Of a DNA stretch of 64,000 bases, positions 1 to 64,000 are shown one piece after another; the stretch's first letter is position 1; each line of letters starts with the position of its first letter. The stretch spans positions 1,054,001 to 1,118,000 of the forward strand of contig JAIXUN010000002.1 of assembly GCA_027483535.1 (NCBI GenBank), read 5' to 3'. Source of the stretch: a bacterium (GTDB taxonomy: Bacteria; Armatimonadota; Fimbriimonadia; Fimbriimonadales; Fimbriimonadaceae). The notes under the pieces are model-generated. The model searched no databases, was not told the origin of the DNA, and saw nothing but the letters and a program-made list of their open reading frames with translations. The translations under genes were made by a program, and so were the position numbers.

Positions 1-201
1 GCCCGCACGTGGTCTCCTATTCCCGAGATGGGTTTGGTGTACTTGGTCGACGACGGCTCGGGTTGGGTGGACACCTTCCTAGATGAGGCACGCGACTTCC
101 CGCGAGGAAAGCACGACGACCAGATCGACGCAGTGGGGAACGCGTTCACCGCCCTGAGGGGGCTCAAGGGCGGTGGAGCGTTGCAAACGGCTGTAGGCTA
201 G
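1..201 (+). CDS. Phage large terminase subunit, C-terminal fragment (cut by window start)
   Basis: Reading frame 1 is open from the first base to a TAG at 199-201 and encodes the last 66 residues of a large terminase. The stretch DEARDFPRGKHDDQIDAV is the hallmark end of the nuclease domain of phage terminases (a conserved HDDQxDA segment). The ATPase and most of the nuclease lie left of the window. In the family this protein cuts concatemeric DNA and drives packaging through the portal, whose gene follows at 965-2377 on the opposite strand. The fragment has no start in view. Function is confident from the motif and from its place before the portal. Confidence 0.85.
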   Translation, partial: ARTWSPIPEMGLVYLVDDGSGWVDTFLDEARDFPRGKHDDQIDAVGNAFTALRGLKGGGALQTAVG

Positions 202-203
202 AA

Positions 204-944
204 CTACTTTTTTGGAGGCGGAGTCGGGGCCGGCGTTGTCGGACCCACCGTCCGCTCAATAATTGGCTGTGTACTCGGCGTAGGCCGTGGAGCGGGAGTA
301 GGCTGCGGAGTCGTCGGTTTCGGGGGATTTGAAGCCATTGATTGTTTGTACCCTGAGTAATCTACTGCAGCAAGAAAGAACAAAACCAAAGCAACACAAA
401 GAAGCGCGGGAAGAAGGATATTGCAAAGCCAAAGAGTGTGCTTCTGCTCTTCGATGTAGTCACTTTTCTGAGCGCACGCCTTTGCCATTTCCCGCAAATC
501 CTTGTTGTTCCACCGAGATCTGCTGTTAAAACCAATGGGGACTAGGACGTTCGACTTCTTCTCCTCTTCATACAGAATATCTGCCTTGATGCCTAGTCGC
601 CGTCGATCATCCAGCAGATTCAGCTGCAGGCCGTGCAACCAAACTGAATAGTAAAGTAAGGCAATATCAGCAACGAGTGCCACGCCGAAGAAGAAGGTCG
701 CTACAATTGCAAGTCGTTCACCGAATCCGGAATATCCTTTGTCGCTAAGTGCAGTCTCGGCGAGCTTCCAAGAAGCTGCGGAGACTGCGAGACAAAAGGC
801 AGATCTTGCCTTGGTGATCCATTCAGCTTCCGTGTGACGCTGCTTTCCGACTACTTCTCGCTCGGTCGTGTAAAGCGATAGTCGATCATCGTCGTAAGCG
901 AGTTCAGCGGCTGTGTCACTTAGAAAGTCATGCGGTGCCTTCAA
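204..944 (-). CDS. Putative membrane protein with proline-rich tail, inserted between terminase and portal
   Basis: This 246-residue protein has a charged N-terminus, a possible first hydrophobic helix near residues 48-66, a clear membrane segment near 80-105, a charged middle, a second clear membrane segment near 172-197, and a Pro/Thr/Ala-rich C-terminal tail from about 207. The layout resembles SLATT-type two-helix membrane proteins, but I cannot assign the family firmly. It stops two bases after the terminase and lies on the minus strand with the portal upstream (20-base gap). It is not a known virion morphogenesis protein, so it is best read as a lysogeny or exclusion gene carried inside the late region. 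Codon use is more AT-rich than in the portal gene. Confidence 0.6.
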   Translation of the reverse strand: MKAPHDFLSDTAAELAYDDDRLSLYTTEREVVGKQRHTEAEWITKARSAFCLAVSAASWKLAETALSDKGYSGFGERLAIVATFFFGVALVADIALLYYSVWLHGLQLNLLDDRRRLGIKADILYEEEKKSNVLVPIGFNSRSRWNNKDLREMAKACAQKSDYIEEQKHTLWLCNILLPALLCVALVLFFLAAVDYSGYKQSMASNPPKPTTPQPTPAPRPTPSTQPIIERTVGPTTPAPTPPPKK

Positions 945-964
945 CGAGGCTGATTTTATCCGGT

Positions 965-2377
965 CTAAGGATTAACTAAACGTCCCATCTCCCCAGCCTG
1001 CACGCGGTTCATCTCGACCTCCTCGCGGAGCACCTCGATGTCGACAGGCGGCAAGCCTAGCTCGTCGTACAGCGCGGGGAGCTGATCAAGCTTGATGAAG
1101 CCCTTCGCATAGCCGTCCGAGTAGGCGGTCATGGCGACGAATCGGTCCTGTTGCTCGAGCTTCGATAGGCTGAAGTTTGGCGCGTAAGGCACCTCGCTGT
1201 CACCGAAGTTCACCGACACAAGCAAGCGGGAGAGTGACTTCATCGCGTTTCCGAGGCGCCGTCGCGCGTTGGCCACCCGCAAACCGAGAACGTCCTGTCC
1301 GACCGCCTTCGAGGAGCGAGACTCGTGTTGCGCCTCCTTGGTCGCTTGCGAGGTTCCGAGGATCGCCTCGTGGATCTGACGTCCGAAGTACTCGAAGGCG
1401 TGAGCGAACGCCTGGCCGTCGCTATCGGGCGACATGAGGTCAATCTCCGTGCCGCCGGGCACCACGAGTGCGTAGGCGTTCTTCCACGCGATCAGCTGGT
1501 TGAGCAGCTTCTGAGCCTTGGGCGTGAAGACCGGCTTGTCGTCCTTGAGGACAGGCTGACCATCCTCGCCGAAGACCTGCTCTAGTGGCTGAGCGCCTGC
1601 GGGATCATCGACCGGCTTCGGTAGCTTGCCGACAACCGAGCCGCCCGCGAAGAGCTTGAGGAACCGGAAGAACTCCGGGAGCAGCTGAGTCTTGATGAAC
1701 CACGGCGTGTACGCCGGACGGAGTATTGAGCGCCCGAGCACGTCGTTCTCCTTTGGTCTGAAGGTGTGGACGATGAACTTCCACTTCGGGATGACGTTGT
1801 TCCACGTCTCGACTTGCGTCTCGTCCGACTCGGCAAGTGCCTGCGCCTGGTCGTTTCCGAGCGGTTGGGTTGGGCGAATGCCTACGAGGGCACCGTCTCG
1901 CCCGATGACGTACTCCATGTGCTTTGCCGACTTGACCTTGAGTGACTTGGGGATCAGCTTGCCGGCAAACTCGCCCGAACCGGGCTGCAGAACGATCTCC
2001 GCCACACGCGAGCCAAATGCTGCCGCGTCCATGAGCTCAAGCGCGACATCGCTCAGGTCTATCTCGCCCGCGGTGATCGCGTTCTCCACCCACTGGGCAT
2101 ACACGTTCCGCTTGTCTGCCTCGTCCTTGGGATCGCCACCAGGCGCAGGGCTGATCCGAACTCCGTCGGCACACACGGCCAAGGCAAACGTGTCAAAAGC
2201 GCTCGACACTTCCGTGTCTTTGAGCATCCGCTCGTAGATGTCGGCCCCGAACTGCTGAGTGTTGTCGTCGAGGAAGAGCGGGGAAACCGACTGGACTGCG
2301 TAGATCGCCGCCCACGTTAGGTCGGTGCCACCTGCGAGGAATTCTTCGACTGCTAGGTTCTGATCGACTACGAGCAC
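965..2377 (-). CDS. Phage portal protein, Mu gp29 / DUF935 family
   Basis: The 470-residue product matches the Mu gp29-type (DUF935) portal family in length and in its pattern: an N-terminal helix pair with a MLKDTEVSSAFDTFALAV segment, a central EIVLQPGSGEF sheet region, a conserved HTFRPKENDVLGRSILRPAY stretch, and a helical C-terminus. Portals form the dodecameric ring at one capsid vertex through which DNA is packaged and ejected. The GTG at 2377 fits the family N-terminus. The gene is on the minus strand although terminase and head morphogenesis genes flanking it are on the plus strand. Its 5' end faces the 5' end of the next gene across 33 bases. Confidence 0.88.
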   Translation of the reverse strand: MLVVDQNLAVEEFLAGGTDLTWAAIYAVQSVSPLFLDDNTQQFGADIYERMLKDTEVSSAFDTFALAVCADGVRISPAPGGDPKDEADKRNVYAQWVENAITAGEIDLSDVALELMDAAAFGSRVAEIVLQPGSGEFAGKLIPKSLKVKSAKHMEYVIGRDGALVGIRPTQPLGNDQAQALAESDETQVETWNNVIPKWKFIVHTFRPKENDVLGRSILRPAYTPWFIKTQLLPEFFRFLKLFAGGSVVGKLPKPVDDPAGAQPLEQVFGEDGQPVLKDDKPVFTPKAQKLLNQLIAWKNAYALVVPGGTEIDLMSPDSDGQAFAHAFEYFGRQIHEAILGTSQATKEAQHESRSSKAVGQDVLGLRVANARRRLGNAMKSLSRLLVSVNFGDSEVPYAPNFSLSKLEQQDRFVAMTAYSDGYAKGFIKLDQLPALYDELGLPPVDIEVLREEVEMNRVQAGEMGRLVNP

Positions 2378-2410
2378 CTTGCCTCATACGAGTGCTTCGT
2401 ACCGGGCTGT

Positions 2411-3445
2411 GTGCTGTTCTCGAAGCGGAAGAAGGAATCGATCGAGGAAGTCGTTCGTCGGCACCGGGAAGAAGTCCTTCGAGGCGAGCGCCAAGCCATC
2501 GGCTCAATGCACCACGCGTACAAATCCGCCGCCAAAGAGATCGAACGACGGTTGAGGGAGGTCGAGCGCCTCATGGCCACAGCAACGGCAGAGAACGCCG
2601 AGATCCGCGTGTCGTGGCTCGTCTCCCAGGAGAGGTACCGTGCGCTCCTTGAGCAGGTCTACGTCTCGATGGATGGCTTCTCTCTATCGGCGGAAGAGGT
2701 AGCGAAGAAGCAACAGGCGACGAACGGTAAGCGCGGGACCAATCATGCGCGGGACCTCGCAAAGGTCGAGTTCCAGGGCGCAGGCGTTAGGCTCCCGTCT
2801 TCGTTCAGCCTGCTCAATGAGGAGGCGCTCAAGTCCATGGTGGGCGTCCTTCGAGACGGCTCACCCTTGCGAACGCTGTTCCGCTCAATCGCCCCGAACG
2901 CTGTGAAGGTTGCCCAGGAGGTGATGAAGGCTGGAATCGCGGCTGGTGACAATCCGAGGCTCATCGGGCGGAACATGGCCAAGCAGGTCGAAAAGCTCTC
3001 GCTCGAGCGAGCGGTGACCATCGCCCGAAATGAGTCCCTCAGGGTCTACACCGACGCTCAACAGCAGACCTACATCGCCAATGCCGACGTCGTCTTCCGC
3101 TCCCGAATCGTCTCGGCACTCGACGCTCGGACGTGTCCGATCTGCTGGGCAAGACACGGCACGTTCGTTGAGCACGGAGACCCGTTCTATCGCCACGTTT
3201 GTTGTCGGTGCTCCCTTGCTCCCGTGACGCGTTACACTCCGCAGCGCCTTAGTGGGGAAGAGGTGCTCAGGACGAAGCCTGAGGCGTTCCAAAGGCAGAT
3301 CCTTGGACCCGAGCGGTACGAGCTATGGAAGTCTGGGCGGATCCAACTCGGTGACATCGCCGCCAACTCGCTTCATCCGAAGTGGGGAGCGCAGGTTCGG
3401 CTTCGTCGACTCGACGCGCTCAAGGAAATGGCAAATAGGGACTGA
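2411..3445 (+). CDS. Phage head morphogenesis protein, SPP1 gp7 / Mu gpF family
   Basis: The 344-residue protein has a long helical N-terminal half (residues 1-180, many Glu/Arg) and a C-terminal SPP1 gp7/Mu F-type domain from about 185 to 290. That domain shows the typical ERAVTIARNESLRVYTDA helix and the zinc-finger-like pattern SALDARTCPICWARHG ... HVCCRCSLAPV. In Mu and SPP1 this minor head protein binds the portal and enters the capsid with it. The start GTG at 2411 is chosen as the first codon after the divergent portal start. It ends 3 bases before the convergent gpG/gp10-like gene. The order terminase-portal-gpF is Mu-like, but portal and gpF lie on opposite strands here. Confidence 0.85.
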   Translation: MLFSKRKKESIEEVVRRHREEVLRGERQAIGSMHHAYKSAAKEIERRLREVERLMATATAENAEIRVSWLVSQERYRALLEQVYVSMDGFSLSAEEVAKKQQATNGKRGTNHARDLAKVEFQGAGVRLPSSFSLLNEEALKSMVGVLRDGSPLRTLFRSIAPNAVKVAQEVMKAGIAAGDNPRLIGRNMAKQVEKLSLERAVTIARNESLRVYTDAQQQTYIANADVVFRSRIVSALDARTCPICWARHGTFVEHGDPFYRHVCCRCSLAPVTRYTPQRLSGEEVLRTKPEAFQRQILGPERYELWKSGRIQLGDIAANSLHPKWGAQVRLRRLDALKEMANRD

Positions 3446-3448
3446 GTG

Positions 3449-3928
3449 CTACTGCCCCAAAGCCTCGCTAACGCGCTCCTGCGCCACCTTCGTAGCGATC
3501 TCGCGCACCTTGTCGACGGCTGGTCCAAGGAAGGCAAGGCGCTTCTCTTGCGGTCCTGCATAGGAGGCGGAGATGCCGACCTTTGCCTCATATGGAGTCT
3601 CGGGCGTGTACTCGCTTGGGAACGTCTCAAACTCTCGACCGCCTTTTGTCTTGGCACCCGGTCCGGCGGCGAGCTTGGCGGCTTCAGCCTTAGCTTGCTC
3701 TCGCAGGCTGTCCGATTCCCCACCGACCTGGAAAAAGGCGGAGGCCTTCATCGCGCCAGTGTCAATCTGATTGTTCTTGACGATATTCTCTTGGACCTCA
3801 TCGAGCGCCAAGGTCGCCAAGTCGCGGATCGCCTCGGACATTCCCTTCTGGACGGCGTTCAAGGCCCGATCCCAGGCGGAGAAGTCGACAATGACGTCGT
3901 CGAAGGTTATCTGTTTGGGATCTGCCAC
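3449..3928 (-). CDS. Tail completion / virion morphogenesis protein, HK97 gp10- or Mu gpG-like
   Basis: The 159-residue protein opens with an amphipathic helix (DFSAWDRALNAVQKGMSEAIRDLA) and has the key NQIDTGAMKAS motif, the DTGxLxxS signature of HK97 gp10/Mu gpG-type proteins. The C-terminal half is beta-rich with YAGPQEKRLAFLGPAVDKV, where family members have a YAxxxExG segment. The family acts at the head-tail junction or in tail completion. Placement right after the gpF-like gene matches Mu gpG. It is alone on the minus strand, convergent with the gpF-like gene and divergent from the gene at 4113. Which of the two family roles it plays cannot be decided from sequence. Confidence 0.68.
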   Translation of the reverse strand: MADPKQITFDDVIVDFSAWDRALNAVQKGMSEAIRDLATLALDEVQENIVKNNQIDTGAMKASAFFQVGGESDSLREQAKAEAAKLAAGPGAKTKGGREFETFPSEYTPETPYEAKVGISASYAGPQEKRLAFLGPAVDKVREIATKVAQERVSEALGQ

Positions 3929-4038
3929 TCAGCCTCCTTACGAAAAGAGGTTGAATTAAAGCTCGTATGGAGACGACGACTCTAGGGCAAATGATGCGCA
4001 CTTTTGATGCTGAAAATGCGCGAATGTTGTAATGCTCT

Positions 4039-4056
4039 CCCAGTCGGTTTACTGGG
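4039..4056. promoter_or_regulatory. Inverted repeat in the 184-base divergent region between gpG-like and small basic protein genes
   Basis: CCCAGT (4039-4044) and ACTGGG (4051-4056) form a perfect 6-bp hairpin with a 6-base spacer between the starts of the minus gene (3928) and the plus gene (4113). It may be an operator or a leader hairpin. The surrounding 3929-4112 stretch is richer in A+T than the genes and is one of the few gaps here large enough for two divergent promoters. No -35/-10 pair is clear enough to name. Confidence 0.3.
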
Positions 4057-4112
4057 TCAGGTGCCTCATAATGTATCTGCGGCAAGAGCTCGAATCTTGC
4101 GCAGAAAACACG

Positions 4113-4250
4113 ATGGCAAAAAAGCCCACATCCCAAATCGCCAGGTCTGCAAAGACCGGGCAGTTCATCCCTATGAAGGTCGCGAAGGCGAATCCTTCCA
4201 CGACGGTGGTTGAAACCATCAAGCCTCGCCCTTCCGCCAAGAAGAAGTAA
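4113..4250 (+). CDS. Small basic phage protein with RSAKTGQF...NPSTTVVE motif
   Basis: The 45-residue product starts at ATG 4113 (MAKKPTSQIARSAKTG) and ends with a lysine run. The pattern RxAKTGxF...AxxNPxTTVxExxK occurs in many short orphan proteins of phages and bacteria that I know only as uncharacterised. A longer reading from 4032 is possible but adds a stretch that looks non-coding. It precedes the head protease gene by about 190 bases, a gap in which I see nothing certain. The high positive charge suggests nucleic acid or protein binding, which is only inference. Confidence 0.5.
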   Translation: MAKKPTSQIARSAKTGQFIPMKVAKANPSTTVVETIKPRPSAKKK

Positions 4251-4441
4251 GGCTCTGCCGACCCGGTTGTTCACGCAATCGGGCGGCTCCTAGATAATAG
4301 GCTCCTTTTACGTCGTCAAACTAGCACATAAATGTCTACACTTACGTGATCGTTTCTCGTGGATAATCCGTACCGTTCGCAAGGTCCGTTTAAGGCGCGG
4401 CATGGGGCTGTACGACGGTGCCTCCCGTATCGGGCTTGGTC

Positions 4442-5632
4442 ATGGCGACCACTTTCAAGCCCAAGGGCAAAAGCTTCTCCGATATCGAGAAGCTGGTCCG
4501 CGAAGCCATCAAGACGCAGTTCCCGAACAACTACGTCTGGGTTTCAGAGACCTACCCCGATCAGGTCATCTTCTCGGTTGAGAACCCGCAACCACCCAAC
4601 AACACCGACCAGTACCTCGCGTCGTACTCCATCGCCGCAGACGGGAACGTGACCCTAGGCGAAGCCCAAAAGGTGATGCCGAGGCGCGTTTACGAGATCG
4701 TAACCTTCTCCCTTGATCCGGCGACCTTCGCAGGCAAAGAGATCGTCATCGACGCGAAGCTCTTCGAACTCGGCGACTATCCCGACAAGAACTTCTCGCT
4801 GAACGAAGAGGAAGCGGACTCCGTCACGGTCGCCAGTGCGGCCGGGAAGCGCATCGAGTTCGAGCACATGCCGACCGTGCTCAGTGGTAAGACGGGATCC
4901 ATTGAGAAGGCCTGGCGCGACGGCACCTCTATCTACGGCACCCTGCGGTTCTCGAAGTGGGTCGGCGAGGCGCTCGCGGGCGAGGCACCCAAGCTCTCCC
5001 TATCGTTCAACCCGGTCACCAAGGAGGTTGAGGAGGTCTCGATCGTTCGGAATCCAAGGATCACCGACGCATCGCTACTCGCGGCATTCTCGGGCGAAAC
5101 AGAGCCCAAGTCTGACGAGCGTAAGGGGGGCGTGATGAGCATCTTCGCAAAACTCGCGGAAAAGCTCGGGCTCCAACCGAAAGAGGTTGAGACAGAGCTC
5201 CGGTCCGAATTTGCTGCCGTTAGTGCGGCAGAGTCGGCGGAACTCAAGGCTCGACTGGCGATGGTGGAAGCCGAGAACAAGGCCCTGAAGGAGGGCCAAA
5301 CCGCATCCTTCGCGGCCACCGTCGATACGTCGGCTGCCGCCATCGTCAATCGCTTCAAGTCTGAGGGCAAGATCACCCCTGCCGAGGAAGAGTCTGCAAA
5401 GGCGGCGTTCGCAAGTGCGATGATCGCCGACGGAGGAGTCAAGTTCTCTGCAGACGGCAAGCCCGAAGATGGCACGCAGGTAGCAGCGCTCAAGGCGTTG
5501 TTCGCCTCTCGACCGAACCTCCATCTCACCGAGTCGCAATTCGCTGGCGCAAGCACCATCCCGGGTGCCAAGACCGCTGAGGTGCCGACCATCGACACGG
5601 CCGCGATCTACGCAGCGCGAGGTGCTAAGTAA
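4442..5632 (+). CDS. Phage prohead protease / scaffold protein
   Basis: The 396-residue protein starts best at ATG 4442 (MATTFKPKGK). Residues 1-70 are a separate small domain. Residues about 75-225 look like a prohead protease of the DUF2213/Mu gpI type, with IDAKLFELGDYPDKNF, FEHMPTVLSG (candidate catalytic His) and KLSLSFN followed by EEVSIVRNPRI (candidate Ser on the SLSF strand). Residues about 232-396 are alanine/glutamate-rich and helical, as in scaffolds. Fused protease-scaffolds shape the procapsid and are then degraded. It is followed with TAATG overlap by the decoration gene. An in-frame restart at 5135 may give scaffold alone. The protease assignment rests on pattern and position. 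Confidence 0.72.
   Translation: MATTFKPKGKSFSDIEKLVREAIKTQFPNNYVWVSETYPDQVIFSVENPQPPNNTDQYLASYSIAADGNVTLGEAQKVMPRRVYEIVTFSLDPATFAGKEIVIDAKLFELGDYPDKNFSLNEEEADSVTVASAAGKRIEFEHMPTVLSGKTGSIEKAWRDGTSIYGTLRFSKWVGEALAGEAPKLSLSFNPVTKEVEEVSIVRNPRITDASLLAAFSGETEPKSDERKGGVMSIFAKLAEKLGLQPKEVETELRSEFAAVSAAESAELKARLAMVEAENKALKEGQTASFAATVDTSAAAIVNRFKSEGKITPAEEESAKAAFASAMIADGGVKFSADGKPEDGTQVAALKALFASRPNLHLTESQFAGASTIPGAKTAEVPTIDTAAIYAARGAK
5135..5632 (+). CDS. Possible nested scaffold protein from internal start
   Basis: Within the protease-scaffold frame, ATG 5135 (MSIFAKLAEKLGLQPKEVE) lies exactly at the boundary to the helical scaffold part. It follows a purine-rich stretch AAGGGGGG (5123-5130) that could act as ribosome binding site with a 4-base gap. 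The product would be 165 residues, Ala/Glu-rich, the usual size of a scaffold. Lambda C/Nu3 and Mu I/Z use the same nested design. This is inferred from the sequence and the family, so the isoform is not certain. Confidence 0.42.
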   Translation: MSIFAKLAEKLGLQPKEVETELRSEFAAVSAAESAELKARLAMVEAENKALKEGQTASFAATVDTSAAAIVNRFKSEGKITPAEEESAKAAFASAMIADGGVKFSADGKPEDGTQVAALKALFASRPNLHLTESQFAGASTIPGAKTAEVPTIDTAAIYAARGAK

Positions 5633-6285
5633 TGGCAACCCTTACCGAAGGCCGATGGGCAGGTGAGTTCCTCGTCACCGAGGCGAACGGCTCGCTCTCG
5701 CGGGAGACCATCCTCGTCGCGGCAAACCAGAGCCTTGGTGCGGGTCGGGTGCTTGGCCAGATCACTCTGGGCAACATCACGGGCGCTCCAGGAACGAACA
5801 CTGGCAACGGCACTATTGGAACCCTCTCGCGAACCTCGCGGGCTGTGGCCGGTGTGTATGTCGCTCGGTGCGTGGCCGCCGCAACGAACGGTGGTCGCTT
5901 TGAGGTCATCGACCCGAACGGCAAGAAGATGGCCGACGCGCTTGTGGGCGTCGCCTACTCGAACGGTGAGATCGGCTTCACCATCGCGGACGGTGCGACC
6001 GACTTCGTGGTCGGGGACACCTTCAACATCACCGTTGCCGCCGGATCGGGTCAGTACGTGCCGCTAGCGCCTGCCGCAACCGACGGTTCGTCCATCGCCT
6101 CGGCGATCCTCTTCGCTCCGACGGTCACTCCGGCGGGTGGACCAGGGGAGGCCGTGGTTATCATCCGCGACGCTGAGCTTAACCGCTCCGCGCTCGACTT
6201 CGGATCGCTGGACGCGAACCAACAAACGACCGCCATCGCACAACTTGCGACGCGCTCCATCATCGTCCGAGAGGCGGTGAGCTAA
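5632..6285 (+). CDS. Capsid decoration protein, lambda gpD-like with inserted beta domain
   Basis: The 217-residue protein begins with the typical gpD opening (FLVTEANGSLSRETILVAANQSLGAGRVLGQIT) and ends with the second half of that fold (LFAPTVTPAGGPGEAVVIIRDAELNRSALDF). Between them, about residues 65-130, lies an extra beta-rich insert (GNGTIGTLSRTSRAVAGVY ... VGDTFNITVAAG) that is common in long decoration proteins. In lambda, gpD trimers clamp the expanded capsid. The start overlaps the scaffold stop (TAATG) and the major capsid gene begins 5 bases later, the canonical order. Confidence 0.83.
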   Translation: MATLTEGRWAGEFLVTEANGSLSRETILVAANQSLGAGRVLGQITLGNITGAPGTNTGNGTIGTLSRTSRAVAGVYVARCVAAATNGGRFEVIDPNGKKMADALVGVAYSNGEIGFTIADGATDFVVGDTFNITVAAGSGQYVPLAPAATDGSSIASAILFAPTVTPAGGPGEAVVIIRDAELNRSALDFGSLDANQQTTAIAQLATRSIIVREAVS

Positions 6286-6289
6286 GACC

Positions 6290-7300
6290 ATGTTGAACAA
6301 CATTTTCGACCAACTCAGTGGGGCCTTCACCACGATTTCGCTTACCAGCGCAGTCAATGATGTGCCCCGTGTCCCCACCCGCATTGCTAGCCTCGGTTTG
6401 TTCCAAGAGGAGGGTGTTCCCACCACTTCGGTCAGCGTGGAGAGCCAAGGCGGCATCCTCACCTTGATCCCTGACACGCAGCGGAATGCTCCTCCGAATC
6501 AGTTCAGGAATTCGAAGCGACAAATGCGCGACTTCAAAACGAGTCACTTCCCGCTTGAAGACGTGATTTACGCCACCGAGGTTCAAAACGTCCGGGAGTT
6601 CGGACAAGCAAATGGCCTGCGTACCGTCCAGTCAGTCATCAACGGCAAGCTCGCGCCAATGAGCGCCTCGCACGATGCAACCCTCGAGTTCCAGCGCATT
6701 GGCGCACTTCGAGGGACCATTCTGGATTCCGACAACACCACGGTGATTTACAACCTCTTCACAGAGTTTGGAATCACGCAAGACACGGTCGACTTCGATC
6801 TCGGCACTTCGGGAACGAAGATGAAGGTCAAGGTCCATGCAGTTAAGCGCCTCATTGAAGACACGCTCGGTGCTCTGGCCTACCAGCGGATCCACGTGTT
6901 CTGTGGCAAGAACTGGTTCGACAAGTTCGTCACCCACCCCGATGTGGAGAAGGCTTACGACCGTTACCAAGATGGCTCGTTCCTGCGAGCTGATCAGCGT
7001 ACGGGCTTTGAGTTCGCGGGCATGGTGTTCGAGGAGTATAACGGCAAGGTTGGCAGCATTCCGTTCATTCCAGCGAACGAGTGCATCGCCTTCCCGATTG
7101 GCGTTCCAGGGCTGTTCATTACTCGGTTTGCACCAGCGAACTTTATCGAAACCGTGAACACCATCGGTCTCCCGCGATATGCCAAGAGCGAGCGAGTGGA
7201 CTACGACCGAGGAGTGAAGATTCTCACCGAGTCCAACCCGATCTCCCTCTGCACTCGCCCGAAGGTACTCGTCAAGCTCACCTCGAGCACGGGACTGTAA
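6290..7300 (+). CDS. Major capsid protein, lambda gpE family
   Basis: At 336 residues it has nearly the length of lambda gpE (341). Recognisable are the RVPTRIASLGLFQEEGVPT opening strand, the FKTSHFPLEDVIYATEVQNVREFG segment that in this family forms the E-loop/spine region, the HVFCGKNWFDKFVTHPDV element and the C-terminal FITRFAPANFIETVNTIGLPRY. The protein builds the T-number shell in the HK97 fold. It sits between decoration protein and connector genes, all on the plus strand. Confidence is high from motif and neighbours. Confidence 0.88.
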   Translation: MLNNIFDQLSGAFTTISLTSAVNDVPRVPTRIASLGLFQEEGVPTTSVSVESQGGILTLIPDTQRNAPPNQFRNSKRQMRDFKTSHFPLEDVIYATEVQNVREFGQANGLRTVQSVINGKLAPMSASHDATLEFQRIGALRGTILDSDNTTVIYNLFTEFGITQDTVDFDLGTSGTKMKVKVHAVKRLIEDTLGALAYQRIHVFCGKNWFDKFVTHPDVEKAYDRYQDGSFLRADQRTGFEFAGMVFEEYNGKVGSIPFIPANECIAFPIGVPGLFITRFAPANFIETVNTIGLPRYAKSERVDYDRGVKILTESNPISLCTRPKVLVKLTSSTGL

Positions 7301-7304
7301 GACT

Positions 7305-7661
7305 ATGGATTACAAGACCTACCTTGAGAATAAAGCCGCCCTGGAGGGCGGCTTTGGGCGAGTGCTCGTTGACTACAACGGGCGCACAGCAACCGATGTC
7401 GAGGGTCTCGACTTCATCGCGAAAGCGGAAGGTCTAGACATCGAAGCAGAGGAAGCTAAGGCCAAGGAGGCCGCCGAGAAGGCGGCGGAAGACGCCAAAA
7501 GAGCTGCCAAGGAGCTGGAAGCTAAGGAGGCGGAAGATCGAAAGCGAGCGGCAGACGAAGCCAAGAAGGCGGAAGCTGCCAAGAAGGAACAAGAGGCCGC
7601 TGCTAAGAAGGCGGCAGAGGAAGCTAAGGCCAAGGAGGCCGCCGAGAAGGCAAAGGGGTAG
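7305..7661 (+). CDS. Small Lys/Glu/Ala-rich helical phage protein
   Basis: The 118-residue product has a short N-terminal domain (residues 1-45, YLENKAALEGGFGRVLVDYN) and then about 70 residues made almost only of Ala, Lys and Glu, including repeated KEAAEKA and AKAKEAAEKA units. It should form a long single helix or coiled coil. It starts 4 bases after the capsid gene, so it is co-translated. Some phages have a head assembly protein (like lambda FI) in this place, also Ala/Glu-rich, and an FI-like role in packaging is a reasonable guess but unproven. Confidence 0.6.
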   Translation: MDYKTYLENKAALEGGFGRVLVDYNGRTATDVEGLDFIAKAEGLDIEAEEAKAKEAAEKAAEDAKRAAKELEAKEAEDRKRAADEAKKAEAAKKEQEAAAKKAAEEAKAKEAAEKAKG

Positions 7662-7683
7662 TCCCCACTAGACGCGATCCTTG

Positions 7684-7717
7684 ACGGGGGAGTACTTGGA
7701 AACGAGTGCTCCCCCGT
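7684..7717 (+). terminator. GC-rich hairpin between Lys/Glu-rich gene and connector gene
   Basis: ACGGGGGAG (7684-7692) pairs perfectly with CTCCCCCGT (7709-7717) around a 16-base loop, 23 bases after the stop at 7661. No long T-run follows (TCGTATTTGGG), so it could be a weak terminator or attenuator, or an mRNA-stabilising hairpin between the abundant capsid messages and the connector gene starting at 7733. Confidence 0.4.
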
Positions 7718-7732
7718 TCGTATTTGGGTTCC

Positions 7733-8131
7733 ATGGCTACGACCTACAACCCTGTTCTCAGTCAATCGGATCCACTCCACCGGGCACGGCTCGCACTTGG
7801 AGACACGGGCTTCTTGAAAGACGCAGAAGGAACGCCCAAGTACTTGCTCCTTGATGAGGAGATCACCGCCAAAATCACCGCTCTCGGATATGCCGAAGGG
7901 GTAGCGCAATGCGCAGAGGCGTGTGTTGCACGTGTTGCTCAGGAGCCAGACGAATACGAGGACGAAGTAGGAATGAAGGTCAAATGGAACTCCCGCGTTG
8001 CCGAGTGGCGCGACCTTGCCCGAAGACTGCGAGCGGGCGTCGTCTCCACCGAGTCGAGCATAAACCGCGGCACGGCCGGGATTGGCGCGAACATGATCAA
8101 CCCGGACGTCTCGAAGCTCGGGTTAGGTTGA
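7733..8131 (+). CDS. Head-tail connector protein (adaptor, gp6/gp15-like)
   Basis: From ATG 7733 the product is 132 residues and mostly helical: DPLHRARLALGDTGFLKDAEGTPKYLLLDEEITAKI is the typical start of head-tail connector/adaptor proteins, with the xLLxDEEI helix. It then continues with YAEGVAQCAEACVARVAQ and a WRDLARRLRA helix. Such proteins form the first ring below the portal. The earlier frame start at 7706 adds residues that look unrelated. Its 3' end overlaps the convergent tail terminator gene by 9 bases. Confidence 0.7.
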   Translation: MATTYNPVLSQSDPLHRARLALGDTGFLKDAEGTPKYLLLDEEITAKITALGYAEGVAQCAEACVARVAQEPDEYEDEVGMKVKWNSRVAEWRDLARRLRAGVVSTESSINRGTAGIGANMINPDVSKLGLG

Positions 8132-8527
8132 AGTCACGACCAGACGATAAGTTCCGCCGGAGAAGAACCGCTCCTCTTTCGAGCTAAGGGTGTTCGAGCC
8201 GAACTGGGGTGCCGATCTCGTGCAAGACACCACGCGCTCGGCACCGTACGTGCCTGTGGTGTTCTCGAGGGATGCGTGGATCTCGTTCGCGATCGTGGAG
8301 ACTTCGGCGAGGTTTTTCGAGAACGCCTGTACGAGCAAGAGAGGGTCGGCATGAGTGATCTCGCCGTCCGTTAAACCGGATTGGATACCAGCCGAGGCGA
8401 CGAAAACAAGGATGCCCTTATCGGCTTCATCGGGCGCTCGCTGGGTGTAGATCGGCCATCCGTCGAGGTTGGTGTTTGGACCGAGGATCGTATTCACGTG
8501 CCGCACGGCCGTAATGGCCTCGATCAC
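8123..8527 (-). CDS. Tail terminator-like protein
   Basis: The 134-residue protein shows the pattern of tail terminator proteins of siphoviruses: an N-terminal helix (MIEAITAVRHVNTIL), a short strand pair with WPIYTQRAPDEADKGILVFV, a central VQAFSKNLAEVSTIANEIHASLE helix, and a C-terminal beta strand (GGTYRLVVTST). In the family it caps the tail tube where it joins the head. Position between head closure and tail tube genes is as expected, but the gene is on the minus strand with its partner at 8524-8898 (ATGA-type 4-base overlap). The family match is from fold pattern and place only. Confidence 0.62.
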   Translation of the reverse strand: MIEAITAVRHVNTILGPNTNLDGWPIYTQRAPDEADKGILVFVASAGIQSGLTDGEITHADPLLLVQAFSKNLAEVSTIANEIHASLENTTGTYGAERVVSCTRSAPQFGSNTLSSKEERFFSGGTYRLVVTST

Positions 8528-8898
8528 GCTGTCACCTCAGCAACGATGGCCGTTTTCACCAGTTCGTTTTCGGTCGGGGAGTCTCGAATTCCGATCACCT
8601 CGAAGACACGAGACCTCGCCGGAATCTCTAAGCGGTCGGAGCGGATCACGTCCTGGTGAGCAGGGAAGGCAACGTGGTACATAGCCCTCGTCTCGTTCTT
8701 GAAACGCTCTTCCACCTCGTCTGCGGTCAAAGGCTCGAAGCGGGCAAGAAGCCAACCGGGCTGGGGTACGTATTCGGCTTCGTCACCGAACTCACCTCTG
8801 ACGAGCTGCTTGCGCAGGACTCGGCACCGACCGTTCACGAGGGTTCGTGAGATCGTCTCCCGGATAGCGGCACGGGTCGAATCGCTAAGAAGGCTCAT
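8524..8898 (-). CDS. Head closure / head-tail joining protein
   Basis: The 124-residue product is beta-rich: CRVLRKQLVRGEFGDEAEYVPQPGWLLARFEPLT, then DVIRSDRLEIPARSRVFEVIGI. This is the layout of head-tail joining proteins (SPP1 gp16/HK97 gp7-type stoppers), in which a short beta barrel ends with a xxDRLxxxxRxFEVxGI stretch. It would plug the connector after DNA packaging. It is translationally coupled to the tail terminator gene downstream (8527/8524) and diverges from the tail tube gene with 33 bases between starts. Together the pair forms an inverted cassette in canonical order position. Confidence 0.62.
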   Translation of the reverse strand: MSLLSDSTRAAIRETISRTLVNGRCRVLRKQLVRGEFGDEAEYVPQPGWLLARFEPLTADEVEERFKNETRAMYHVAFPAHQDVIRSDRLEIPARSRVFEVIGIRDSPTENELVKTAIVAEVTA

Positions 8899-8931
8899 CT
8901 CTTCCCGATACGGCTCTCGTAGTGGGCGGAT

Positions 8932-10737
8932 GTGGTCCGCTATCTCGATCCAACCGTAGTAAACAACGCCGCGACGTGGACCAGCGAAGCAAACGTTCTT
9001 GCTTACGATTCGCTATATGCCTCGCACTCTCCAGGCGCGACTACATCGTGGTTGATCACGGGAGCGTTCACGGATCGGGTCCTTCCAGACGGGATCGAGA
9101 TCGTCGGGATCACCGTCGAGCTCGACGGCAGGTTCGGGGAGATCCAGCCTCCGATTGAGATCGAGTCGCCCAACCCCAAGCGTTGGGAAGTGTCGCTCAC
9201 CCTCAACGGATCAACGGCCGCAGCTACCAAGTTCGCGAGTTATGTCACCGGAGGACTGATAACCCTCGGTTCGGAGACCGATGCCTGGGACCGAGTGTGG
9301 ACGCCTTCTGAGATCGCCTCAGCCACCTTCGGGGTGATGGTCAGGCGCGGTGACGTATTGGGCGGGGAGGACACTGCCAGCACGCGATACATCAACGCGA
9401 TCCGGGTGGCAGTTCATTTCAACTATGACGGAGGATCGATCCTAATGGCAGACCGAATCGTAGGTTTGCAGAGAAGTGTTGTAGCACCCGAAACCACCCC
9501 TGGCGCAGGTGCTACCCCGACTACATTGCTTCGCGCGTCGAAGCTTGAACTTGCTCCAAGGCCGGAGTACACGGACATCGCCCACTACGGGCAATTGGTG
9601 CCCGGCGACCGGGTTCTGGTGTACGAGAGCGCAGAAGGCTCGCTCGCCGGAGCGCCTGACTACAACGAGATCGGTGTATGGCTTGCAGGTCGGTGCGGAA
9701 GGCCGGTTTCGACCACGCTCTCGACGGGCGTCTATCGGCACGAGTTCACCATCGACACTCGGAACAAGATCAACCCTCGGACGTACGAGATGCACTTCGG
9801 CTCGCCCGATGATGCGGTCTCCGAAGCGTTCCAGTACGTGTTCCTTAGGGCGTTCGGCATGAGCTTCACCAAGAAGGAAGTGTCGATGTCTGGAACGGGC
9901 ATGGGGCGAAGGATGATCGACCGGGCGCAGAAGCTCGGCGGAGGCGGAAACGCTGTCCAGACGCTGACCCTTTCAGGCTCGCCGACGGGCGGAAACTTTA
10001 CGCTTCGCTTCAAGGGTGCTCCAACCACGAGCCTGTCCCACAACGCCACAAACTCGGCGATTCAGGCGGCTCTCGAAGCACTTGCCACTATCGGTGCTGG
10101 AAACGTCGCGGTGACGGGCTCCGGTCCATTCACAATCACGTTCACAGGCGCACTGGCAGGGAAGGAGCAACCGCTCCTTGAGTTCACGAACGCGTTGACG
10201 GGTGGAACCTCACCGACGCCTTCGATCAGTGGCACCACGAAGGGTGGTTGGGTTGAATACCCGTCGGCTCCGATCGTTGCGGGCAAGGCGGCGGTCTATC
10301 TGGCGACGACTCTCGCAGGCCTTCCGGCGGGCAAGATGTCTCAGCTGCACAAGTTTGGGTTTGAGTTCACGGATTCGTTCGATCCGGTCGACCTCATGGA
10401 TCCAGACCAGGTCTCGTTCTCGGACATCGCAGAGAAGCCGCACAACATCATCTCCTCGATGGGAGTGACCATGGACGCGGGTGGCCAGACACTTGCCTCG
10501 GTGGCCCGGTCTCAGGACGCTCGGTACATCCGAGTTGCTATGACTTCGGATCAGGTGATCACCTCGGGGAACCCGTACTCACTGACCGTCGACTTCTACG
10601 GCAAGCTCAAGGATGCGGGCACGGTCGAGGCGATGGGCCAGGTGCAGGGTCGAAACTTCACCGTGGAGACGCTCTACGACAACGCATGGGGGCAATCGGG
10701 TCGGATTGTACTGATCAACGCTGTCGCGAGCTACTAA
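8932..10737 (+). CDS. Major tail tube protein with N-terminal jelly-roll-like domain (long form)
   Basis: The open frame gives 601 residues from GTG 8932. Residues 1-170 form a beta-rich, carbohydrate-binding-like domain (WLITGAFTDRVLPDGIEIVG ... VMVRRGD). From M172 (ATG 9445) follows the tube protein proper, with PTTLLRASKLELAPRPEY and a tube-type beta barrel. It holds an Ig-like insert at about 344-435 (QTLTLSGSPTGGNFTLRFKG ... GPFTITFTGALAG) known from many phage tail tubes. The two parts are in one frame without a stop. The tube protein polymerises around the tape measure. The long form could be a minor decorated subunit, or a genuine gene fusion. See the nested start at 9445. Confidence 0.72.
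   Translation: MVRYLDPTVVNNAATWTSEANVLAYDSLYASHSPGATTSWLITGAFTDRVLPDGIEIVGITVELDGRFGEIQPPIEIESPNPKRWEVSLTLNGSTAAATKFASYVTGGLITLGSETDAWDRVWTPSEIASATFGVMVRRGDVLGGEDTASTRYINAIRVAVHFNYDGGSILMADRIVGLQRSVVAPETTPGAGATPTTLLRASKLELAPRPEYTDIAHYGQLVPGDRVLVYESAEGSLAGAPDYNEIGVWLAGRCGRPVSTTLSTGVYRHEFTIDTRNKINPRTYEMHFGSPDDAVSEAFQYVFLRAFGMSFTKKEVSMSGTGMGRRMIDRAQKLGGGGNAVQTLTLSGSPTGGNFTLRFKGAPTTSLSHNATNSAIQAALEALATIGAGNVAVTGSGPFTITFTGALAGKEQPLLEFTNALTGGTSPTPSISGTTKGGWVEYPSAPIVAGKAAVYLATTLAGLPAGKMSQLHKFGFEFTDSFDPVDLMDPDQVSFSDIAEKPHNIISSMGVTMDAGGQTLASVARSQDARYIRVAMTSDQVITSGNPYSLTVDFYGKLKDAGTVEAMGQVQGRNFTVETLYDNAWGQSGRIVLINAVASY
9445..10737 (+). CDS. Major tail tube protein, probable short form from internal start
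   Basis: ATG 9445 (MADRIVGLQRSVVAPETTPG) lies where tube proteins usually begin. It is preceded by GGAGG at 9430-9434 with a 10-base spacing, a much better ribosome binding site than the one before GTG 8932. The 430-residue product would hold the whole tube domain and the Ig-like insert. If both starts work, virions would contain tube subunits with and without the N-terminal domain. The alternative is that only one start is used. The choice rests on the site sequence and family lengths. Confidence 0.55.
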   Translation: MADRIVGLQRSVVAPETTPGAGATPTTLLRASKLELAPRPEYTDIAHYGQLVPGDRVLVYESAEGSLAGAPDYNEIGVWLAGRCGRPVSTTLSTGVYRHEFTIDTRNKINPRTYEMHFGSPDDAVSEAFQYVFLRAFGMSFTKKEVSMSGTGMGRRMIDRAQKLGGGGNAVQTLTLSGSPTGGNFTLRFKGAPTTSLSHNATNSAIQAALEALATIGAGNVAVTGSGPFTITFTGALAGKEQPLLEFTNALTGGTSPTPSISGTTKGGWVEYPSAPIVAGKAAVYLATTLAGLPAGKMSQLHKFGFEFTDSFDPVDLMDPDQVSFSDIAEKPHNIISSMGVTMDAGGQTLASVARSQDARYIRVAMTSDQVITSGNPYSLTVDFYGKLKDAGTVEAMGQVQGRNFTVETLYDNAWGQSGRIVLINAVASY

Positions 10738-10759
10738 GCGCTCAATAGGGCCGCAAACG

Positions 10760-10790
10760 AAGGAGGCTGAGGGATTCCCTCAGCCTCCTT
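10760..10790. terminator. Bidirectional terminator between tail tube and chaperone genes
   Basis: AAGGAGGCTGAGGG (10760-10773) pairs perfectly with CCCTCAGCCTCCTT (10777-10790) across a 3-base loop. This 14-bp hairpin lies between the tail tube stop (10737) and the end of the minus-strand chaperone extension (10780), so it serves both converging transcripts. The left arm contains the stop codon of the frameshift product. T-rich bases follow on the plus strand (TTCTTTCTTT). Confidence 0.75.
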
Positions 10791-11315
10791 GTTCTTTCTT
10801 TCGCTTCGTTTCGATCTCGGCGTCGGCCTGGGCTTGCATGACTCCGAGCAGACGGTAATAGTCCTCTGCTGGCATTGCCCGAATCTCAGCGGGCGTCTTG
10901 CTTAGCTTGAGGGCTAGGAGCGCTTCTTCCTGCCACGGGTAGATTTCGCCCCACTCACCTTCGGTTGAGAACCAGAGGGAGAGGTCGGCGAGTTCTGATC
11001 TTTTGGGGACAGTTCACCAAAGATCGAGTCGACGCAGGCGTGAAGTACTGCGAGCGGGACGGAGTGATAGCCCTCAATCGTGTTCGGCACGGGTTTGCCG
11101 TTGTTAAGGAGATCCCACTCGGCTTGGACGTCGACGAGGAACTTGGCGATCCGTTCGGACTGCTCAAGCTCGTCCTCCATCTTCAGCCCTTCGCGGAAGG
11201 AACGGAGGCCGCCGATGGACATGTTGCCGATTGCGAACGAGACGCTGATTTCAAGCTCTGCGACGTGAGCGGTAGTGGTGCGACGCTCGAATTGAGCCGT
11301 TGATAGGTCGGGCAT
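10780..11315 (-). CDS. Tail assembly chaperone frameshift fusion, lambda gpGT-like (178 residues)
   Basis: After K105 the -1 frame remains open for 73 more residues (RSELADLSLWFSTEGEWGEI, then YPWQEEALLALKLSKTPAEI and a DYYRLLGVMQAQADAE helix) to a TGA at 10780-10782. This tail is clearly protein-like and resembles gpT extensions, while the zero frame there is low-complexity. A canonical slippery heptamer C CCA AAA sits exactly at the join, read on the minus strand (plus 11001-11007). Lambda and many tailed phages make G and GT in this way and need a set ratio of the two. The frame shift is read directly. The efficiency cannot be known from sequence. Confidence 0.75.
10914..11315 (-). CDS. 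Tail assembly chaperone, lambda gpG-like (short form)
   Basis: The 133-residue zero-frame product has a folded N-terminal part (residues 1-104) with VAELEISVSFAIGNMSIGGLRSF and helices to about 102, then a basic, low-complexity end (KSTRGRKKRS). Gene position between tail tube and tape measure, size, and the frameshift extension described at 10780-11315 are all typical of the lambda G gene. Such proteins bind the tape measure during tube assembly and are absent from the virion. It is on the minus strand, unlike the tube and tape measure genes it serves. Confidence 0.72.
   Translation of the reverse strand: MPDLSTAQFERRTTTAHVAELEISVSFAIGNMSIGGLRSFREGLKMEDELEQSERIAKFLVDVQAEWDLLNNGKPVPNTIEGYHSVPLAVLHACVDSIFGELSPKDQNSPTSPSGSQPKVSGAKSTRGRKKRS
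11001..11007 (-). promoter_or_regulatory. Programmed -1 ribosomal frameshift site
   Basis: On the minus strand the zero-frame codons TCC CCA AAA GAT contain the heptamer C-CCA-AAA, a perfect X-XXY-YYZ slippery site (CCA AAA slips to CCC AAA). It lies at codons 104-105 of the tail assembly chaperone, and slipping opens the 73-residue extension. No obvious stimulatory hairpin was identified. Confidence 0.75.
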
Positions 11316-11413
11316 GCTGCCCTTTTACGACCAAGTTGCTTCGCTGAAGGGGACGATCCTGGCTAGATCGATGATGTGAAACCAACGAGGATGGTGAAAC
11401 GTGAGTTCTGGTG

Positions 11414-11614
11414 TTATCGTCCGCAGCACGTGCAGGGATCAGACGAAGACGGACCCGTTATCATCCGGATCACATCCTTTGCCGCCTTTCGTTCCTTTAT
11501 GAAATCATCGCTCGGAAGTCGCTGAATGCGTTGGTACTCGGCAATAACTTCCTCAGCTTCCTGATTGCTGAGGTTGATGAGGCCGGCAAGAACTAACTGT
11601 TGTCTCTTCTCCAT
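11414..11614 (-). CDS. Small protein downstream of SLATT-like membrane protein
   Basis: The 66-residue product (MEKRQQLVLAGLINLSNQEAEEVIAEYQRIQ...) is mostly helical and charged and ends in PCTCCGR, with three cysteines near the C-terminus. It begins 2 bases after the stop of the membrane protein gene at 11617-12219, so the two are one operon. Base composition is AT-richer than in the phage structural genes. I do not recognise the family. It could be a regulator or partner of the membrane protein. The 98 bases to the chaperone start (11315) hold no feature I can name. Confidence 0.5.
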   Translation of the reverse strand: MEKRQQLVLAGLINLSNQEAEEVIAEYQRIQRLPSDDFIKERKAAKDVIRMITGPSSSDPCTCCGR

Positions 11615-11616
11615 AA

Positions 11617-12219
11617 TTAGAAGTGTAGCCGAAAGTAGCTACAAACGCGACATTCCCCATTCATTTGTTGCGGAGCACTAAGGGGTACCTTCTTGCATGA
11701 TGGGCATGAGATCTGAAGGTGATGGAGTGCCGATCGATAACCGAAGACTTTTTCAGGGTGGGAAATCTCTTGAGAGTGCTCGTCTTGCGCTAGGCTGTTT
11801 TCAAGGTCCCAGCATTCGCTCATCTTTTTTCGTAGCTCTTCAGGGGATAAGGTATTTCGAAATGCATGCAATTTTTGGGACTCATTAAATATTCGAAGCT
11901 CCTGAATTTGCAGAGACATTGCTTTGGATAGCTTGTCGTCCCACTTTGCAAAGACTCCCCAAAGCGACAGTAAGAACTGAATAATTAGGATGATCGCGCT
12001 TAAGGTTATCACCGAACCAGTAGCCCACTGTTTGTCGGCAAGGACCAAGGAGCCCATCAGAGAGGGAACAACAAATCCCGTGAAACTGACCACTCTCAAT
12101 CGCCGAGTATAGACATTCACTCGTCTCGCAAACAGAATGTGAGTCGAATATGTTCTGATCCGTAGGTCATTCAGAAGTTTTAGGTCTTCGGTTGATTGCT
12201 CAAAGTTCGCGTCGCCCAC
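11617..12219 (-). CDS. SLATT-like membrane protein with C-terminal zinc-ribbon (CxxC pair)
   Basis: The 200-residue protein has an N-terminal charged helix (EQSTEDLKLLNDLRIRTYSTHILFARRVNVYTRRLRVVS), two adjacent membrane segments near residues 44-65 and 69-93, a charged helical region with conserved-looking WDLENSLAQDEHS, and a C-terminal CPSC-x14-CRVC zinc-ribbon-like motif. It resembles mobilome proteins of the SLATT group that carry a C-terminal CxxC pair. SLATT domains are predicted pore-forming effectors in conflict systems. It is AT-rich, on the minus strand between the chaperone and tape measure genes, and probably a cargo gene for defence or superinfection exclusion. The exact family spacing (x14 here) should be checked. 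Confidence 0.55.
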   Translation of the reverse strand: MGDANFEQSTEDLKLLNDLRIRTYSTHILFARRVNVYTRRLRVVSFTGFVVPSLMGSLVLADKQWATGSVITLSAIILIIQFLLSLWGVFAKWDDKLSKAMSLQIQELRIFNESQKLHAFRNTLSPEELRKKMSECWDLENSLAQDEHSQEISHPEKVFGYRSALHHLQISCPSCKKVPLSAPQQMNGECRVCSYFRLHF

Positions 12220-12262
12220 GGTACGTAGTATAGGGACAGAAAGAGCTATCGTACAGGGCGAG

Positions 12263-15200
12263 GTGGCAGACCTCGCCGAACTCTATCTCGTCCTCAAGGC
12301 CAAGGCCGACCCGCTCCTGAAGTCGATCAACGACATGAAGCGGGATGTCCCCAAGAAGATGGCCGAAGCTGGGAAATCGGGAGCGGTCGCGCTCGAAGCC
12401 GAGGCGGAGAAGGCTGGGACGGACGCTGGGAAGGCCGTTGGTGACGGTCTCAAGAAGGGAGCCAAGAAGGGCATGGACGATGCCCGGAAAGAAGTCGCTA
12501 AAGCGAAACCGACTTTACTCGCCGAGGTTTCCACTGTGGCGGGCTCTACAGGTCGATCCCTTTCGCTTGCCGTGAGTGCTCCTATCTCCGTCCTTGCCCG
12601 CGCGGCGATCAAAGAGGCGATGGGTGCCGAAACCGCCCTGTCGCAACTAAAGGGTGCTGCCGACGCCACCGAGGACCAGATCAAGCGGGCGACGATCAAC
12701 ACGCGCTTGCTAGTTGCCGACCTTCGCGACTTCGGACTGTCAGAAACGCAGGTCACCCAATCGACCACCGAACTCGCGAAAGCGGGTCTCACTCTCGACC
12801 AGGCGTTGAAGTCGACGAGGGCTTCTCTCATTCTTGCCTCTGCCGGTCAAATGGAAACGGCGGAGGCCGCACAAGTCACCGCAAATGCTCTCAACGCCTT
12901 CAGCCTCAAGGCAGAGGAAGCGGGGCGTGTCGTAGACATCATTGCAGGAACCGCCTCGGAGGCGTCCGGTGGGGTCAAGGAACTCACCGATGCGTTCAAG
13001 ATGGGTTCCGCAGTTGCCGCCCAGGCGGGCGTAGATATCAGCGATTTCAGTGCCGCTCTTGGTCTCATGGCCAATGCGGGCATGATGGGTTCTGACGCCG
13101 GCACGTCGCTCAAGAGTTCACTGCTTGCCCTGATCGGTCCTAGCAAGGAGGCAACGAAATACATGAAGGCTCTCGGTATCGAGGTCTTTACGTCCGAGGG
13201 GCGCATGAAGGCGCTCCCGGAAATCGTCCGACAGTTTGAGAAGGGCCTGGAGGGGCTGACCCAGAGACAGCGTTTGAAGGCGCTTACCGAGATCTTCGGG
13301 ACGGACGGAATTCGCGCGTTCAACATCCTGCTGAAGAACGGTTCTGATGGTCTATCTGACTTCGCAGACAAGGTTGATAAGTCTGGGAAGGCACAAAAGC
13401 TTGCGAACTCGATGATTGGCCCCACTCAGAAGCTTTTCAATCGCATGACGTCGGAGATCAAGGAAACCACCAAGGCACTTGGTGATGACCTTCTTCCGAC
13501 AGTTGCGAAGCTCGTCACCGAAGCTGCTGGAGCGGTTCGTTCGTTCCGGTCAACTTGGAACGGGTTCTCGCCAGAGATGAAAGAGTTCGCGCTAAAGACT
13601 CTCGCCTTTGGTGCAACCCTTGGTCCATTGGCAATCGGCCTCGGTTCCGTTGCTGGAGGCGTGAAGTCGATCATTGACCTCCGTGCCAGCTTCGTAGCGG
13701 CACAGGTGGCAAAACAAGCTGCCCTGGCGGGAACTACGACGGCTGCCGTTGCAACCAACGGTGCGCTCACTGGTCTGCTCGGGTCCATCAATCTATTGCG
13801 TTCGTCCTCGCTCATTCCGATCGTTTTTACAGCGGTCATTGGGTGGGAAATTGGAAACCAAGTCAAAGGTTGGATGGATAAACAAGCGAAGGGAGCCGGA
13901 TTTGATAATGCGGGCGAGATGTTCAACGACCCGTTCGGCGTTCTAGGTGAAGGTCGTTTTGGACGATTCTCTGAGCGGGAAAGGGTTCGCAAGGACGCTG
14001 AGCAAGCCGCACCCGGATTCATGGAGCGTTGGAATCGGGCACGAAGCCAAGGCCTGATTGGTAGCTTGATGAGGCAGGCTGGATTTAAAGGCTCTCAAGT
14101 GGTAATTCAGGGCAAGTCATCAGGGCAGCAAACTAACAAGATAGATCCCGAAGGCAACCTCCCGAAGACCGGCCGCGGTGGCGGTAGCACCAAGCGTGAT
14201 CCAGTTTCGGACCTCATAGACACGGGTCTGTCCACACTCAATCGACAGGAGTCCGAGAAGCGCATCAAGGCGTTCATGGATGCGGGCAATTGGACCGCTG
14301 CCGCTTTCGAACAGGCGGGAGGGAAGTTCTCGTCCCAGTGGGGACGCGTAACGGCCGCCAAGCGCAAAATCTTCGAGAAGCTAGGCGAGGGACTCAAGGC
14401 AGACTTCGTTGCCGAGCAGAAGAGCAAAGCCGCCGCCGCGAAGCAGATGGAGGCCGACCTCATGCGCGAGCTCCGTGAGGTGAACAACCCGGCGTCCATG
14501 GTGGACAAACTCTCTCGCGAGAAGTTCGGGAAGGACTTCGAGAATCTCACCGATCCGAAGAACCGTTCGCTCATCTCTCAGCTTGCCGGTGAGTACGACA
14601 AGAAGGACACGGCCGAGAAGAACGCAGAACGCGCGGACAGACTAGCTCGCGAGGAAGAGGCCCGGCTCGCAAGGCGTAATCGGTGGATCCTCGGGCGCAA
14701 CGACTCGGTGAAGAGTCTGGTTGATTCACTCGATGCCCAACTGCGGAAGGAACGGGAGCTCTCTACGTTTGAGCAGGTGGTAGCCGAAGCGAAAGAGAAG
14801 GGCATCCGGCTGAACTTCTTCGAGATCGCGGTTCTAAAGCAACGTGCTGCACAGGTCGACGCGCTCAAAAAATCGGAGAAGGAACGAGTAGACGCAGAGA
14901 AGGCTTCCGAGCTTCGAGCCGAGCAAATCCGTGATGCCAACGAGCAGTACGCCGATGCACTCGAAGAGATCGCCACGCAGGCCGCCCAGCTCGGCCGTTC
15001 TGGCGCACTAGCGGAGTTCCGCCTAAAAAGACTCGCCGTCACCTTTGGCTACGGTGCCACGGAGGCAGAGCGCCTTTCCACGGGCATGGACCGCGCCATG
15101 CGTGTGATGAAGGAGCAACTCCTTCTCCAAGACGTCAAGGTGTGGAGAGACGCCTTCGAGCGGGTAGCCGACGCCATCGTCGAGCCTATCCGAGATGCGC

Positions 15201-15694
15201 TCGGAGAACTCGTCACGGTGGACATGCCCGGCTTCTTCCGCTCACTCAACACGCTCGTCGGCAGGGCGCTCACGGAGTTCACAAACCAGATACTCGAGGC
15301 GCAGATTCGCCTTCAACTGAACCGCGCGATCGATTGGGGTGTTGGTCAGCTTTTCGGCGGTCAACTCGCTGGACTGACCGCTTCCGGCGGCGGTGGTGCG
15401 TTCATGCCCGCAGGGGTCTCGCTTAGCCCCGACGGCTCGCAGTCGATGCTAACGGGCTTTGCCAACGGAGGCGGCGTCGGAGCGGGCAGACCGATCGTTG
15501 TCGGCGAGCGTGGACCGGAAATCTTCGTGCCGTCACGGTCGGGCAACGTCGTGCCGAATCACCGGGCGGGTGTCGGCGGCGGGGGCGTTTACATCACGAT
15601 CAACGTTCAGGGTTCTGCGACGCGGGAGACTGCTCAGCAGATTGCGATGGAGGTTGCACGGGCGGTGGAATCGGCTCGGCGGAGTTTGGGGTGA
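12263..15694 (+). CDS. Tail tape measure protein
   Basis: The 1143-residue protein starts at GTG 12263. It opens with an Ala/Lys-rich helical region, then a TP901-type tape measure core at about 95-420 (FGLSETQVTQSTTELAKAGL, AQVTANALNAFSLKAEEAG, DFSAALGLMANAGMMGSDAG). Hydrophobic segments lie near 450-475 and 515-530, followed by long charged coiled coils. The C-terminus (LTGFANGGGVGAGRPIVVGERGPEIFVPSRSGNVVPN ... VYITINVQG) is the usual signature end of tape measures. The protein sets tail length: by the lambda rule of about 0.15 nm per residue, a tail of very roughly 170 nm is implied. It is the longest gene of the phage and is followed by the inserted metalloprotease module. Confidence 0.92.
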   Translation: MADLAELYLVLKAKADPLLKSINDMKRDVPKKMAEAGKSGAVALEAEAEKAGTDAGKAVGDGLKKGAKKGMDDARKEVAKAKPTLLAEVSTVAGSTGRSLSLAVSAPISVLARAAIKEAMGAETALSQLKGAADATEDQIKRATINTRLLVADLRDFGLSETQVTQSTTELAKAGLTLDQALKSTRASLILASAGQMETAEAAQVTANALNAFSLKAEEAGRVVDIIAGTASEASGGVKELTDAFKMGSAVAAQAGVDISDFSAALGLMANAGMMGSDAGTSLKSSLLALIGPSKEATKYMKALGIEVFTSEGRMKALPEIVRQFEKGLEGLTQRQRLKALTEIFGTDGIRAFNILLKNGSDGLSDFADKVDKSGKAQKLANSMIGPTQKLFNRMTSEIKETTKALGDDLLPTVAKLVTEAAGAVRSFRSTWNGFSPEMKEFALKTLAFGATLGPLAIGLGSVAGGVKSIIDLRASFVAAQVAKQAALAGTTTAAVATNGALTGLLGSINLLRSSSLIPIVFTAVIGWEIGNQVKGWMDKQAKGAGFDNAGEMFNDPFGVLGEGRFGRFSERERVRKDAEQAAPGFMERWNRARSQGLIGSLMRQAGFKGSQVVIQGKSSGQQTNKIDPEGNLPKTGRGGGSTKRDPVSDLIDTGLSTLNRQESEKRIKAFMDAGNWTAAAFEQAGGKFSSQWGRVTAAKRKIFEKLGEGLKADFVAEQKSKAAAAKQMEADLMRELREVNNPASMVDKLSREKFGKDFENLTDPKNRSLISQLAGEYDKKDTAEKNAERADRLAREEEARLARRNRWILGRNDSVKSLVDSLDAQLRKERELSTFEQVVAEAKEKGIRLNFFEIAVLKQRAAQVDALKKSEKERVDAEKASELRAEQIRDANEQYADALEEIATQAAQLGRSGALAEFRLKRLAVTFGYGATEAERLSTGMDRAMRVMKEQLLLQDVKVWRDAFERVADAIVEPIRDALGELVTVDMPGFFRSLNTLVGRALTEFTNQILEAQIRLQLNRAIDWGVGQLFGGQLAGLTASGGGGAFMPAGVSLSPDGSQSMLTGFANGGGVGAGRPIVVGERGPEIFVPSRSGNVVPNHRAGVGGGGVYITINVQGSATRETAQQIAMEVARAVESARRSLG

Positions 15695-15773
15695 ACGCGA
15701 GGACTTTTACGGAAAAATGTAAATCGTTCAGTCTGTGTGAATATTTTTCGACCAATTCTGCGTCAAAATATAC

Positions 15774-16382
15774 ATGGTGATCTCACTAGAATCTCTCGTT
15801 CAAAGCCGTTCACGTGAGTTGCAGGTGATTCTGCAATGCGCGGATGACGCCCATCGTGTAGCCTTGGCTCGCCACCCAAAACTCGCTAGTGCGTTCGTTG
15901 GACCGTCCGAGCGCACCGATTGGCTGGATTTCGCACTGAAGGAACTTGGGGATCGCGGTGATTTCGTTCGGATTACGAAAGAGAACGAGAGGAGAAACTG
16001 GATTGAGCTTCACGATGGCGAATCGTGGCACAAGTTCGCTCCCTACTTTGCCCAATTGGAGAGTAATGACGCTTACACGATTCACGCGAAAGGCCGAGAG
16101 AAGGATGTCGTGCAACCGCTGCAGTTCGTATTACCAACGCTGGTTGACCACTCTTCGTCCACCGATCAGGGCGAATTGTACGGCTATGCGCTCCGAGTTT
16201 TTCGGCAAGAGGATAACGAGGAACTACCGGAGATTCATTTTGTGTTCGGAACAAAGCCGTCGAGAATGGATTTGCACAATGACGTGATTCGATGGGCGCA
16301 GCGAGCAATTGTTTCGAAGAAGGAGAAGCCGCAGAGTCTTGTTGAAGCCTACGAAGTGGAATTTAAACCAGAGCTGGCGTAA
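15774..16382 (+). CDS. Unrecognised protein paired with ImmA/IrrE-type protease
   Basis: The 202-residue product (MVISLESLVQSRSRELQVIL...) is mixed helix/strand without membrane segments or a known motif that I can name. Its stop TAA is directly followed by the GTG of the metalloprotease gene (16382/16383), so the two are co-translated. An AT-rich 79-base stretch before it likely holds a promoter of its own. The gene pair lies between the tape measure and tail tip genes, where no virion gene is expected. By position, it could be a toxin, a protease substrate or a cofactor of the HTH-protease protein. It is not a classical ParE/HigB toxin by sequence that I can see. Confidence 0.55.
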   Translation: MVISLESLVQSRSRELQVILQCADDAHRVALARHPKLASAFVGPSERTDWLDFALKELGDRGDFVRITKENERRNWIELHDGESWHKFAPYFAQLESNDAYTIHAKGREKDVVQPLQFVLPTLVDHSSSTDQGELYGYALRVFRQEDNEELPEIHFVFGTKPSRMDLHNDVIRWAQRAIVSKKEKPQSLVEAYEVEFKPELA

Positions 16383-17462
16383 GTGAACAAAATACCGATT
16401 CATCCCGTTCGGCTTGCAAGATATTATTCGGGGCTAACCCAATCCGAATTGGCGGCAAGAATTCGTCGCCCACAGTCCCAAATCGCGAGGATCGAAAAGT
16501 GGGAGTTGGACTGGACCATGCACTCAAGTGACTTGAGCAGAGCTACAGGTCTTCCCCTTGCGTTCTTTTCTCCTGAAAGGGAATGGTTGGAGCCCGATAC
16601 TGCGCTGTCGTTTCGGAAACCCAGCAGGTGCCCTGCGGCGGTGCGAGATAAAGCGATGTACTACGCCGTTGTCGGACACTCAAGCCTGGAGCCGATGGTT
16701 GCGAGTTTGATAAGGTATCCGAAGATTGCCGTACCATCAAGTCCAAGTCCAGAAGCCAACGGCTTAGCAGAGGCCCGAGAAATTGGGGCGGTGATTGCGA
16801 AAAACCTTCGCATATCTTGGGGTTTGGGATGGGGGCCAATAAGCGACGTCATTAAACTTGTCGAGTCGAAAGGCGTTCGAGTCTTTTTCGTCAATGAATA
16901 CAGTGAGTTTCTGGATGGATTTGCTTGTTGGACGGCTGGGATTCCTTATATTTTTCTAAATCAAAATGTCACTGATCCCGCAAGGCTACGGCTAGATGTT
17001 GCCCATGAACTTGGGCACCTTGTCATGCATCGAGATATCGCATTTGATGCTCGGACTGACATTATCGAGGCGATGGCTTTCGGTTTCGCAATCGAGTTTC
17101 TAGCACCTTGGCAAACACTAGAAGCAGAGGTTCCAAGTATTCCCGACCTACCGTTGCTTGGAAAGCTACGTAAACGTTGGAAGGTCTCAATGCAATCGAT
17201 TGTTCGCCATATGCATGCAAATAACGCAATCACCGATGCGGCATACGCGAACGCTTTCAGAAAGTTCTCATTTCTCGGTTATCGACGGGGGCCAGAACCT
17301 GTGTGGGTAGACCCTGATGAAAGCGTCATTCACAAGTATTTTGTAGCTGCCGCATCAGACAAACAGATTGATATTCCAAAACTGGCGGAGTCGTATGGGA
17401 TTTCCGACAGTGTTTTGGGGGCAATGATCCCAGCGACCCTAGGGAAACTCCAGCTTCTATGA
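16383..17462 (+). CDS. XRE-type HTH protein with ImmA/IrrE metallopeptidase domain
   Basis: The 359-residue protein begins with an HTH of Cro/XRE type (residues about 5-60: RLARYYSGLTQSELAARIRRPQSQIARIEKWE) and carries a zincin domain with DVAHELGHLVMH, the HExxH motif of the ImmA/IrrE (COG2856) family, at about 205-216. A likely third ligand lies in IIEAMAFGFAIEFLAP. Such proteins cleave repressors or act as antitoxins/regulators (ImmA of ICEBs1, IrrE of Deinococcus). The family is confident. The target is unknown and may be the phage repressor or the protein encoded just upstream. The pair is AT-richer than its neighbours, suggesting transfer as a unit. Confidence 0.82.
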   Translation: MNKIPIHPVRLARYYSGLTQSELAARIRRPQSQIARIEKWELDWTMHSSDLSRATGLPLAFFSPEREWLEPDTALSFRKPSRCPAAVRDKAMYYAVVGHSSLEPMVASLIRYPKIAVPSSPSPEANGLAEAREIGAVIAKNLRISWGLGWGPISDVIKLVESKGVRVFFVNEYSEFLDGFACWTAGIPYIFLNQNVTDPARLRLDVAHELGHLVMHRDIAFDARTDIIEAMAFGFAIEFLAPWQTLEAEVPSIPDLPLLGKLRKRWKVSMQSIVRHMHANNAITDAAYANAFRKFSFLGYRRGPEPVWVDPDESVIHKYFVAAASDKQIDIPKLAESYGISDSVLGAMIPATLGKLQLL

Positions 17463-17490
17463 GGCTGAAAAGGTCGTCGTATCGGGGTTC

Positions 17491-18144
17491 GTGTCCTTCC
17501 ACGACGTCCGGTTTCCTGACGACATCGCTCGCGGTCTAACAGTCCGTCGGTCGTTCAACACGCTTGTCCTTGCGAGTGAGTCGGGCTTCGAACAGCGGAT
17601 CGGGCAATGGGCGCGTTCTCGCGTCGAGTTCGAACTGTCCCTGCAGGTTTACAACGAAACGACGATTGAGCGCATCCGCGCCTTCTTCGAAGCGAGGCAA
17701 GGGAGGCTATACGGCTTCAGGTGCCGAGACTGGAGCGACTTCTATGTCGGCTACACGAAGCAACTAGGGTCGTCCGCATGGCCGCTCGGAACCCCTCACG
17801 TCTTCGCCACGGGCAACGGAACGCAGACCGCATTCCAGCTTCAGCGGCGGTACGAGTCCGGTTCGACCATCGTCAACCGCAAGGTCTCAAGGCCGCTGCC
17901 GACGTTCGTTCCGGCTCCGTTTCGCCTTTGGGTCGGCGGGGTCGAACAAACTAGCGGATGGACCGTGGACTCTTCGACTGGCATAGTCACCTTCACTAGT
18001 GCGCCTGCTGATGGTGCTGAGATCGCATGGGCGGGGCTGTTCGACCTTCCGGTCCGGTTCGACACAGACTCACTCTCGCTAAACCTAGAAGCGCTAAATA
18101 TCGGAGCGACGTCGGGTCTTCGGATCCTGGAGATTAGGGACTAG
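17491..18144 (+). CDS. Tail tip protein, DUF2460 family (GTA gp12-like)
   Basis: The 217-residue protein has the DUF2460 signature: FHDVRFPDDIARGLTVRRSFNT at the start, ARQGRLYGFRCRDWSDFYVG in the middle, a typical GTQTAFQLQRRY segment, and a WTVDSSTGIVTFTSAPADGAEIAWAGLFDLPVRFDTD end. In the Rhodobacter gene transfer agent the homologue is the distal tail protein at the tube end. The start GTG 17491 fits the family. It is followed in that system by DUF2163 and NlpC/P60 genes, here with two minus-strand genes in between. Confidence 0.88.
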   Translation: MSFHDVRFPDDIARGLTVRRSFNTLVLASESGFEQRIGQWARSRVEFELSLQVYNETTIERIRAFFEARQGRLYGFRCRDWSDFYVGYTKQLGSSAWPLGTPHVFATGNGTQTAFQLQRRYESGSTIVNRKVSRPLPTFVPAPFRLWVGGVEQTSGWTVDSSTGIVTFTSAPADGAEIAWAGLFDLPVRFDTDSLSLNLEALNIGATSGLRILEIRD

Positions 18145-18499
18145 GCTGTTCTCCTTTGTTCTCCTTCGACTTGGAGGAATGGAAACTGTATATTCGGGCT
18201 ACTCCGGACCCAACGAAGATGGATGAAAAGATTGCAGTAACAAGCTCAACTTTCACAAGTTTTGGGTGATTTGTATTCAACCAATGAATTACAACACAAG
18301 CAGCCACCAAGATCAGAACCCAAAAGAAGAGTCCAATCAAGGCAGCAACGGCTTGCACTGAGAGGCTGCTCCAAGAGGTCTTTCTTCCCTCCTCGATTAT
18401 GCGAATTTCGTGCTCGTTCGGGGAATCTTCACTCAAGACGAAGTCAATTTGGAGCAAATCGATCAGAGTAACCTGGTGAAGAGGATCATTGCGGAGCAA
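18134..18499 (-). CDS. Small membrane protein, probably starting further upstream
   Basis: From ATG 18499 the product has 121 residues with two membrane segments near residues 47-70 and 84-102 and a charged, lysine-rich end. The same frame stays open and strongly coding-like upstream (DPNREKRRKRQEERAKALEHVRAKIELL). It has no ATG but has a CTG at 18586 preceded by AGGAGG on the minus strand, which would give 150 residues. This overlaps the end of the gene at 18576-18839. It ends inside the last codons of the DUF2460 gene (11-base overlap, opposite strand). Function unknown. By position it is a cargo gene. Confidence 0.55.
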   Translation of the reverse strand: MLRNDPLHQVTLIDLLQIDFVLSEDSPNEHEIRIIEEGRKTSWSSLSVQAVAALIGLFFWVLILVAACVVIHWLNTNHPKLVKVELVTAIFSSIFVGSGVARIYSFHSSKSKENKGEQPSP

Positions 18500-18575
18500 C
18501 TCGATCTTGGCTCGTACGTGCTCAAGCGCCTTGGCCCGCTCTTCCTGCCTTTTGCGTCGTTTTTCGCGGTTGGGA

Positions 18576-18839
18576 TCAGTCGCCAGAGTTTGCCTGGACC
18601 TCCTGAGAGCGGTGTGATCGACTCAGGATGAACGGCAATTCTCTCGCAAGCATGTAGACTTCACGAGGCTCGGCTAAGCCTTGGCGGAGAATTCCTAAAA
18701 GGCTCTTGAGGATGTTGTTAACTTCCTCTCGCGTCTTGTCTGTCCCAATCGAATTCGTCGCTATGAAGGTTTGGAACTCTACGAGTTGCTTCTCAACATC
18801 TGATGATGTAAGTCCCTTTTCTTTTTCCTTCACTAGCAT
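18576..18839 (-). CDS. Unrecognised small helical protein, upstream partner of the membrane protein
   Basis: The 87-residue product (MLVKEKEKGLTSSDVEKQLVEFQTFIATNSIGTDK...) is predicted helical and soluble. I do not recognise a family. It overlaps the coding-like N-terminal extension of the gene at 18134-18499 in another frame, so the two are either coupled by overlapping translation or joined by a frameshift. Both are AT-rich and on the minus strand between DUF2460 and DUF2163 genes, interrupting an otherwise tightly conserved tail tip operon. Confidence 0.5.
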   Translation of the reverse strand: MLVKEKEKGLTSSDVEKQLVEFQTFIATNSIGTDKTREEVNNILKSLLGILRQGLAEPREVYMLARELPFILSRSHRSQEVQANSGD

Positions 18840-19013
18840 CGCCTCGGAGTGTATCTGTCTTACTATTGAAAGTCAATATGATTATTGGGAACGTCCCTCC
18901 ATTCAAGAGAGGCAACTTCCACTTTATCCTAGTTTCTTGTCAACGTCGCGTTCGTGAGCTTCGTTCCAGTAAGCGCCGAGAATGGGTCTCTCTTCTCATC
19001 GTACCGGGAGGCG

Positions 19014-19931
19014 ATGCCTCGAAACATCTCGACTCCGCTCCTAACAGCCATCTCCTCGGGCGCATTCCTTCCGGCGATCCTTGCCCGCATCACTCTCTTC
19101 GACGGGTCGGTTTACGGGTACACGTCGGCGGACGAAGTGCTTACCGTCGGCGGAGTCGACCACTTCCCAACAGAGGCGGTGGAGATGTCGGCCCTCGCGT
19201 CTTCCGTTGGCGCGTCGGTTGATAACTCTTCCATCAAGGGCATTGCTCGTGAGAACCGAGTCGACGAGGATCTGATCGACGCTGGGTCGTTTGACGGTGC
19301 CGAGTACGTGCTCACGCTGGTGGATCGCCTAAACCTCGGTGCGGGCGAACTCATACTCCAGAAGGGAAGCCTCGGCGAGCTTTCGATTGAAGACGGCAAG
19401 TTTGAGTTCGAGCAACGAGGATTGTCCTCGCGAATCCGTGTGGCGTCGAGCGATGAGACGACCAAGCTTTGCAGGTGCCGAAGACTCGGCGATGCTCAGT
19501 GTAAGGTCAACCTGGCCGGAACGGTCCAAGGGCGCTCGATCAGGGCGACTCGCACGGTTTCGACCGCACCAACGACAAAAGAAGTCCGCTTCTCAAGCGA
19601 GGGCGCTCCGACGGCCTTCTACACCTACGGGTACGTGCGGTTCATCTCCGGTGCCAACGATGGGATCGAGAGGGAGATCAAAGATCACACCCTGCTCACA
19701 GGAAGCGTCGCAAAGGTTGAGCTTCGTCTCCCTTTCCCGTTCCCCATCGCACCGGGCGACCAGGCGGTGCTAACGGCCGGATGCAACCGGAAGCTCAAGT
19801 ACGACGACAAAGGCGGGGTGACCGAGCCTCGTATCGGTTCGACGTGCGAACAGTTCGGCAACGGCGTGAACTTCCACGGCGAGCACTTTCTCCCAGGAAA
19901 CGAGCAGATCACGCAGGTGGGGCGGCAATGA
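19014..19931 (+). CDS. Tail tip protein, DUF2163 / BR0599 family (GTA gp13-like)
   Basis: The frame opens at GTG 18954, but ATG 19014 (MPRNISTPLLTAISSG) fits the family start better and gives 305 residues. Typical are LARITLFDGSVYGYTSADE at the start, the AEYVLTLVDRLNLGAGELILQKGSLGELS stretch, the cysteine pair region KLCRCRRLGDAQCKVNL, and the C-terminal GCNRKLKYDDKGG ... CEQFGNGVNFHGEHFLPG. The cysteines bind iron or zinc in relatives. It forms part of the tail hub. The stop overlaps the NlpC/P60 start (ATGA), so the two are coupled. Confidence 0.87.
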   Translation: MPRNISTPLLTAISSGAFLPAILARITLFDGSVYGYTSADEVLTVGGVDHFPTEAVEMSALASSVGASVDNSSIKGIARENRVDEDLIDAGSFDGAEYVLTLVDRLNLGAGELILQKGSLGELSIEDGKFEFEQRGLSSRIRVASSDETTKLCRCRRLGDAQCKVNLAGTVQGRSIRATRTVSTAPTTKEVRFSSEGAPTAFYTYGYVRFISGANDGIEREIKDHTLLTGSVAKVELRLPFPFPIAPGDQAVLTAGCNRKLKYDDKGGVTEPRIGSTCEQFGNGVNFHGEHFLPGNEQITQVGRQ

Positions 19932-20368
19932 TGGAACCCACTCTAGACACCTTTGCTCGAAAGCACATCGGGACGCCATTCAAGTGGCACGGCCGAGTTC
20001 CCGGTGTTGGTCTTGATTGCTCTGGGCTTCTCGTTGTCTCCCTTCAAGAGATGGGCGTAGAGGTTGAGGACGTTCGCGAGTATAGACGGGTCGACCAGGT
20101 CGCTAACATCGAACGCGAGCTCTCGAAGTTCTGCGGCGAAGTCTTTCTCGACGGGAACGAAATCACCTCGGGCGACATCGTGGTTTCTGAAGTCAAGGGC
20201 GGAGTGGGACACATCTCGATCCTGAGCCACAACGAACAAGGGCAAGAGACTTTCATCCATGCGTCCAGCGCACCGACGGTCATGCAGGTGATTGAGCAAC
20301 CGACGACCGACGAGTTCTATGAGAATCTCCGGTCGGTCTGGCGAGTGCTCCCGAGGAGCGTGAAGTGA
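19928..20368 (+). CDS. Tail-associated NlpC/P60 peptidase (GTA gp14-like)
   Basis: From ATG 19928 the product is 146 residues and fits the phage NlpC/P60 family. The catalytic Cys lies in GLDCSGLLV and the His in GGVGHISIL, with a third polar residue in HASSAP. These enzymes cut peptidoglycan peptides during genome delivery. The start overlaps the DUF2163 stop, and the stop overlaps the GTG of the hub gene (20365), giving a coupled trio. Residues and neighbours agree, so confidence is high. Confidence 0.9.
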   Translation: MMEPTLDTFARKHIGTPFKWHGRVPGVGLDCSGLLVVSLQEMGVEVEDVREYRRVDQVANIERELSKFCGEVFLDGNEITSGDIVVSEVKGGVGHISILSHNEQGQETFIHASSAPTVMQVIEQPTTDEFYENLRSVWRVLPRSVK

Positions 20369-22743
20369 GCACCTCCGCTATCGGTCGCATTGGCATCGGT
20401 TTGATCGGTGCAGGCATCGCCGCTTCGACGGGAGGAGATCCACGGACCGGATTCCAAGCGGGCATCGTCGTTGGCGGCTTCCTTTTCCCGGAGCGCCCGA
20501 ACCTCGATAACGGCAAACTCTCCGACCTTCGGCTCTCTGGGAGCTCCTTCGGGTCGCCGTGGCCGCGCATTTGGGGATCCGGTCGTGTCGGCGGGCAAGT
20601 CATCTGGGCTAGGCGAGTGAACGCAGCTGGAGACCACCTCAGGGGCGAGAAGCGTTCTGCTGGAAAGAAGGGAGGAGGAAGCGAGTGGGTCTACTTCACG
20701 ACCTTTGCCGTCGGCTTCTGCCAAGGCGCGATCTTCTTTCCCGATCCTTCGATTGACCCCGGTCGAGGGACGTTCGGCTATCGAAACCACTGGATCAAAC
20801 GGATCTGGTTCAACGACGAGGTGGTGTATCAGGCCTCTGGCCCCTCGACGGTCACCCTCAACAAGCACGGGGCAACAATTCGCCGCGGTGCCGAGGACCA
20901 GGCGGTGGTCTCGATCATCGCGGGATCCGAAGGCCTCAGCGGTAACACACCCGCGTTTCGGGGCACTGTCTACGCAGTGTTCGAGGACCTCAACCTCCGG
21001 ACCTATGGGAACACCATCCCGCAAATCTCAGCCGAGATTGTCACCGACGCCGTGAGCGCGGCGGACGTCCTGAGCGACCTTTGCCGCTCGGTTGGTCTCA
21101 AGGCCAGTGAGATCGACGTTACGGCCGTCGCTTCGCTCTCTGTCACGGGCTTCGTTTGGTCGACCAGAGAACCCGTCCGCAACGCGATTGAGCAGCTCTG
21201 CCGGGTGTACGACATCGACATCGTGGAGGTCGACGGGGTTCTACGGTTCATCCCTCGAGGTAGCGGATCAATCTTCCCGATTCCCGACGACTGGTTAGGG
21301 ACCGCCGAGGACGGAGCGAAGGGTATCCGGATCAGCCGAAAGCGCCTCCGGAAGGACGATCTGCCGGCACGGGTGACGGTGCAGTACTTCGACGCTTCGT
21401 CGCTGTATCAGGTCGGCTCGATGAGCGATTGGCGACAGACCGAAGGGAACGTTTCAGACCAATCGATCCCAACAGGATTGGTCCTAACCGGTGATGAGGC
21501 TCTCAAAATCGCAAAGCGAGAGATCGATCGTGCCTGGTCGGAGAACGAAGAGCTGAATCTGACCCTTCCGATGGCGGCTCTGCAGCTCGCGCCTGGTGAT
21601 CGGATCAGCGTGAACGTGCGGCCGTCGAGGTCGGTGACGGCCCGGATCACTTCTATGAAGCTTGCTCCAATCGGAGCGGTGAGCGTCACCGCGGTGATCG
21701 AGGACTCCGACGTCTCAATCCAAGTTGTCTCAGGCAGCACGGGCAACGCCGCACCAAAGGAATATCCCGTGGTCCCGTCTGCATTCGACTGTTGGTCCGA
21801 GAGGGAAGTAATCGACGCGCACTCGTCAACGGCAGGTTTCTATGTCGCAGCGACGGGCGAGACGGGGTGGTCAGGTGCTCAAGTCTGGTACCTCCCCCCA
21901 GGGGCAACGGAGTACATCGAGGGACCGTTCATCTCCGGGCGAGGAGTGTTCGGCGAGACGACTTCCGCACTCTCCAATTCGGGCGCGAGCATCGGAGTGA
22001 GGGACCTGACGAACACTGTCGGCGTTGATCTTAGTGATTCGGAAGGCGAACTAGAAACGCTCGAAGACGTTGCCGTCGATGGTGGGCAAAACTGGGCGTG
22101 GATCGGGGACGAGATCGTTGGGTTCTCAACTGCAACTCTAACCGGAGCCAACCAATACACCCTCTCTCGCTTGCTTCGCGGCATCCGCCTCTCAGCGCTG
22201 CCAACTCATTCGTCAGGCGAACGGTTCGCGCTCGCCAATTCTTCGGTCGCCCGCATTCAGGTGCCGGACGCGCACGTGGGCGAAACCTACCAAGTGAAGT
22301 GCGTCTCGCCTGGTCAGACGCTAGCCGATGTAACGGCGAAGTCCGTGGTCATCATCGCTCGGACCCCAACCACCACCGAGGCAACGGTATCGGGTCTTCT
22401 ACGCCCGCACTTCGTCACTCCGGCGGACGTAAGTCTGACGCTCGACGACACTTGGCGAAGCGCATCTGCTCCGGGTTCTGTGCCCGCGAACGCCCAACTG
22501 CTCATCGTTATGGTGGAGTGGGAAAACACCTCAGGATCCGCGACACGGAAAACACTTGAGGTGCGAAGCGGTCCGAGCGGAACAGCCTACGCGGTGGTCT
22601 CTTCCACTTCGGCGGCAACGGCCGATCTCTCGTCCGGATCGGCTCAAGTACTGCTTCCGGTGGGCGACTCCTTCGAGTACAAGGCACCGTCGGGCTGGAC
22701 CCTGCGCTTCACTGTTCAAGGCTACTGGGCACCCGAGTCGTAA
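20365..22743 (+). CDS. Tail tip / host specificity protein (J-like hub, GTA gp15-like)
   Basis: The 792-residue protein starts at GTG 20365. Its N-terminus is a glycine-rich hydrophobic stretch (IGRIGIGLIGAGIAAS, with GFQAGIVVGGFLF) of the type seen in phage tail J-like proteins, followed by LRLSGSSFGSPWPRIWGSGRVGGQVIW, a conserved landmark of tail tip proteins. The middle contains a hub segment (DVLSDLCRSVGLKASEID ... AIEQLCRVYDIDIVEVDGVLRF) and the C-terminus has fibronectin-like beta sandwiches. It is shorter than the GTA gp15 (about 1300 residues). It is expected to form the baseplate hub that opens on receptor contact. Confidence 0.85.
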   Translation: MSTSAIGRIGIGLIGAGIAASTGGDPRTGFQAGIVVGGFLFPERPNLDNGKLSDLRLSGSSFGSPWPRIWGSGRVGGQVIWARRVNAAGDHLRGEKRSAGKKGGGSEWVYFTTFAVGFCQGAIFFPDPSIDPGRGTFGYRNHWIKRIWFNDEVVYQASGPSTVTLNKHGATIRRGAEDQAVVSIIAGSEGLSGNTPAFRGTVYAVFEDLNLRTYGNTIPQISAEIVTDAVSAADVLSDLCRSVGLKASEIDVTAVASLSVTGFVWSTREPVRNAIEQLCRVYDIDIVEVDGVLRFIPRGSGSIFPIPDDWLGTAEDGAKGIRISRKRLRKDDLPARVTVQYFDASSLYQVGSMSDWRQTEGNVSDQSIPTGLVLTGDEALKIAKREIDRAWSENEELNLTLPMAALQLAPGDRISVNVRPSRSVTARITSMKLAPIGAVSVTAVIEDSDVSIQVVSGSTGNAAPKEYPVVPSAFDCWSEREVIDAHSSTAGFYVAATGETGWSGAQVWYLPPGATEYIEGPFISGRGVFGETTSALSNSGASIGVRDLTNTVGVDLSDSEGELETLEDVAVDGGQNWAWIGDEIVGFSTATLTGANQYTLSRLLRGIRLSALPTHSSGERFALANSSVARIQVPDAHVGETYQVKCVSPGQTLADVTAKSVVIIARTPTTTEATVSGLLRPHFVTPADVSLTLDDTWRSASAPGSVPANAQLLIVMVEWENTSGSATRKTLEVRSGPSGTAYAVVSSTSAATADLSSGSAQVLLPVGDSFEYKAPSGWTLRFTVQGYWAPES

Positions 22744-22751
22744 CGGGCACC

Positions 22752-23081
22752 GTGCAAGTTTGGACGACAGCAAAGCGCCTTTGTCAGTTCGAAGCCAACA
22801 CGGTAAGTGCGGGGTCGGCAAGGCGTCTCTTTGAATCTGGTGGGGTGAGTGCCAACACGAGTGGCCGGATCGTGGTGTGGGTCCACAACGCGGGTTCCTC
22901 CGGCGATATCTGGTACCGAAAGGTCGCGGCGGGAGCGGTGATCCCAACCATCAATGCGACGTCGAAGATGGGACGAATTCAGCCCGGTGAAACCATCCCG
23001 ATCGGGATCGAGGAGACCATTGATCTTGCGATCATCGCAAGTACAGGTTCCATCGCCTACGTGGCTTGGGAGGAGGCATGA
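22752..23081 (+). CDS. Small beta-rich tail protein
   Basis: The 109-residue protein (MQVWTTAKRLCQFEANTV...) is beta-rich with SGRIVVWVHNAGSSGDIWYRK and an IGIEETIDLAIIASTG end, a pattern of small virion decoration or tail-fibre-associated domains. It starts at GTG 22752, 9 bases after the hub gene, and its stop overlaps the next start (ATGA at 23078). No family is recognised, but its place between hub and SGNH tail protein argues for a tail tip part. Confidence 0.6.
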   Translation: MQVWTTAKRLCQFEANTVSAGSARRLFESGGVSANTSGRIVVWVHNAGSSGDIWYRKVAAGAVIPTINATSKMGRIQPGETIPIGIEETIDLAIIASTGSIAYVAWEEA

Positions 23082-24832
23082 TCGCGGGGTTCGTTCGGCA
23101 CGGAATCCCGTTTAACTACTCCGACGTAGGAGAGTTCAGCCTTAACGGCGAACGCCCAATCTTCGCGACTCAGAGCCATTTGGGGAATGCCGTCTGCAAC
23201 GGCGAAAACGTCCAGCTGTCGCCCAGGTATGTCACCCGGATCAAGCAGCACGTCGCAGCGGGAAAGTGGAAGGCGCTCGCGGTCGTCTACGTTAACTGGA
23301 GACGCAACACGACCATTGGAGCATCCGAATCAGATGCCGGCCTGAGTAATGTCGACATCATCGGATCAGGCTTCGAAATGGTTGCAACGCCGATCACGGG
23401 AACTCGAAACCAGTCGCACCCGAACAATGGTGGTCCATGCGTCCCGGTCACGTTCAACGGGGCTCGTGACGTCCGACTACTCGTCGGAGAAGCGGTTGTT
23501 TCGGACTGGATCCTTCCGTCGCAGTTCGGTCTTCAACACTTTGAGTTCGCGACCCGCGAGCTTTGTCCATGGGTTCGGACTGCCTTCGCGTCGCTGAACC
23601 GCACTGATGGCATCTTCTTGCCGTCAATGATGGGGCCGACAACCACCACGTACTATGAGCAGGACTTCTATGCGAGACCGGCAGACGATGCGGCTGCATT
23701 GGCCCTCACGGCCCCTATTGGCGGTGGATCAAGAGTAGCCGGACTCACCTTCGTGAACGGTCAAAACGTTCCTGCGCCTGCCTTCTTGATCGGGATTCCA
23801 GCCGACGGGCAAAAGGCCGTGTTCATTCTTGGTACGAGTCGTCTCGACAGCGGAGCTGCCTTCTCTGATCGAGGACAGACTTACTTCGGAGCGGTCGGGG
23901 CTGGGAATGGGGCAACCTTCACCGACGGTCCCGCAGATTCGTCCTATCTTGACCTTCCAGGCCCAGCGGCGAAGTGGCTCCAAGATCCCGAGGTCTCGGC
24001 ACCCTTCTTCATGGTCGCGACAGGCGGTGGGACAATGGCGATCAACTTCTCTTCGTACACCGGCAATCGACCAACGACACTCTCTTACGAGAACCCGTCG
24101 GCGAACCGAAACGATGGGCATGAATTCGTCATGCAGTTTGCTGATGTGCTCCTCAATGAGCATGGAGTGAACGATAGCTTTGTCGGAGTGGGTGGGTACA
24201 CCCTCGCAGACTACAAAGGTCAGCATGACGCCATCGCGAGCCTCTTCAAGAGGATCAATCCAGCGGGAATCTACATCGCCTGTCACGGTCCGGTTAGCTC
24301 ATTCACGACGCCCGCCACGGCGCTCGATCCTGCTTCTCAGTCGAATGCGAACGGCACGTATGTAACGAACTATCTCGCAGCGCTCAACGAACTCGTCGCC
24401 GAAAAGAAGGTCGATTACATCTGGGACTGGAAGTTGGTTGACGCCGTCGGATCGGGCGTGAGTCCACACTCGTGGGGAACCTCTAATCCACAAGTCGTCT
24501 GGTCGGGTGTGACGGCGGCTGGGTCAACTACCACTGCGATCAACCTTGATGGTCCCGTGAACATGCTAAAGCGGCGCTTCTACTACCGGTGCATCTGCCG
24601 AATCAACGGAGAGGATCGGTTCATCAACTCCAACACGGGCAATACGATCACGGTGGTTGGCGCGAGTCCCTTCTCTTCTGCTCCCGCCGCTGGTGTCACC
24701 GTTCAGATCATCGGGGTTTACAGTCACGATGGTCTTCACCCTTCGGCGTGGGGCGAGGTTCAGCTAGCTCTGAATGCGAAGGCAAACTTGAACCGCTTCA
24801 TCAAACCGATCTTCAGACCGAACACGGGATAA
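23078..24832 (+). CDS. SGNH-hydrolase-like tail protein
   Basis: From ATG 23078 the product has 584 residues. The first 200 are beta-rich (IAGFVRHGIPFNYSDVGEFSLNG, VNWRRNTTIGASESDAG). A middle part about 335-460 has KGQHDAIASLFKRINPAGIYIACHGPVSSF, and the end shows YSHDGLHPSAWGEVQLA, the DxxH catalytic motif of SGNH/GDSL hydrolases. The nucleophile Ser block is less clear, perhaps ILGTSRLDSGAAFSDRGQTYFG. Such domains in tail proteins deacetylate surface polysaccharide, so this may be the receptor-binding depolymerase. It ends just before the terminator at 24857-24882. Confidence 0.65.
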   Translation: MIAGFVRHGIPFNYSDVGEFSLNGERPIFATQSHLGNAVCNGENVQLSPRYVTRIKQHVAAGKWKALAVVYVNWRRNTTIGASESDAGLSNVDIIGSGFEMVATPITGTRNQSHPNNGGPCVPVTFNGARDVRLLVGEAVVSDWILPSQFGLQHFEFATRELCPWVRTAFASLNRTDGIFLPSMMGPTTTTYYEQDFYARPADDAAALALTAPIGGGSRVAGLTFVNGQNVPAPAFLIGIPADGQKAVFILGTSRLDSGAAFSDRGQTYFGAVGAGNGATFTDGPADSSYLDLPGPAAKWLQDPEVSAPFFMVATGGGTMAINFSSYTGNRPTTLSYENPSANRNDGHEFVMQFADVLLNEHGVNDSFVGVGGYTLADYKGQHDAIASLFKRINPAGIYIACHGPVSSFTTPATALDPASQSNANGTYVTNYLAALNELVAEKKVDYIWDWKLVDAVGSGVSPHSWGTSNPQVVWSGVTAAGSTTTAINLDGPVNMLKRRFYYRCICRINGEDRFINSNTGNTITVVGASPFSSAPAAGVTVQIIGVYSHDGLHPSAWGEVQLALNAKANLNRFIKPIFRPNTG

Positions 24833-24856
24833 CGAAAAAGTCCGAAAAGTTAACCA

Positions 24857-24882
24857 TGCCCCTGCTTCAATCGGCGGGGGCA
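24857..24882. terminator. Hairpin terminator at the end of the tail gene block
   Basis: TGCCCCTGC (24857-24865) pairs with GCGGGGGCA (24874-24882), 9 bp with one T-G pair and an 8-base loop, 25 bases after the tail protein stop. It overlaps the 3' end of the convergent gene at 24867-25139, so it likely ends both transcripts. Confidence 0.55.
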
Positions 24883-25139
24883 CCTTCGTTCCAGCGGTCC
24901 AACAGGTACTCAGTCGCACGTTGCGCAAATCTCTGAAGTTCCTCGGGCCTGTATGGCGCTATGTCTCCGATCCACTTAACGACCCCAAAACGACGACCGT
25001 CGTTCAATTCGTAAATCGTCTTCGGGGATGGAAGGTCTGGGATCTCCTCATCCCAAACGATGCGAAGCTCAAACGATGGCTCAGTCACCCGGATAACCGC
25101 ACGACGGTCCAAACTTAGGACGAAATCCGGCAGCCTCAT
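24867..25139 (-). CDS. Unrecognised small phage protein
   Basis: The 90-residue product (MRLPDFVLSLDRRAVIRVTEPSFELRIVWDEE...) has a beta-strand-rich first half, with VLSLDRRAVIRV and FELRIVWDEEIPDLPSPKTIYELNDG, and a helical end (PEELQRFAQRATEYLLDRW). No membrane segment or motif is recognised. It is convergent with the SGNH tail gene. A role in regulation or a tail accessory is equally possible. Confidence 0.5.
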   Translation of the reverse strand: MRLPDFVLSLDRRAVIRVTEPSFELRIVWDEEIPDLPSPKTIYELNDGRRFGVVKWIGDIAPYRPEELQRFAQRATEYLLDRWNEGAPAD

Positions 25140-25243
25140 GCCGAAAAGAATATTCGAAAATTAGGCTATGACTGCATTGGTTAGTTTGTATCACTTAACC
25201 AAAAAGGCTTGCTTAACGTCACGTGCTTCGCCAAGCTCAGAAC

Positions 25244-25465
25244 ATGAACTTCGAACAAGCCAAGACGAATCTGATCGCCGCCCGCAAAGCCTGGTACGCG
25301 GGCGATGGTTCGGAAGCCGCCATGAATCTCGCCGCTGAGGCCGCCGCCAAGGCGTACAACGATCGAGCGCGCGAGATCGCCCGAAAGATGGGCATGAAGC
25401 CTCGCCTCACCAACGCGCGAACCATCATGCGGCAGATCGACCAAGCTGATCGCTTCCGCCGTTGA
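25244..25465 (+). CDS. Small helical phage protein
   Basis: ATG 25244 opens 73 residues (MNFEQAKTNLIAARKAWYAG...) that form helices rich in Ala and Arg (EAAMNLAAEAAAKAYNDRAREIARKMGMKPRL), with a basic end. Upstream 25140-25243 is AT-rich and may hold its promoter. Its last 41 bases overlap the end of the convergent methylase gene. No family is recognised. A DNA-binding or structural accessory role is possible. Confidence 0.5.
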   Translation: MNFEQAKTNLIAARKAWYAGDGSEAAMNLAAEAAAKAYNDRAREIARKMGMKPRLTNARTIMRQIDQADRFRR

Positions 25466-26372
25466 TCCACTCCACGGCTTTCCTCGGATCGCCCTTCACG
25501 AAGACCAAGACGTTCTGATGCACCCGCACTAGCTTGCGGGTGTTCATGTTCAGGTTCGCCCGAATGGCCGCCGTGCCGACGTTGTTGAGCAAGACGACGT
25601 CGTTGTAGAGCCCAAGCCCAGCAGCCTCGAATGCCCTGATGGTGTCGGCCACAAACCCACGATAGATCCCGGTCTTCTTGTTCCGGACCTCCGAAACCAC
25701 AAATGCGGCAAACCGGTTGTCAGAGAGTTTCGCGCAAGCATCGCCGATAATCCTCGAGTAGGTGGCGAGGAACCGCTCGTACTCCATGGTGCTGATGTCG
25801 CGAGGATCATCGCTGTAAACCTCAAGGTCGGCGTAGGGCGGGCAAGAGAACACGAAGTCGAAGGAGCCCGGCAGGGAAGAAACGAGTTCGCTCGAGTCGC
25901 CAACTATCCAGGAGGGCTGGACTTCGACGGGAATGCGATCGATTTGGGCGCGGTTCGCGAGGACCTGTTCTTCCCTGAGCTCGATGCCCGTGTAGTGCAT
26001 CCCGAGCGAACCAGCGACTATGCCTCGAACGCTTCCGCCCGCGAAAGGATCAAGGACCGAAGCGCCTGGCCGAGAGAACCAACGGAGAAGTACTTCGCAA
26101 AGGACAGGATCAAAGGTCGAGGTCGACTTCTTGTTGGTGTGCTTCGCGGTTTTGAATCGGGTCTCATCGAGCTTGCGGTACGTAAGCTCTTCACCACGGC
26201 CAACTTCGGATTCGATACCGAGAGCGAGCCACTTTGCTTTGCGGGTCGACCAGTATCCTTGCTTCGTGTCAAAGACCGAGAAGGGTGGGATTATCCACTT
26301 CTCCGCAAGGGTCGGTGCGGGTTTGGGGAATGAGAACTGGAGGTCCAGCGGTAGAGTTTCGGTGTTCTTCAT
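25425..26372 (-). CDS. Phage DNA methyltransferase (N6-adenine or N4-cytosine type)
   Basis: The 315-residue enzyme has SAM-binding motif I in VLDPFAGGSVRGIVAGSLG (about residues 110-128), the next acidic strand YTGIELREEQ, and catalytic motif IV FSCPPYADLE (about 178-187), an S-x-P-P-Y variant of the D/N/S-PPY block of amino-methyltransferases. The order motif I before IV fits the gamma- or alpha-type. No restriction nuclease gene is next to it, so it is an orphan methylase, as often carried by phages to evade restriction. It is on the minus strand and is the last phage gene before the tRNA fragment. Confidence 0.82.
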   Translation of the reverse strand: MKNTETLPLDLQFSFPKPAPTLAEKWIIPPFSVFDTKQGYWSTRKAKWLALGIESEVGRGEELTYRKLDETRFKTAKHTNKKSTSTFDPVLCEVLLRWFSRPGASVLDPFAGGSVRGIVAGSLGMHYTGIELREEQVLANRAQIDRIPVEVQPSWIVGDSSELVSSLPGSFDFVFSCPPYADLEVYSDDPRDISTMEYERFLATYSRIIGDACAKLSDNRFAAFVVSEVRNKKTGIYRGFVADTIRAFEAAGLGLYNDVVLLNNVGTAAIRANLNMNTRKLVRVHQNVLVFVKGDPRKAVEWINGGSDQLGRSAA

Positions 26373-26561
26373 AGAGCTTCAGAAGCGGCCTCAATAGGCG
26401 ATACTCTATGAATGTAGACAAGCGTCTAGGTCCGCTTGCAAGGGATTTTTCCGCGATGGGACTGGTTCACTGTCCCTTTTACTGTCCCTTTGGAAAAGAT
26501 TTCTACTATGGTCTGGGAGGGGTGTTTTGAACCTAAGAGCCAGGTAAATATACTTGCTTTT

Positions 26562-26611
26562 CCTGTTTCGTAAACAGCAGGCCACCGGTTCAAATCCGGT
26601 CATCGGCTCCA
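26562..26611 (+). pseudogene. 3' half of tRNA-Thr(CGT): probable attachment site at prophage right end
   Basis: CCTGT TTCGTAA ACAGC (26562-26578) is an anticodon arm with anticodon CGT (threonine), its first pair lost. ACCGG TTCAAAT CCGGT (26584-26600) is the T arm, CATCGGC (26601-26607) the 3' acceptor strand, then T and an encoded CCA. The 5' half (GCCGATG, D arm) is absent: the sequence before 26562 is unrelated. A tRNA starting at the anticodon arm is what an integrase crossing over in the anticodon loop leaves at one end of an element. The intact tRNA-Thr should lie at the other end, left of the window. No integrase gene is next to it. Confidence 0.72.
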
Positions 26612-26945
26612 TTTCAACTCGCTAATCTGCGCAATCCCAGGTGGATTTGTCGATCTGATCGACCAAGGTGACAAGCCTGTATCTGGATCGAGCCCCGAAA
26701 ATGGAGCTTGCACCTAAGGTCCGGCGCTATCCTGGAACTGTTTCCATTTCTTGGAAGGCTTACGGCAGTCCGAACTTCTGAGTCTTTGCCTCAGGTGAGA
26801 TTGAGCTAGCGGTACCGACGCAAAATTCAAAAAAGCCAGGAGAAATTATGTTAAATTTCTTGCGCTGGTCTTCTTGGTGCTGAAAGTTTTGTACCAACGT
26901 GATAGCATGTCGACAGCCCCACGGTCACAAGAGGGATGAGACGAA
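26612..26945. other. Intergenic stretch between tRNA fragment and amidase gene
   Basis: I see no gene in these 334 bases. It holds one clear palindrome, AGAAATT-ATGTTA-AATTTCT at 26841-26860, within a larger partly paired context (CCAGG before, CTGG after). This is 85 bases upstream of the amidase start and could be an operator or attenuator. A potential purine-rich ribosome binding site (AGAGGGATGAGA) precedes the amidase ATG. Confidence 0.4.
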
Positions 26946-27518
26946 ATGGCAAAAAGACTCTGCATCGATCCAGGACATGGTCTAGGAAACGTATCTCCGA
27001 ACGTTTACGACCCGGGTGCAATCTCGGCGGGCGTCTCTGAGGCAGACGTGGCATTGGCCTACGCGTTGGCCATAAAGTTTGTCGGTTTCGAACGTGGAAT
27101 TGATGTTTTTCTTACTCGTGACGAGAGAAGTGATATCACCCCAGTGCGTGCACGCGATGAAATGGCAACTGCCGCGGGATGCGATCTCTTCATTAGCCTC
27201 CACCTTAATGCCGGTGTTGCAAGCGCCAATGGAACTGAGACTTTCTATCGAGATGCAGCCGACAAAAAGCTTGCCGATGGTGTGCAGGCTGCCGTTGTAT
27301 CAGCACTCCAGTTCAGAGATCGCAAAGTAAAACTTGAGAGCCAGTCCCAGCATCGTAGACTTTCGGTGCTCGATTTTCAGGGACCCGCCTGCCTAGTTGA
27401 ATTAGGGTTCGTAACGAACGTCGGAAACCGCGAAAAACTCCTTCTTCGCTCTTCTCGATTGGCAGTAGCGCACGCAATACTTGATGCAGTCATACGTCTC
27501 TATGGACCACTTTCATAG
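26946..27518 (+). CDS. N-acetylmuramoyl-L-alanine amidase (Amidase_3), endolysin-like
   Basis: The 190-residue enzyme is a single Amidase_3 domain: CIDPGHGLGN (first zinc His), EADVALAYALA (second ligand Glu), LFISLHLNAG (second His), and the catalytic Glu in ACLVELGFVTN. It cleaves the amide bond between muramic acid and L-alanine. There is no signal peptide and no wall-binding domain, so it looks like a phage endolysin more than a cell division amidase. It lies 334 bases outside the tRNA fragment, in AT-rich sequence, without a holin gene I can recognise. Confidence 0.85.
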   Translation: MAKRLCIDPGHGLGNVSPNVYDPGAISAGVSEADVALAYALAIKFVGFERGIDVFLTRDERSDITPVRARDEMATAAGCDLFISLHLNAGVASANGTETFYRDAADKKLADGVQAAVVSALQFRDRKVKLESQSQHRRLSVLDFQGPACLVELGFVTNVGNREKLLLRSSRLAVAHAILDAVIRLYGPLS

Positions 27519-28147
27519 CAATAGAGGTTCGTAAAGCTTTCTGCGCTCGATAGGTTCGTTACTCCACTATTTAGGAGGGAGTTCACTTCAACAGCACCTC
27601 ATGTGATCGCTCAATTAATGGTGCTGATCAATAGGGTGCGTTCCTAAACTAGTACTTGAAGGGCCACTTTCTGGCGCTTTACGCGACACAAGGAGACGAG
27701 ACAATCCTTTGGGTAGTAAACAGGTCATAAAGAGTTGATCTTGGACGGCGATTTTCTCATAGATGGGTTAACCTCAGCTTTCGTGAATAAACTGCCGATA
27801 TTGGCGATCGGAGAGGTGGCGAAAAGAATGCCCTCGTGGGAATTGCTTTGCAGGCCTGGAATTTTGAGAAAGGTTCTTATGCTTGATAGAAGAAGTTCTA
27901 AAGAAAAGTGCTCGAGTTGGAATCACAACTGGATTTAAAGAGCTCTCGCAGAAGGTTTTGTAGACATTTCGACCGGATTTCGCCACCTTTCTTAAGTGAG
28001 CATCAAATTCGGCTTAGGGTTCTGGATTCCACGACCAGCGTTCTCCCAACGAAGGCAGTCACGCAAGTAGAAAACCCTCTGTTGCTCAAACGGCTCTGTT
28101 GTGTAAAGCATTGTATTATTTTGCTAGTTCAGTTAATATGCTCCCGT
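27519..28147. other. AT-rich stretch with no supported gene
   Basis: This 629-base region has an open frame at 27735-27938 (67 residues, TTG start, no family, weak coding signs) and a longer open frame running from 27908 into the secreted protein gene. I regard neither as supported. Its composition matches the flanking amidase and secreted protein genes rather than the chromosome. A promoter for the next gene probably lies near 28090-28140, where the sequence is AT-rich. Confidence 0.45.
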
Positions 28148-29485
28148 ATGCGAACTCGCCCTTTACTAACTAGTCTCGTATTTCTTTTCGCTTATGGCGT
28201 CTCGTCTGCCAACCCTCCTCGATCCGCGCCACTGTTTCAGGGCCAAAATGTTGAAACCCCAAGCGATCTTGTTAGCGAACTTCGCGAACGATTGCGTGTC
28301 CTTGAACAGGCTTATCAATCCCGGTCAGTTATCGCTTCTCGAAATCTCGCGGCAGCGCAAATGAAATTGGACGATCTCCGAGCAAGGCTAGAAAGCGAGA
28401 AAGTTGATTCTACTAAAACTAAAGAAACGCTAGAGAAAATCACCGCTGATTTGAAACTGCTTACGACCTTTGTTCAAACCAGGGACGAAGCACAAACCAC
28501 TTTGGATCGGTTGAAACGGAGGCGTGAGATCGACGTTATGAAAGCCCGGTTGGAAACTCTTACGAGATGTGTCGGCTTTATCGGCTCTATGGCTGATGGC
28601 CTAGTTAAGCAAGCGCAGACTGCAGAGAGCCAACTTCGATTCGGAAGTTTATCTAATGTCGCAGAAATTTCACCGAACTTCGTCAAGAAGGTGCAAAAGC
28701 TTGGAAAACGAGTACCGAAGGGTCAAACGCTGCTTGAGGGACTGCTTGGCGGTTCGTCTTCGCCATTTGTAGCGATCGGAATTAGTCTTGTCAATCTTGT
28801 CGTGCCTCCGAAGAAGCAAGAACCCGAGTTTTTAAAAGATATTGAAGACGTGATTGCGGTTGCCGACGCGCTGGTAATTCAACGGGAAGTTGCCCTTGGC
28901 GCAAGGGAGAAGTTTGAAATTCTTAAATCTTCGGCCTTAGGTGTCAGCGAGCAGGCAAATGATTACTTTGCGAAATTTCGTGAGCTATTTAGAGATGGTG
29001 AGCAAGGTCTACCTCTAGAAAAAGGATGGATAGCCCAAACGAACAGTGGTCACATTCGAATAGCTGCAACGGTGGCGTCGATCCTCAAAGACATTGACCG
29101 CTTTGAAAATCCTACGAAAGAAGAAGATGGTTCTGGGAACCTAAAGGTTCGCACAGGTTCGGATCCCGACGTCGTTATTCAATCACTTCAAGTTCGTGTG
29201 CAGACTCTTCAAGGAAAAGCTAGCGCACTTCTCGGTGCCTTTAAACCACTCGTTTCAGATTTAGCGCGAGCCTGGGATTACCAAAGCCAGGGAACTCGTA
29301 AAGTCATCGAGTCGCTCGGTGGGCAAAAAGAGATTGAAAAACTTGATAACTTGAATGGGTCGGCCAGAATCCAACTATTTGAAAAACTAAGTCAATGGGA
29401 GAAGGAGTCGAACGGATTTGCCGCTGAGATTCGGTCAGGGTACGGAACCGAGCTCAGCGCCTTAGAAGGGCTGATCCAACCTTAA
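28148..29485 (+). CDS. Secreted coiled-coil protein of unknown function
   Basis: ATG 28148 is chosen because it opens a signal peptide (MRTRPLLTSLVFLFAYGVSSA, cut after about residue 21). The 445-residue product has coiled-coil segments near 45-130 (VSELRERLRVLEQAYQSRS, KMKLDDLRARLESEKV, DRLKRRREIDVMKARLE), a hydrophobic glycine-rich stretch near 200-220 (LLEGLLGGSSSPFVAIGISLVNLVV) and further helices to the end. I recognise no family. The hydrophobic middle between helices could be a membrane insertion or pore segment. It is the last gene before the hairpin near 29.5 kb. Confidence 0.6.
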   Translation: MRTRPLLTSLVFLFAYGVSSANPPRSAPLFQGQNVETPSDLVSELRERLRVLEQAYQSRSVIASRNLAAAQMKLDDLRARLESEKVDSTKTKETLEKITADLKLLTTFVQTRDEAQTTLDRLKRRREIDVMKARLETLTRCVGFIGSMADGLVKQAQTAESQLRFGSLSNVAEISPNFVKKVQKLGKRVPKGQTLLEGLLGGSSSPFVAIGISLVNLVVPPKKQEPEFLKDIEDVIAVADALVIQREVALGAREKFEILKSSALGVSEQANDYFAKFRELFRDGEQGLPLEKGWIAQTNSGHIRIAATVASILKDIDRFENPTKEEDGSGNLKVRTGSDPDVVIQSLQVRVQTLQGKASALLGAFKPLVSDLARAWDYQSQGTRKVIESLGGQKEIEKLDNLNGSARIQLFEKLSQWEKESNGFAAEIRSGYGTELSALEGLIQP

Positions 29486-29514
29486 GCCGGGCTTTGAACT
29501 ACTACGGGGTCGGA

Positions 29515-29580
29515 TTAGGTCACCGCGGGGTATCACCGCGGTCCTCACCCTAACTCAGGTCTATGGCTCCATTTTTTTTA
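29515..29580 (+). other. GC-rich stem-loop and T-run, possible terminator or junction of the accessory strip
   Basis: ACCGCGG (29522-29528) pairs with CCGCGGT (29536-29542) over a 7-base loop, extended outward by TTAGG (29515-29519) with CCTAA (29549-29553). A run of eight T lies at 29572-29579 after TATGGCTCCA. The segment GGCTCCATTT recurs from the tRNA fragment (26605-26614), so a degraded second attachment site cannot be excluded. The spacing between stem and T-run is too long for a typical terminator. Confidence 0.35.
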
Positions 29581-29680
29581 CTTACACGGCCTCAGGGCTA
29601 GATTCATGAGTGCCTTGAAGATGTCCGCAGTTTCGGTCAAAGCATTGCGTTGACCACAGCCGTAAAGTGATCGGCAGGAA

Positions 29681-30553
29681 ATGAAATCCATCGCTCGCAT
29701 CGATCACGAAAGCCGACTCTCGCAGCTTGTCCAGGACATCCAAGCCGACCTTGACCGGCCGTGGACGAGCGGCGAGCTTGCGGAGAGAGCGGGATTCAGC
29801 CCGTTTCACTTCAGCCGAGTCTGCGCGGGTCTCATCGGAGAGACGCCGATCGACCTCGTTCGTCGACTCCGATTGGAGCGCGCCGCGCTAGAGTTGCTCT
29901 CGAGCAATCGAACTGTCAGTGAGATCGCCATCGATGCGGGCTACTCGCTAGAGGCGTTCTCTCGACTTTTTCGCGAGAAGTTCCACCGCAGTCCGGTCGA
30001 GTTTCGAGCGAAAGGCGGGAACCCGTTCCTCCCTTGTCCGAGTGATGTTCACGTCGGTCGAAAGGTGGAGATCATTTTCCGAGGCGATGCCGCTATGCAA
30101 CTAGAAACTCAGACTATCGAACCCAAAACGCTTGTCGTCCGACACCATGTCGGGCCGTACGACACGATCGGAGGCGCTTTCCAAGCGCTCATGCCGCATG
30201 CGTTCAGCCTCCCAACCCTTCCCGGTCCGATCGCGATCTACTTCGACGACCCCTCCCAGGTGCCATCCGACCAACTTCGATCCGCGGCTGGGGTGGAGCT
30301 ATCCGCCGTTCCAGAGAACCTTACGGATGGGCTGGACTTGTTGGAGGTCCCAGGGGGCAAGTATGTGGTTGGCAAGTACGTTGGACCGTACTCTGGCCTG
30401 GGTGACGCTTGGAACCGGTTCATGGGTCAAGACATGCCAGATAACAACTTTATCGCCGCCGAGGGTCTGTGCTTCGAGCGGTATCTAAACATGCCCGGCG
30501 AGGTTCCAGAATCGGAACTTGTCACTGAAATCTGGGTGCCGTTGAAAGACTAG
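29681..30553 (+). CDS. AraC-family regulator with GyrI-like ligand domain
   Basis: The 290-residue protein has an N-terminal pair of AraC helix-turn-helices (residues about 15-110: SGELAERAGFSPFHFSRVC and VSEIAIDAGYSLEAFSRLFREKFHRSPVEF). After a linker comes a GyrI-like/SOUL-fold effector domain (about 130-290: TLVVRHHVGPYDTIGGAFQALM and GKYVVGKYVGPYSGLGDAWNRF). This Rob/SAV-type layout senses hydrophobic cationic compounds and often controls efflux or detoxification. No obvious target lies next to it. A hairpin at 30564-30581 follows it. Confidence 0.88.
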   Translation: MKSIARIDHESRLSQLVQDIQADLDRPWTSGELAERAGFSPFHFSRVCAGLIGETPIDLVRRLRLERAALELLSSNRTVSEIAIDAGYSLEAFSRLFREKFHRSPVEFRAKGGNPFLPCPSDVHVGRKVEIIFRGDAAMQLETQTIEPKTLVVRHHVGPYDTIGGAFQALMPHAFSLPTLPGPIAIYFDDPSQVPSDQLRSAAGVELSAVPENLTDGLDLLEVPGGKYVVGKYVGPYSGLGDAWNRFMGQDMPDNNFIAAEGLCFERYLNMPGEVPESELVTEIWVPLKD

Positions 30554-30563
30554 AAGACCCCGA

Positions 30564-30581
30564 ACCCGCACAATTGCGGGT
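30564..30581 (+). terminator. Short hairpin after the AraC-family gene
   Basis: ACCCGCA (30564-30570) and TGCGGGT (30575-30581) form a 7-bp stem with a CAAT loop, 11 bases after the regulator stop, followed by a modest T/C-rich stretch. It is plausibly the terminator of the regulator gene. Confidence 0.5.
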
Positions 30582-30645
30582 ACTTCCTTCTTACAACATC
30601 CCTGCGGAACGGAAAGTCGCCGTCCGAACATTCAGGTAAGGCCAA

Positions 30646-33441
30646 GTGTGCCCAATTGTCACTGAACGTACGACGGTGACCGTTGATCCACGCCCACCCT
30701 TTCGTCGCAAGATGTTCGGTGCCGATATCGAAATGCTGAATCAACTTCAGGGGATGTCTCCCTGGGGTTGGTTGAGCGTTTCTGAAGGTCTGGCTCATCC
30801 GTTCCTGTTTGCGATTCTCGCCGCCCTTCTGGTCTGCGTCTCCGGTTACGGCTATGGAGACGTTCCTTTCGGCGACGTTCCTGGACCTGAGGAACAACCC
30901 CCCGAAAACAATCCGGAAGAGATCGAGCACCGTTTGCAGGAAGCCCTAGAAAGCCTGGAGATCACCAACGAGGCGTACCGGGTTGCTTCCAAACGATTTG
31001 AAGAACTATTTAGAGGCATCCCGATTGCGGCATTCACCGTGGATTCAGAAGGGCTGGTTTTTGAATGGAACGCGGCCTGCGAAGAGCTAACCGGTGTTCA
31101 ATCGTTCATCACTTTCACGCAAGATATTCGCGACGTTCTGCACGGTGAAGGGGTGAATGAAGGGGTCGATAGGATTTTGGGAGAGGTGTTCAACGGAAGC
31201 CCGTTCAACAACATCCCCATGACCCTTCACCTGGATGATGGAACCGAGCGAGACGTTCTGCTTTCGGCTTTTCCGCTTCGATCCGCGGATGGAAAGATCA
31301 CGGGCGCGGTGGGCGCGATGGCGGACGTCACCAGCGAGCAACGCTCTAACGTTGTCAAACAACAACAGCACGATTCGCTTCGAACCATGATCGACCGCCT
31401 TCCGGTCGGTGCGGTTTTTGTTGAAGGCGACAAGGTCTGGATCAATCGACGCGGTCACGAAATGATCGGCGCGGAGCGAGACTCGGTTGCCACTTTCGAT
31501 GCTTGGTTAGAGCGAGTGGCGGGCAGCGACTATGCGACCGCCCAAGAACTCCTAAAGTCGATTCGAAAGAGTCGGTACTCGGTGCGACCAACTGTTCCGT
31601 TCCGGCAGGGCAAGGGTGGGGCCAGATACTTCCACCTTTCCGGGTTCGCCTTAGAAACGGGCGAAGCGTGGCTGTTTTACGATGTCACCGAGCAGTATCT
31701 GAGCCAAGGAAAATTCCGCGTCCTCTTCGATCAGGCGGTGGATGGCTTCTTGCTGATGAACGATCGGGGAACCGATCTTGAGATCAACGGAGCCGCCCTT
31801 CGGCACCTGAGTCTTTCCGAAGAGTGTCGCCCGCGACGGTCGACCGACCTGCTTCAGTCTCTGGACGAAGCGTCTCGAACCACGCTGGGCAAGTTCTTCC
31901 GTGCCGCACGTCGAAAAGATTCGCTGCGCCAAGAAGTGGAGATCTGCAATCTAGAAGGGGAGCGGCGAATCCTGGAATGTTGTTCGACAAGAGCGGAAAT
32001 CTTGGGCGAGCAAATGGTGTTCATCCAACTGGTGGAGGAGACCCAAAGAATCAGGGCCGAACGCGACATTATGCGCATGCGTGCCGACCTTTTGGATGCG
32101 CAAGAACTGGCCGGTGTTGGCAGTTTTGAAGGGAACGTTCACACGGGCGAATTCACATGGTCCCCTCAGCTCAAGCGCTTGTACGGATACTCGGCAACGT
32201 CTGAGATTCAGACCACGGCAACCTTCCGAGCGATCTTCAACCACTTCCACGTCGAGGATCGAAAACGGTTTGCTGAGGCGTTTCTGGGCGTGGTGAGAGA
32301 CGGCGTTCCGCGAACTTTGGAAGGTCGGGTGATTGCGGCGGATGGAACGGAGAAGTACGTTCGAGCAAGTGCGCGAAGGTTGATGGTCGATGGCCGAATT
32401 ATTGGAACGGTCCAAGACCTCACCGAGATCCACCGTCAGCATGAAGAGATCGTGCAGTCGGAAGCGTTGATGCGGGCGATCGTTAACTCGATGCAAGCCG
32501 GATTGACCCTGCTTTCTCCGGAAGCTGAGATCGTGTTCTACAACGACGCCGCTCTTCGGATGATCGGCATCGAAAAGCTGCCATCGGGCGATTACAAGAG
32601 CCCGGGCGTGGTGGAAGTGGTCAACGCGCTGAATGAACCGATCGACCACAGCGAGCGCCCCGGTATCCGTGCTCTGGACCAAGGTTTGGTAAGCGAGAAT
32701 GTCGAACTGGGTTACATCATGCGAGACGGATCTACTCGATGGCTCAATGTGAACGCGGCCCCGGTGGTCTCGCCAGAGGACAATGCCGTTCTCGGCGCAG
32801 TGAGCACGTTCGTGGACGTCTCCGAGCAGCGCGAGCAAAAGCGACTGTTGGAAGAGCAAGTGAGCGTGGCGAATCGCCTTGCTTCGATGCTCGAAAAGAA
32901 GAACAAGCAGTTGAGTCGCGCCAATCAGCGGTTGCACCAAATGGCAACCACCGATGGACTCACCGGACTTACCAACCACCGAGCGTTCCAAGAATTCTTG
33001 GAGAAGTACTACCATCAGGCGGTTCGGACCGGGGCTCCGCTCTCGGTCATGCTGATCGACGTGGATCACTTCAAAGCGTTCAACGATACGTTTGGACACC
33101 AAGAAGGCGACTACGTTCTGCGGCAGCTTGGTCGAATCTTCCAGCGAGCGGCTCGTAAGGGCGACATTGTTGCGCGCTACGGTGGCGAGGAGTTTTGCAT
33201 CATCTTGGTCAATGCCGATCCCAAAGCCTCGCAACAGGTGGCGGAGCGACTTCGTGAAAAGGTGGCTTCGACCTCTTGGCGCTTACGGAAAGTGACGGTT
33301 AGCATCGGGCTCTCCACGCTAGAGCCGAGCATGGCGAACCAGTCGGAACTGGTGGAAAGAGCGGATGCCGCTCTTTACGCCTCCAAGCGGTCGGGAAGAG
33401 ACCGGGTCACCCACTCACAAACGCTCTCTCGAGCCGCGTGA
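30646..33441 (+). CDS. Multi-PAS diguanylate cyclase with RxxD inhibitory site
   Basis: The 931-residue protein has a hydrophobic segment near residues 50-70, several PAS domains (starting about 120, 245, 355, 480 and 605) and a C-terminal GGDEF domain from about 765. The active motif is intact (ARYGGEEFCIIL) and RKGD five residues before it is the c-di-GMP binding I-site, so it should make cyclic di-GMP with product inhibition. The N-terminus may begin at ATG 30712 instead of GTG 30646. Sequences of PAS repeats suggest sensing of redox or small molecules. No cofactor can be told from sequence. It is a single gene. Confidence 0.88.
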   Translation: MCPIVTERTTVTVDPRPPFRRKMFGADIEMLNQLQGMSPWGWLSVSEGLAHPFLFAILAALLVCVSGYGYGDVPFGDVPGPEEQPPENNPEEIEHRLQEALESLEITNEAYRVASKRFEELFRGIPIAAFTVDSEGLVFEWNAACEELTGVQSFITFTQDIRDVLHGEGVNEGVDRILGEVFNGSPFNNIPMTLHLDDGTERDVLLSAFPLRSADGKITGAVGAMADVTSEQRSNVVKQQQHDSLRTMIDRLPVGAVFVEGDKVWINRRGHEMIGAERDSVATFDAWLERVAGSDYATAQELLKSIRKSRYSVRPTVPFRQGKGGARYFHLSGFALETGEAWLFYDVTEQYLSQGKFRVLFDQAVDGFLLMNDRGTDLEINGAALRHLSLSEECRPRRSTDLLQSLDEASRTTLGKFFRAARRKDSLRQEVEICNLEGERRILECCSTRAEILGEQMVFIQLVEETQRIRAERDIMRMRADLLDAQELAGVGSFEGNVHTGEFTWSPQLKRLYGYSATSEIQTTATFRAIFNHFHVEDRKRFAEAFLGVVRDGVPRTLEGRVIAADGTEKYVRASARRLMVDGRIIGTVQDLTEIHRQHEEIVQSEALMRAIVNSMQAGLTLLSPEAEIVFYNDAALRMIGIEKLPSGDYKSPGVVEVVNALNEPIDHSERPGIRALDQGLVSENVELGYIMRDGSTRWLNVNAAPVVSPEDNAVLGAVSTFVDVSEQREQKRLLEEQVSVANRLASMLEKKNKQLSRANQRLHQMATTDGLTGLTNHRAFQEFLEKYYHQAVRTGAPLSVMLIDVDHFKAFNDTFGHQEGDYVLRQLGRIFQRAARKGDIVARYGGEEFCIILVNADPKASQQVAERLREKVASTSWRLRKVTVSIGLSTLEPSMANQSELVERADAALYASKRSGRDRVTHSQTLSRAA

Positions 33442-34197
33442 TCACTGATTGACGCCGGAGGCAAGAAACCCTCCATCCACCACTAAGCTTGTTCCAGTGA
33501 TGAACGAGGCACCGTCTGAACACAAGAAAACGGCTGCCGGAACCAGTTCCGAGACCTCTCCAAATCGTTTCAACGGGGTTCGCGTCAGCAGCTCTTGGCC
33601 CCTTGCGGTTCCGTTCAGGAGCTCTCGGTTCAGGTCGGTTACGAATACTCCCGGAACAAGGGCATTGGTTCGTATTCCGAACTTCGCCCACTCGCTTCCA
33701 AGAGATTTTGTGAGGGCTAACACGGCCGATTTCGAAGCGCCGTATGCCGCTACTTCGTGAAAGGCGACAAAGCTAGATAGGGAAGCGATGTTCAGAATTC
33801 GCCCGCTCCCGGAGGCTTTCAGCGGCTCGTAAAACTCTCGGCATGCCCGGAGCATTCCGTTCACGTTCGTATCGAAGAGGGTCGCCCAATCGTCGTCGCT
33901 CACTTCTGCGGTGGGCTTCCGAAAGGTGACTCCCGCCGCATTGACGAGGATATCAATTCGTCCATATTCGGCCAGAACCGCATCTCTAAGAGCTTGAATC
34001 GACTCGGTGGAGGAGACATCGGTGCTCACGCCGATTGTTCCTAGCGACTCGGTGACCTCTGGAATCACTCGCCTTCCAGTTGCGACAACGGTCGCGCCGG
34101 AAGCATGGAGCCCGAGGGCAATCGCTTTGCCGATTCCGGAAGTGCCACCGATGACTACGGCTACTTTTGAAGAGAGATCGATTGTCATGAAATCCAT
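33442..34197 (-). CDS. SDR-family oxidoreductase, probable fructuronate/mannonate reductase
   Basis: The 251-residue protein is a classical short-chain dehydrogenase: the NAD(P)-binding GGTSGIG at residues about 17-23, NAAG near 87, a catalytic Ser in NIASLSS, and the YGASK Tyr-Lys pair. The C-terminus has the usual GTSLVVDGGF. It overlaps the uronate isomerase-like gene by 13 bases and lies in the hexuronate locus. It could reduce fructuronate to mannonate, replacing the usual UxuB, or act as a KduD-like enzyme. The former fits the flanking genes best, but this is by context only. Confidence 0.75.
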   Translation of the reverse strand: MDFMTIDLSSKVAVVIGGTSGIGKAIALGLHASGATVVATGRRVIPEVTESLGTIGVSTDVSSTESIQALRDAVLAEYGRIDILVNAAGVTFRKPTAEVSDDDWATLFDTNVNGMLRACREFYEPLKASGSGRILNIASLSSFVAFHEVAAYGASKSAVLALTKSLGSEWAKFGIRTNALVPGVFVTDLNRELLNGTARGQELLTRTPLKRFGEVSELVPAAVFLCSDGASFITGTSLVVDGGFLASGVNQ

Positions 34198-35312
34198 CCT
34201 TGAGCGATTCCGCCCATTAGTGCGTTTGCGGTTTGTTGAATCTTATCTGGGGAGGGAGCAACAGGCATATCGCTGAACCGCTTGGCAAGAGCGTTGGAGA
34301 TGGACCCTCGCGAGTGCGTCCATTTGTAGATGAGCTGCTCCAGCACCCGAGCATCGGAATGCTGAGGAACAAAGGTCGGTCCAAGCATTTCCAGCCTCAT
34401 CAGGGTTTGCTCCTCCACGAGCGAAGGGTTGTTCATGAACCACCAGCAGCCAAAGGGAAGCAGGTTCGGGAACTTCCTGGCGGCTACGCAGAGTCCATGA
34501 GCGTTTTCGCGGGCAAGGGTTGTCACCAAAAACCGGATATCTGGGTTCTTGCGGACAAGGTCTTCCAATCGGGATAGGTCGGCGGTGATGACGCCATCGC
34601 CTGCAGGTCCGAGCCTTGGGTTGATCGCTCGCCGGACCCCGAGCATGATCGCAAAGGGAAGATTGTTCTTTCGACAAATCGCAAAGAATGGTTCGGGAAG
34701 AGAACCAATTTCAGTCAGCGAGATCGCGACGTATCGCGGCTTCATGCGATCCACCCATTTCTGAAGCGTTGCCTCGTCGGCGTCGACCATTCTGTCCACT
34801 CGGAGTGCGGTGAGGAATCGAGGGTCCGGTTCGATTCCGGCGTCCCAGAGCGCCCTTTCGGCCGGATCGGTGGGATCGTTGGTCATCACCAGTGCCTGCA
34901 CACCTGCCAGTTCGAGCACTCGGTCTAGGTGGGATCGCGGGTCTTGGTCGGCGAAGAACTCTCTCGCCTGCTTGAGATTAGTTGATTCGGTTTCCAAACC
35001 AAATGCTTGCAGGACGGTGAGGACCCCGGCAGTGGCTTCACTCAGCGGCGCCCGGTCGACAAACAGCGTTTTCCAAACAAAATCGGCTTGCTCGGACTTG
35101 GTGGAGGCGAAAAACTGTTCGGGAGAGAGGGTGGGATCGGCGCGTAGTGATTCGGCGATGAGATAGTGGTAAGTGAGGAGCTCATCAATCCCCCACAGGT
35201 TCATCTTGCCGAACTCAGGTGCGAACAAATGGGTGTGGAGGTCGGTGATCGGCGCTTCACCAATGGCCCGGTCGACTTCCGCTCTCATGTCGAACTGATC
35301 AGGCGAGATCAT
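34185..35312 (-). CDS. Uronate isomerase-like metal-dependent hydrolase-fold protein
   Basis: The 375-residue protein has an amidohydrolase-type TDLHTHLF (HxH metal site, residues about 24-31), and DLHTH is also the start of glucuronate isomerase UxaC. Other landmarks are GDGVITADLSRLEDLVRK, LVTTLARENAHGLCVAARKFPNLLPFGCWWFMNNPS and the C-terminal HSRGSISNALAKRF. It is about 90 residues shorter than UxaC. Given its position in a locus of KDG-pathway genes, it most likely interconverts glucuronate/fructuronate. The shorter length leaves another sugar acid as possible substrate. Confidence 0.72.
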   Translation of the reverse strand: MISPDQFDMRAEVDRAIGEAPITDLHTHLFAPEFGKMNLWGIDELLTYHYLIAESLRADPTLSPEQFFASTKSEQADFVWKTLFVDRAPLSEATAGVLTVLQAFGLETESTNLKQAREFFADQDPRSHLDRVLELAGVQALVMTNDPTDPAERALWDAGIEPDPRFLTALRVDRMVDADEATLQKWVDRMKPRYVAISLTEIGSLPEPFFAICRKNNLPFAIMLGVRRAINPRLGPAGDGVITADLSRLEDLVRKNPDIRFLVTTLARENAHGLCVAARKFPNLLPFGCWWFMNNPSLVEEQTLMRLEMLGPTFVPQHSDARVLEQLIYKWTHSRGSISNALAKRFSDMPVAPSPDKIQQTANALMGGIAQGWIS

Positions 35313-35456
35313 GTGTTCAATATGCCAGAGATCGGTGGAACAAACGATGTATCAACAGAGCCTGTGAGCAATTTTGTTGGCGTTTCCATGAAGATTGGAC
35401 GCTAAATCGGGGTTTCCGAGGCGCGAGAAGTGAAGGAAAAGGTGTAACGTTCAACC
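35313..35456. promoter_or_regulatory. Divergent promoter region of the hexuronate locus
   Basis: This 144-base gap separates the start of the isomerase-like gene (35312, minus) from the KDPG aldolase gene (35457, plus). It should carry both promoters of the locus. AGTGAAGGAAAAGGTG at 35428-35443 gives a purine-rich ribosome binding stretch before the aldolase. I find no clear operator palindrome. Confidence 0.5.
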
Positions 35457-36059
35457 ATGAAAGGCGTGGTCGCCATCATTCGTTCGGCAGAACCAATTGA
35501 TATTCTTCAAACGGGTTTGGCGTTGGTAGAGGGTGGCATTCGTTATGTCGAAGTGACCCTGAACACGCCGAACGCTCTCGATGGCATTGAGGCGCTGCGA
35601 GAATCGCTGGGCGAGAGAGCGCAGGTCGGCGCGGGAACGATTCTTCGACCCGCCGACGTGCTTCGCGCGATCAGCGCGGGTTCGCAGTTCATTGTCACCC
35701 CCACGCTTCAGCCCGATTCGGTAGAGGTGTGTCGCAAAGAAGGTGTTCCGGTCCTGTGCGGAGCCATGACCCCCACCGAGATTCAGCACGCCCACAACAC
35801 CGGCGCCGACTATGTGAAACTCTTCCCGGCGGGCACTCTGGGGCTGGACTACATCAAAAACGTGCTTGGTCCGCTGCCGATGGTGAAGATCGTCCCCACG
35901 GGCGGAGTCACGCTTGAGAACATGACTCAGTTCCTCAAGCTATGCCCGGCGGTTGGAGTGGGTAGCAACTTGGTGGACCTCAAACTGGTGCATCATGCCG
36001 ATTGGAACGGGCTCTCCAGTCTTGCCAAACAGTACGTGACAAGGGCAGCAGAAGGTTAG
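35457..36059 (+). CDS. eda: 2-dehydro-3-deoxyphosphogluconate (KDPG) aldolase
   Basis: The 200-residue protein fits the class I KDPG aldolase family in length. Catalytic landmarks are visible: the Glu in RYVEVTLNTP (about residue 33), the proton-relay region VGAGTI, the Schiff-base Lys in DYVKLFPAG (about residue 121), and the phosphate-binding PTGG motif (VKIVPTGGVTLENM). It splits KDPG into pyruvate and glyceraldehyde-3-phosphate, the last step of hexuronate breakdown. The next gene (36068) is KDG kinase, which makes its substrate, so the assignment is secure. Confidence 0.92.
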   Translation: MKGVVAIIRSAEPIDILQTGLALVEGGIRYVEVTLNTPNALDGIEALRESLGERAQVGAGTILRPADVLRAISAGSQFIVTPTLQPDSVEVCRKEGVPVLCGAMTPTEIQHAHNTGADYVKLFPAGTLGLDYIKNVLGPLPMVKIVPTGGVTLENMTQFLKLCPAVGVGSNLVDLKLVHHADWNGLSSLAKQYVTRAAEG

Positions 36060-36067
36060 GACACCGA

Positions 36068-37012
36068 ATGATTGTTCTTCTTGGTGAGGCGCTGGTCAAC
36101 TTGAGCGAGAGTCGGGGCAGGCCGCTCGCAAAGGGTGGGCAACTCGACCTTTCCTTTGCTGGGGCGGAAGTGAACGTCGCCATCGGCCTTTCTCGCTTAG
36201 AGCACCCAGCCCGATGGGTGAGCGCCTTAGGCGATGATTCGTTGGGCGAGATGGTTCGGAAGGGGCTCAAGGCGGAAGGGATCGACACCCAGTTTGTTCG
36301 GCAATCGAAAGGGTCTACCGCACTGATGGTCAAGGCTCCACGGCCGGGTCTCGAACCAGAAGTGATCTACTATCGGAGCCAATCGGTGATGGCTCATTCC
36401 GATCTATCGGAGTTGGCCGAAGAAGCTTTGCAGGGCGCAAGCGTTTTGTATCTCACCGGGATCACTCCCGCCCTTAGCTCCTCCTGCCGTAAGGGCTTTT
36501 TGCATTGGATGGACCTTGCCGAAAAGCAGGGAATACCTATCTGGTTCGATCCGAACCATCGCCGAAAGTTGTGGTCCGATTCGGAGGCGCGGGAGCTGCT
36601 TGTGCCCCTCTTGCCGCGATTTACGGGGGTTCTGGCAGGGAAAGACGAGGCGGAGATGCTGTTGAACACGTCTGGGTCGGCTACGGAACTCGCCGCGCTC
36701 CTTCATCAAACGGGCGTTCAACACGCGATAGTGAAGGACGGCGAGAATGGAAGCTGCTATCACGGCAGTCTAGGAACAGCCTCCGAGCCGGCTTTTGACG
36801 TGCGGCAGATTGTTGACCCGGTAGGAGCAGGGGACGCCTTCGGCGCTGGGGTGATCTCGGGTGTTCTGGAAACCCTTCCTTGGGAGGAATGCCTAAGGCG
36901 AGGCAACGCTTTAGGTGCGATCGCTTGTCAGTGTGCGGGTGACTGGGAAGGCGCGCCGGATCGAAAGACCTTGGAATTGTTTATGAACCGAACGACTGGA
37001 GCGGGAAGATAG
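36068..37012 (+). CDS. kdgK: 2-keto-3-deoxygluconate kinase (PfkB family)
   Basis: From ATG 36068 the product has 314 residues with the PfkB layout: GEALVNL and AGAEVNVAIGLSRL (substrate site), ALGDDSLGEMV, PNHRRKLWS, and the C-terminal DPVGAGDAFGAGVISG holding the catalytic Asp and anion hole. It starts 9 bases after the aldolase gene and precedes the mannonate dehydratase gene by 2 bases. It is likely to phosphorylate KDG to KDPG. The substrate is inferred from the neighbours, since PfkB kinases are hard to tell apart. Confidence 0.88.
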   Translation: MIVLLGEALVNLSESRGRPLAKGGQLDLSFAGAEVNVAIGLSRLEHPARWVSALGDDSLGEMVRKGLKAEGIDTQFVRQSKGSTALMVKAPRPGLEPEVIYYRSQSVMAHSDLSELAEEALQGASVLYLTGITPALSSSCRKGFLHWMDLAEKQGIPIWFDPNHRRKLWSDSEARELLVPLLPRFTGVLAGKDEAEMLLNTSGSATELAALLHQTGVQHAIVKDGENGSCYHGSLGTASEPAFDVRQIVDPVGAGDAFGAGVISGVLETLPWEECLRRGNALGAIACQCAGDWEGAPDRKTLELFMNRTTGAGR

Positions 37013-37014
37013 CC

Positions 37015-38199
37015 ATGCCATTTCTTGAACAAACCATGCGATGGTTCGGACCTCGAGACGTGGTTACCCTGCGTGCCATTCGTCAGGCGGGGGCGACTGG
37101 AATCGTATCTGCGCTTCACCATCTCTCTCCTGGCGATGTGTGGTCGATCGAGGAGATCCGCACCCACAAGGCATTGATCGAGGAAGCCGGAATGCGGTGG
37201 TCGGTCGTGGAAAGCGTGCCCGTTCATGAGTCGATCAAGCAGCGAACAGGCGACTTCCAGAAGCACATCGAGGCATACAAGCAAAGCCTTCGGAACCTCG
37301 GCGCGAGCGGAGTGCCCGTTGTTTGCTACAACTTCATGGCGGTCACGGATTGGACTCGAACCAATCTTCGCATGCAAATGCCGACGGGTGCTTTGGCTTT
37401 GAGGTTCGATGCCGTCGATGCCGCCGCGTTTGATCTGTTCGTTTTGAAGCGGTCCGGCGCAGTCGAGCAGTATGCACCCGAGGTTGTGACCAGAGCCGAA
37501 GAGCGGTGGTCTCAGCTTTCAGATTCGGCGCGAGAGGAACTCACAAAGACCATTCTTCTTGGGCTGCCGGGCACGGTGAAAGACCTTACTCCGGAAGAAT
37601 TTGTCGAGCGTTTGGCTGAATACGATTCGATTGATTCGGAAAGATTGCGCCAGAACGTGATCGCATTCTTACAAGAAGTGGTGCCTGTGGCTGAGGAAGC
37701 AGGTGTTGTGATGGCTCTGCACCCCGATGATCCGCCTTTCCCGGTGTTCGGTCTGCCAAGAATTGCGGGAACGGAAGCCGATCTCGATCGGCTCTTTGAA
37801 GCGGTTCCTTCAGTGGCGAACGGGTTGACGCTTTGCACCGGATCGCTCGGGGCACACCCCGGAAACAGCCTTCCGAAACTCGTGGGCAAGTATGCCGATA
37901 GGATTCACTTCTTCCACTTGCGCAGCGTGACTCGAGAACCGGACGGGAGCTTCTTCGAAGACGACCACCTTGCGGGTAGTTCCAGCATGGTCGAGGTGAT
38001 GCGTCAGGCGATCAACGTGTGCGAATCACGGAATGTTGCCATCCCCATGCGGCCCGATCATGGGCATGCGATGGACGGTGATTCAAACGCAAACCAGGCT
38101 TATCCAGGCTATTCGTACGTGGGTAGGTTGCGCGGCCTTGCCGAGCTTCGCGGGTTGGAACTTGGGCTTCGAGCTTCGCTCTCCTCAGCCGATCTCTAA
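37015..38199 (+). CDS. uxuA: Mannonate dehydratase
   Basis: The 394-residue enzyme has the UxuA hallmarks MRWFGPRDVVTLRAIRQAGATGIVSALHH, MRWSVVESVPVHESIK, VCYNFMAVTDWTRT, VVMALHPDDPPFPVFGLPRI, LTLCTGSLGAHPGN and MRPDHGHAMDGD. The His, Asp and Cys in these blocks bind the divalent metal. It removes water from D-mannonate to give 2-keto-3-deoxygluconate, the substrate of the kinase encoded just before. The stop overlaps the convergent gene at 38185 by 15 bases. Confidence 0.95.
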   Translation: MPFLEQTMRWFGPRDVVTLRAIRQAGATGIVSALHHLSPGDVWSIEEIRTHKALIEEAGMRWSVVESVPVHESIKQRTGDFQKHIEAYKQSLRNLGASGVPVVCYNFMAVTDWTRTNLRMQMPTGALALRFDAVDAAAFDLFVLKRSGAVEQYAPEVVTRAEERWSQLSDSAREELTKTILLGLPGTVKDLTPEEFVERLAEYDSIDSERLRQNVIAFLQEVVPVAEEAGVVMALHPDDPPFPVFGLPRIAGTEADLDRLFEAVPSVANGLTLCTGSLGAHPGNSLPKLVGKYADRIHFFHLRSVTREPDGSFFEDDHLAGSSSMVEVMRQAINVCESRNVAIPMRPDHGHAMDGDSNANQAYPGYSYVGRLRGLAELRGLELGLRASLSSADL

Positions 38200-38694
38200 G
38201 TCCACGCCACACCGCGCGGCGAGCTCTTCCAGCAACAGGTAGTACGGCACTTCCATGCCGTTTCGAGTCCAGCCGACGGGGACCTTCAACGGTCCGGCGC
38301 TGAGATAAGCGTAAGGCTTGATGGAGATGGTGTGCCCCGAGAAGTGGACCGTGGCCTTGTCTTTGACCACAACGATCTTCTTTACGTCTGCATACTTGAC
38401 GGACTTGATGCTGGAGCCTGAGACCACGTCCATCTGCTCTTCAAGGAGCACATACTCGCCCGCTTTGGCGCGAAGGTGAGCAATTTCGGCGTAGGCGCTC
38501 TTTCCAAAATCGAAGATCGCGGAGGCGACGTTTGCTACCGACTGTTTGATTCCGCCCTCGTGGTCTCCGCCCTGAACGGCAGATTTTCCCTTTTGGGTGG
38601 CCTCTCGCCTCATACGGTCGGCCTCGGTCTCTAACCAGCGAATGGCTTCACCCGGTTGGTAGCGCACTACTTCCATCAATGGAAGGATACGCAA
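38185..38694 (-). CDS. Unrecognised protein with helical and PH-like halves
   Basis: The likely start is ATG 38676 (MEVVRYQPGEAIRWLE), 18 bases inside the longest frame. The protein has a helical N-terminal half (about 70 residues) and a beta-rich C-terminal half (SIKSVKYADVKKIVVVKDKATVHFSG), suggestive of a PH- or SHOCT-linked sheet as in bacterial membrane-associated domains. No membrane segment is seen. Its 3' end overlaps uxuA convergently. Function unknown. Confidence 0.55.
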   Translation of the reverse strand: MRILPLMEVVRYQPGEAIRWLETEADRMRREATQKGKSAVQGGDHEGGIKQSVANVASAIFDFGKSAYAEIAHLRAKAGEYVLLEEQMDVVSGSSIKSVKYADVKKIVVVKDKATVHFSGHTISIKPYAYLSAGPLKVPVGWTRNGMEVPYYLLLEELAARCGVDLEIG

Positions 38695-38879
38695 CTCGGT
38701 TAAATCGGCTTCATTAGTGGGGCATTTGGCTAGGAAAAACTAAGAAACGGGTTCGTTCTCTCCGAAAATCAAGCTGTCCGCCGAAAAATTCGGCACTTCT
38801 GGGGAGAGGAGCCAGGCTGGGGAAGTCGCCCATCGACAACTCCGCGGCGGACAACTAAGGGAAGGGTTCGATAAGAAGC

Positions 38880-39515
38880 ATGGTACAAGCGGTGATTTTT
38901 GATGCCGACGGCGTTCTGGTGAATGCGTCGGAACTGCACTTTCACGCGCTGAATCGCGCACTGGCGACCAAAGGCTGGTGTATCAGTCGGAGAGACCACG
39001 AGAACGAATACAACGGTCTTCCCACGCGCCAAAAGCTGTTGCGGCTGACCGCCGAGAAGGGATTCCCTCTGGAGTGGCACGACCACGTTCTCGACGTCAA
39101 GCAGGCAATCACCAAGGAAGTGATTCGAGATTTTCTCCGACCGGATGAAACCAAGCTAGCCCTCCTGGATCTTCTCAAACAGGACGGATTGTTCCTTGGC
39201 GTAGCTTCGAACATGGCCGCCGAGCCCTTGCACTCTTTGCTCAAAGTGGTAGGCGTGCATGAGTATCTGGACGCAGTGATTGGCCAGGAGCAAGTGACTC
39301 ATGCCAAGCCCCACTGCGAGCCCTATCTATCGTGTGCAACCGCCATGGGCGTCAACATTGCCAGTTGCGTGATCGTTGTTGATAATCCGATCTCGTTACA
39401 GGCCGCTCGCGATGCCGATCCTCTGGATATCGTGACGATCGAGAGTCACGAAGACGTCGACGTCACCCTCTATCCAATGATCACTCGATTCCTTCCGATG
39501 AACCGGGTTGCCTAG
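38880..39515 (+). CDS. HAD-superfamily hydrolase, beta-phosphoglucomutase-like
   Basis: The 211-residue protein shows all HAD motifs: FDADGVLVNA (nucleophile Asp and acid/base Asp, about residues 8-12), SNMAAEP, KPHCEPYL with the motif III lysine, and VIVVDNPISLQAARDA (motif IV). The cap domain lies between residues 15 and 80. It is a sugar-phosphate phosphatase or mutase of the CbbY/PGM type. The substrate is open. It is followed by a strong terminator at 39537-39568. Confidence 0.85.
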   Translation: MVQAVIFDADGVLVNASELHFHALNRALATKGWCISRRDHENEYNGLPTRQKLLRLTAEKGFPLEWHDHVLDVKQAITKEVIRDFLRPDETKLALLDLLKQDGLFLGVASNMAAEPLHSLLKVVGVHEYLDAVIGQEQVTHAKPHCEPYLSCATAMGVNIASCVIVVDNPISLQAARDADPLDIVTIESHEDVDVTLYPMITRFLPMNRVA

Positions 39516-39536
39516 AGCAGGCGTTCGACATAAATG

Positions 39537-39568
39537 AAAAGACCCTTGGCAAATGCCAAGGGTCTTTT
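39537..39568. terminator. Bidirectional terminator between HAD and gyrA genes
   Basis: AAAAGACCCTTGGC (39537-39550) and GCCAAGGGTCTTTT (39555-39568) form a perfect 14-bp stem with an AAAT loop. It stands between converging genes and has A-run and T-run on the two sides, so it works in both directions. Confidence 0.9.
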
Positions 39569-39592
39569 CTGCTTCTTAGAGCAGGGAAGGTC

Positions 39593-42088
39593 TTATTCCT
39601 CGCCGCCCTCTTCGTCTTCAATGTCACCATCGTCGGTGCCCTTCACAATACGGGCGATCGAAGCGACTTGGTCTCCGTTGGCAAGGTTCACGAGTTTGAC
39701 GCCCTGAGCGACTCGACCCGTTTCTCGAATCTCCTTGACCCGAATGCGAATGCCCTTGCCCTTCACAGTCATGAGCAGGAGTTTGTCATCGTTCTCGACG
39801 GCTTCGGCGCCAACAATCTTGCCCGTCTTTTCGGTGCAATTCATGGTGAGCGTTCCGCTACCGCCTCGGCCCTGAATTCGGTATTCGGAAACCAAGGTGC
39901 GCTTGCCGAATCCGTTCTCACTGACGACAAGAACGGACTGCGCGTCGTCAGCAACGAATGCCGATACGACGACGTCGTCCTCCTTACCTTCCTTGAACGC
40001 GATGGCTCGAACACCACCCGCGGCTCGGCTTCGGGAAGTCGCATCGCCTTCGGAGAATCGAATGCTCTGACCTTCTCGGGTAACGAGGATGATCTCGTCG
40101 TTGCCCCGTGTTCGAAGAGCCCATGCCAGTTCGTCGCCTTCTTCGATGTCGAAAGCGATGAGGCCGTTGTTTCGAATGTTGGCGAATGCCGAAAGCGGCG
40201 TTCGCTTGATTTCAGAAACTCGCTTAGGACCGGTTCCACGCGTGATCATCGCAAGGAAGCCATCGGAGTTCAGATCCTTCACGCTCACCGTTGCCGTTAC
40301 GCGCTCGCCACCAAGGATGTTGATGTAGTTGATGACGGGCATGCCCCGAGCGTATCGACCCGATTCCGGAATCTCGTAGCCCTTGAGCTTGTACACCCGA
40401 CCACGATCCGTGAAGAACAGGATGGTGTGGTGGGTGCTGACCTGGAACAGGTGCGCCGGTTCGTCGTCTGCCTTCAGCGTGTTGTTGACGCCCTTTCCGC
40501 CGCGCTTTTGCTGGCGATAAGCATCGATGGAAACTCGCTTGATGTAGCCATCTCGAGAGATGCTAATGATGGCTTCTTCATCCGGGATCAGATCTTCCTC
40601 GGTGAACTCGCCCGCTTCTCTTGGCTGGATTCGGGTGCGTCGCTCGTCGCCGTGCTTGTCTCTAAGCGTCGTGATTTCTTCCTTAAGAACGGCGGTGAGT
40701 CGGGCCTCGTTGTTAAGAATGTCCATCAGGTCGTGGACTCGTCGCAAAGCGGCCTTGTAATCGTCCTCAAGCTTTTGCTGCTCAAGTTGCGTCAAGCGGC
40801 GAAGCTGCATGTTGAGAATAGCGTTCGCTTGGAACGGCGACATCTCGAACTCTCGAACCAATTCCACCCGAGCCGTTCCGGGATCAGGGCTGTTTCGGAT
40901 GATCCGAATAACCTCGTCCAAGAATCGACGGGCGATTTGATAGCCCTCGTTGAGGTGGACTTCTTCAAGGGTTTTGTAAAGCTCGTACTTGGTTCGTCGC
41001 TCGATAACGCTGCGTCGGTGCCGAATGTATTGGTCCAGCAGAACGAGAAGCGGAGCGGTTCGCGGAGCGTTGTCGATCAGCGAAAGCATGATCGCGCCGA
41101 ACGTGGTGCGAAGGTTGGTGTGCTTCAGAAGATAGTTGAGCGCCTTGTTCGGGTTGACGTCGCGGCGAATCTCGATCTCGACCCGCATGCCGCGCTTGTC
41201 CGAATAGTCCTGAACGCTGACGATGCCGTCGAACTTCTTCTCTTTGGCAATCCGAGCAATGTTCTCGACCAGGGTCTTCTTGTTGACCTGGTAGGGAATT
41301 TCGGTGACGACGATCACCGATTTGCCCGCTTCACCCGGCTCGATCATCGTCTTCGCTTGCAAAACGATCGATCCACGACCCGTTTCGTAAGCGGAGCGAA
41401 TGCCCTTGGTGCCCATGATGATCCCGTAAGTGGGGAAGTCTGGGCCCGGAATGATTTCCATGATCTCATCGAGCGAGCTGTCGGGCTTGTCGATTCGATA
41501 CAGGAGCGCATCGCACACCTCGGTGAGGTTGTGCGGGGGCAGGTTGGTGGCCATTCCAACCGCAATGCCCTGAGAGCCGTTGCAAAGAAGATTCGGAAAC
41601 TTGCCGGGAAGAACGATGGGCTCGTTATCGCTCTGCAAATAGTTGAGCATGAAGTCGACCGTTTCGCGGTCAAGGTCTTCCAGCATCTCCATCGCAAGCG
41701 GCGTGAGTCGGCATTCCGTGTATCGCATGGCGGCCGCGCCGTCGCCGTCGACAGAGCCAAAGTTGCCCTGACCATCGACGAGCGGATATCGCAGCGACCA
41801 AGACTGAGCCATCCGGACCATGGTCGGATAGATAACTTCTTGTCCGTGCGGGTGGTAGTTCGCCTGAGTTTCACCCGCGACCTTCGCGCACTTGGTGTGA
41901 GCGTTGTCTGGGGTGAGGTTCAAACGGCGCATTGCGTAGAGAATGCGTCGCTGAACGGGCTTCATTCCATCTCGGGCATCTGGGAGAGCTCGCGAGATAA
42001 TAACGGACATTGCGTAGTTGACATAGGAACGGCCAAGTTCCTCATCAACATTCACGCTAGTTAGGTTCAAGTCGTCTTGATCGGCCAC
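39593..42088 (-). CDS. gyrA: DNA gyrase subunit A
   Basis: The 831-residue protein has the whole GyrA layout: winged helix with the catalytic Tyr in AAMRYTEC (Y123), tower and coiled-coil domains, the GyrA box QKRGGKG (about residue 530), and a six-bladed C-terminal beta-pinwheel ending in acidic residues. The box separates it from topoisomerase IV subunit A. In the quinolone-binding helix the sequence is [13 protein letters not shown], so the E. coli S83 and D87 positions are Glu (E84) and Pro (P88). It breaks and rejoins DNA to introduce negative supercoils. gyrB is not in the window. Terminator at 39537-39568. Confidence 0.97.
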
Positions 42089-42320
42089 GGTGAGTTTCCA
42101 AGGGTGTCAGACGCACAAAGGCACCTGTTTGAACCTTCATTCTACCTGTTAAGGCGAACAGGGCGGGGGATTTCCGCGTAGGGCACCGGGTAGCAGAGAA
42201 GGAGGTGCAGGGTCGAAAGTCACACTTTCCTCAACCCATTCAGCCATTTGATCGTAAGATGGGGTGCTAAGTGAGCGGGACACCGAACCGGGTGAGAACC
42301 TCTCCGGCAAGTGGGCAAAA

Positions 42321-42593
42321 ATGAGCATGACAAGAAAGGACTTTGACAAGACGGGAATGGGCCTCGTCGCTATCATCCTCGGCGTTGTGGGCCTTGGTTG
42401 GCTCGGAGTTCACAAGTTCGTGATGGGCAGGAAGAAGCAGGCGATTATCTCGATAGTCGTCTCCGTCGTCACCTGTGGCATCGGTGCGGGAATCATGACG
42501 ATTATCTCGCTGGTGGAGGGAATCATCTATCTCACGAAAACCGACGCGGAATTCCAGAACGACTACGTTTACGGCAGCAAAGAGTGGTTCTGA
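42321..42593 (+). CDS. TM2-domain membrane protein
   Basis: ATG 42321 gives a 90-residue protein with two helices (MGLVAIILGVVGLGWLGVHKF and AIISIVVSVVTCGIGAGIMTI) that match the TM2 family in its usual GxxGxHxFY-like pattern (GWLGVHKFVMGRKKQ). In bacteria these small membrane proteins have no settled function. Upstream 42089-42320 is the shared promoter region with gyrA, where I see no firm element. A possible ribosome binding site is weak. Confidence 0.8.
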   Translation: MSMTRKDFDKTGMGLVAIILGVVGLGWLGVHKFVMGRKKQAIISIVVSVVTCGIGAGIMTIISLVEGIIYLTKTDAEFQNDYVYGSKEWF

Positions 42594-42659
42594 CCTTTCC
42601 GAACTAAGAGCGGCGAATGTTCTTCCCCTGGACTCAGTAGAATGGGCTGAGTTCAGGGA

Positions 42660-43259
42660 ATGAGCACCGGAAAAATTGTTGTAGGGATTACGGGCGCAAG
42701 CGGCGCTATTTACGCTCAGCGATTTTTGCGAGCCGCAAGCGAGCACTACTCCGAAATCTACGTCACGCTCTCTGAGCAGGCGATTCAGGTTGCCGCGACG
42801 GAGTTGGGCATCAGCCTAAATCGCGCCTCGCTCACCATGGAAAAGTGGCTCGGCGGACCCTATCCTCAAGTCAAGATTCTTGACGAGAAGGACTACTTCA
42901 CCCCGCCTGCCTCCGGTTCTTTTCGGCACGATGGCATGGTGATTGTTCCGTGCTCGATGGGCACGTTGGGAAGAATCGCTAACGGAATCTCGAACGATCT
43001 TGTGACCCGCTCCGCCGATGTTTGTCTGAAAGAAGGTCGAAAGCTGATTCTGGTTCCTCGCGAGATGCCTTGGAATCTGATCATGCTGAGAAATGCGACC
43101 TCGGTTGCGGAGGCGGGAGCCACCATCCTGCCCGCTTGTCCGGCTTGGTATCACAACCCCACTTCTCTGGAAGAGTTGGCCGATTCCGTGGTTGCTCGCA
43201 TTCTCCAAAACCTCGGCGTCGAGCAGAAGATTCAGAAGCAATGGATGGTTGAAGATTGA
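42660..43259 (+). CDS. ubiX: Flavin prenyltransferase UbiX
   Basis: The 199-residue protein has the UbiX landmarks ITGASGAIYAQRFL (FMN site, residues about 10-23), the PPASGSFRHDGMVIVPCSMGTLGRIANGISNDLVTRSADVCLKEGRKLILVPREMPWN block and the C-terminal ILPACPAWYHNP. It attaches a prenyl group to FMN to build the prenyl-FMN cofactor for UbiD decarboxylases. No ubiD gene is in the window. The next gene starts with TTG overlapping its stop, so the two are coupled. Confidence 0.93.
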   Translation: MSTGKIVVGITGASGAIYAQRFLRAASEHYSEIYVTLSEQAIQVAATELGISLNRASLTMEKWLGGPYPQVKILDEKDYFTPPASGSFRHDGMVIVPCSMGTLGRIANGISNDLVTRSADVCLKEGRKLILVPREMPWNLIMLRNATSVAEAGATILPACPAWYHNPTSLEELADSVVARILQNLGVEQKIQKQWMVED

Positions 43260-44179
43260 GCACGAAGCGGGTTGTCATTGCAGGCGGTTCGGGCCTTGTG
43301 GGCACGGTGCTCACAGGCTTACTCGTAGATAGTGGGTACGACCCGGTTCTGCTGAGCCGGAAAGAAGGACTCCGAAACGTCGTTTGGGATGGGGTGAGTT
43401 TGGGCGAATGGTCTCAGGCTCTAGAGGGTGCCGAGGCGGTGGTGAACCTTTCTGGCTCACCGATCAGCGTGAAGTTCAACGATGCCAATCGTCGCCTCAT
43501 CATTGAATCGCGAAGCCGAACAACGAGGCTGATCGGCGATGCCATTCTCAAGTGCGAAAAGCCTCCAAAGCTCTGGCTGAACGCGTCGGCGGTTGGCTAT
43601 TACGGACACCGCAAGAACGAACCGCTCGATGAGAGTAGTTCGGTGGGTACCGGATTCCTTGCCGATACTTGCGCTGCGTGGGAAAGAGTTTTCTTTGACC
43701 ACCCGGCTCAGGTGCGGAAAGCGGCAGTCAGAATCGGAATCGTTCTTTCCCGAAACGGTGGTGCCCTGAAGCCTCTGGAAACGGTTGTCAAACTGTTCCT
43801 CGGTGGAGCGGTTGGAAACGGTCGTCAAGGGGTTTCTTGGATTCACGAACGTGACCTAGCCCGCCTAATGCTGTTCGTGATTGAGAACCCGGAATTGTCC
43901 GGACCGTTTAACGGAACGGCTCCTAACCCTATCTCCAACGACGCTCTGATGGAGGGTCTCCGATGGGTATTTGGTCGCCCGCAGCCGCCCAACACGCCGG
44001 GATTTATGATGAGACTGATGGGCAAGATCTTTGGGCCAGATGCTTCTCTTGTTCTGGACGGTGCTTACGTCTATCCTCGAAAGGCGCAAGACGCTGGATT
44101 CACGTTTGACTTCCCGTTCTATTTGAACAACGAAGAGGAATCGCGTTCGGCTTTGATCGATTTGTACAAGAAGGCTTGA
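43256..44179 (+). CDS. TIGR01777-type NAD(P)-binding epimerase (YfcH-like)
   Basis: The 307-residue protein has the Rossmann motif VVIAGGSGLVGTVLTGLL at residues 6-23, the EAVVNLSGSPIS stretch, the ASAVGYYG motif and the family-specific GGAVGNGRQGVSWIHERDLARLM. The TTG start at 43256 overlaps the ubiX stop. This family (YfcH, plant SulA-type cell division homologue Giant Chloroplast 1) is of unclear substrate. It is a probable oxidoreductase or epimerase on a nucleotide sugar. Confidence 0.88.
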   Translation: MSTKRVVIAGGSGLVGTVLTGLLVDSGYDPVLLSRKEGLRNVVWDGVSLGEWSQALEGAEAVVNLSGSPISVKFNDANRRLIIESRSRTTRLIGDAILKCEKPPKLWLNASAVGYYGHRKNEPLDESSSVGTGFLADTCAAWERVFFDHPAQVRKAAVRIGIVLSRNGGALKPLETVVKLFLGGAVGNGRQGVSWIHERDLARLMLFVIENPELSGPFNGTAPNPISNDALMEGLRWVFGRPQPPNTPGFMMRLMGKIFGPDASLVLDGAYVYPRKAQDAGFTFDFPFYLNNEEESRSALIDLYKKA

Positions 44180-44275
44180 ACCGGCAAATCCAACGCGTTC
44201 ACCGTACCCCTGCGGTGGATTCCAGACTCCCGAGACGGGTACCCTTTACCGTTCACTCAAAGGTTGAATCCTGTC

Positions 44276-45700
44276 ATGACCGTCACTCGAGAAGATTTGA
44301 ACCCCTGCACGGTGCGCCTGAACGTTTCCCTAGACGCGCCCCAAGTTAAAGAAGCCTTCGATAAGGCTCTGAAGGAGATTTCCAAGAAAGTCCGCCTCCC
44401 TGGCTTCCGACCCGGCCACGCGCCGAAGTCGATGGTTGAGAAGGTCATCGATCCGCGCGAGCTTTACGAAGTCGCTGCCGACCAGATCGTTCGATCGACC
44501 TTCGAAAAGGCAGTCAAGGAACTAGGACTGGAGCCCGATGGTGGCGTTCGCCCTTCCGTTGAACTCAAGGAGCTCGACAAGGACAAGGGAGTCGCCGAGT
44601 ACACCGCCAAGGTGCCGCTTCCTGCAAAGATCGAACTCGCCGAGTACAAGGGCGTTGAGGTGGAGCGACCGTCCATCGAAGTCACCGACGAAGAGGTTGC
44701 TTACCAAATCGACGAACTTCGAAAGCGACGCGGAACGCGAGAAGCCGTTACCGATCGAGGCGCGGTTGAGGGAGACATCGCCGTTGTGAACCTTAAGGTA
44801 GAGGGCGACACGGGCGAGGGCAAGAACTTCATGACCGTCGTCGGCCAAACCTTTGAATCGCTCGACAAGGCTCTTCTGGGCATGTCTGGCGAAGAGATGA
44901 AGTCGGTCGAACTCGATTTTCCTGCCAACTTCCAAGACCCAGCTCTCGCAGGCAAGTCGGTGAAGGCGCAAATCACGCTGAACTCGGTGAGCGCGGTCCA
45001 AATGGCCGATCTCGATGAGGAGTTTGCAAAGTCCCTTCAAACCTCTTCGGTCGACGATCTTCAAGCGAAGATGAAGCAAAGCATCCTCGATGCGAAGACC
45101 AACATGGCCAACGATCTGGTGCAAGACCAGATTCTTGAGAAGCTTCGAGCGGCAAGCACCATTCACGTTTCCGACAACATGTGGGAGGCCCTTGCCAACC
45201 AACGACTTCGCGAGATCGCCCAAGAGCAGAACGAGAAGGGTCGAACCATGGAGCAGTATGCCGAAGAGAACGGCATGTCGCTGGACCAATTGGTCGACGC
45301 ATGGCACGAGCAAGCCAAGATCCACGTCGAGCGAGCAATGATCGTTCGAGAGATTTTTGCTGCTGAGAAGCTTCAAATCTCCAACGAAGAGCTGAACCGA
45401 GAACTATTCGCGATGGCGGGTGAGTTCAACCTTGAGCCCGCTCAACTGCTAGAGATTCTGCGACAGAACGATACGCTCGTCGAACTCCAGTTCCGAGCCA
45501 TCAGCCGAAAGGTCACCGACTTCTTGGTCGAGAACGCCAAGGTCACCGAAGTTTCCGGTGATGCGGCCGCCGCTCCGGCAAAGCCCGCTGCAAAGAAGAA
45601 GGCGGCTAAGGCCGCCGATGCAGAAGAGGCTCCCGCAGAAGAAGCTGCTGCCGAGGCCAAGCCTAAGAAGGCTCCGGCTAAGAAGAAGAAAGAAGACTGA
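44276..45700 (+). CDS. tig: Trigger factor, ribosome-associated chaperone
   Basis: From ATG 44276 the product is 474 residues. The N-terminal ribosome-binding domain (1-150) contains the signature VRLPGFRPGHAPKSMVEK. A PPIase-like region lies around 160-245 (EGDIAVVNLKVEG, FMTVVGQTF) and the helical C-terminal domain follows. The last 50 residues are an Ala/Lys/Glu-rich tail (AAKAADAEEAPAEEAAAE) not seen in the E. coli protein. It binds nascent chains at the exit tunnel. In many genomes it precedes clpP-clpX; here it does not. The terminator at 45725-45758 follows. Confidence 0.92.
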   Translation: MTVTREDLNPCTVRLNVSLDAPQVKEAFDKALKEISKKVRLPGFRPGHAPKSMVEKVIDPRELYEVAADQIVRSTFEKAVKELGLEPDGGVRPSVELKELDKDKGVAEYTAKVPLPAKIELAEYKGVEVERPSIEVTDEEVAYQIDELRKRRGTREAVTDRGAVEGDIAVVNLKVEGDTGEGKNFMTVVGQTFESLDKALLGMSGEEMKSVELDFPANFQDPALAGKSVKAQITLNSVSAVQMADLDEEFAKSLQTSSVDDLQAKMKQSILDAKTNMANDLVQDQILEKLRAASTIHVSDNMWEALANQRLREIAQEQNEKGRTMEQYAEENGMSLDQLVDAWHEQAKIHVERAMIVREIFAAEKLQISNEELNRELFAMAGEFNLEPAQLLEILRQNDTLVELQFRAISRKVTDFLVENAKVTEVSGDAAAAPAKPAAKKKAAKAADAEEAPAEEAAAEAKPKKAPAKKKKED

Positions 45701-45724
45701 TCTGAACGTAAAGTTCAAGCAGAT

Positions 45725-45758
45725 ATCCCTCGTACGGCAAGCCTTACGGGGGATTTTT
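45725..45758 (+). terminator. Rho-independent terminator of trigger factor gene
   Basis: ATCCCTCGTA (45725-45734) pairs with TACGGGGGAT (45745-45754), one T-G pair, with further pairing of CGG/CC inside, followed directly by T-rich bases to 45759. It lies 24 bases after the tig stop. Confidence 0.85.
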
Positions 45759-45881
45759 TCTTGCGAAACAATCTCGTAGTGGCGAGGCACGGTGCGCCTT
45801 TTTTGACTCTTTGAATAATTGCTGGAACATATCGACGATTCTTTGGCATGAGAGATCGTTCCACCCGGAACGAGGTTTCCA

Positions 45882-46622
45882 ATGAAACGAATTGCTTTCT
45901 CCGTATTAGCCCTAGGCGTCGTCACTTCTGCTTTTGCCCAAACCACCTTCCGACTCAAAGTCGAGAATCTTGGTCCCCAGCCGCTGAGCCCGGTGTTCTG
46001 GTCGGCAGGGAACTCGTCGTTCGATATCTTCTCTCTCGGCGGAACCGCTTCGCAGGGAATCAAAGACATTGCCGAAGGCGGCAACACCACCGCCATGCTA
46101 GCAATCGCATCGGCTGCGGGTTCGAACATTTCTTCTTACGGTGTGCTAGCGGGTGGCCCCGTCATGCCCGGACAGTACCGAATGGGGACGTTCACCACGA
46201 CGTCTTCGCACGGTTACTTCAGCTTCGCTTCGATGCTTGGCATGACGAACGACGGCTTTGTCGGTGAGGGCGTTTCCAGCATGGGTTTAAGCCTGTTCTC
46301 AGGAAGCACTCCTCAAGGGTTCTCTGTGGTCATCAGAGGATCTAGAGCATGGGATGCAGGAACCGAACTGAACACGCAAAGCTCGGCAGATGTTCCTGCA
46401 TTTGGTGGTTCAGGGAATCCTGCAGACTCCACCTCGGCAATTCGCGTCCATGAGACGATCATTCCGAATGTGGGCGATCGTTGGGAGCAAATGCCAGACT
46501 GGGAGCAATCGACCGAACTCGCGCGCATCTCTGTCGAGCCGGTTCCAGAGCCTGCTACCATGAGCGCTCTTCTCATCGGTCTTCTCGCCCTCAAGAAGCG
46601 TAAGAAGCAGAACAACGCCTAG
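45882..46622 (+). CDS. Secreted spondin-domain protein with PEP-CTERM sorting signal
   Basis: The 246-residue protein has a signal peptide (MKRIAFSVLALGVVTSAFA), a spondin-type domain (residues about 22-215: FRLKVENLGPQPLSPVFWSAGN ... GPVMPGQYRMGTFTTTSSHGYFSFASML ... FGGSGNPADSTSAIRVHETI) and a PEP-CTERM tail (VPEPATMSALLIGLLALKKRKK) with a Pro-Glu-Pro motif, a hydrophobic helix and a basic end. PEP-CTERM proteins are processed by exosortase and often end up in the extracellular matrix. It precedes an ECF sigma gene by 2 bases, which suggests these genes are controlled together. Confidence 0.85.
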   Translation: MKRIAFSVLALGVVTSAFAQTTFRLKVENLGPQPLSPVFWSAGNSSFDIFSLGGTASQGIKDIAEGGNTTAMLAIASAAGSNISSYGVLAGGPVMPGQYRMGTFTTTSSHGYFSFASMLGMTNDGFVGEGVSSMGLSLFSGSTPQGFSVVIRGSRAWDAGTELNTQSSADVPAFGGSGNPADSTSAIRVHETIIPNVGDRWEQMPDWEQSTELARISVEPVPEPATMSALLIGLLALKKRKKQNNA

Positions 46623-46624
46623 TT

Positions 46625-47107
46625 ATGACCAAGTCCGAGTTAGAGACCGTTGTCCTTGCCAACCTGGAGAAGCTGTACCGGGTGGCTCGGCGAATGGTCT
46701 CTAACCCGGCGGATGCCGAGGACCTAGTGGGGGCAACGCTCATCACTGGGTTTCAGTTGTGTGACAAGTGTGATGGTCGTTTTCCGCTCGCGTGGCTTGT
46801 AAAGATCATGCTCAACCACTCGAAGCGCACCTACCGGATCGACAAGAGGAACGCAGAGCGCCCTCTCTTGGATTCGGTTTCTGACCCATCTGTACACGAA
46901 AAGTTTATGAGTTGTATTCATCAAGCCGACATCTCTCGCGCGTTAGAGAGCCTGCCTTGGGAGTATCGAGAGGCCGTCGTTCTTTGTGACATTGAAGAGA
47001 TCGCGTATAAAGAAGTGGCACTGGTTCTTGAAGTCCCCATAGGGACGGTGAAGTCGCGGTTGTCTCGCGGAAGAAAGCTTCTCATCGCCGCCCTAGCTTA
47101 TGAGTAG
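46625..47107 (+). CDS. ECF-type RNA polymerase sigma factor
   Basis: The 160-residue protein has region 2 (ANLEKLYRVARRMVSNPADAEDLVGATLITGFQ) and region 4 (SLPWEYREAVVLCDIEEIAYKEVALVLEVPIGTVKSRLSRGRKLL, with a helix-turn-helix). It lacks regions 1 and 3. It begins 2 bases after the PEP-CTERM gene and is followed 3 bases later by an anti-sigma gene, so all three form an operon. It likely directs transcription of surface genes on an extracytoplasmic signal. Confidence 0.9.
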   Translation: MTKSELETVVLANLEKLYRVARRMVSNPADAEDLVGATLITGFQLCDKCDGRFPLAWLVKIMLNHSKRTYRIDKRNAERPLLDSVSDPSVHEKFMSCIHQADISRALESLPWEYREAVVLCDIEEIAYKEVALVLEVPIGTVKSRLSRGRKLLIAALAYE

Positions 47108-47110
47108 AGA

Positions 47111-47392
47111 ATGAAGAGAACAGTCAATCAAAACGTCACCCCCTGTCGCCACATGGAGGGGCTGGTTCAAGGGGCGGCGAAAGGTGAACTTAAGGGTATT
47201 GCCCGGTGGTATGCCTGGGCGCACATTCACCGCTGTTCTGGATGCCGTGCCTTCCTACAAAGACTTGAGGCGGCAACGCTTGCGTTGAGGGTGGCTAAAG
47301 AGGCGAGTGTCGATGAGGACGCCCTGGTTCGACTACGACGGCAGGTCTCTCAACTTGCCGAAACCGAGAACGACACAAACAAAAATGCCTAG
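47111..47392 (+). CDS. Anti-sigma factor with zinc-finger (zf-HC2)
   Basis: The 93-residue protein has HIHRCSGCRAFLQRLEA near residues 37-53, the HxxxCxxC zinc motif of anti-sigma factors of the ZAS group. It lacks a membrane segment and an extracytoplasmic part, so it should be a cytoplasmic, redox- or ligand-sensing inhibitor of the sigma factor before it. Its TAG stop lies inside the left arm of the terminator at 47384-47414. Confidence 0.82.
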   Translation: MKRTVNQNVTPCRHMEGLVQGAAKGELKGIARWYAWAHIHRCSGCRAFLQRLEAATLALRVAKEASVDEDALVRLRRQVSQLAETENDTNKNA

Positions 47393-47414
47393 AGCCTTTG
47401 TCGCTCTAGGCATT
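47384..47414. terminator. Bidirectional terminator between anti-sigma and nuoF genes
   Basis: AATGCCTAGAG (47384-47394) pairs with CTCTAGGCATT (47404-47414) over a 9-base loop, perfect over 11 bp. It stands at the meeting point of the converging sigma operon and nuoF gene. Confidence 0.85.
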
Positions 47415-47437
47415 CGCTTTGTTCGCGCAGCCGTTCC

Positions 47438-48742
47438 TTAGGGTCGAAGGGCCATCGCTCGTTCGCTGGTAACCATGCTCTTTCCGTGCTCGATGTAGTA
47501 CTCGAATTCGTGTCGGAACTGGCGAATCATGCCTTGCACGGGCCACGCCGCGGCATCGCCGAGAGCACAGAAGGATCGTCCTTCGATTTGCCCGGCAACA
47601 TCCTTGAGCAGGTCGATATCGCCCGGCTTGCCCTTGCCCTCGATGATCCGCTCGAGGATTTGGAGCATCCACTTAGTGCCTTCGCGACAAGGGGTGCACT
47701 TTCCGCACGATTCATTCGCGTAGAAGAGCGCCGTCCGCCACGCGAGCATCACGATATCCGTGTGCTCGTTGAAGAACATGCAACCGCCCGATCCAACCAT
47801 GGACTTGACCTCTTGCATCTCTTCGTAGCCGATGATCGCTCGATCCACCTCTTCAGCGGTGATGATCGGCATCGACGAGCCGCCAGGGATACACGCCTTC
47901 AGTGCGCCGCCCTTTACGCCACCTGCCATCGCGAGAAGCTCCTTTAACGGAGTGCCAAACTCGATCTCGAAGTTTCCGGGGTTGTTGACGTGACCCGACA
48001 CGGAGAAGATCTTGGTGCCTCGGCTGTTCTTGGTCGAAGCACCCAGCGAGGCGTACCACTCGCCGCCTCGAGCAACGATGTGAGGCGCACACGAGTAGGT
48101 TTCGACGTTGTTGATCAGCGTCGGCTTCTCCCAGACGCCGCTCACCGTAGGCAGCGGAGCGTGGGGGAACTTCAGTCGAGGCATGCCGCGCTCGCCCATG
48201 AGGCTGGACATCAGCGCCGATTCCTCTCCGCACTCGTATGATCCTGCTCCTAGGTGCAAGTAAAGGTCGAAATCAAAGCCCTTACCCAGAACGTTTTTGC
48301 CAAGGTATCCATTGGCGTACGCCTCGTCGATCGCTCGGCGAAGCGACTTTGCCGCGTCGATGAACTCACCGCGAATGTAGATGAAGCCTTTCTCTGCTTG
48401 GACGGCGTAGCCCGCAATGGTCATGCCTTCGATCAGTTGGAACGGGCACGTCTCCATGAGCATTTTGTCTTTGAACGTGCCTGGTTCGCCCTCGTCGGCG
48501 TTACAAAGGACGTAGTGAGGAGCCTTCTTTTCTTTGGGAAGACCGTTCCACTTGATCCAGGAAGGGAAGCCTGCGCCGCCTCGTCCTCGTAGACCCGAAG
48601 CCTTTACTTCGTCGATGACGCCCTGGCGCTCCATTTCGACGGCCTTTTTCAGCCCTTCGTATCCGCCATTGGCGACGTATCCGCTAAACGTCCTGAACTC
48701 TGGTTTGTCCGAATGCTTTAGGAGAAGTTTGTATTCCGCCAT
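47438..48742 (-). CDS. nuoF: NADH-quinone oxidoreductase subunit F
   Basis: The 434-residue protein carries the NADH/FMN fold: GRGGAGFPSWIKW near residue 54, ADEGEPGTFKDKML, and the C-terminal [4Fe-4S] cysteines SCGKCTPCREGTKWM near 345 with another Cys near 390 (GRSFCALGD). NuoF takes the hydride from NADH in complex I. It follows nuoE by 29 bases, both on the minus strand. The rest of complex I is not in the window. Confidence 0.95.
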   Translation of the reverse strand: MAEYKLLLKHSDKPEFRTFSGYVANGGYEGLKKAVEMERQGVIDEVKASGLRGRGGAGFPSWIKWNGLPKEKKAPHYVLCNADEGEPGTFKDKMLMETCPFQLIEGMTIAGYAVQAEKGFIYIRGEFIDAAKSLRRAIDEAYANGYLGKNVLGKGFDFDLYLHLGAGSYECGEESALMSSLMGERGMPRLKFPHAPLPTVSGVWEKPTLINNVETYSCAPHIVARGGEWYASLGASTKNSRGTKIFSVSGHVNNPGNFEIEFGTPLKELLAMAGGVKGGALKACIPGGSSMPIITAEEVDRAIIGYEEMQEVKSMVGSGGCMFFNEHTDIVMLAWRTALFYANESCGKCTPCREGTKWMLQILERIIEGKGKPGDIDLLKDVAGQIEGRSFCALGDAAAWPVQGMIRQFRHEFEYYIEHGKSMVTSERAMALRP

Positions 48743-48771
48743 GTTAGTTTGGGGTCCCTGTCGGGCTGGGG

Positions 48772-49404
48772 TTAGTCAAGAACCTTTCCGACACGCTCGG
48801 AGGTCTCAAGGTGACACTGAACGATCTGGTCCGCCATTTGAACCACGGTCGACTCTTCTCGGTTGCGTAAGTCTTCAAGAAGGTTGTCGATATAAGCCTC
48901 ATCGACGGGTCCGTGATATTTGTCGCCGACTTGCAGCAGCGGGGCGCGGTCGCATGCGTTGAGGCACTCCACCTCTTCCAGCATGAACATTCCGTCCTCG
49001 GTGGTTTCGCCATGACGGATGCCGAGTTTCGCGGTCACATAGTCGCGAATGCGGAACGCGCCGTTGAAGTGGCAGGAGAGACAGGTGCACACCTCGATTT
49101 TGTGCTTGCCCGGTTTGTGGACCGAGTTGTACATGGTGTAAAACGTGGCGACACCCTCGACCTCGGCGTAAGACCGTTTCAGTCGGTGAGCAACTTCCGC
49201 AATGGCCTCGCCACTCAAGAATCCGCCGTACTCGCGCTGGGCGATCCAAAGCGCAGGAAGGATGCAAGCTTTAAGGGTGGGATAGTGCGTTTTCAGACCC
49301 TCAAGCTCTTTAACCGCCTGATCGCTGAACTTTAGGTTCAATTCGTCTGCCTTAGGCGGCCGCGGTCGCTCGTTGGGACTCCCAATTTGAAGCAGTTCGC
49401 TCAC
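48772..49404 (-). CDS. nuoE: NADH-quinone oxidoreductase subunit E
   Basis: The 210-residue protein has a thioredoxin-like [2Fe-2S] domain with the four cysteines in CTCLSCHFNG (about residues 102-111) and VECLNACDRAPLLQV (about 147-161). The N-terminal 60 residues are helical. It starts at ATG 49404 and stands before nuoF in one operon. The pair forms part of the NADH dehydrogenase module. Confidence 0.94.
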   Translation of the reverse strand: MSELLQIGSPNERPRPPKADELNLKFSDQAVKELEGLKTHYPTLKACILPALWIAQREYGGFLSGEAIAEVAHRLKRSYAEVEGVATFYTMYNSVHKPGKHKIEVCTCLSCHFNGAFRIRDYVTAKLGIRHGETTEDGMFMLEEVECLNACDRAPLLQVGDKYHGPVDEAYIDNLLEDLRNREESTVVQMADQIVQCHLETSERVGKVLD

Positions 49405-49436
49405 TCGTGTAGGTTACCTCTCACGGTGATTCTACG

Positions 49437-49465
49437 AACCTGCCGAGGGGGAATGTCGGCAGGTT
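49437..49465 (-). terminator. Hairpin terminator downstream of the glycosidase-like gene
   Basis: AACCTGCCGA (49437-49446) and TCGGCAGGTT (49456-49465) make a perfect 10-bp stem. It lies 11 bases downstream of the glycosidase-like stop (minus strand) and upstream of nuoE. Confidence 0.7.
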
Positions 49466-49475
49466 CTGAAAGGTT

Positions 49476-50735
49476 CTATCGAATTCGGAACGGCCAATTC
49501 ACCGTAGCCGCTGAACCTTTGCCATCGGTGACTCTCAGATAAATCCGGTAGGCACCGGGTCGAGTTGGAAGTTTGAGGTTCGTCTTCGGACCAAGCATCT
49601 TCCAGTCATAGCCCGGAACGACATCTGGCTTCTGCTCATTTTCTCCGGCGTAAGTTTTGTAGCCCGTTTCCCATCGCAGTTCATACCAGTACTGCAACGA
49701 GTCCCCTTCGGGGTCGCTCGCCTGAACCTCGATCTCGGCGGTGCCTCCGGCAACGGCATCCTTTCGGCTCACCGAGCACTTCTCAGAAAGTATGCGAGGG
49801 GCGAGGTTCGGACTGGGTTTTCCGGTCCACCGTTGACGAATAACGTCGACCGCCTCCGTCTTTTCGCCCGTCGGCAAGAACATGCCGAACCAAGTCGGTG
49901 TTTCTTCTTGCTTATCGCCCCAAAGGAATGCAAACGAGCCGAGGCACCAGCCCTTCTGCCCGGCGATCGATTTGTCGTAATCGGCAGCGTATTTGGCGGC
50001 CTTGACGGAAGAGTTGGGCTCTAGAGCGGCGTTCCACTCCGATTTCGCATTCTCCCAAGGTCCGGTGGGACCAAACTCGGTGATCACATAGGGGCGCGTC
50101 CAACCCGCCTTCTTCAACCGATCGGGGAGGCTGATCAACCCTCCGTAAGAGTTCACACCGAGAATGTCCAAGCTGGGACAGTACTTGTTGATGTTGGCGA
50201 TCTTCTGATCGGAAATATCGGCAACAACGGTGACGGTCGGGTGGTTGGGGTCGATGGACTTGACGATCTTGCAGAGCTCTTCAATGTGCTGCCAAAGCTC
50301 TGGCGTGTCGTTGTTGATCTCCATCTCATTCCCGAGCCCCCACATGAGAAGACCGGGATGGTCTTTGTACTTCAGTACCTCACCTCGAACCATCGCCGCT
50401 TGTTTTGCGGTCTGCTCTTTGTTGGCGTAGTCGAAGTAGCTCTTGTGCCCCAGCCATATGCCGAGCATGAGGGCGCCGCCGCGAGCGTGAACGGCATCTA
50501 GTTCAAAGCCGGCCCGTTCCGTACCCCAGGTGCGCATTGCGTTCCCGCCGTTCTCGAACAGGAGATCCATGCGACCCGTACCGCCGACTCCTTTGATTTC
50601 AAACGGTTTGCCATTTCGCAAAAGTTGCCACTGAGAACCGGAGCGAACCACTCTGACTGGAATCGGGAAGTATGCCTGTGCTGCCGGTCCCGTAGAGACA
50701 GCCGACGCTATCAACACGGATAGGGATGTAATCAT
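49476..50735 (-). CDS. Secreted glycoside hydrolase-like protein (TIM-barrel, clan GH-A type)
   Basis: The 419-residue protein has a signal peptide (ITSLSVLIASAVSTGPAAQA), a TIM-barrel of GH2/GH5-like type, and a C-terminal Ig/cadherin-like domain from about 315 (APRILSEKCSVSRKDAVAGGTAEIEVQASDPEGDSLQYWYELR). The acid/base and nucleophile glutamates are likely in LLMWGLGNEMEI (E140 area) and VITEFGPTG (about E226). The usual Asn-Glu pair at beta-strand 4 is present. Substrate unknown. Extracellular breakdown of plant or microbial polysaccharide would fit the uronate genes at 33-38 kb. Confidence 0.8.
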   Translation of the reverse strand: MITSLSVLIASAVSTGPAAQAYFPIPVRVVRSGSQWQLLRNGKPFEIKGVGGTGRMDLLFENGGNAMRTWGTERAGFELDAVHARGGALMLGIWLGHKSYFDYANKEQTAKQAAMVRGEVLKYKDHPGLLMWGLGNEMEINNDTPELWQHIEELCKIVKSIDPNHPTVTVVADISDQKIANINKYCPSLDILGVNSYGGLISLPDRLKKAGWTRPYVITEFGPTGPWENAKSEWNAALEPNSSVKAAKYAADYDKSIAGQKGWCLGSFAFLWGDKQEETPTWFGMFLPTGEKTEAVDVIRQRWTGKPSPNLAPRILSEKCSVSRKDAVAGGTAEIEVQASDPEGDSLQYWYELRWETGYKTYAGENEQKPDVVPGYDWKMLGPKTNLKLPTRPGAYRIYLRVTDGKGSAATVNWPFRIR

Positions 50736-50797
50736 TGCTTGTTAGAATCCGGGATGGGCCGGCAAAGGTCAAGGCTTCGCCGGCATGGAAAAGGGTC

Positions 50798-51070
50798 TTA
50801 TCGGGCTCCGGCCATAGGAGGTGCGCCGGGTGGCAATGCACCGTTCGCGCCTCGCGGAATTTCACCCGGCTGAGGGCCACCCGCAGGCTTGTTCCCTGGC
50901 TGTCCGGCATTCTTCACGTAATCCGGGATGCCCTCTTGATAGTTAGGGGCTCGCTTCGGGGCAGGGATCGGAGGCGGTCCTGAGGTGCCTTTCACAAAAA
51001 TACCGACTACGATGGCGATGGCCACCGCGGCAACGCCAACGATGACAGGGGTAGGAAGTTGTTTTTTCAT
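50798..51070 (-). CDS. Small membrane-anchored Pro/Gly-rich protein
   Basis: The 90-residue protein has one N-terminal membrane helix (PTPVIVGVAAVAIAIVVGIFV) followed by a proline- and glycine-rich, probably disordered tail. It stands downstream of the prepilin-like gene, after the terminator at 51090-51114, so it may have its own promoter. No family is recognised. A periplasmic or surface linker role is possible. Confidence 0.6.
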   Translation of the reverse strand: MKKQLPTPVIVGVAAVAIAIVVGIFVKGTSGPPPIPAPKRAPNYQEGIPDYVKNAGQPGNKPAGGPQPGEIPRGANGALPPGAPPMAGAR

Positions 51071-51089
51071 AGGTTCAAAAATGACGAAC

Positions 51090-51114
51090 TCCGCCTAGGA
51101 AAATCCTAGGCGGA
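51090..51114 (-). terminator. Hairpin terminator after the prepilin-like gene
   Basis: TCCGCCTAGGA (51090-51100) and TCCTAGGCGGA (51104-51114) pair perfectly over 11 bp with an AAA loop. It lies 17 bases downstream of the prepilin-like stop on the minus strand. Confidence 0.75.
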
Positions 51115-51130
51115 TGTGTTCGACGAGTGC

Positions 51131-51967
51131 CTAGCCCTCAGGGAAGGCGCATCGGACGTTTCCGGCCGCGTTCCACTCGTCAGCATCGGTGCACGAAGCT
51201 CCGGGAGCCGAGTTAAGCGCCGCACCCGCATTGAGTCTTCGCTCGTGACCCGGGAAGAGGAATCCGCGCGGTCGCGATACTACGTGACCATCGGCGAAGG
51301 TGAAGGCAGCCTTGTTCGCGTTCGAGTAGTCGATACCCGCGTAGTAGTCCGTCGGGGTGTTAGACTCGGTGTTGCCCGTACCCGTTCCCCAGTTCCAGCA
51401 CTCCCAGTAGGAGCTGAACTCCCACCAAGGGGCGCAAGTTTGAGCAAAGTTTCGCTTTTCGGTGAGCATGATGGTGCTCGCCGGAGCAGGAACTGCCGTT
51501 CCGTTCACCGGAGGAATAGCGAAGGAGCCGTTTGGCATCCAGCCCATGCCGCCGTGTGTCGGGAAGAGATACTTCGTTACGTCATAGCTGCGCTTGATCT
51601 GGCCGCGCATGTTGCCGTTCAAGAAAGGAACGTACGGCGATCGGTCGATATCGGACGCGAAGATATCGACGTTCTTCATGTACGGAAGAATGAGCTTGTC
51701 CCAGCTTTCGCAACCGAAGGACCCGTTGCACTCGCCCGTTGCCCAACCGTTCCAGTTGACCGTGGTGCGGCGCGGGTAAACGTCGTCGGAATCCGCCATG
51801 TAAAGGGCAAAGGTCGTTCCAAGTTGCTTGACGTTCGAAACCGTCTTGGCGTGCTTGGCTGCTGCCTTCGCTTGAGCGAAAACAGGGAAGAGAATCGCTG
51901 CAAGAATCGCGATGATCGCGATAACTACGAGAAGTTCGATTAGTGTGAACGCAGAATTTCTTTTCAT
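51131..51967 (-). CDS. Type IV prepilin-like protein (N-terminal methylation motif, DUF1559 type)
   Basis: The 278-residue protein has a short basic leader and the prepilin motif FTLIELLVVIAIIAILAAILFPVFAQAKAAAK, with the methylated Phe and Glu5. The cleavage should lie after Ala6. The stretch TVSNVKQLGTTFALYMADSDDVYPRR is characteristic of DUF1559-type proteins of Armatimonadota and Planctomycetes. The C-terminus has FTFADGHVVSR, the usual DGH end block. It is a single gene with an AT-rich promoter region upstream (51968-52204), shared with the divergent deaminase gene. Confidence 0.9.
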   Translation of the reverse strand: MKRNSAFTLIELLVVIAIIAILAAILFPVFAQAKAAAKHAKTVSNVKQLGTTFALYMADSDDVYPRRTTVNWNGWATGECNGSFGCESWDKLILPYMKNVDIFASDIDRSPYVPFLNGNMRGQIKRSYDVTKYLFPTHGGMGWMPNGSFAIPPVNGTAVPAPASTIMLTEKRNFAQTCAPWWEFSSYWECWNWGTGTGNTESNTPTDYYAGIDYSNANKAAFTFADGHVVSRPRGFLFPGHERRLNAGAALNSAPGASCTDADEWNAAGNVRCAFPEG

Positions 51968-52204
51968 GGAAGGTTGCCCCCCATTGGGCTAGGCGATCTC
52001 AACTCACCCATCATCGCAAGCATCGTTGCCGCTTCCGATTCCCGAGTTGTCGATTTTTGAGCGAAATTGCATAAAAATCGCATTTTAAGCTGGTCGCCTT
52101 CGATCAGAATCGGTTCGCGAAACGTTTCGCAAGCCGATATAGTTATATTACGCGCAACTGTTTGTTTTGGTGACCGCTTTTTTTCCAGTTCATAATTTTT
52201 TGTA

Positions 52205-52714
52205 ATGTCCAACGATCTGCCGACAAGTCCTGCGGTCTCAGACAATCGCCCATCGTGGGACGCCTATTTCATGCAGATCGCTCACTTGGTTGCCACTCGA
52301 GCGACATGCCCGAGGCGATCGGTTGGGGCGGTACTCGTCAGAGATCGACGCATTCTTGCAACCGGCTACAACGGCGCCCCGAGAGGCATCTCTCACTGCC
52401 CCGATCACGGACATGAAAGAGAGTGGCCGGAAGGGTGTTTAAAGGCGGGACATTGCATTCGCGCCCTACACGCAGAGCAGAATGCTTTGCTCCAGGCAGC
52501 CATGATTGGAACGCCTTGCGAGGGGGCTACGATCTACGTCACCTGCCAGCCTTGCAACACCTGCGCAAAAATGATCATCAATGCGGGCATCGTGCGCGTC
52601 ATTTATGAAGGGGATTATCCGGACCGATTTTCGCTAGAATTGTTTAGAGAGGCGCACATGGATGTGATGCGTTACGTCGGCGGCGAGTTGATTCCGGTAG
52701 ATCTCGGTCTGTAA
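52205..52714 (+). CDS. comEB: dCMP / CMP deaminase
   Basis: The 169-residue protein is a zinc-dependent nucleotide deaminase: HAEQNALLQAA holds the His zinc ligand and the catalytic Glu, TCQPCNTCAKMII the two Cys ligands, and YNGAPRGISHC the nucleotide site. It converts dCMP to dUMP. The start ATG 52205 lies just after an AT-rich region. It is followed 30 bases later by the WecA-like gene, possibly one operon. Confidence 0.9.
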   Translation: MSNDLPTSPAVSDNRPSWDAYFMQIAHLVATRATCPRRSVGAVLVRDRRILATGYNGAPRGISHCPDHGHEREWPEGCLKAGHCIRALHAEQNALLQAAMIGTPCEGATIYVTCQPCNTCAKMIINAGIVRVIYEGDYPDRFSLELFREAHMDVMRYVGGELIPVDLGL

Positions 52715-52743
52715 GGACCACTCGGCGGCAGGAAAGCAAAGGC

Positions 52744-53835
52744 ATGGACTTAGCGGTATTTTTCAAATGGATGGATTGGACTTCGTTTCCATCCCGGGTT
52801 TACGCCCTGTTGGATTCCGCCCTTGCTGCGAGCGACGGTCTGCTACGCGGCTTCCGCTTCCCACTCCTCGCAGGTCTGATTGCCCTTGTGGTGAGCTACA
52901 CGCTGACGCCTTTGGTGAGAAAGATTGCCATCGAAAAGGGCGTTGTCGACGACCCTAAGCGCGACGATCGACGCGTGCACTCCGAACCGATTCCCCGATG
53001 GGGTGGATTAGCCATCTTTGGCGGCATTGTGGTTGCGGTCTTAGCGGTGCTACCGTTCGCGCAACAAGGTTTTCCGCCGTACGTTTGGGGGCTGTTGGTG
53101 GTGGGAGGTCTGCTGGTTGTTGCGGGCGCTCTCGATGACTTGTACCAATACGCGGCGAAGGTGCAGCTTCTGATCCTTCTCGGAGCGGGCGTGCTGATTC
53201 AGTTCTTCTACACCGACCCTAAAGCTCGGGTGCAGATAGCGGGCTTCTTGATGCCGTTCACGCACGGTCAGCAGTACGTGATCTTCCCGCCGATTGCCGC
53301 GGTGATCATTACCGCAATCTACATTTTTGTCGTGACCAAAACGATGGACACCATCGACGGGATCGACGGCCTTTGTGCGGGAGTCGCCACCATCGCCGCG
53401 ATCACGCTCACGATGATCGCCGTCTACGAAGGTCAGCCCCGAGTAGCCCTGATAACGGCCGCCACGGGCGGTGCCGCTCTCGGGTTCCTGAGACACAATT
53501 ACAACCCGGCGAAGATCTTCATGGGGACGGGTGGTGCCTACATCCTTGGCTTCTTCCTCGCGTCGCTCTCCGTGGTTGGAAAGGTGAAGACGGCGGCAGC
53601 GGTCTCCATCTTCATGCCGATGCTCGTCTTTGCGCTTCCGATCCTCGACGCCTTCTGGGTGATTTGTCGACGAATACTGAGCGGATCGCCGATCACCGCG
53701 CCGGACAAGCGACACCTGCACCACACACTCCTCGGGAAAGGGTTCACCCAAAGACAAACCGTCTGGATTCTTTACATCGCCGCCGCCGCACTGAGCGCGG
53801 TTGGTTTGGCCATCATTAAGCTGTTTGGCCAGTAA
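52744..53835 (+). CDS. WecA/TagO/MraY-family polyprenyl-phosphate glycosylphosphotransferase
   Basis: The 363-residue protein has about ten membrane helices. Family motifs are VHSEPIPRWGGLAIFGG, GALDDLYQ (Asp-Asp of the Mg site), DTIDGIDGLCAG, and the loop DKRHLHHTLLGKG (HIHH-type motif). The segment usually written MGDxGSxxLG reads FMGTGGAYILGF here, so the conserved Asp is Thr. It would link a sugar phosphate to undecaprenyl phosphate to begin a wall or surface polymer. The uppP gene 15 bases downstream recycles the lipid carrier. Confidence 0.85.
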   Translation: MDLAVFFKWMDWTSFPSRVYALLDSALAASDGLLRGFRFPLLAGLIALVVSYTLTPLVRKIAIEKGVVDDPKRDDRRVHSEPIPRWGGLAIFGGIVVAVLAVLPFAQQGFPPYVWGLLVVGGLLVVAGALDDLYQYAAKVQLLILLGAGVLIQFFYTDPKARVQIAGFLMPFTHGQQYVIFPPIAAVIITAIYIFVVTKTMDTIDGIDGLCAGVATIAAITLTMIAVYEGQPRVALITAATGGAALGFLRHNYNPAKIFMGTGGAYILGFFLASLSVVGKVKTAAAVSIFMPMLVFALPILDAFWVICRRILSGSPITAPDKRHLHHTLLGKGFTQRQTVWILYIAAAALSAVGLAIIKLFGQ

Positions 53836-53849
53836 CGGCTTTTTTTCAA

Positions 53850-54713
53850 ATGACGATTCTTCAAGCCATCGTATACGGCGTTGTTCAGGGCATCACCGAG
53901 TTTCTGCCGATCAGCAGCACGGCTCACTTGCGCGTGGTTCCCGCTCTGTTAGGATGGGAAGATCCCGGTGCCGCGTTCACGGCAATCATTCAGATTGGGA
54001 CCGTGCTGGCGATGCTGGTCGTCTTCGGCGCCGATCTCTGGCGAGCGTTCTTGGCATGGGGCAAATCACTCGCCACTCGAGACGTGAGTAGCTACGACGC
54101 CAAGATTGGTTGGGGCGTTTTTATTGCCACGATTCCGATTGTGGTCATGGGTCTCCTGCTCCACAAGCAAATTGAAACCGTCTTCCGATCGCTTTATGTC
54201 ATCTCCGGGTCGTTGATCTTCATGGGCTTGCTCATGGGAGTGGCGGAGAAGCTCGGGAAGAAATCTCGAGAGATCGAGGCAGTGACGATCAAGGATGGCC
54301 TTGTTGTTGGTCTCTGGCAGTGCATCGCCCTTATTCCCGGCATGAGCCGGAGTGGATCGACGATCACTGGCGCGTACTTCGCAGGTTTCGATCGAAAAGC
54401 GGCGGCTCGTTTCTCGTTTCTCATGTCGGTGCCATCGATCACGGCCGCAGGGTTGTACCAAGCGTATAAGGAGCGCGAGTTTTTGACGGGACCGCTCCAA
54501 ACGCCCATCTTGGTCGCGACGATAGTCAGTTTCTTTGTCGGATGGGCGGCGATCAAATGGCTTCTCGGATTCATTCAGCAGCGAGGAGTCGGTGTCTTCA
54601 TTGGGTACCGAGTGGTGCTGGGAGTGGTTTTGATTGCCCTTTGCGCCTCTGGCAAGCTAGATCCAAATGCGGGCATCGTCCGGGAAGGGGATAATGTTTC
54701 GCAAACAAAGTAA
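53850..54713 (+). CDS. uppP: Undecaprenyl-diphosphatase
   Basis: The 287-residue protein is an eight-helix membrane enzyme with the two UppP signature stretches: GVVQGITEFLPISSTAHLRVV (residues 10-30) and IALIPGMSRSGSTITGAYFAG (about 162-182). It dephosphorylates undecaprenyl diphosphate to renew the lipid carrier for peptidoglycan and other polymers. It overlaps the pth gene by 20 bases, so the two are coupled. Confidence 0.95.
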   Translation: MTILQAIVYGVVQGITEFLPISSTAHLRVVPALLGWEDPGAAFTAIIQIGTVLAMLVVFGADLWRAFLAWGKSLATRDVSSYDAKIGWGVFIATIPIVVMGLLLHKQIETVFRSLYVISGSLIFMGLLMGVAEKLGKKSREIEAVTIKDGLVVGLWQCIALIPGMSRSGSTITGAYFAGFDRKAAARFSFLMSVPSITAAGLYQAYKEREFLTGPLQTPILVATIVSFFVGWAAIKWLLGFIQQRGVGVFIGYRVVLGVVLIALCASGKLDPNAGIVREGDNVSQTK

Positions 54714-55284
54714 GCCTGTCGTTCAGGTGGAATGGGTGGTGGTTGGGTTGGGGAATCCCGGACCCGAATACACTCGCACGCGGCACAACGTTGGGTTCGA
54801 CCTGATCGACGAGTTGGCCGATCGCCACGGGATCAAACTCGGAACGGCTCAGCACAAGGCGAGGTTTGGGGTCGGCACCATCGGCGGTGTGGGCGTGGTC
54901 CTTGCCAAGCCGATGACTTACATGAACCTCAGCGGGCAATCGGTTGCCCCATTAGCGAAGGCGTACGGCATCAAGCCTGAAAAAATCGTGGTGATCGCGG
55001 ACGATCTCGATCTTGAAGTCGGCCGGACTCGGCTGAAGCCCAAAGGGGGTGCAGGGGGACACAATGGGCATAAAAGCTTGATCCACTCGCTCGGCACGCA
55101 AGAGTATCCGCGACTGAAGATCGGTATCGGCAAGGGTGACGACGAAACCATCGATCACGTCTTGGGCAAGTTCACGGCTGAAGAGCGAGTTGAAATCCAA
55201 AAGGCGATTCGCAAAGGTGCCGATGGCATCGAAGTGTTGGTTCAAGACGGATTAGAAGCCGCCTTGAACAAAGTGAATGTCTAA
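54694..55284 (+). CDS. pth: Peptidyl-tRNA hydrolase
   Basis: ATG 54694, preceded by GGGAAGGGG, gives 196 residues. Motifs of bacterial Pth are complete: VVGLGNPGPEYTRTRHNVGFDLID (catalytic His), KPMTYMNLSGQSV (Asn), ADDLDLEVGRTRLKPKGGAGGHNGHKSLI (Asp). It frees tRNA from stalled peptidyl-tRNA. The start lies inside uppP. The convergent gene at 55294 follows closely. Confidence 0.95.
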   Translation: MFRKQSKPVVQVEWVVVGLGNPGPEYTRTRHNVGFDLIDELADRHGIKLGTAQHKARFGVGTIGGVGVVLAKPMTYMNLSGQSVAPLAKAYGIKPEKIVVIADDLDLEVGRTRLKPKGGAGGHNGHKSLIHSLGTQEYPRLKIGIGKGDDETIDHVLGKFTAEERVEIQKAIRKGADGIEVLVQDGLEAALNKVNV

Positions 55285-55293
55285 GTAAGGGCT

Positions 55294-55704
55294 TTACAGC
55301 ACTTTTGCAACTGAAGAGGTGCCGACAGTTGTTGGCGCTGATTCTTGGGTGCGGGGGCAGTATCGATGCTGCGGAGCAAGGATCGACAGGGCACCCTCGG
55401 AATCATTCCAAGCCGAGACGGCGCGGTTCATGTAGCAGTAGAAGACGAGCGATCCGTCTTTGGATCGTCCCCACTGAGAAACGCCCGATCCGGTGATCAG
55501 CATGACGTAAGTCGAGGCATGGATCGACTCTTCCTCTTGGAAGACGTGGAACGCGGCCGGGGAATGACCGTCAATCGCCGATTCTGCAATCAGGCCGTGT
55601 CCGCGAAGATTGACGCGAAGGTGACCGTGGTTCTGAAGCAGAACAAACTCTCGGTTTGGTTGAGAAGATTTTTGAACTCCGACTATCCTTAGCACACCCT
55701 TCAC
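55294..55704 (-). CDS. Unrecognised small beta-rich protein
   Basis: The 136-residue protein has a beta-rich core: REFVLLQNHGHLRVNLRGHGLIAES, then AFHVFQEEESIHASTYVMLITGSGVSQWGRS and SLVFYCYMNRAVSAWND. It resembles lamin-tail-like (LTD) sandwich domains by its NREFVxLxNxG start, but without a signal peptide. The assignment is uncertain. It ends 10 bases from pth, on the opposite strand. Confidence 0.5.
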   Translation of the reverse strand: MKGVLRIVGVQKSSQPNREFVLLQNHGHLRVNLRGHGLIAESAIDGHSPAAFHVFQEEESIHASTYVMLITGSGVSQWGRSKDGSLVFYCYMNRAVSAWNDSEGALSILAPQHRYCPRTQESAPTTVGTSSVAKVL

Positions 55705-55794
55705 CTTTCCTTGGCGACCGTACCGTTAGTCTAACGGGTTAGGTGTCATCGTAAGGACGCAGAATTTGCTTTATAAGACGCAGATTTTTATCGG

Positions 55795-56244
55795 TTAATT
55801 TTTAGCCGCGCCTGCAAATCGTTCGATCTCCGAGGTGAGCTTACGAAGACTGTCCACCGTTGTGGTGGCCTCTTTGCCTCGAAGCTTCGCCACAACCGCG
55901 TCTTCCAATTCAGAAAGGCCCGTCATGACGTCTTGAATGATCCGGTGACCGGCGGCAGAAAGTCGAACCGTGTTAGCCCGGCGATCGGTGGAGGATGCCA
56001 CGCGTTCGACGAAGCCTGACTTTTCCGCAACCGTGATCGCTTCCGAAATGGTGGCGCGACTGAGACCCAGTCGTTGCCCGATCTGGGCCTGCGTCTCACG
56101 ACCGTCGGCAGCGTGGATGGCGCTGAGAAGATCGAAGGTCGCGGAACTTATGCCTATCAGGTCCAGCCTCAGTCGCACATGGGTTGAGATCACATCGTTC
56201 ACTTGAGCGATCGCACCAAATAGGGATTCCTTTCCACGACTCAT
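55795..56244 (-). CDS. MarR-family transcriptional regulator
   Basis: The 149-residue protein has the MarR winged helix: a dimer helix at the start (AQVNDVISTHVRLRLDLIGISSATFDLLSAI), HTH near 55-75 (QAQIGQRLGLSRATISEAITVAEKSG) and wing SSTDRRANTVRLSAAGHRI. Two inverted repeats lie directly upstream of its start (56246-56263 and 56289-56309), suggesting autorepression and control of the flanking aldo/keto reductase genes. Ligand unknown. Confidence 0.88.
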   Translation of the reverse strand: MSRGKESLFGAIAQVNDVISTHVRLRLDLIGISSATFDLLSAIHAADGRETQAQIGQRLGLSRATISEAITVAEKSGFVERVASSTDRRANTVRLSAAGHRIIQDVMTGLSELEDAVVAKLRGKEATTTVDSLRKLTSEIERFAGAAKN

Positions 56245-56245
56245 C

Positions 56246-56263
56246 GTGAAAGTATTACTTCAC
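56246..56263 (-). promoter_or_regulatory. Putative MarR operator at the start of the regulator gene
   Basis: GTGAAAGTATTACTTCAC has GTGAA/TTCAC arms, an inverted repeat next to the ATG (minus strand) of the MarR gene. A second repeat, CTACTTT/AAAGTAG, lies at 56289-56309. These are typical places for autoregulation. No binding data. Confidence 0.45.
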
Positions 56264-56307
56264 TCTCGGTGGAGTGGTTTCCAGAAAACTACTTTCAAAA
56301 TAAAAGT

Positions 56308-56341
56308 AGGTCCTTCGGGCATCCCTTCACCCGTAGGACCT
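56308..56341 (-). terminator. Terminator of the first aldo/keto reductase gene
   Basis: AGGTCCTTCGGG (56308-56319) pairs with CCCGTAGGACCT (56330-56341) with an internal mismatch, followed on the minus strand by ACTTTTATTTT. It is 10 bases after the gene stop at 56351. Confidence 0.7.
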
Positions 56342-56350
56342 AACGCTCTC

Positions 56351-57331
56351 TTAACCGTGCAGAGCTTCTTGAACGAACTTGACGTCTTCTTCGTTCAAGT
56401 AGCGGCCCGCTGCCTTGACGTTGCACTGGGCTTGGCGAGGGTTTCGGAATCCCGGAATAGCGCACGCAACGTTCGGCATCGCCAGCACATAATTGAGCGC
56501 GACAGCGGCGAGGTCTTCCGTGGTCGCTCCGAATCGAGACTTCAGCTTTTCGAGCTTTGGCTTCAACTTAGAGATCGACTCGGCCGAGAAGCCTGCTTTG
56601 CCCTGGCGGTTGTCGCCAGATTCAAAGGAAGGCGGATTCTCGGGATTGTATTTGTCGAGAAGAAGGCCTTGCGCCAATGGGCTGAACGCCACGAAGCTCA
56701 TGCCCCGTGCTTCCATGAGATTGGCGACCCGAGAGCCGGGTCGCATGAACTGATCGTCCATGGCGTGACCCCAGCTTTGGAGAACAGCCGGGTCGACCTT
56801 CGGAACCACGCGCTCGAAGTCATCCGCGCTGTACGCACTTTGACCCTTCACTCGCACCTTGCCTTCCTCAACCAGGCGATTCATCACTTCGACCGCATCG
56901 TCTAGATAGAAGTCGTTGGGTCCGAAGTTTCCGTGGTGGAAGTAGTACACGTCGATGTAGTCGCGCTTCAAATTGATCAGCGACTGCTCGCATTGATGGC
57001 GAATGTGAGCGGGCTCGTAAGCGTGAGCCGCGGTGCCGGGGAAGTGACCAATTTTCGTCGCCACTACGTAGTCGGTGGATTTCACGCCAAGGCGATCAAA
57101 CACGCGGGCAAGCATTTGCTCGGCTTTGCCGTTTCCGTAGACGTCGGCGTTGTCAAAGTGGTTCACGCCCGCATCAATGGCGATCTTGATCGCCTCTGTG
57201 ACCTCGTCTTCGTCCACGTTGGCCCAGCCGTTCTGAACGCCGTTCACCCAGTTGAGGCCGCCCATGGTCCAGCAGCCAAAGCTGATCTCCGATACTTGTA
57301 GGTCCGATTTTCCAAGCTTGCGAGTGTTCAT
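56351..57331 (-). CDS. Aldo/keto reductase
   Basis: The 326-residue protein has the AKR barrel pattern: LGKSDLQVSEISFGCWTMGG at the start, VNHFDNADVYGNGKAEQML (catalytic Asp and Tyr), VVATKIGH (Lys), IDVYYFHHGN (His), and the C-terminal NADP site AIPGFRNPRQAQCNV. It is in tandem with a second reductase at 57430-58434, with a terminator between. Substrate unknown. Confidence 0.9.
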   Translation of the reverse strand: MNTRKLGKSDLQVSEISFGCWTMGGLNWVNGVQNGWANVDEDEVTEAIKIAIDAGVNHFDNADVYGNGKAEQMLARVFDRLGVKSTDYVVATKIGHFPGTAAHAYEPAHIRHQCEQSLINLKRDYIDVYYFHHGNFGPNDFYLDDAVEVMNRLVEEGKVRVKGQSAYSADDFERVVPKVDPAVLQSWGHAMDDQFMRPGSRVANLMEARGMSFVAFSPLAQGLLLDKYNPENPPSFESGDNRQGKAGFSAESISKLKPKLEKLKSRFGATTEDLAAVALNYVLAMPNVACAIPGFRNPRQAQCNVKAAGRYLNEEDVKFVQEALHG

Positions 57332-57375
57332 CGTAATTTCACTTTACCGAGGATTGGAGCGGTGAGATACAACGA

Positions 57376-57404
57376 AAAACCCCGAGCATAGCCCTCGGGG
57401 TTTT
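57376..57404 (-). terminator. Terminator between the two aldo/keto reductase genes
   Basis: AAAACCCCGAG (57376-57386) and CTCGGGGTTTT (57394-57404) form a perfect 11-bp stem with A/T-run ends. It lies 26 bases downstream of the gene at 57430 on the minus strand. Confidence 0.88.
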
Positions 57405-57429
57405 GGAATCGACCCAACCCACCGTTGGG

Positions 57430-58434
57430 TTAGTTGGGGCGGGCGTTCGGGCCGAAATTCGCCCGATAGTATTCGACATGGTGCGAGCCGGGCTCAAAGA
57501 TTTCGTCGATCTTGTTGAGGATGCGTGGCTCGAGTTTGACCATGGTCGCCTTGACCGACTCTTCCAACTGCTCCACCGACCGAGCGCCGATGATCGGTGA
57601 AGTGATTCCGGGCTGGTTCGCCACCCATGCGAGCGAAAGGGTTGCCATGCTCATCCCGCTCTTCTCGGCAAGCAATTTCAACTTTCGGAGCTTGGGTACC
57701 GGGGCATTCTTCAGCCGACCCATGGGGTCGCTTGAAGAGTATCGCGAGCCCTTTGCCTCGCTGTCCAGGTACTTGCCGCTGAGGATGCCTCCGGCAAGAG
57801 GGGACCACGGAATGACGCCGTAGTTGTAGGTCTTGAGGAAGGGAAGAAGCTCTCGCTCGATTCGGCGATCTAGAAGGTTGTAAGGCGGTTGCTCAGTCAC
57901 AAACCCTCGTGCGCCGAGCTCCTTCGCCACGTAGTGAGCTTCGCAGACTTGCCATGCGGCAAAGGTTGAACAGCCCGCATAAAGGATTTTCCCAGCCCGA
58001 GTAAGGTCTTCCAATGCCCGAAGGGTTTCATCGATCCCAACTTCCGGTTGCGGGCGATGGATCTGGTACAGGTCGATGTAGTCGACACCCAGCCTAGCCA
58101 ACGATGCGTCGCAAGCCTCCATGATGTGCTTGCGGGTGTTTCCCCAAGCGTTTGCATCGGTGTCGTGCATTTTGCCGTGCGCCTTTGTTGCGAGCACGTA
58201 CGAAGAGCGTTGAATTCCCTTCAGGGCCTTGCCAAGAATCGTCTCACTCATCCCGCGTGCGTACACGTCCGCGGTGTCAAAGAAGTTGATTCCCAGATCG
58301 AGCGCACGATGGGTGATCTTGATGGCGGCATCTTCTTCGGAACCCCAATCTTGAGGCTCCCAACCGTAAGTCATGGTGCCCATACAGCTAACAGACACCT
58401 GAATGCCCGTTCGTCCGAGCGTGCGGAATTCCAT
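57430..58434 (-). CDS. Aldo/keto reductase
   Basis: The 334-residue protein shows LGRTGIQVSVSCMGTMTYG at the start, INFFDTADVYARGMSE (Asp/Tyr), VLATKAHG (Lys), IDLYQIHRPQPEVG (His), and the cofactor site ITSPIIGARSVEQLEE. It differs from the preceding reductase over most of its length, so the two are not recent copies. Substrate unknown. It is a single-gene unit with its own terminator. Confidence 0.9.
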   Translation of the reverse strand: MEFRTLGRTGIQVSVSCMGTMTYGWEPQDWGSEEDAAIKITHRALDLGINFFDTADVYARGMSETILGKALKGIQRSSYVLATKAHGKMHDTDANAWGNTRKHIMEACDASLARLGVDYIDLYQIHRPQPEVGIDETLRALEDLTRAGKILYAGCSTFAAWQVCEAHYVAKELGARGFVTEQPPYNLLDRRIERELLPFLKTYNYGVIPWSPLAGGILSGKYLDSEAKGSRYSSSDPMGRLKNAPVPKLRKLKLLAEKSGMSMATLSLAWVANQPGITSPIIGARSVEQLEESVKATMVKLEPRILNKIDEIFEPGSHHVEYYRANFGPNARPN

Positions 58435-58483
58435 GAAATCAGTCTACGCCCGCTCATTGCAGGCTGCACCCGATTCGGGGGCT

Positions 58484-58918
58484 TTAGTCGATTTCCAGCG
58501 AGCCGAATCGCCGCTCGGTGGCATCTACCGATTCGGAGATGATGTGGTACGCCCACTCGACTCTTCGCCGGAGTGTGGCGGCTTGGGCGGCTTCGATCGA
58601 TCCGTCTGGAAAGCGAGTCGGATCGGCGCGCTTGAGAATGCGCTCGTAGATCTTCTTTGTCTCCGAAAAGCCCGTTTCTGCGGTCACACCAAGGATTTTT
58701 CGAGCTTGATCGATGGGAGGAAGTTGCACGTCCGGCTGAGAAGCGGCGGGTTTAGCGGGGGGCGAACTCGGGGTTTTGGTCGCGACCGGCCCTTCCAATG
58801 CTTCGTTCAGTTCGCGCTCGGCGTCAATCGCGTCGACAGCCGAGATGCGGTCCCATTCCTGCTTGAAATGGCCCACCATTGCTCGTCCGTAGTTGATTGC
58901 TCGCTTTACTTCACTCAT
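58484..58918 (-). CDS. J-domain-like protein without HPD motif
   Basis: The 144-residue protein has a helical N-terminus, a Pro/Ala/Ser-rich linker (residues about 45-68), and a C-terminal helical part DQARKILGVTAETGFSETKKIYERILKRADPTRFPDGS ... LRRRVEWAYHIISE. The order resembles a DnaJ J-domain (ILGV, then a basic helix, then the loop), but the HPD tripeptide is absent: ADPTRF stands there. Such J-like domains may bind a partner without activating DnaK. It is followed by a coiled-coil protein gene on the same strand. Confidence 0.62.
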   Translation of the reverse strand: MSEVKRAINYGRAMVGHFKQEWDRISAVDAIDAERELNEALEGPVATKTPSSPPAKPAASQPDVQLPPIDQARKILGVTAETGFSETKKIYERILKRADPTRFPDGSIEAAQAATLRRRVEWAYHIISESVDATERRFGSLEID

Positions 58919-58958
58919 TGGGTTCTTTCAGTATCCCTCAAGAAGATGATTGGAATCC

Positions 58959-59594
58959 TTACAAGAGATTCTTGACCTCGTCCACGGTGACCGAGAACGA
59001 TTGAAGCTGCCCGAGGGTTTCGCGTAGATCGTTATCCGCGGCACCCGTGGCGGGCTCCAGCTTGGCGGCGGTGAGCTTCGCCTTCAACTCTGACAGAGCA
59101 GCCTGCGCTTGCCGCACCGAATCTTCGATGGAGCTCATCGCTTGGCGGGCTTTGTCGTAATGATGCAACTCGGTTTTTCGAGCCGCCAGCGAACTCTCGT
59201 AGGAAGACCGCTCCGAAGGGGACAACTCTCCTGCGAGGAGTTTCTCGAGACGCTCAAGGTCCGATTCCGCCGTGGACTGATCACGGACGCTTGAACGAAG
59301 GTGATCTCGGTTGTTGAGCGCTTTGAGAACTTGCTCTTCAATGCGTCGAACTTCCGATTGGGCCATCGAACGAATCGCGGCGAGCGACCCATCCGAATTC
59401 ACGACTTCTTCAATCTCGCGGCCCAGCCTCTGAATCGGCTTGAAAAGGGCGATCGAATCCACGCTCAATCCGTCTGCGGAAAGTGGGACCTGTCCTTTGT
59501 TGTTCGCCCGACTCAGCACGCCGGAGGTCGCGAAGAAGGCGATTCCAAGGGCGATAAGAATCACCACGATAAGGATGAGAGAGAAAGCGATCAT
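58959..59594 (-). CDS. Membrane-anchored coiled-coil protein
   Basis: The 211-residue protein has one N-terminal membrane helix (MIAFSLILIVVILIALGIAFF) and then long helices, with coiled-coil signs at about 85-170 (ALNNRDHLRSSVRDQSTAESDLERLEKLL). It stands upstream of the J-like gene with a 40-base gap, so they could form an operon. No family is known to me. Confidence 0.6.
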   Translation of the reverse strand: MIAFSLILIVVILIALGIAFFATSGVLSRANNKGQVPLSADGLSVDSIALFKPIQRLGREIEEVVNSDGSLAAIRSMAQSEVRRIEEQVLKALNNRDHLRSSVRDQSTAESDLERLEKLLAGELSPSERSSYESSLAARKTELHHYDKARQAMSSIEDSVRQAQAALSELKAKLTAAKLEPATGAADNDLRETLGQLQSFSVTVDEVKNLL

Positions 59595-59646
59595 CTTTGA
59601 AGGGTTCCGGGCTTCTTGAATTGTACGATTTTAACGAGGAGGGCGT

Positions 59647-60528
59647 TTAGAACTTCACCCGAATCCCGAAAGAGAGGTCCACAAAGCGACCGTTGTTCTC
59701 CCGAACCATTCCTTCCAAAGTGAAACCACGGGAGAGCCGGTAAAGAAACGAGACCCTGGTAATGAAGTCGGTGGATTCGAACACCCTTGTGAATCCAATG
59801 CTCACCGTCGCCTTGCGGTCGAGATCGAAATCGGATTGAAGGTCGATAATGCTCAGTTCCTCGTCAAGCGAGGATTCGGGTTCCCTAAGAACCAGCCCCT
59901 CGAACCTGCCGCCAAAGTTTCCGGCTCGCCATCTGCCATCCACTGCGTAGGCCTCGCGCCAGCCTCGACCCCGGCCCGGTGAATCTGAGACCCTTCGAAT
60001 GGGTGTCAGGGCGGTGCCGTTGATTCCAAAGTGCCGACCGATTGCCACGCTGAATCCAAACTCGGGCCTTCCGAGCCGACCCACCACTCCACTCTGCCGA
60101 CCCGTGCCGTTGCCCACAAACGCCACCGCAATGGGAATGCCTTCTAGGAGCAGGTCGTTGTCGCCACGAATGGCCACGGCGGTTTCGCGGAAAAGGGTCT
60201 TTGCTCCAAAGGGCAGGTACTGCTTGCCGATTCGCCAGATGCCCTCATCTTCCAGATAAGCCTCGTCAAAGCTGTCTGGGTCGGCATCGTTTTCGAAATG
60301 CTGAACTCTCTGTGTGAGCGTCGCGGTAAAGCCTGGTTCGGTAAGGATCTTGAGTCCGAACAGCGAGTAGCGCCCGAGCGGGTGATACGAGACAACGTTT
60401 GGGGAGGTCTTGGATTGGGAGAGGAACGATAGAGTGAGATCGCCCTTGAATTGGACATCGGCACTCTGGGCGGCGCTCAACGCTCCCAACCCAAGGCTCA
60501 TGACCAACCCAACGGCGACCTTAAACAT
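59647..60528 (-). CDS. Outer-membrane beta-barrel protein
   Basis: The 293-residue protein has a signal peptide (FKVAVGLVMSLGLGALSAA) and a sequence of alternating amphipathic strands (FKGDLTLSFLSQSKTS, YSLFGLKILTEPGFTATLTQRVQHF, FGFSVAIGRHFG, ATVSIGFTRVF, ITRVSFLYRLSRGFTLEGMVRENN) ending in a terminal Phe (IRVKF), as in outer membrane porins. This points to a diderm host. It overlaps the hisS stop by one base, so translation is coupled. Confidence 0.75.
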   Translation of the reverse strand: MFKVAVGLVMSLGLGALSAAQSADVQFKGDLTLSFLSQSKTSPNVVSYHPLGRYSLFGLKILTEPGFTATLTQRVQHFENDADPDSFDEAYLEDEGIWRIGKQYLPFGAKTLFRETAVAIRGDNDLLLEGIPIAVAFVGNGTGRQSGVVGRLGRPEFGFSVAIGRHFGINGTALTPIRRVSDSPGRGRGWREAYAVDGRWRAGNFGGRFEGLVLREPESSLDEELSIIDLQSDFDLDRKATVSIGFTRVFESTDFITRVSFLYRLSRGFTLEGMVRENNGRFVDLSFGIRVKF

Positions 60529-61793
60529 TATTTGTTTGCCGATTCCCAGGTGCGCAGCACTTCGCTCAGCTCATGCTGAGGAATCTCTCGTTGCTCCCCC
60601 TTATTGAGGTGCCGAACCTTGAGGGTCTCGGTCTCGATCTCTTCCGTGCCGACCAGCACCGCGAACGGAGCCGTGCTCTTATCGGCTTGACGAAGCTGCG
60701 ACTTGAAACTTCGGTTGTCTACGTCCCATTCGACCCTAAACCCTTGGGCGCGAAGGTCTCGAACCAGCTTTCGACAGTAACCACCTGCATCGGCGGTAGC
60801 GGCAACAACAAACACATCCGGACCTTTCGCCACCGGGAGCTTCTTCATCGCTTCTAGGGCAAGAATCACCCGCTCGACGCCGATTCCGAAACCGACGCAC
60901 GGGGTCGCTGGGCCGCCAATTTCCTTCACGAGGTTATCGTATCGACCTCCGCCAAAGAGGCTTAGCCCCTCTAGGTGCTTCGATTCAAACTCGAACACGG
61001 TCTCGGTGTAGTAGTCCAGTCCGCGCACCACGTAAGGAGCGACTTTGTACGGCACCTCAGCCTCGGTGAGTAGCTCTTGCAAACTCTCAAAACGCGCTTT
61101 GGAGTCGTCTTCCAAGAAGTCAGTGATGGGCGCCAGCCCGACCAGGGCGTCCTTTGCTTTGGGGTCTTTGCTGTCGAGCAGTCCAAGTGGGTTTTTCTCG
61201 GCGAGGGCTCTGGCTTCGGCTTCTTGATCGGCAAGGTAGGCCGCCATGTGCTGCAAAACCACCTCGCGGTACTTCGCCCGGCACTCATCGCGACCGATGG
61301 AGTTGATCATCACGGGCTCATCGCCCAAACCGATCTGCGCCATGAACGTCATCGCGATCTCCAGAACTTCGGCATCCGCCTGAGCGCTGCTCGAACCCAG
61401 GAGTTCGCAGCCAAGCTGGTGAGCCTGTCGCCAGCGACCCCTTGCCGGACGGCCGTATCGGAAGAACGGGGTGAGATACCAAAGCCTGAGGTGATTTCCA
61501 GGAGGGCAAAGCGCGTACTGAATCACGGCGCGCATTGCGGGGGCGGTTCCTTCTGGCTTGAGGGTGACGTTTCGATCGCCCTTGTCCTTGAAGTCGTACA
61601 TCTCCTTGGTGACGATGTCGCTGGCCTCACCCGCGGTTCGGCGGAAGAGGTCGGAGTCTTCAAAGGCGGGGGTGCGAATCTCGGCGTATCCGAATTTTTC
61701 GACCAGGGTCTGAAAATGATGCTCCAGAGTCTGCCAAATGGCGGACTGAGAGGGCAGGATGTCCTCGGTGCCTCGTGGAGCTTGAAATTTCAT
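60528..61793 (-). CDS. hisS: Histidyl-tRNA synthetase
   Basis: The 421-residue protein has all class II motifs and histidine-specific blocks: RGTEDILPSQS at the start, motif 2 (TLKPEGTAPAMRAVIQ ... RLWYLTPFFRYGRPARGRWRQAHQLGCE), the histidine-A sequence VRGLDYYTETVFE, motif 3 in GFGIGVERVILAL, and the C-terminal anticodon-binding domain. It charges tRNA-His. It is upstream of the porin-like gene, with overlap. Confidence is high. Confidence 0.96.
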   Translation of the reverse strand: MKFQAPRGTEDILPSQSAIWQTLEHHFQTLVEKFGYAEIRTPAFEDSDLFRRTAGEASDIVTKEMYDFKDKGDRNVTLKPEGTAPAMRAVIQYALCPPGNHLRLWYLTPFFRYGRPARGRWRQAHQLGCELLGSSSAQADAEVLEIAMTFMAQIGLGDEPVMINSIGRDECRAKYREVVLQHMAAYLADQEAEARALAEKNPLGLLDSKDPKAKDALVGLAPITDFLEDDSKARFESLQELLTEAEVPYKVAPYVVRGLDYYTETVFEFESKHLEGLSLFGGGRYDNLVKEIGGPATPCVGFGIGVERVILALEAMKKLPVAKGPDVFVVAATADAGGYCRKLVRDLRAQGFRVEWDVDNRSFKSQLRQADKSTAPFAVLVGTEEIETETLKVRHLNKGEQREIPQHELSEVLRTWESANK

Positions 61794-61823
61794 GACCTCT
61801 TATTTTGGCTGATGCGCCGAAGA

Positions 61824-61851
61824 GGTCGGCCAGCAGCGTCATCTGCTGACC
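61824..61851 (-). terminator. Hairpin between the secreted-protein gene and hisS
   Basis: CAGCAG (61831-61836) and CTGCTG (61843-61848) pair with a 6-base loop, extended by GGT (61824) and ACC (61849-61851) with a bulge. It follows the stop of the gene at 61865 on the minus strand. Confidence 0.45.
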
Positions 61852-61864
61852 GTGTGAAGGCGAG

Positions 61865-62869
61865 TTAGAGGACGATCCCTCGGCCTTTCATGCCGCTTGA
61901 GTTTTTGAACCAAGCATCGATCCTCAACGTGATTCGAGGTTTCCCGATCTTGAAGCGGTCGAAATCTTCGGTGGTTAAACCGGGGTAGCGACTCTTCAGT
62001 TCTTTGAGCAGCGGAATCCTGAGGCTATCGTCAAGGGCTCCAACTGTCGTTGCCGAGGTGTTTAACTGTTGAATGTTTTGTAGGTCCTTGTTTAACTGCG
62101 AGCACCCCTCATAGATCCATTTGCGCACCCGCTCTAGGACGATGCCTGCCCTTGAAGCTAAGGTCGGTTCATCAGCAGTGTAGTAAAGGGGATTGATTCG
62201 AAGTTCATTTCCCAACCTTGGTTCCGCAATCGGAAGGGTCCTTGGTGGAGGCCCCATGTTCGGACCCAGGCGAATCTCTTTCGTGATGGCAAACGCAATC
62301 TTCTCGTCGTCTTCGGGTCTCCGGCGATCTAAGTTGACATCGACGGTCATTTGCTCTGCACCACGAATTGGCGGTTGAACGGTGATGACCATGCACTTTC
62401 TCTGGCTAAAGTGCCCCGATTGTGCCTTCATGGCATCCAATTCAAATTTGTCGGCTCCTGCCCACTCTAATAGTCGACGACACAATTCTGGTGCCAACGG
62501 ATCTGGTTGATTGAGAGTTCCTTGCTTGCCCGCGTTGAGCAGTTGTTGCAGGCATTCAAGCCTCACTATCCCAAGAGACTCCAGAAGTCGCTTGGTTAAT
62601 ACGAAGGTGAGTTCTTTATCTTCGACGACCAGATTCCCAGGGTTGACGAACGTTTGCGGCTGCGCCGATTCAAGCGGAGTTTTGGGCTGCTTGAGGATCT
62701 CCAATGGTTCCGAATCGAAAGGCTTGGGCTCATTTCGACCGCTCGATAGGAGCACCACGGGCTTCGCAGACTTTAGGTTCTGTTGGACAAACCCGCTTTG
62801 TTGTCCTGGCAATGATGAAGTTTGAACCAGAGCGGTTGCAACAAGAAAAGGCGCTAGAAGAGAGTTCAT
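61865..62869 (-). CDS. Secreted protein of unknown function
   Basis: The 334-residue protein starts with a signal peptide (NSLLAPFLVATALVQTSS). The rest is mixed helix and strand with LLESLGIVRLECLQQLLNAGKQGT, CMVITVQPPIRGAEQMTVDVNLDRR and ITLRIDAWFKNSSGM. I recognise no family. It is a single gene between mutY and hisS on the minus strand. Confidence 0.6.
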   Translation of the reverse strand: MNSLLAPFLVATALVQTSSLPGQQSGFVQQNLKSAKPVVLLSSGRNEPKPFDSEPLEILKQPKTPLESAQPQTFVNPGNLVVEDKELTFVLTKRLLESLGIVRLECLQQLLNAGKQGTLNQPDPLAPELCRRLLEWAGADKFELDAMKAQSGHFSQRKCMVITVQPPIRGAEQMTVDVNLDRRRPEDDEKIAFAITKEIRLGPNMGPPPRTLPIAEPRLGNELRINPLYYTADEPTLASRAGIVLERVRKWIYEGCSQLNKDLQNIQQLNTSATTVGALDDSLRIPLLKELKSRYPGLTTEDFDRFKIGKPRITLRIDAWFKNSSGMKGRGIVL

Positions 62870-62932
62870 TCCTTATCCCCAAATCACCAGGTGTTGGTGT
62901 AGCGATTGGACGAATGGTAACAAAAATAGTAA

Positions 62933-64000
62933 CTATCGAGAATCTCTTTTTGCGAGAGTAATTATTTTTGACTGTGGTGCAGGAAGTGCAAACTTATCGA
63001 TCTCATCCATCGACACCCATCGGAAAGCCGTTTCTGACAGTTGAGGGGCCTTTTCAGGGAGATCGACGAGAGAAGCGCTCACCGTTATTCGGTGATAAGT
63101 CACCGCGTGGGTGAACGATCCAAGCGAAACGGGCCAGAGATCGTCTTTGTAATCGACAAGTCCCGGTGGCGCGCCTTCCGGACCGACCCGCAAGAACTGC
63201 CACATCCCCTCCCACCAGCGACCCTTTTCCTCCGGCGACCCACTTCGATAGGTCTCCGAACCGATCTGCTCGATCGCGTAAAGCGGGATCCCGTTCTCCC
63301 AGCGACGAACCACCCAATACTCGTGCTGGAGCTTCACCGTCTGCGTTTTCGGTTTAGGAGTGGGGAACCGAGTTTGCTCCCCGCGAGCATGGGCGACGCA
63401 TTTGGAAACCAGCGGGCAACGATCGCAGTCGGCGCGATCCGGCTTGCAGACCGTCGCCCCTAGCTCCATTAGCGCCTGATTCCAATCGCCCGGACGTTGG
63501 GCAGGAACCAACTTTTCGGCCCACTTCCAAGCGGCGGCGGTAAGTTCCTTGGCGGGTGAGGAGTCTGCGGTGAGGCGCGAGTAGACCCGCTCCACGTTTC
63601 CGTCGACGAGCGGTTCGCTGAGGTTCAGCGCAATGGAAGAGATCGCGCCCGCCGTGTAGCGACCCACTCCCGGCACGTCTCTCCACCCTGCGGCATCGCT
63701 CGGGATTCCATTTTCGGCAACCTGTTTGGCTCCGGCGTGGAGGAGTTTTGCCCGGCGATAGTAGCCAAGGCCCTGCCAAAGCGCGAGCACCTGCTGTTCA
63801 TCGGCAGTTGCCAAAGCTTGAGCGGTGGGGAACGCCGCGAGCCATCGCTCGAAGTAGGGAATGACAGTCGCCACCTGCGTCTGTTGGAGCATGATCTCGC
63901 TCACCCAAATGGCGTACGGGTCCTTGGTTTTGCGCCAAGGAAGGTCGCGCTTGTGCGAGTCGAACCAAGCGAGCAGAAGCCGATGGTAATCGGCCCGGAC
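62933..64000 (-). CDS. mutY: A/G-specific adenine glycosylase MutY (5' end beyond the window)
   Basis: The frame is open to the window end. The part seen has LPWRKTKDPYAIWVSEIMLQQTQVATVIPYF (catalytic Glu), the helix-hairpin-helix VPGVGRYTAGAISS, the catalytic Asp in LVDGNVERVYSRL, and the [4Fe-4S] cysteines CKPDRADCDRCPLVSKC. The C-terminal NUDIX-like domain follows (YWVVRRWENGIPLYAIEQ). MutY removes adenine paired with 8-oxoguanine. About 355 residues are visible. The start lies a short distance right of 64000. Confidence 0.95.
   Translation of the reverse strand, partial: VRADYHRLLLAWFDSHKRDLPWRKTKDPYAIWVSEIMLQQTQVATVIPYFERWLAAFPTAQALATADEQQVLALWQGLGYYRRAKLLHAGAKQVAENGIPSDAAGWRDVPGVGRYTAGAISSIALNLSEPLVDGNVERVYSRLTADSSPAKELTAAAWKWAEKLVPAQRPGDWNQALMELGATVCKPDRADCDRCPLVSKCVAHARGEQTRFPTPKPKTQTVKLQHEYWVVRRWENGIPLYAIEQIGSETYRSGSPEEKGRWWEGMWQFLRVGPEGAPPGLVDYKDDLWPVSLGSFTHAVTYHRITVSASLVDLPEKAPQLSETAFRWVSMDEIDKFALPAPQSKIITLAKRDSR

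Follow-up and report, generated by a model that had tools for sequence, protein, structure and literature searches.

The production of a tail-building helper through a deliberate ribosomal slip is common among phages, and the sequences of tail assembly chaperones diverge fast. The G/GT tail assembly chaperone of phage λ was reportedly the subject of work by Xu, Hendrix and Duda in 2004. According to the excerpt of a later account, the λ pair is made at a 30:1 ratio, with G binding the tape measure protein and T binding the tube protein, and frameshifts of the G/GT type are widely conserved (PMC5009743). The ratio matters in phage TP901-1, since a forced fusion of G and T gives particles that look intact and lack infectivity, as the excerpt of that study reports (PMC4493119). 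As with the frameshift itself, the position of these genes follows a standard, the siphovirus order being tube, chaperones, tape measure; this is the order of the Cluster J mycobacteriophage Omega, whose frameshift chaperone pair gp32/gp33 lies beside the tube and tape measure genes, and the excerpt of that paper names no inversion of the chaperones (PMC3706429). In a Bacillus phage the structural genes occupy one strand and other genes the opposite one (excerpt of PMC6669507). A reversed GT is described in none of these excerpts, nor in those of the reports on a frameshift predictor (PMC10274946) and on the F. ginsengisoli prophage (PMC4072686), and in the literature surveyed, which was covered in part, we found no published tail chaperone on the opposite strand.

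Here we analyse a stretch of 64,000 nucleotides (hereafter the window; C1:1054001-1118000 of a 3.77-Mb genome in four contigs), whose opening 27.5 kb or so are part of a prophage; at its start, further upstream, stands an integrase (L144:10548-11603). Judging by the positions of the integrase and the amidase, this prophage would extend from about 1026.5 to 1081.6 kb. It encodes helicases, a sigma-region-2 protein, a holin, a terminase and an amidase, and its virion genes include those for portal, MuF, the major capsid protein E, tape measure and tail tip. Between the tube and tape measure genes, both on the plus strand, a minus-strand gene that we call GT is found (Table 1). As far as the excerpts allow the comparison, GT shares with λ G/GT a short G, a -1 heptamer near its 3' end, a T in the -1 frame, and the tube and tape measure neighbours; unlike the λ genes it lies on the opposite strand, carries a putative start element of its own, meets a convergent hairpin, and has no detectable sequence match to named families. 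It likewise resembles TP901-1 gpG/gpGT in being a -1 frameshift pair, and Omega gp32/gp33 in its neighbours, but in the excerpts TP901-1 retains the usual synteny and Omega the standard order, whereas the GT of the window is reversed. The G/GT frameshift pair itself is therefore known, and what is new here is the rare arrangement of a reversed GT with what appears to be its own start element. With a probability of roughly 0.7, we read the locus as an ordinary G/GT chaperone of an integrase-type tailed prophage, placed in an inverted, self-starting late cassette.

Table 1. Coordinates (in the window), strand and basis of the features discussed
Feature	Position	Strand	Basis or remark
G, putative tail assembly chaperone, zero frame, 133 aa	10914..11315	-	ORF; HMM built without the window; AlphaFold model
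C CCA AAA slippery heptamer in the G frame	11001..11007	-	sequence; same-register heptamer in 5/5 first relatives
T, -1 frame extension, 73 aa + stop TGA 10782-10780	10780..11001	-	ORF; HMM built without the window; helical model
Perfect hairpin on which tube and GT converge	10760..10790	.	likely terminator; T-rich tail on plus strand
Motif CGTAAAAGGGC of GT, ATG 14 nt from motif C	11319..11329	-	sequence
Motif CGTACAGGGC before tape measure	12250..12259	+	sequence; homology with contig L022 starts here
Motif CGTAGTGGGC before tube	8918..8927	+	sequence
Motif CGTACCGGGC before MuF	2398..2407	+	sequence
Motif CGTATGAGGC before portal	2381..2390	-	sequence
Motif CGTAAGGAGGC before Neck1	3932..3942	-	sequence
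Motif CGTATCGGGC before scaffold/protease-like gene	4426..4435	+	sequence
Motif CGTAACGGGC before ORF at 22752	22739..22748	+	sequence
Tail tube protein, convergent with GT	8932..10737	+	family and homology searches
Tape measure protein	12263..15694	+	PF10145, E 6e-45
Portal (Portal_Mu)	965..2377	-	E 4e-38
Tail completion / Neck1	3449..3928	-	phrog_5, E 4e-5
Low-GC ORF, probable cargo	11617..12219	-	GC3 0.50; no convincing family match
66-aa ORF, probable cargo	11414..11614	-	GC3 0.55; no family match

The GT gene and the homology of its two frames

An earlier note, made from the letters of this DNA, had singled out C CCA AAA on the minus strand as a canonical slippery site. Within the 133-aa ORF the heptamer does stand in frame as X XXY YYZ (codons TCC CCA AAA GAT), about 30 codons ahead of the G stop, and the predicted -1 product has 105 + 73 = 178 residues, the length that had been proposed. 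Heptamers of this form stand in frame at 9 of the 5,564 codon positions of 12 structural genes of the prophage, two of them with AAA or TTT second, and a -1 run of at least 73 codons follows 14% of random codons. As a candidate stimulatory structure downstream of the slip site, the 71 nt that come after it gave a z of only -1.24; a 101-nt piece around the site folds with z -2.25. The -1 frame also ends, as had been noted, inside an arm of a likely terminator: the TGA falls within a hairpin made by a 15-nt perfect inverted repeat (10760-10774 / 10776-10790), with a fold of -29.9 kcal/mol and z -7.2. On the plus strand this hairpin is followed by GTTCTTTCTT, and it is therefore the probable end of the tube transcripts as well as of those of GT.

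When 101 genomes were queried with G, matches were found in 7, and the tape measure query matched 12, the query genome being included in both counts. In two relatives (L023 and L024) both frames of the window match side by side behind a tube gene (tblastn, with E 4.5e-8 and 1.1e-6 for G, and 3.9e-10 and 1.5e-6 for T). A three-frame reading of five relatives (L023-L027) revealed, in all five, a heptamer in the G frame (as listed, CCCAAAC, CCCTTTA, CCCAAAA, CCCAAAA and CCCAAAC) and T in the -1 frame. HMMs for G and T were built from eight related phages, namely these five plus L064, L071 and L039, with the window left out; a slip-site script had picked out the last three loci, so the heptamers found there do not count as independent. 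The G model matched the window at 11324-10917 (E 2.9e-14) and the T model matched the -1 segment at 11013-10783 (E 2.7e-8), the next-best matches in the 64 kb having E of 2.4 and 0.51, none of them credible. Among 13 further, more distant G genes, seven have an in-frame heptamer within the last 45 codons, including three (L072, L075 and L081) already met via the slip-site script, and six have no strict heptamer. HMM searches of L144, L030 and the window found no second copy of G or T.

The search for kin was extended by other routes. Peptide patterns of G or T found no closer viral relatives, and tblastn with the relatives' G or T gave zero matches in named phages. A scan of the genome contigs with the tube query returned two loci only, which match G026 and G010; the two relatives met with this query carry the names Fimbriimonadaceae bacterium ACE_ARM1 and a Fimbriimonas MAG. 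The tube protein has an internal domain (at about residues 338-440) that is shared with many other phage proteins and dominates searches. One candidate relative, G011, was rejected, its contig L028 being without a phage backbone gene.

The extension had been called gpT-like, with alignment to gpT families offered as the check. The values above show its homology with the -1 extensions that the relatives carry on the G gene behind their tube gene, and the refuting outcome named in the note, an extension lacking homology with chaperones, did not arise. No named chaperone model of Pfam or PHROG matches G or T of the window, or those of the relatives tried. Pfam gave nothing for either frame, and the sole PHROGs match was that of T to a family of unknown function (E 0.03). 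The label gpT-like therefore rests on position, frame, relatives and the likeness of the G fold. AlphaFold models G with a pLDDT of 77 and T as a helical domain with a pLDDT of 91.9. Foldseek aligned the G model in BFVD to a protein of Serratia phage Scapp annotated as 'Tape measure chaperone' (E 3.4e-3, prob 1.00) and to one of Gordonia phage Sixama annotated as 'Tail assembly chaperone' (E 0.015), matches to annotated chaperones ranging from E 3e-3 to 0.4, and found no fold match for G in the PDB. For the T model the BFVD matches were weak, the best having E 0.17, with a 'Tail assembly chaperone' of Bacillus phage 019DV002 in fifth place (E 0.31).

Strand and gene order around GT

That the chaperone gene stands on the strand opposite to its partners, as the earlier note had remarked, is plain from the ORFs. 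Because of this opposite strand and the intervening hairpin, its other proposal, transcription of GT apart from tube and tape measure, is supported as well.

The related prophages (G029, G026, G038, G010, G024 and G028) and IMG/VR contigs have, like the window, a homologous G and T with an in-frame heptamer; unlike in the window, their GT lies on the strand of the tube gene, often with a stop/start overlap. In a census by six-frame HMM searches, which are neutral to strand, all 21 comparable loci have G immediately downstream of the tube gene and on its strand, and the window alone is reversed. Nine of these are genomes in which G and tube were verified (the six above plus G252, G145 and G151) and 12 are viral loci in which G adjoins the tube match (L063, L064, L065, L066, L067, L069, L071, L072, L075, L081, L085 and L106); L067 and L069 share one contig, so that the 21 loci represent 20 contigs. 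Fifteen viral loci had a G at E < 0.01, and three were set aside with G not adjoining the tube match. The census leaves out L077, L090 and L118 (weak G matches away from the tube match), G238 (tube unverified), L074 (G at E 0.18) and L068 (T only). The stop codon of the tube gene overlaps the start codon of G (TAATG or TGATG) in 4 of the 7 junctions read, those of L023, L142 (the genome of G026), L143 (the genome of G010) and L039. The contig shared by L067 and L069 (IMGVR_UViG_3300044712_002706, 77 kb, viral) has two tube-chaperone units far apart.

Given this arrangement in the relatives, the gene order of the window would most simply be a derived inversion. A single genome shows it, and in the nearest relative (L032, L022) the GT position falls in a contig gap. 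The GC3 of G (0.71) and T (0.64) is near that of portal, MuF and tube (0.72-0.79), so the composition agrees with a derived inversion; the two minus-strand ORFs upstream of GT have 0.55 and 0.50. We found no matching inverted repeats flanking the flipped segment. The best pair considered as inversion ends (10975-10997 / 12267-12289, 83%) was judged to be chance, because an inversion there would have separated T from G.

GT is not the only virion gene to change strand. Neck1 is on the minus strand in the window and in L032 and on the plus strand in L023 and L142, and portal is minus in the window and plus in L026. In the G010 phage (L026, L143), compared through the best single piece per gene listed and with gene ends approximate, the genes for capsid, decoration, scaffold and MuF stand on the minus strand and those for tube and tape measure on the plus strand, with tape measure ahead of tube. 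Strand changes of virion genes thus recur in related phages. The earlier note mentions neither the flipped portal and Neck1 nor the motif described below. Upstream of the tape measure gene, L022 has a different minus-strand gene adjoining, and for this reason the junction looks like a cargo site.

A motif ahead of virion gene starts

Comparison of gene starts gave CGTANNGGGC, which ends a few nucleotides ahead of the start codons. In its widened form, CGTAN(2-3)RGGC, it stands 13-16 nt ahead of the starts of portal, Neck1 and GT on the minus strand and of MuF, scaffold, tube and tape measure on the plus strand. The strict form, searched genome-wide as the motif followed by RTG within 1-7 nt, occupies 40 distinct places, of which 11 fall in the 55-kb prophage that makes up 1.5% of the genome (expected 0.58; binomial P 1e-11, for a motif defined post hoc, on sites already inspected). 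A reversed-pattern control gave 20 matches genome-wide compared to 45 for the motif. Widened to CGTAN(2-3)RGGC, the motif stands ahead of an ORF start at 12 of its 18 prophage sites vs 2 of 20 in 176 kb of host sequence, and each of seven permuted patterns yielded 0 or 1 start-preceding site in the prophage. The GT copy has a spacer of 3 nt where most have 2 and fits the widened pattern only. Since the pattern was widened after GT, Neck1 and portal had been seen, these three add no independent support, which comes from the strict form.

We saw no conserved -35 element at the motif starts, and sigma-70-type promoters amounted to one site vs 1.1 expected by shuffling. The 13-16 nt to the start codon and the missing -35 suggest that the motif is a -10-like element of nearly leaderless messages; alternatively, it may be a translation signal. 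It is rare in more distant relatives, and most of 20 genomes of the genus were, among the matches listed, without a comparable excess over the control. The portal and MuF copies lie back-to-back, 7 nt apart (window 2381-2407). The phage-encoded sigma-region-2 protein (L030:8183-9049, +) has a motif copy directly after it, at L030:9053.

Readings of the reversed GT

If GT is an ordinary G/GT chaperone in an inverted, self-starting cassette, most ribosomes would make gpG (133 aa) and a minority, slipping -1 at C CCA AAA, would make gpGT (178 aa), as in λ, G being the partner of the tape measure protein and T that of the tube protein. GT would start from a private copy of CGTAN(2-3)RGGC, the element heading other late units, and this private late start would restore its coordination with tube and tape measure, while the shared hairpin would keep the convergent tube and GT transcripts separate. 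Because the G:GT ratio would be set by the slip within one message, the inversion would leave it undisturbed; it could disturb how much G is made for a given supply of tube and tape measure protein. Thus the ratio would need no operon, and this dose of G might. A naturally reversed GT tests whether tail assembly needs cotranscription or translational coupling. If one start element recurs ahead of virion genes of either strand, this would account for a cluster that stays coordinated. We also entertain, tentatively and with somewhat less than even confidence, a broader idea in which the single late operon has been abandoned: virion cassettes would each be headed by CGTAN(2-3)RGGC and read by a phage-borne factor, perhaps the sigma-region-2 protein encoded upstream, so that order and strand were free to change, even to the point of GT on the opposite strand, the G:GT ratio still being set by the slip.

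The motif might instead be irrelevant to the expression of a standard G/GT chaperone, GT being carried by minus-strand cargo transcription (12219 to 11414) or by an unrecognised promoter, which we regard as unlikely. The cargo ORFs are indeed upstream of GT on its strand, the GT copy is a widened form, and the motif starts are without a conserved -35; but this copy stands 14 nt before the GT ATG, a spacing shared with tube and Neck1, the permuted controls are without it, and portal, which opens its minus-strand unit, carries the motif as well. A terminator-like site (11643-11624) lies at the end of the cargo ORF and would argue the same way, such sites as a class not being clearly above chance.

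A little less likely again, the motif would be mainly a recombination boundary where cassettes swap and invert, its use in expression being secondary. At three variable junctions (tape measure, DUF2460 and scaffold) homology with the nearest relative (L022, L032) begins at the motif or at most 5 nt from it, a pattern that constraint on a start signal would equally yield. Whole blocks are reordered and inverted in the G010 phage, yet L143, a relative with shuffled blocks, hardly carries the motif, and the flipped GT segment is without matching inverted repeats around it.

We consider it highly improbable that the orientation is an assembly error or the locus a decayed remnant. Although the reversed GT is known from one genome, and from its assembly alone, neither G and T nor the slip site and hairpin show damage, the flipped segment lies inside a 2.46-Mb contig, and its joints are without long inverted repeats; moreover, the minus-strand gene upstream of the tape measure in L022 and the minus-strand Neck1 of L032 both come from an independent metagenome. 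Least probable of all is a chance overlap of ORFs with no programmed frameshift, an idea that the HMM matches already contradict. Heptamers and -1 runs of this length can arise by chance, but T is homologous to the relatives' -1 frame and models as a confident helical domain.

Elsewhere in the prophage, a low-GC insert (15774-16382 and 16383-17462, both +) separates tape measure from DUF2460; it codes for an HTH/IrrE-type protein matching PADLOC RmrA models (E 1e-60), a candidate anti-phage cargo. Between terminase and portal lies a lower-GC ORF with hydrophobic stretches and no convincing family match (204-944, -), which converges on terminase, the two ending a few nucleotides apart.

Follow-up and report, generated by a model that had tools for sequence, protein, structure and literature searches.

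A pair of adjacent genes, here called ORF1 and ORF2, located inside the tail operon of a 54-kb prophage probably constitutes a highly divergent toxin–antitoxin module of the RosmerTA (RmrT–RmrA) type, carried by the prophage as cargo. Judged from sequence comparison, the pair most likely acts as a RosmerTA-type defence or addiction module and not as a lysogeny switch. The window, that is, the whole stretch of 64,000 nucleotides that was analysed, corresponds to C1:1054001-1118000 of a 3.77-Mb genome, and its left 26.6 kb are the right half of the prophage. The element is integrated in a tRNA-Thr gene with both att sites in place: attR (26563-26614) is a 52-bp perfect repeat of the 3′ end of the tRNA, the other copy lies at C1:1026445-1026496, and ARAGORN predicted a tRNA-Thr(CGT) at the left copy only. 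Between the two repeats are found a tyrosine integrase, an HTH repressor-like gene, replication genes, a terminase, a Mu-type portal, a major capsid protein E and the tail genes.

ORF1 (15774-16382, plus strand) starts with ATG and encodes 202 amino acids, and ORF2 (16383-17462, plus strand) starts with GTG and encodes 359. To their left lies the tape measure gene (12263-15694, plus strand; PhageMin_Tail, E = 6e-45) and to their right a distal tail gene of the DUF2460/Rcc01695-like type (17491-18144, plus strand; DUF2460, E = 2e-57), both outside the module. The open reading frame calls and the Pfam matches of these flanks thus bear out the earlier proposal, made from the letters of the DNA alone, of a two-gene module inserted between tape measure and tail tip genes. 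The co-translation that it proposed agrees with the sequence TAAGTG, where the TAA stop of ORF1 directly abuts the GTG start of ORF2. In 500 first-order Markov simulations of the stretch, the longest open frame had a median of 140 codons, a 99th percentile of 230 and a maximum of 282, so that the 359 codons of ORF2 exceed every simulated frame. The 202 codons of ORF1 are unexceptional on their own, and it is the existence of homologues in the same two-gene order that backs this gene. The upstream region had been described as AT-rich, and indeed the 79-bp spacer (15695-15773), a putative promoter and operator of the pair, has a GC content of 36.7% compared with about 59% in the tail genes. It contains an imperfect inverted repeat, TGAATATTTT (15738-15747) and AAAATATACA (15765-15774), beside the start codon of ORF1. 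A palindrome is also located just upstream of one of the two relatives of ORF1 described below (locus L006, 2622-2654); none was found upstream of the other (L005), and a scan of the spacer for sigma-70 consensus promoters gave no site.

Several other features of the right half of the prophage deserve a record. The head genes (965-8898) run on mixed strands, which is unusual for a late operon, with the Mu-type portal gene (965-2377) and the ORFs 3449-3928, 8123-8527 and 8524-8898 on the minus strand and the Mu F-like and capsid genes on the plus strand. Between the terminase and portal genes, and running against the terminase gene, 204-944 (minus strand) encodes a predicted membrane protein with a GC3 of 0.51 and no Pfam match. 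Another cargo gene of the tail region is located just before the tape measure gene (11617-12219, minus strand; GC3 0.50) and encodes a ‘mobilome CxxCx(11)CxxC’ protein (TIGR04402, E = 2.5e-36). Two small low-GC ORFs on the minus strand (18134-18499 and 18576-18839), which have no confident family match, lie between the DUF2460 gene and the baseplate hub gene and mark a second site of cargo beside DUF2460. An N6/N4 DNA methyltransferase gene (25425-26372, minus strand) adjoins attR at the right prophage end.

By homology, ORF2 is a member of the RmrA family, in which an XRE-type HTH is fused to an ImmA/IrrE (M78) peptidase. Fourteen RmrA models of PADLOC match it, the best with E = 1e-60 over residues 9-345. 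The XRE-zincin assignment made from the HELGH motif proved correct: the motif occupies residues 208-212, the protein matches Pfam M78 (E = 1.8e-14), and the downstream Glu229 is intact, with HExxH and this glutamate conserved in the seven RmrA-like proteins compared. HTH models remained below threshold but were placed N-terminally. Among other libraries, ORF2 matches PHROG 2439, a transcriptional regulator (E = 4.5e-53), and the match to PDB 7t5t is weak. The link to DNA damage that was drawn from the IrrE resemblance is a generic one. ORF2 shares the M78 peptidase with CapH/CapP of CBASS, but the PADLOC capP model scores far worse (1.4e-10) than the RmrA models and no gene of CBASS was recognised nearby. 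As in RipAB (spr1630/spr1629) of Streptococcus pneumoniae, a Rosmer-family XRE-ImmA antitoxin would be encoded in an operon with a toxin, which in the case of ORF1 is putative. In pneumococcus, RipB (Spr1629) antagonises the RipA toxin, which acts on DnaN (PMC12795458). ORF2 matches the NCBIfam model antitox_spr1629 (2.6e-17, 63 bits) far under its curated cut-off of 335 bits.

The identity of ORF1 is less immediate. No family match was obtained in the Pfam, NCBIfam, PADLOC or PHROG libraries; the PADLOC RmrT models gave nothing at E<=1 for ORF1 itself, and even at E<=5 they missed both of its relatives. These relatives, 31-32% identical to ORF1, were found among 291 genomes of the phylum, both in the same family as the host, and a scan of GTDB contigs returned the same two. 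Plasmid, phage and viral-contig collections yielded no homologue at the sensitivity used. In the phylum, RmrA-like genes are paired with PIN-like or PemK/MazF-like proteins (both named by eye) or with upstream proteins of about 200-220 amino acids, a part of them recognised by the RmrT models of PADLOC. In phages, plasmids and viral contigs, an ORF of 180-270 amino acids lies immediately upstream of the RmrA-like gene at 76 of the 87 loci; most of those tested match PADLOC RmrT, and most cluster into one family, to which PADLOC gives the name RmrT. A single-sequence HMM search of ORF1 against more than 80 RmrT candidates was not significant. Comparison of a profile of the three ORF1-family sequences with the 68-member family that contains RmrT gave a hhalign score of 27.8 over 156 co-linear columns with a probability of 22%, and none of 150 column-shuffle controls was as good (best shuffle, 22.2 over 19 columns). 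The merged alignment displays a common K-G in the middle of the protein together with a Glu that is near-invariant, a Pro and an Arg (a K-G / E...P...R pattern). When RmrT rows were added to the alignment, the mean pLDDT of the AlphaFold model of ORF1 rose from 66 (models 42-66) to 78 (75-78), a rise that stands beside no control with unrelated sequences. On the basis of the profile comparison, these motifs, the size, the gene order and the better folding with RmrT rows, we mark ORF1 as a putative, highly divergent RmrT toxin. In its model, a beta sheet follows two helices at the N-terminus. Searches against the PDB by sequence and fold, and against viral folds, returned only noise, and because no solved structure matches the fold, no toxic activity can be named for ORF1.

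This partnership could also be read without toxicity, with ORF2 as a regulator of neighbouring genes and ORF1 as its substrate or sensor. Such a reading would agree with the PHROG label of the ORF2 family and with a study in which certain RosmerTA homologues failed to protect against most of the phages tried (PMC12322248). We consider it unlikely, as the variety of partners in the phylum, with PIN, PemK/MazF-like and RmrT-like proteins beside the RmrA-like genes, is the pattern expected of an antitoxin, and homologous RosmerTA toxins are toxic on expression (PMC10440598, PMC12795458).

Each of the three members of the ORF1 family known here lies directly upstream of an RmrA-like gene. The search for homologous pairs that had been proposed returned two further ORF1–RmrA pairs in the same bacterial family, in which the ORF1 relative ends 0-12 nt upstream of a gene whose product is 50-55% identical to ORF2. 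In L005, the pair sits between RNase J/UvrA-like and MetG/DnaJ-like genes and, in L006, it adjoins a C5 DNA methyltransferase gene (all names by eye); neither locus has any visible phage context. It follows from this distribution that the ORF1–ORF2 pair is, as far as comparison of loci can tell, an autonomous module and that ORF1 is not a tail protein.

The same distribution bears on the lysogeny switch that the sequence-only reading had offered beside a toxin–antitoxin or defence role. According to this explanation, ORF2 would act as an antirepressor of the ImmA type and cut the repressor of the phage upon damage, with ORF1 as an accessory regulator. In ICEBs1, the repressor ImmR is cut by ImmA (cited in PMC10440598), the peptidase motif of ORF2 is intact, and the search for a repressor to the left of the window did find an HTH repressor-like gene (L128:13907-14650). 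However, this candidate is about 33 kb away from the pair, in the integrase-proximal part of the prophage that holds the replication genes, and there is nothing to connect the two. Moreover, ORF2 carries its own fused HTH, as RmrA proteins do, the homologous pairs occur where no phage context is visible, and the pair is absent from most related phages. ICEBs1 likewise couples an M78 peptidase to an HTH, but there the repressor and the peptidase are separate proteins that control excision, whereas ORF2 fuses both and ORF1 has no match to an HTH family. A lysogeny or induction switch is thus improbable, slightly more so than a regulator with a harmless partner, and the toxin–antitoxin or defence alternative is the one that homology supports, with an RmrA-like ORF2, a divergent RmrT-like ORF1 and a pair that travels autonomously. 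That ORF1 could be a tail or tail-assembly protein beside a stray regulator, as its place next to the tape measure and distal tail genes, with one on either side, might suggest and as the earlier account had named as its own refutation, is hardly credible, given that it matches no tail family or PHROG, that both relatives lie away from tail genes and that related tail modules lack it.

The ORF1–ORF2 pair is cargo of the prophage, because its GC3 (0.57 in ORF1 and 0.475 in ORF2) is lower than that of the adjacent tail genes (0.67-0.72) and because the tape measure and DUF2460 genes directly abut in most relatives. They abut or overlap in six of the nine DUF2460 loci of the phylum, and they abut in about 45 of the 70 viral contigs measured. 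Cargo (L142:4070-9400) also occupies the junction between a C-terminal fragment of the tape measure and DUF2460 in a second prophage, which belongs to a different genome of this family (L142, G071:C8:26001-42000). It consists of an ImmA gene with a single domain, a gene resembling a transposase and a further RmrA gene (E = 2.7e-29; degenerate peptidase motif HDLFH) that overlaps an upstream ORF of 240 amino acids. This 240-residue partner showed no link to ORF1 or RmrT by profile and is RmrT-like by position only. In a third genome (L143, G008:C14), an AntA/KilAC antirepressor gene (L143:5867-6637) is located upstream of DUF2460 in a related prophage; that locus is rearranged, so that the tape measure gene has the reverse orientation to the hub and DUF2460 genes. 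A viral contig (L188) with an apparent ImmA at the same junction turned out to encode only an XRE protein beside a chemoreceptor-like gene and was left out of the count. The tape measure/DUF2460 junction looks like a recurrent cargo position, with at least two RmrA-containing pairs. A broader proposal can be put forward tentatively, as a possibility rather than an expectation: ORF1 may found an unrecognised toxin family with an undescribed fold and target that is neutralised by RmrA, and in this Armatimonadota phage lineage the junction between tape measure and distal tail genes, where two unrelated pairs with an RmrA gene lie, may be a repeated landing site for ImmA-based toxin–antitoxin cargo that serves in defence.

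The closest parallel is the phage-borne RosmerTA, including RmrTA of the Gordonia phage Kita, which proved toxic in E. coli and gave protection from two coliphages, although the text and the figure legend of the study disagree on which two (PMC10440598). Further phage-borne RosmerTA-type systems were found here in Gordonia phage Eyes, phage Tritos and an Acinetobacter phage. The ORF1–ORF2 pair shares with them an XRE-ImmA gene directly downstream of a partner of about 200 amino acids and its location in a phage, and differs in that ORF1 is matched by no RmrT model. Following these parallels, the XRE domain of ORF2 would bind the AT-rich upstream region and repress the operon, and ORF2 would also neutralise the putative toxin. 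A superinfecting phage or another stress could disturb ORF2, or the peptidase of ORF2 could act on its target, and in either case ORF1 would be freed. Free ORF1 would then stop the growth of the infected cell, so that the population of lysogens and its resident prophage would be protected. The toxin–antitoxin pair would also make the loss of the prophage costly.

Should this working hold, the putative toxin would be of a different kind from that of phage Kita, for which membrane segments are predicted and which depolarises membranes (PMC10440598). ORF1 lacks a hydrophobic segment (19-residue hydropathy maximum of 0.56, no predicted membrane segment) and would be a soluble protein. The finding also suggests that RosmerTA-type systems are under-counted, because searches that require both genes would miss a pair whose antitoxin is recognised but whose ORF1, like the partners of several relatives, matches no RmrT model. 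In conclusion, the ORF1–ORF2 pair points to a site for cargo within the tail operon and would extend phage-borne RosmerTA-type defence to prophages of the Armatimonadota.
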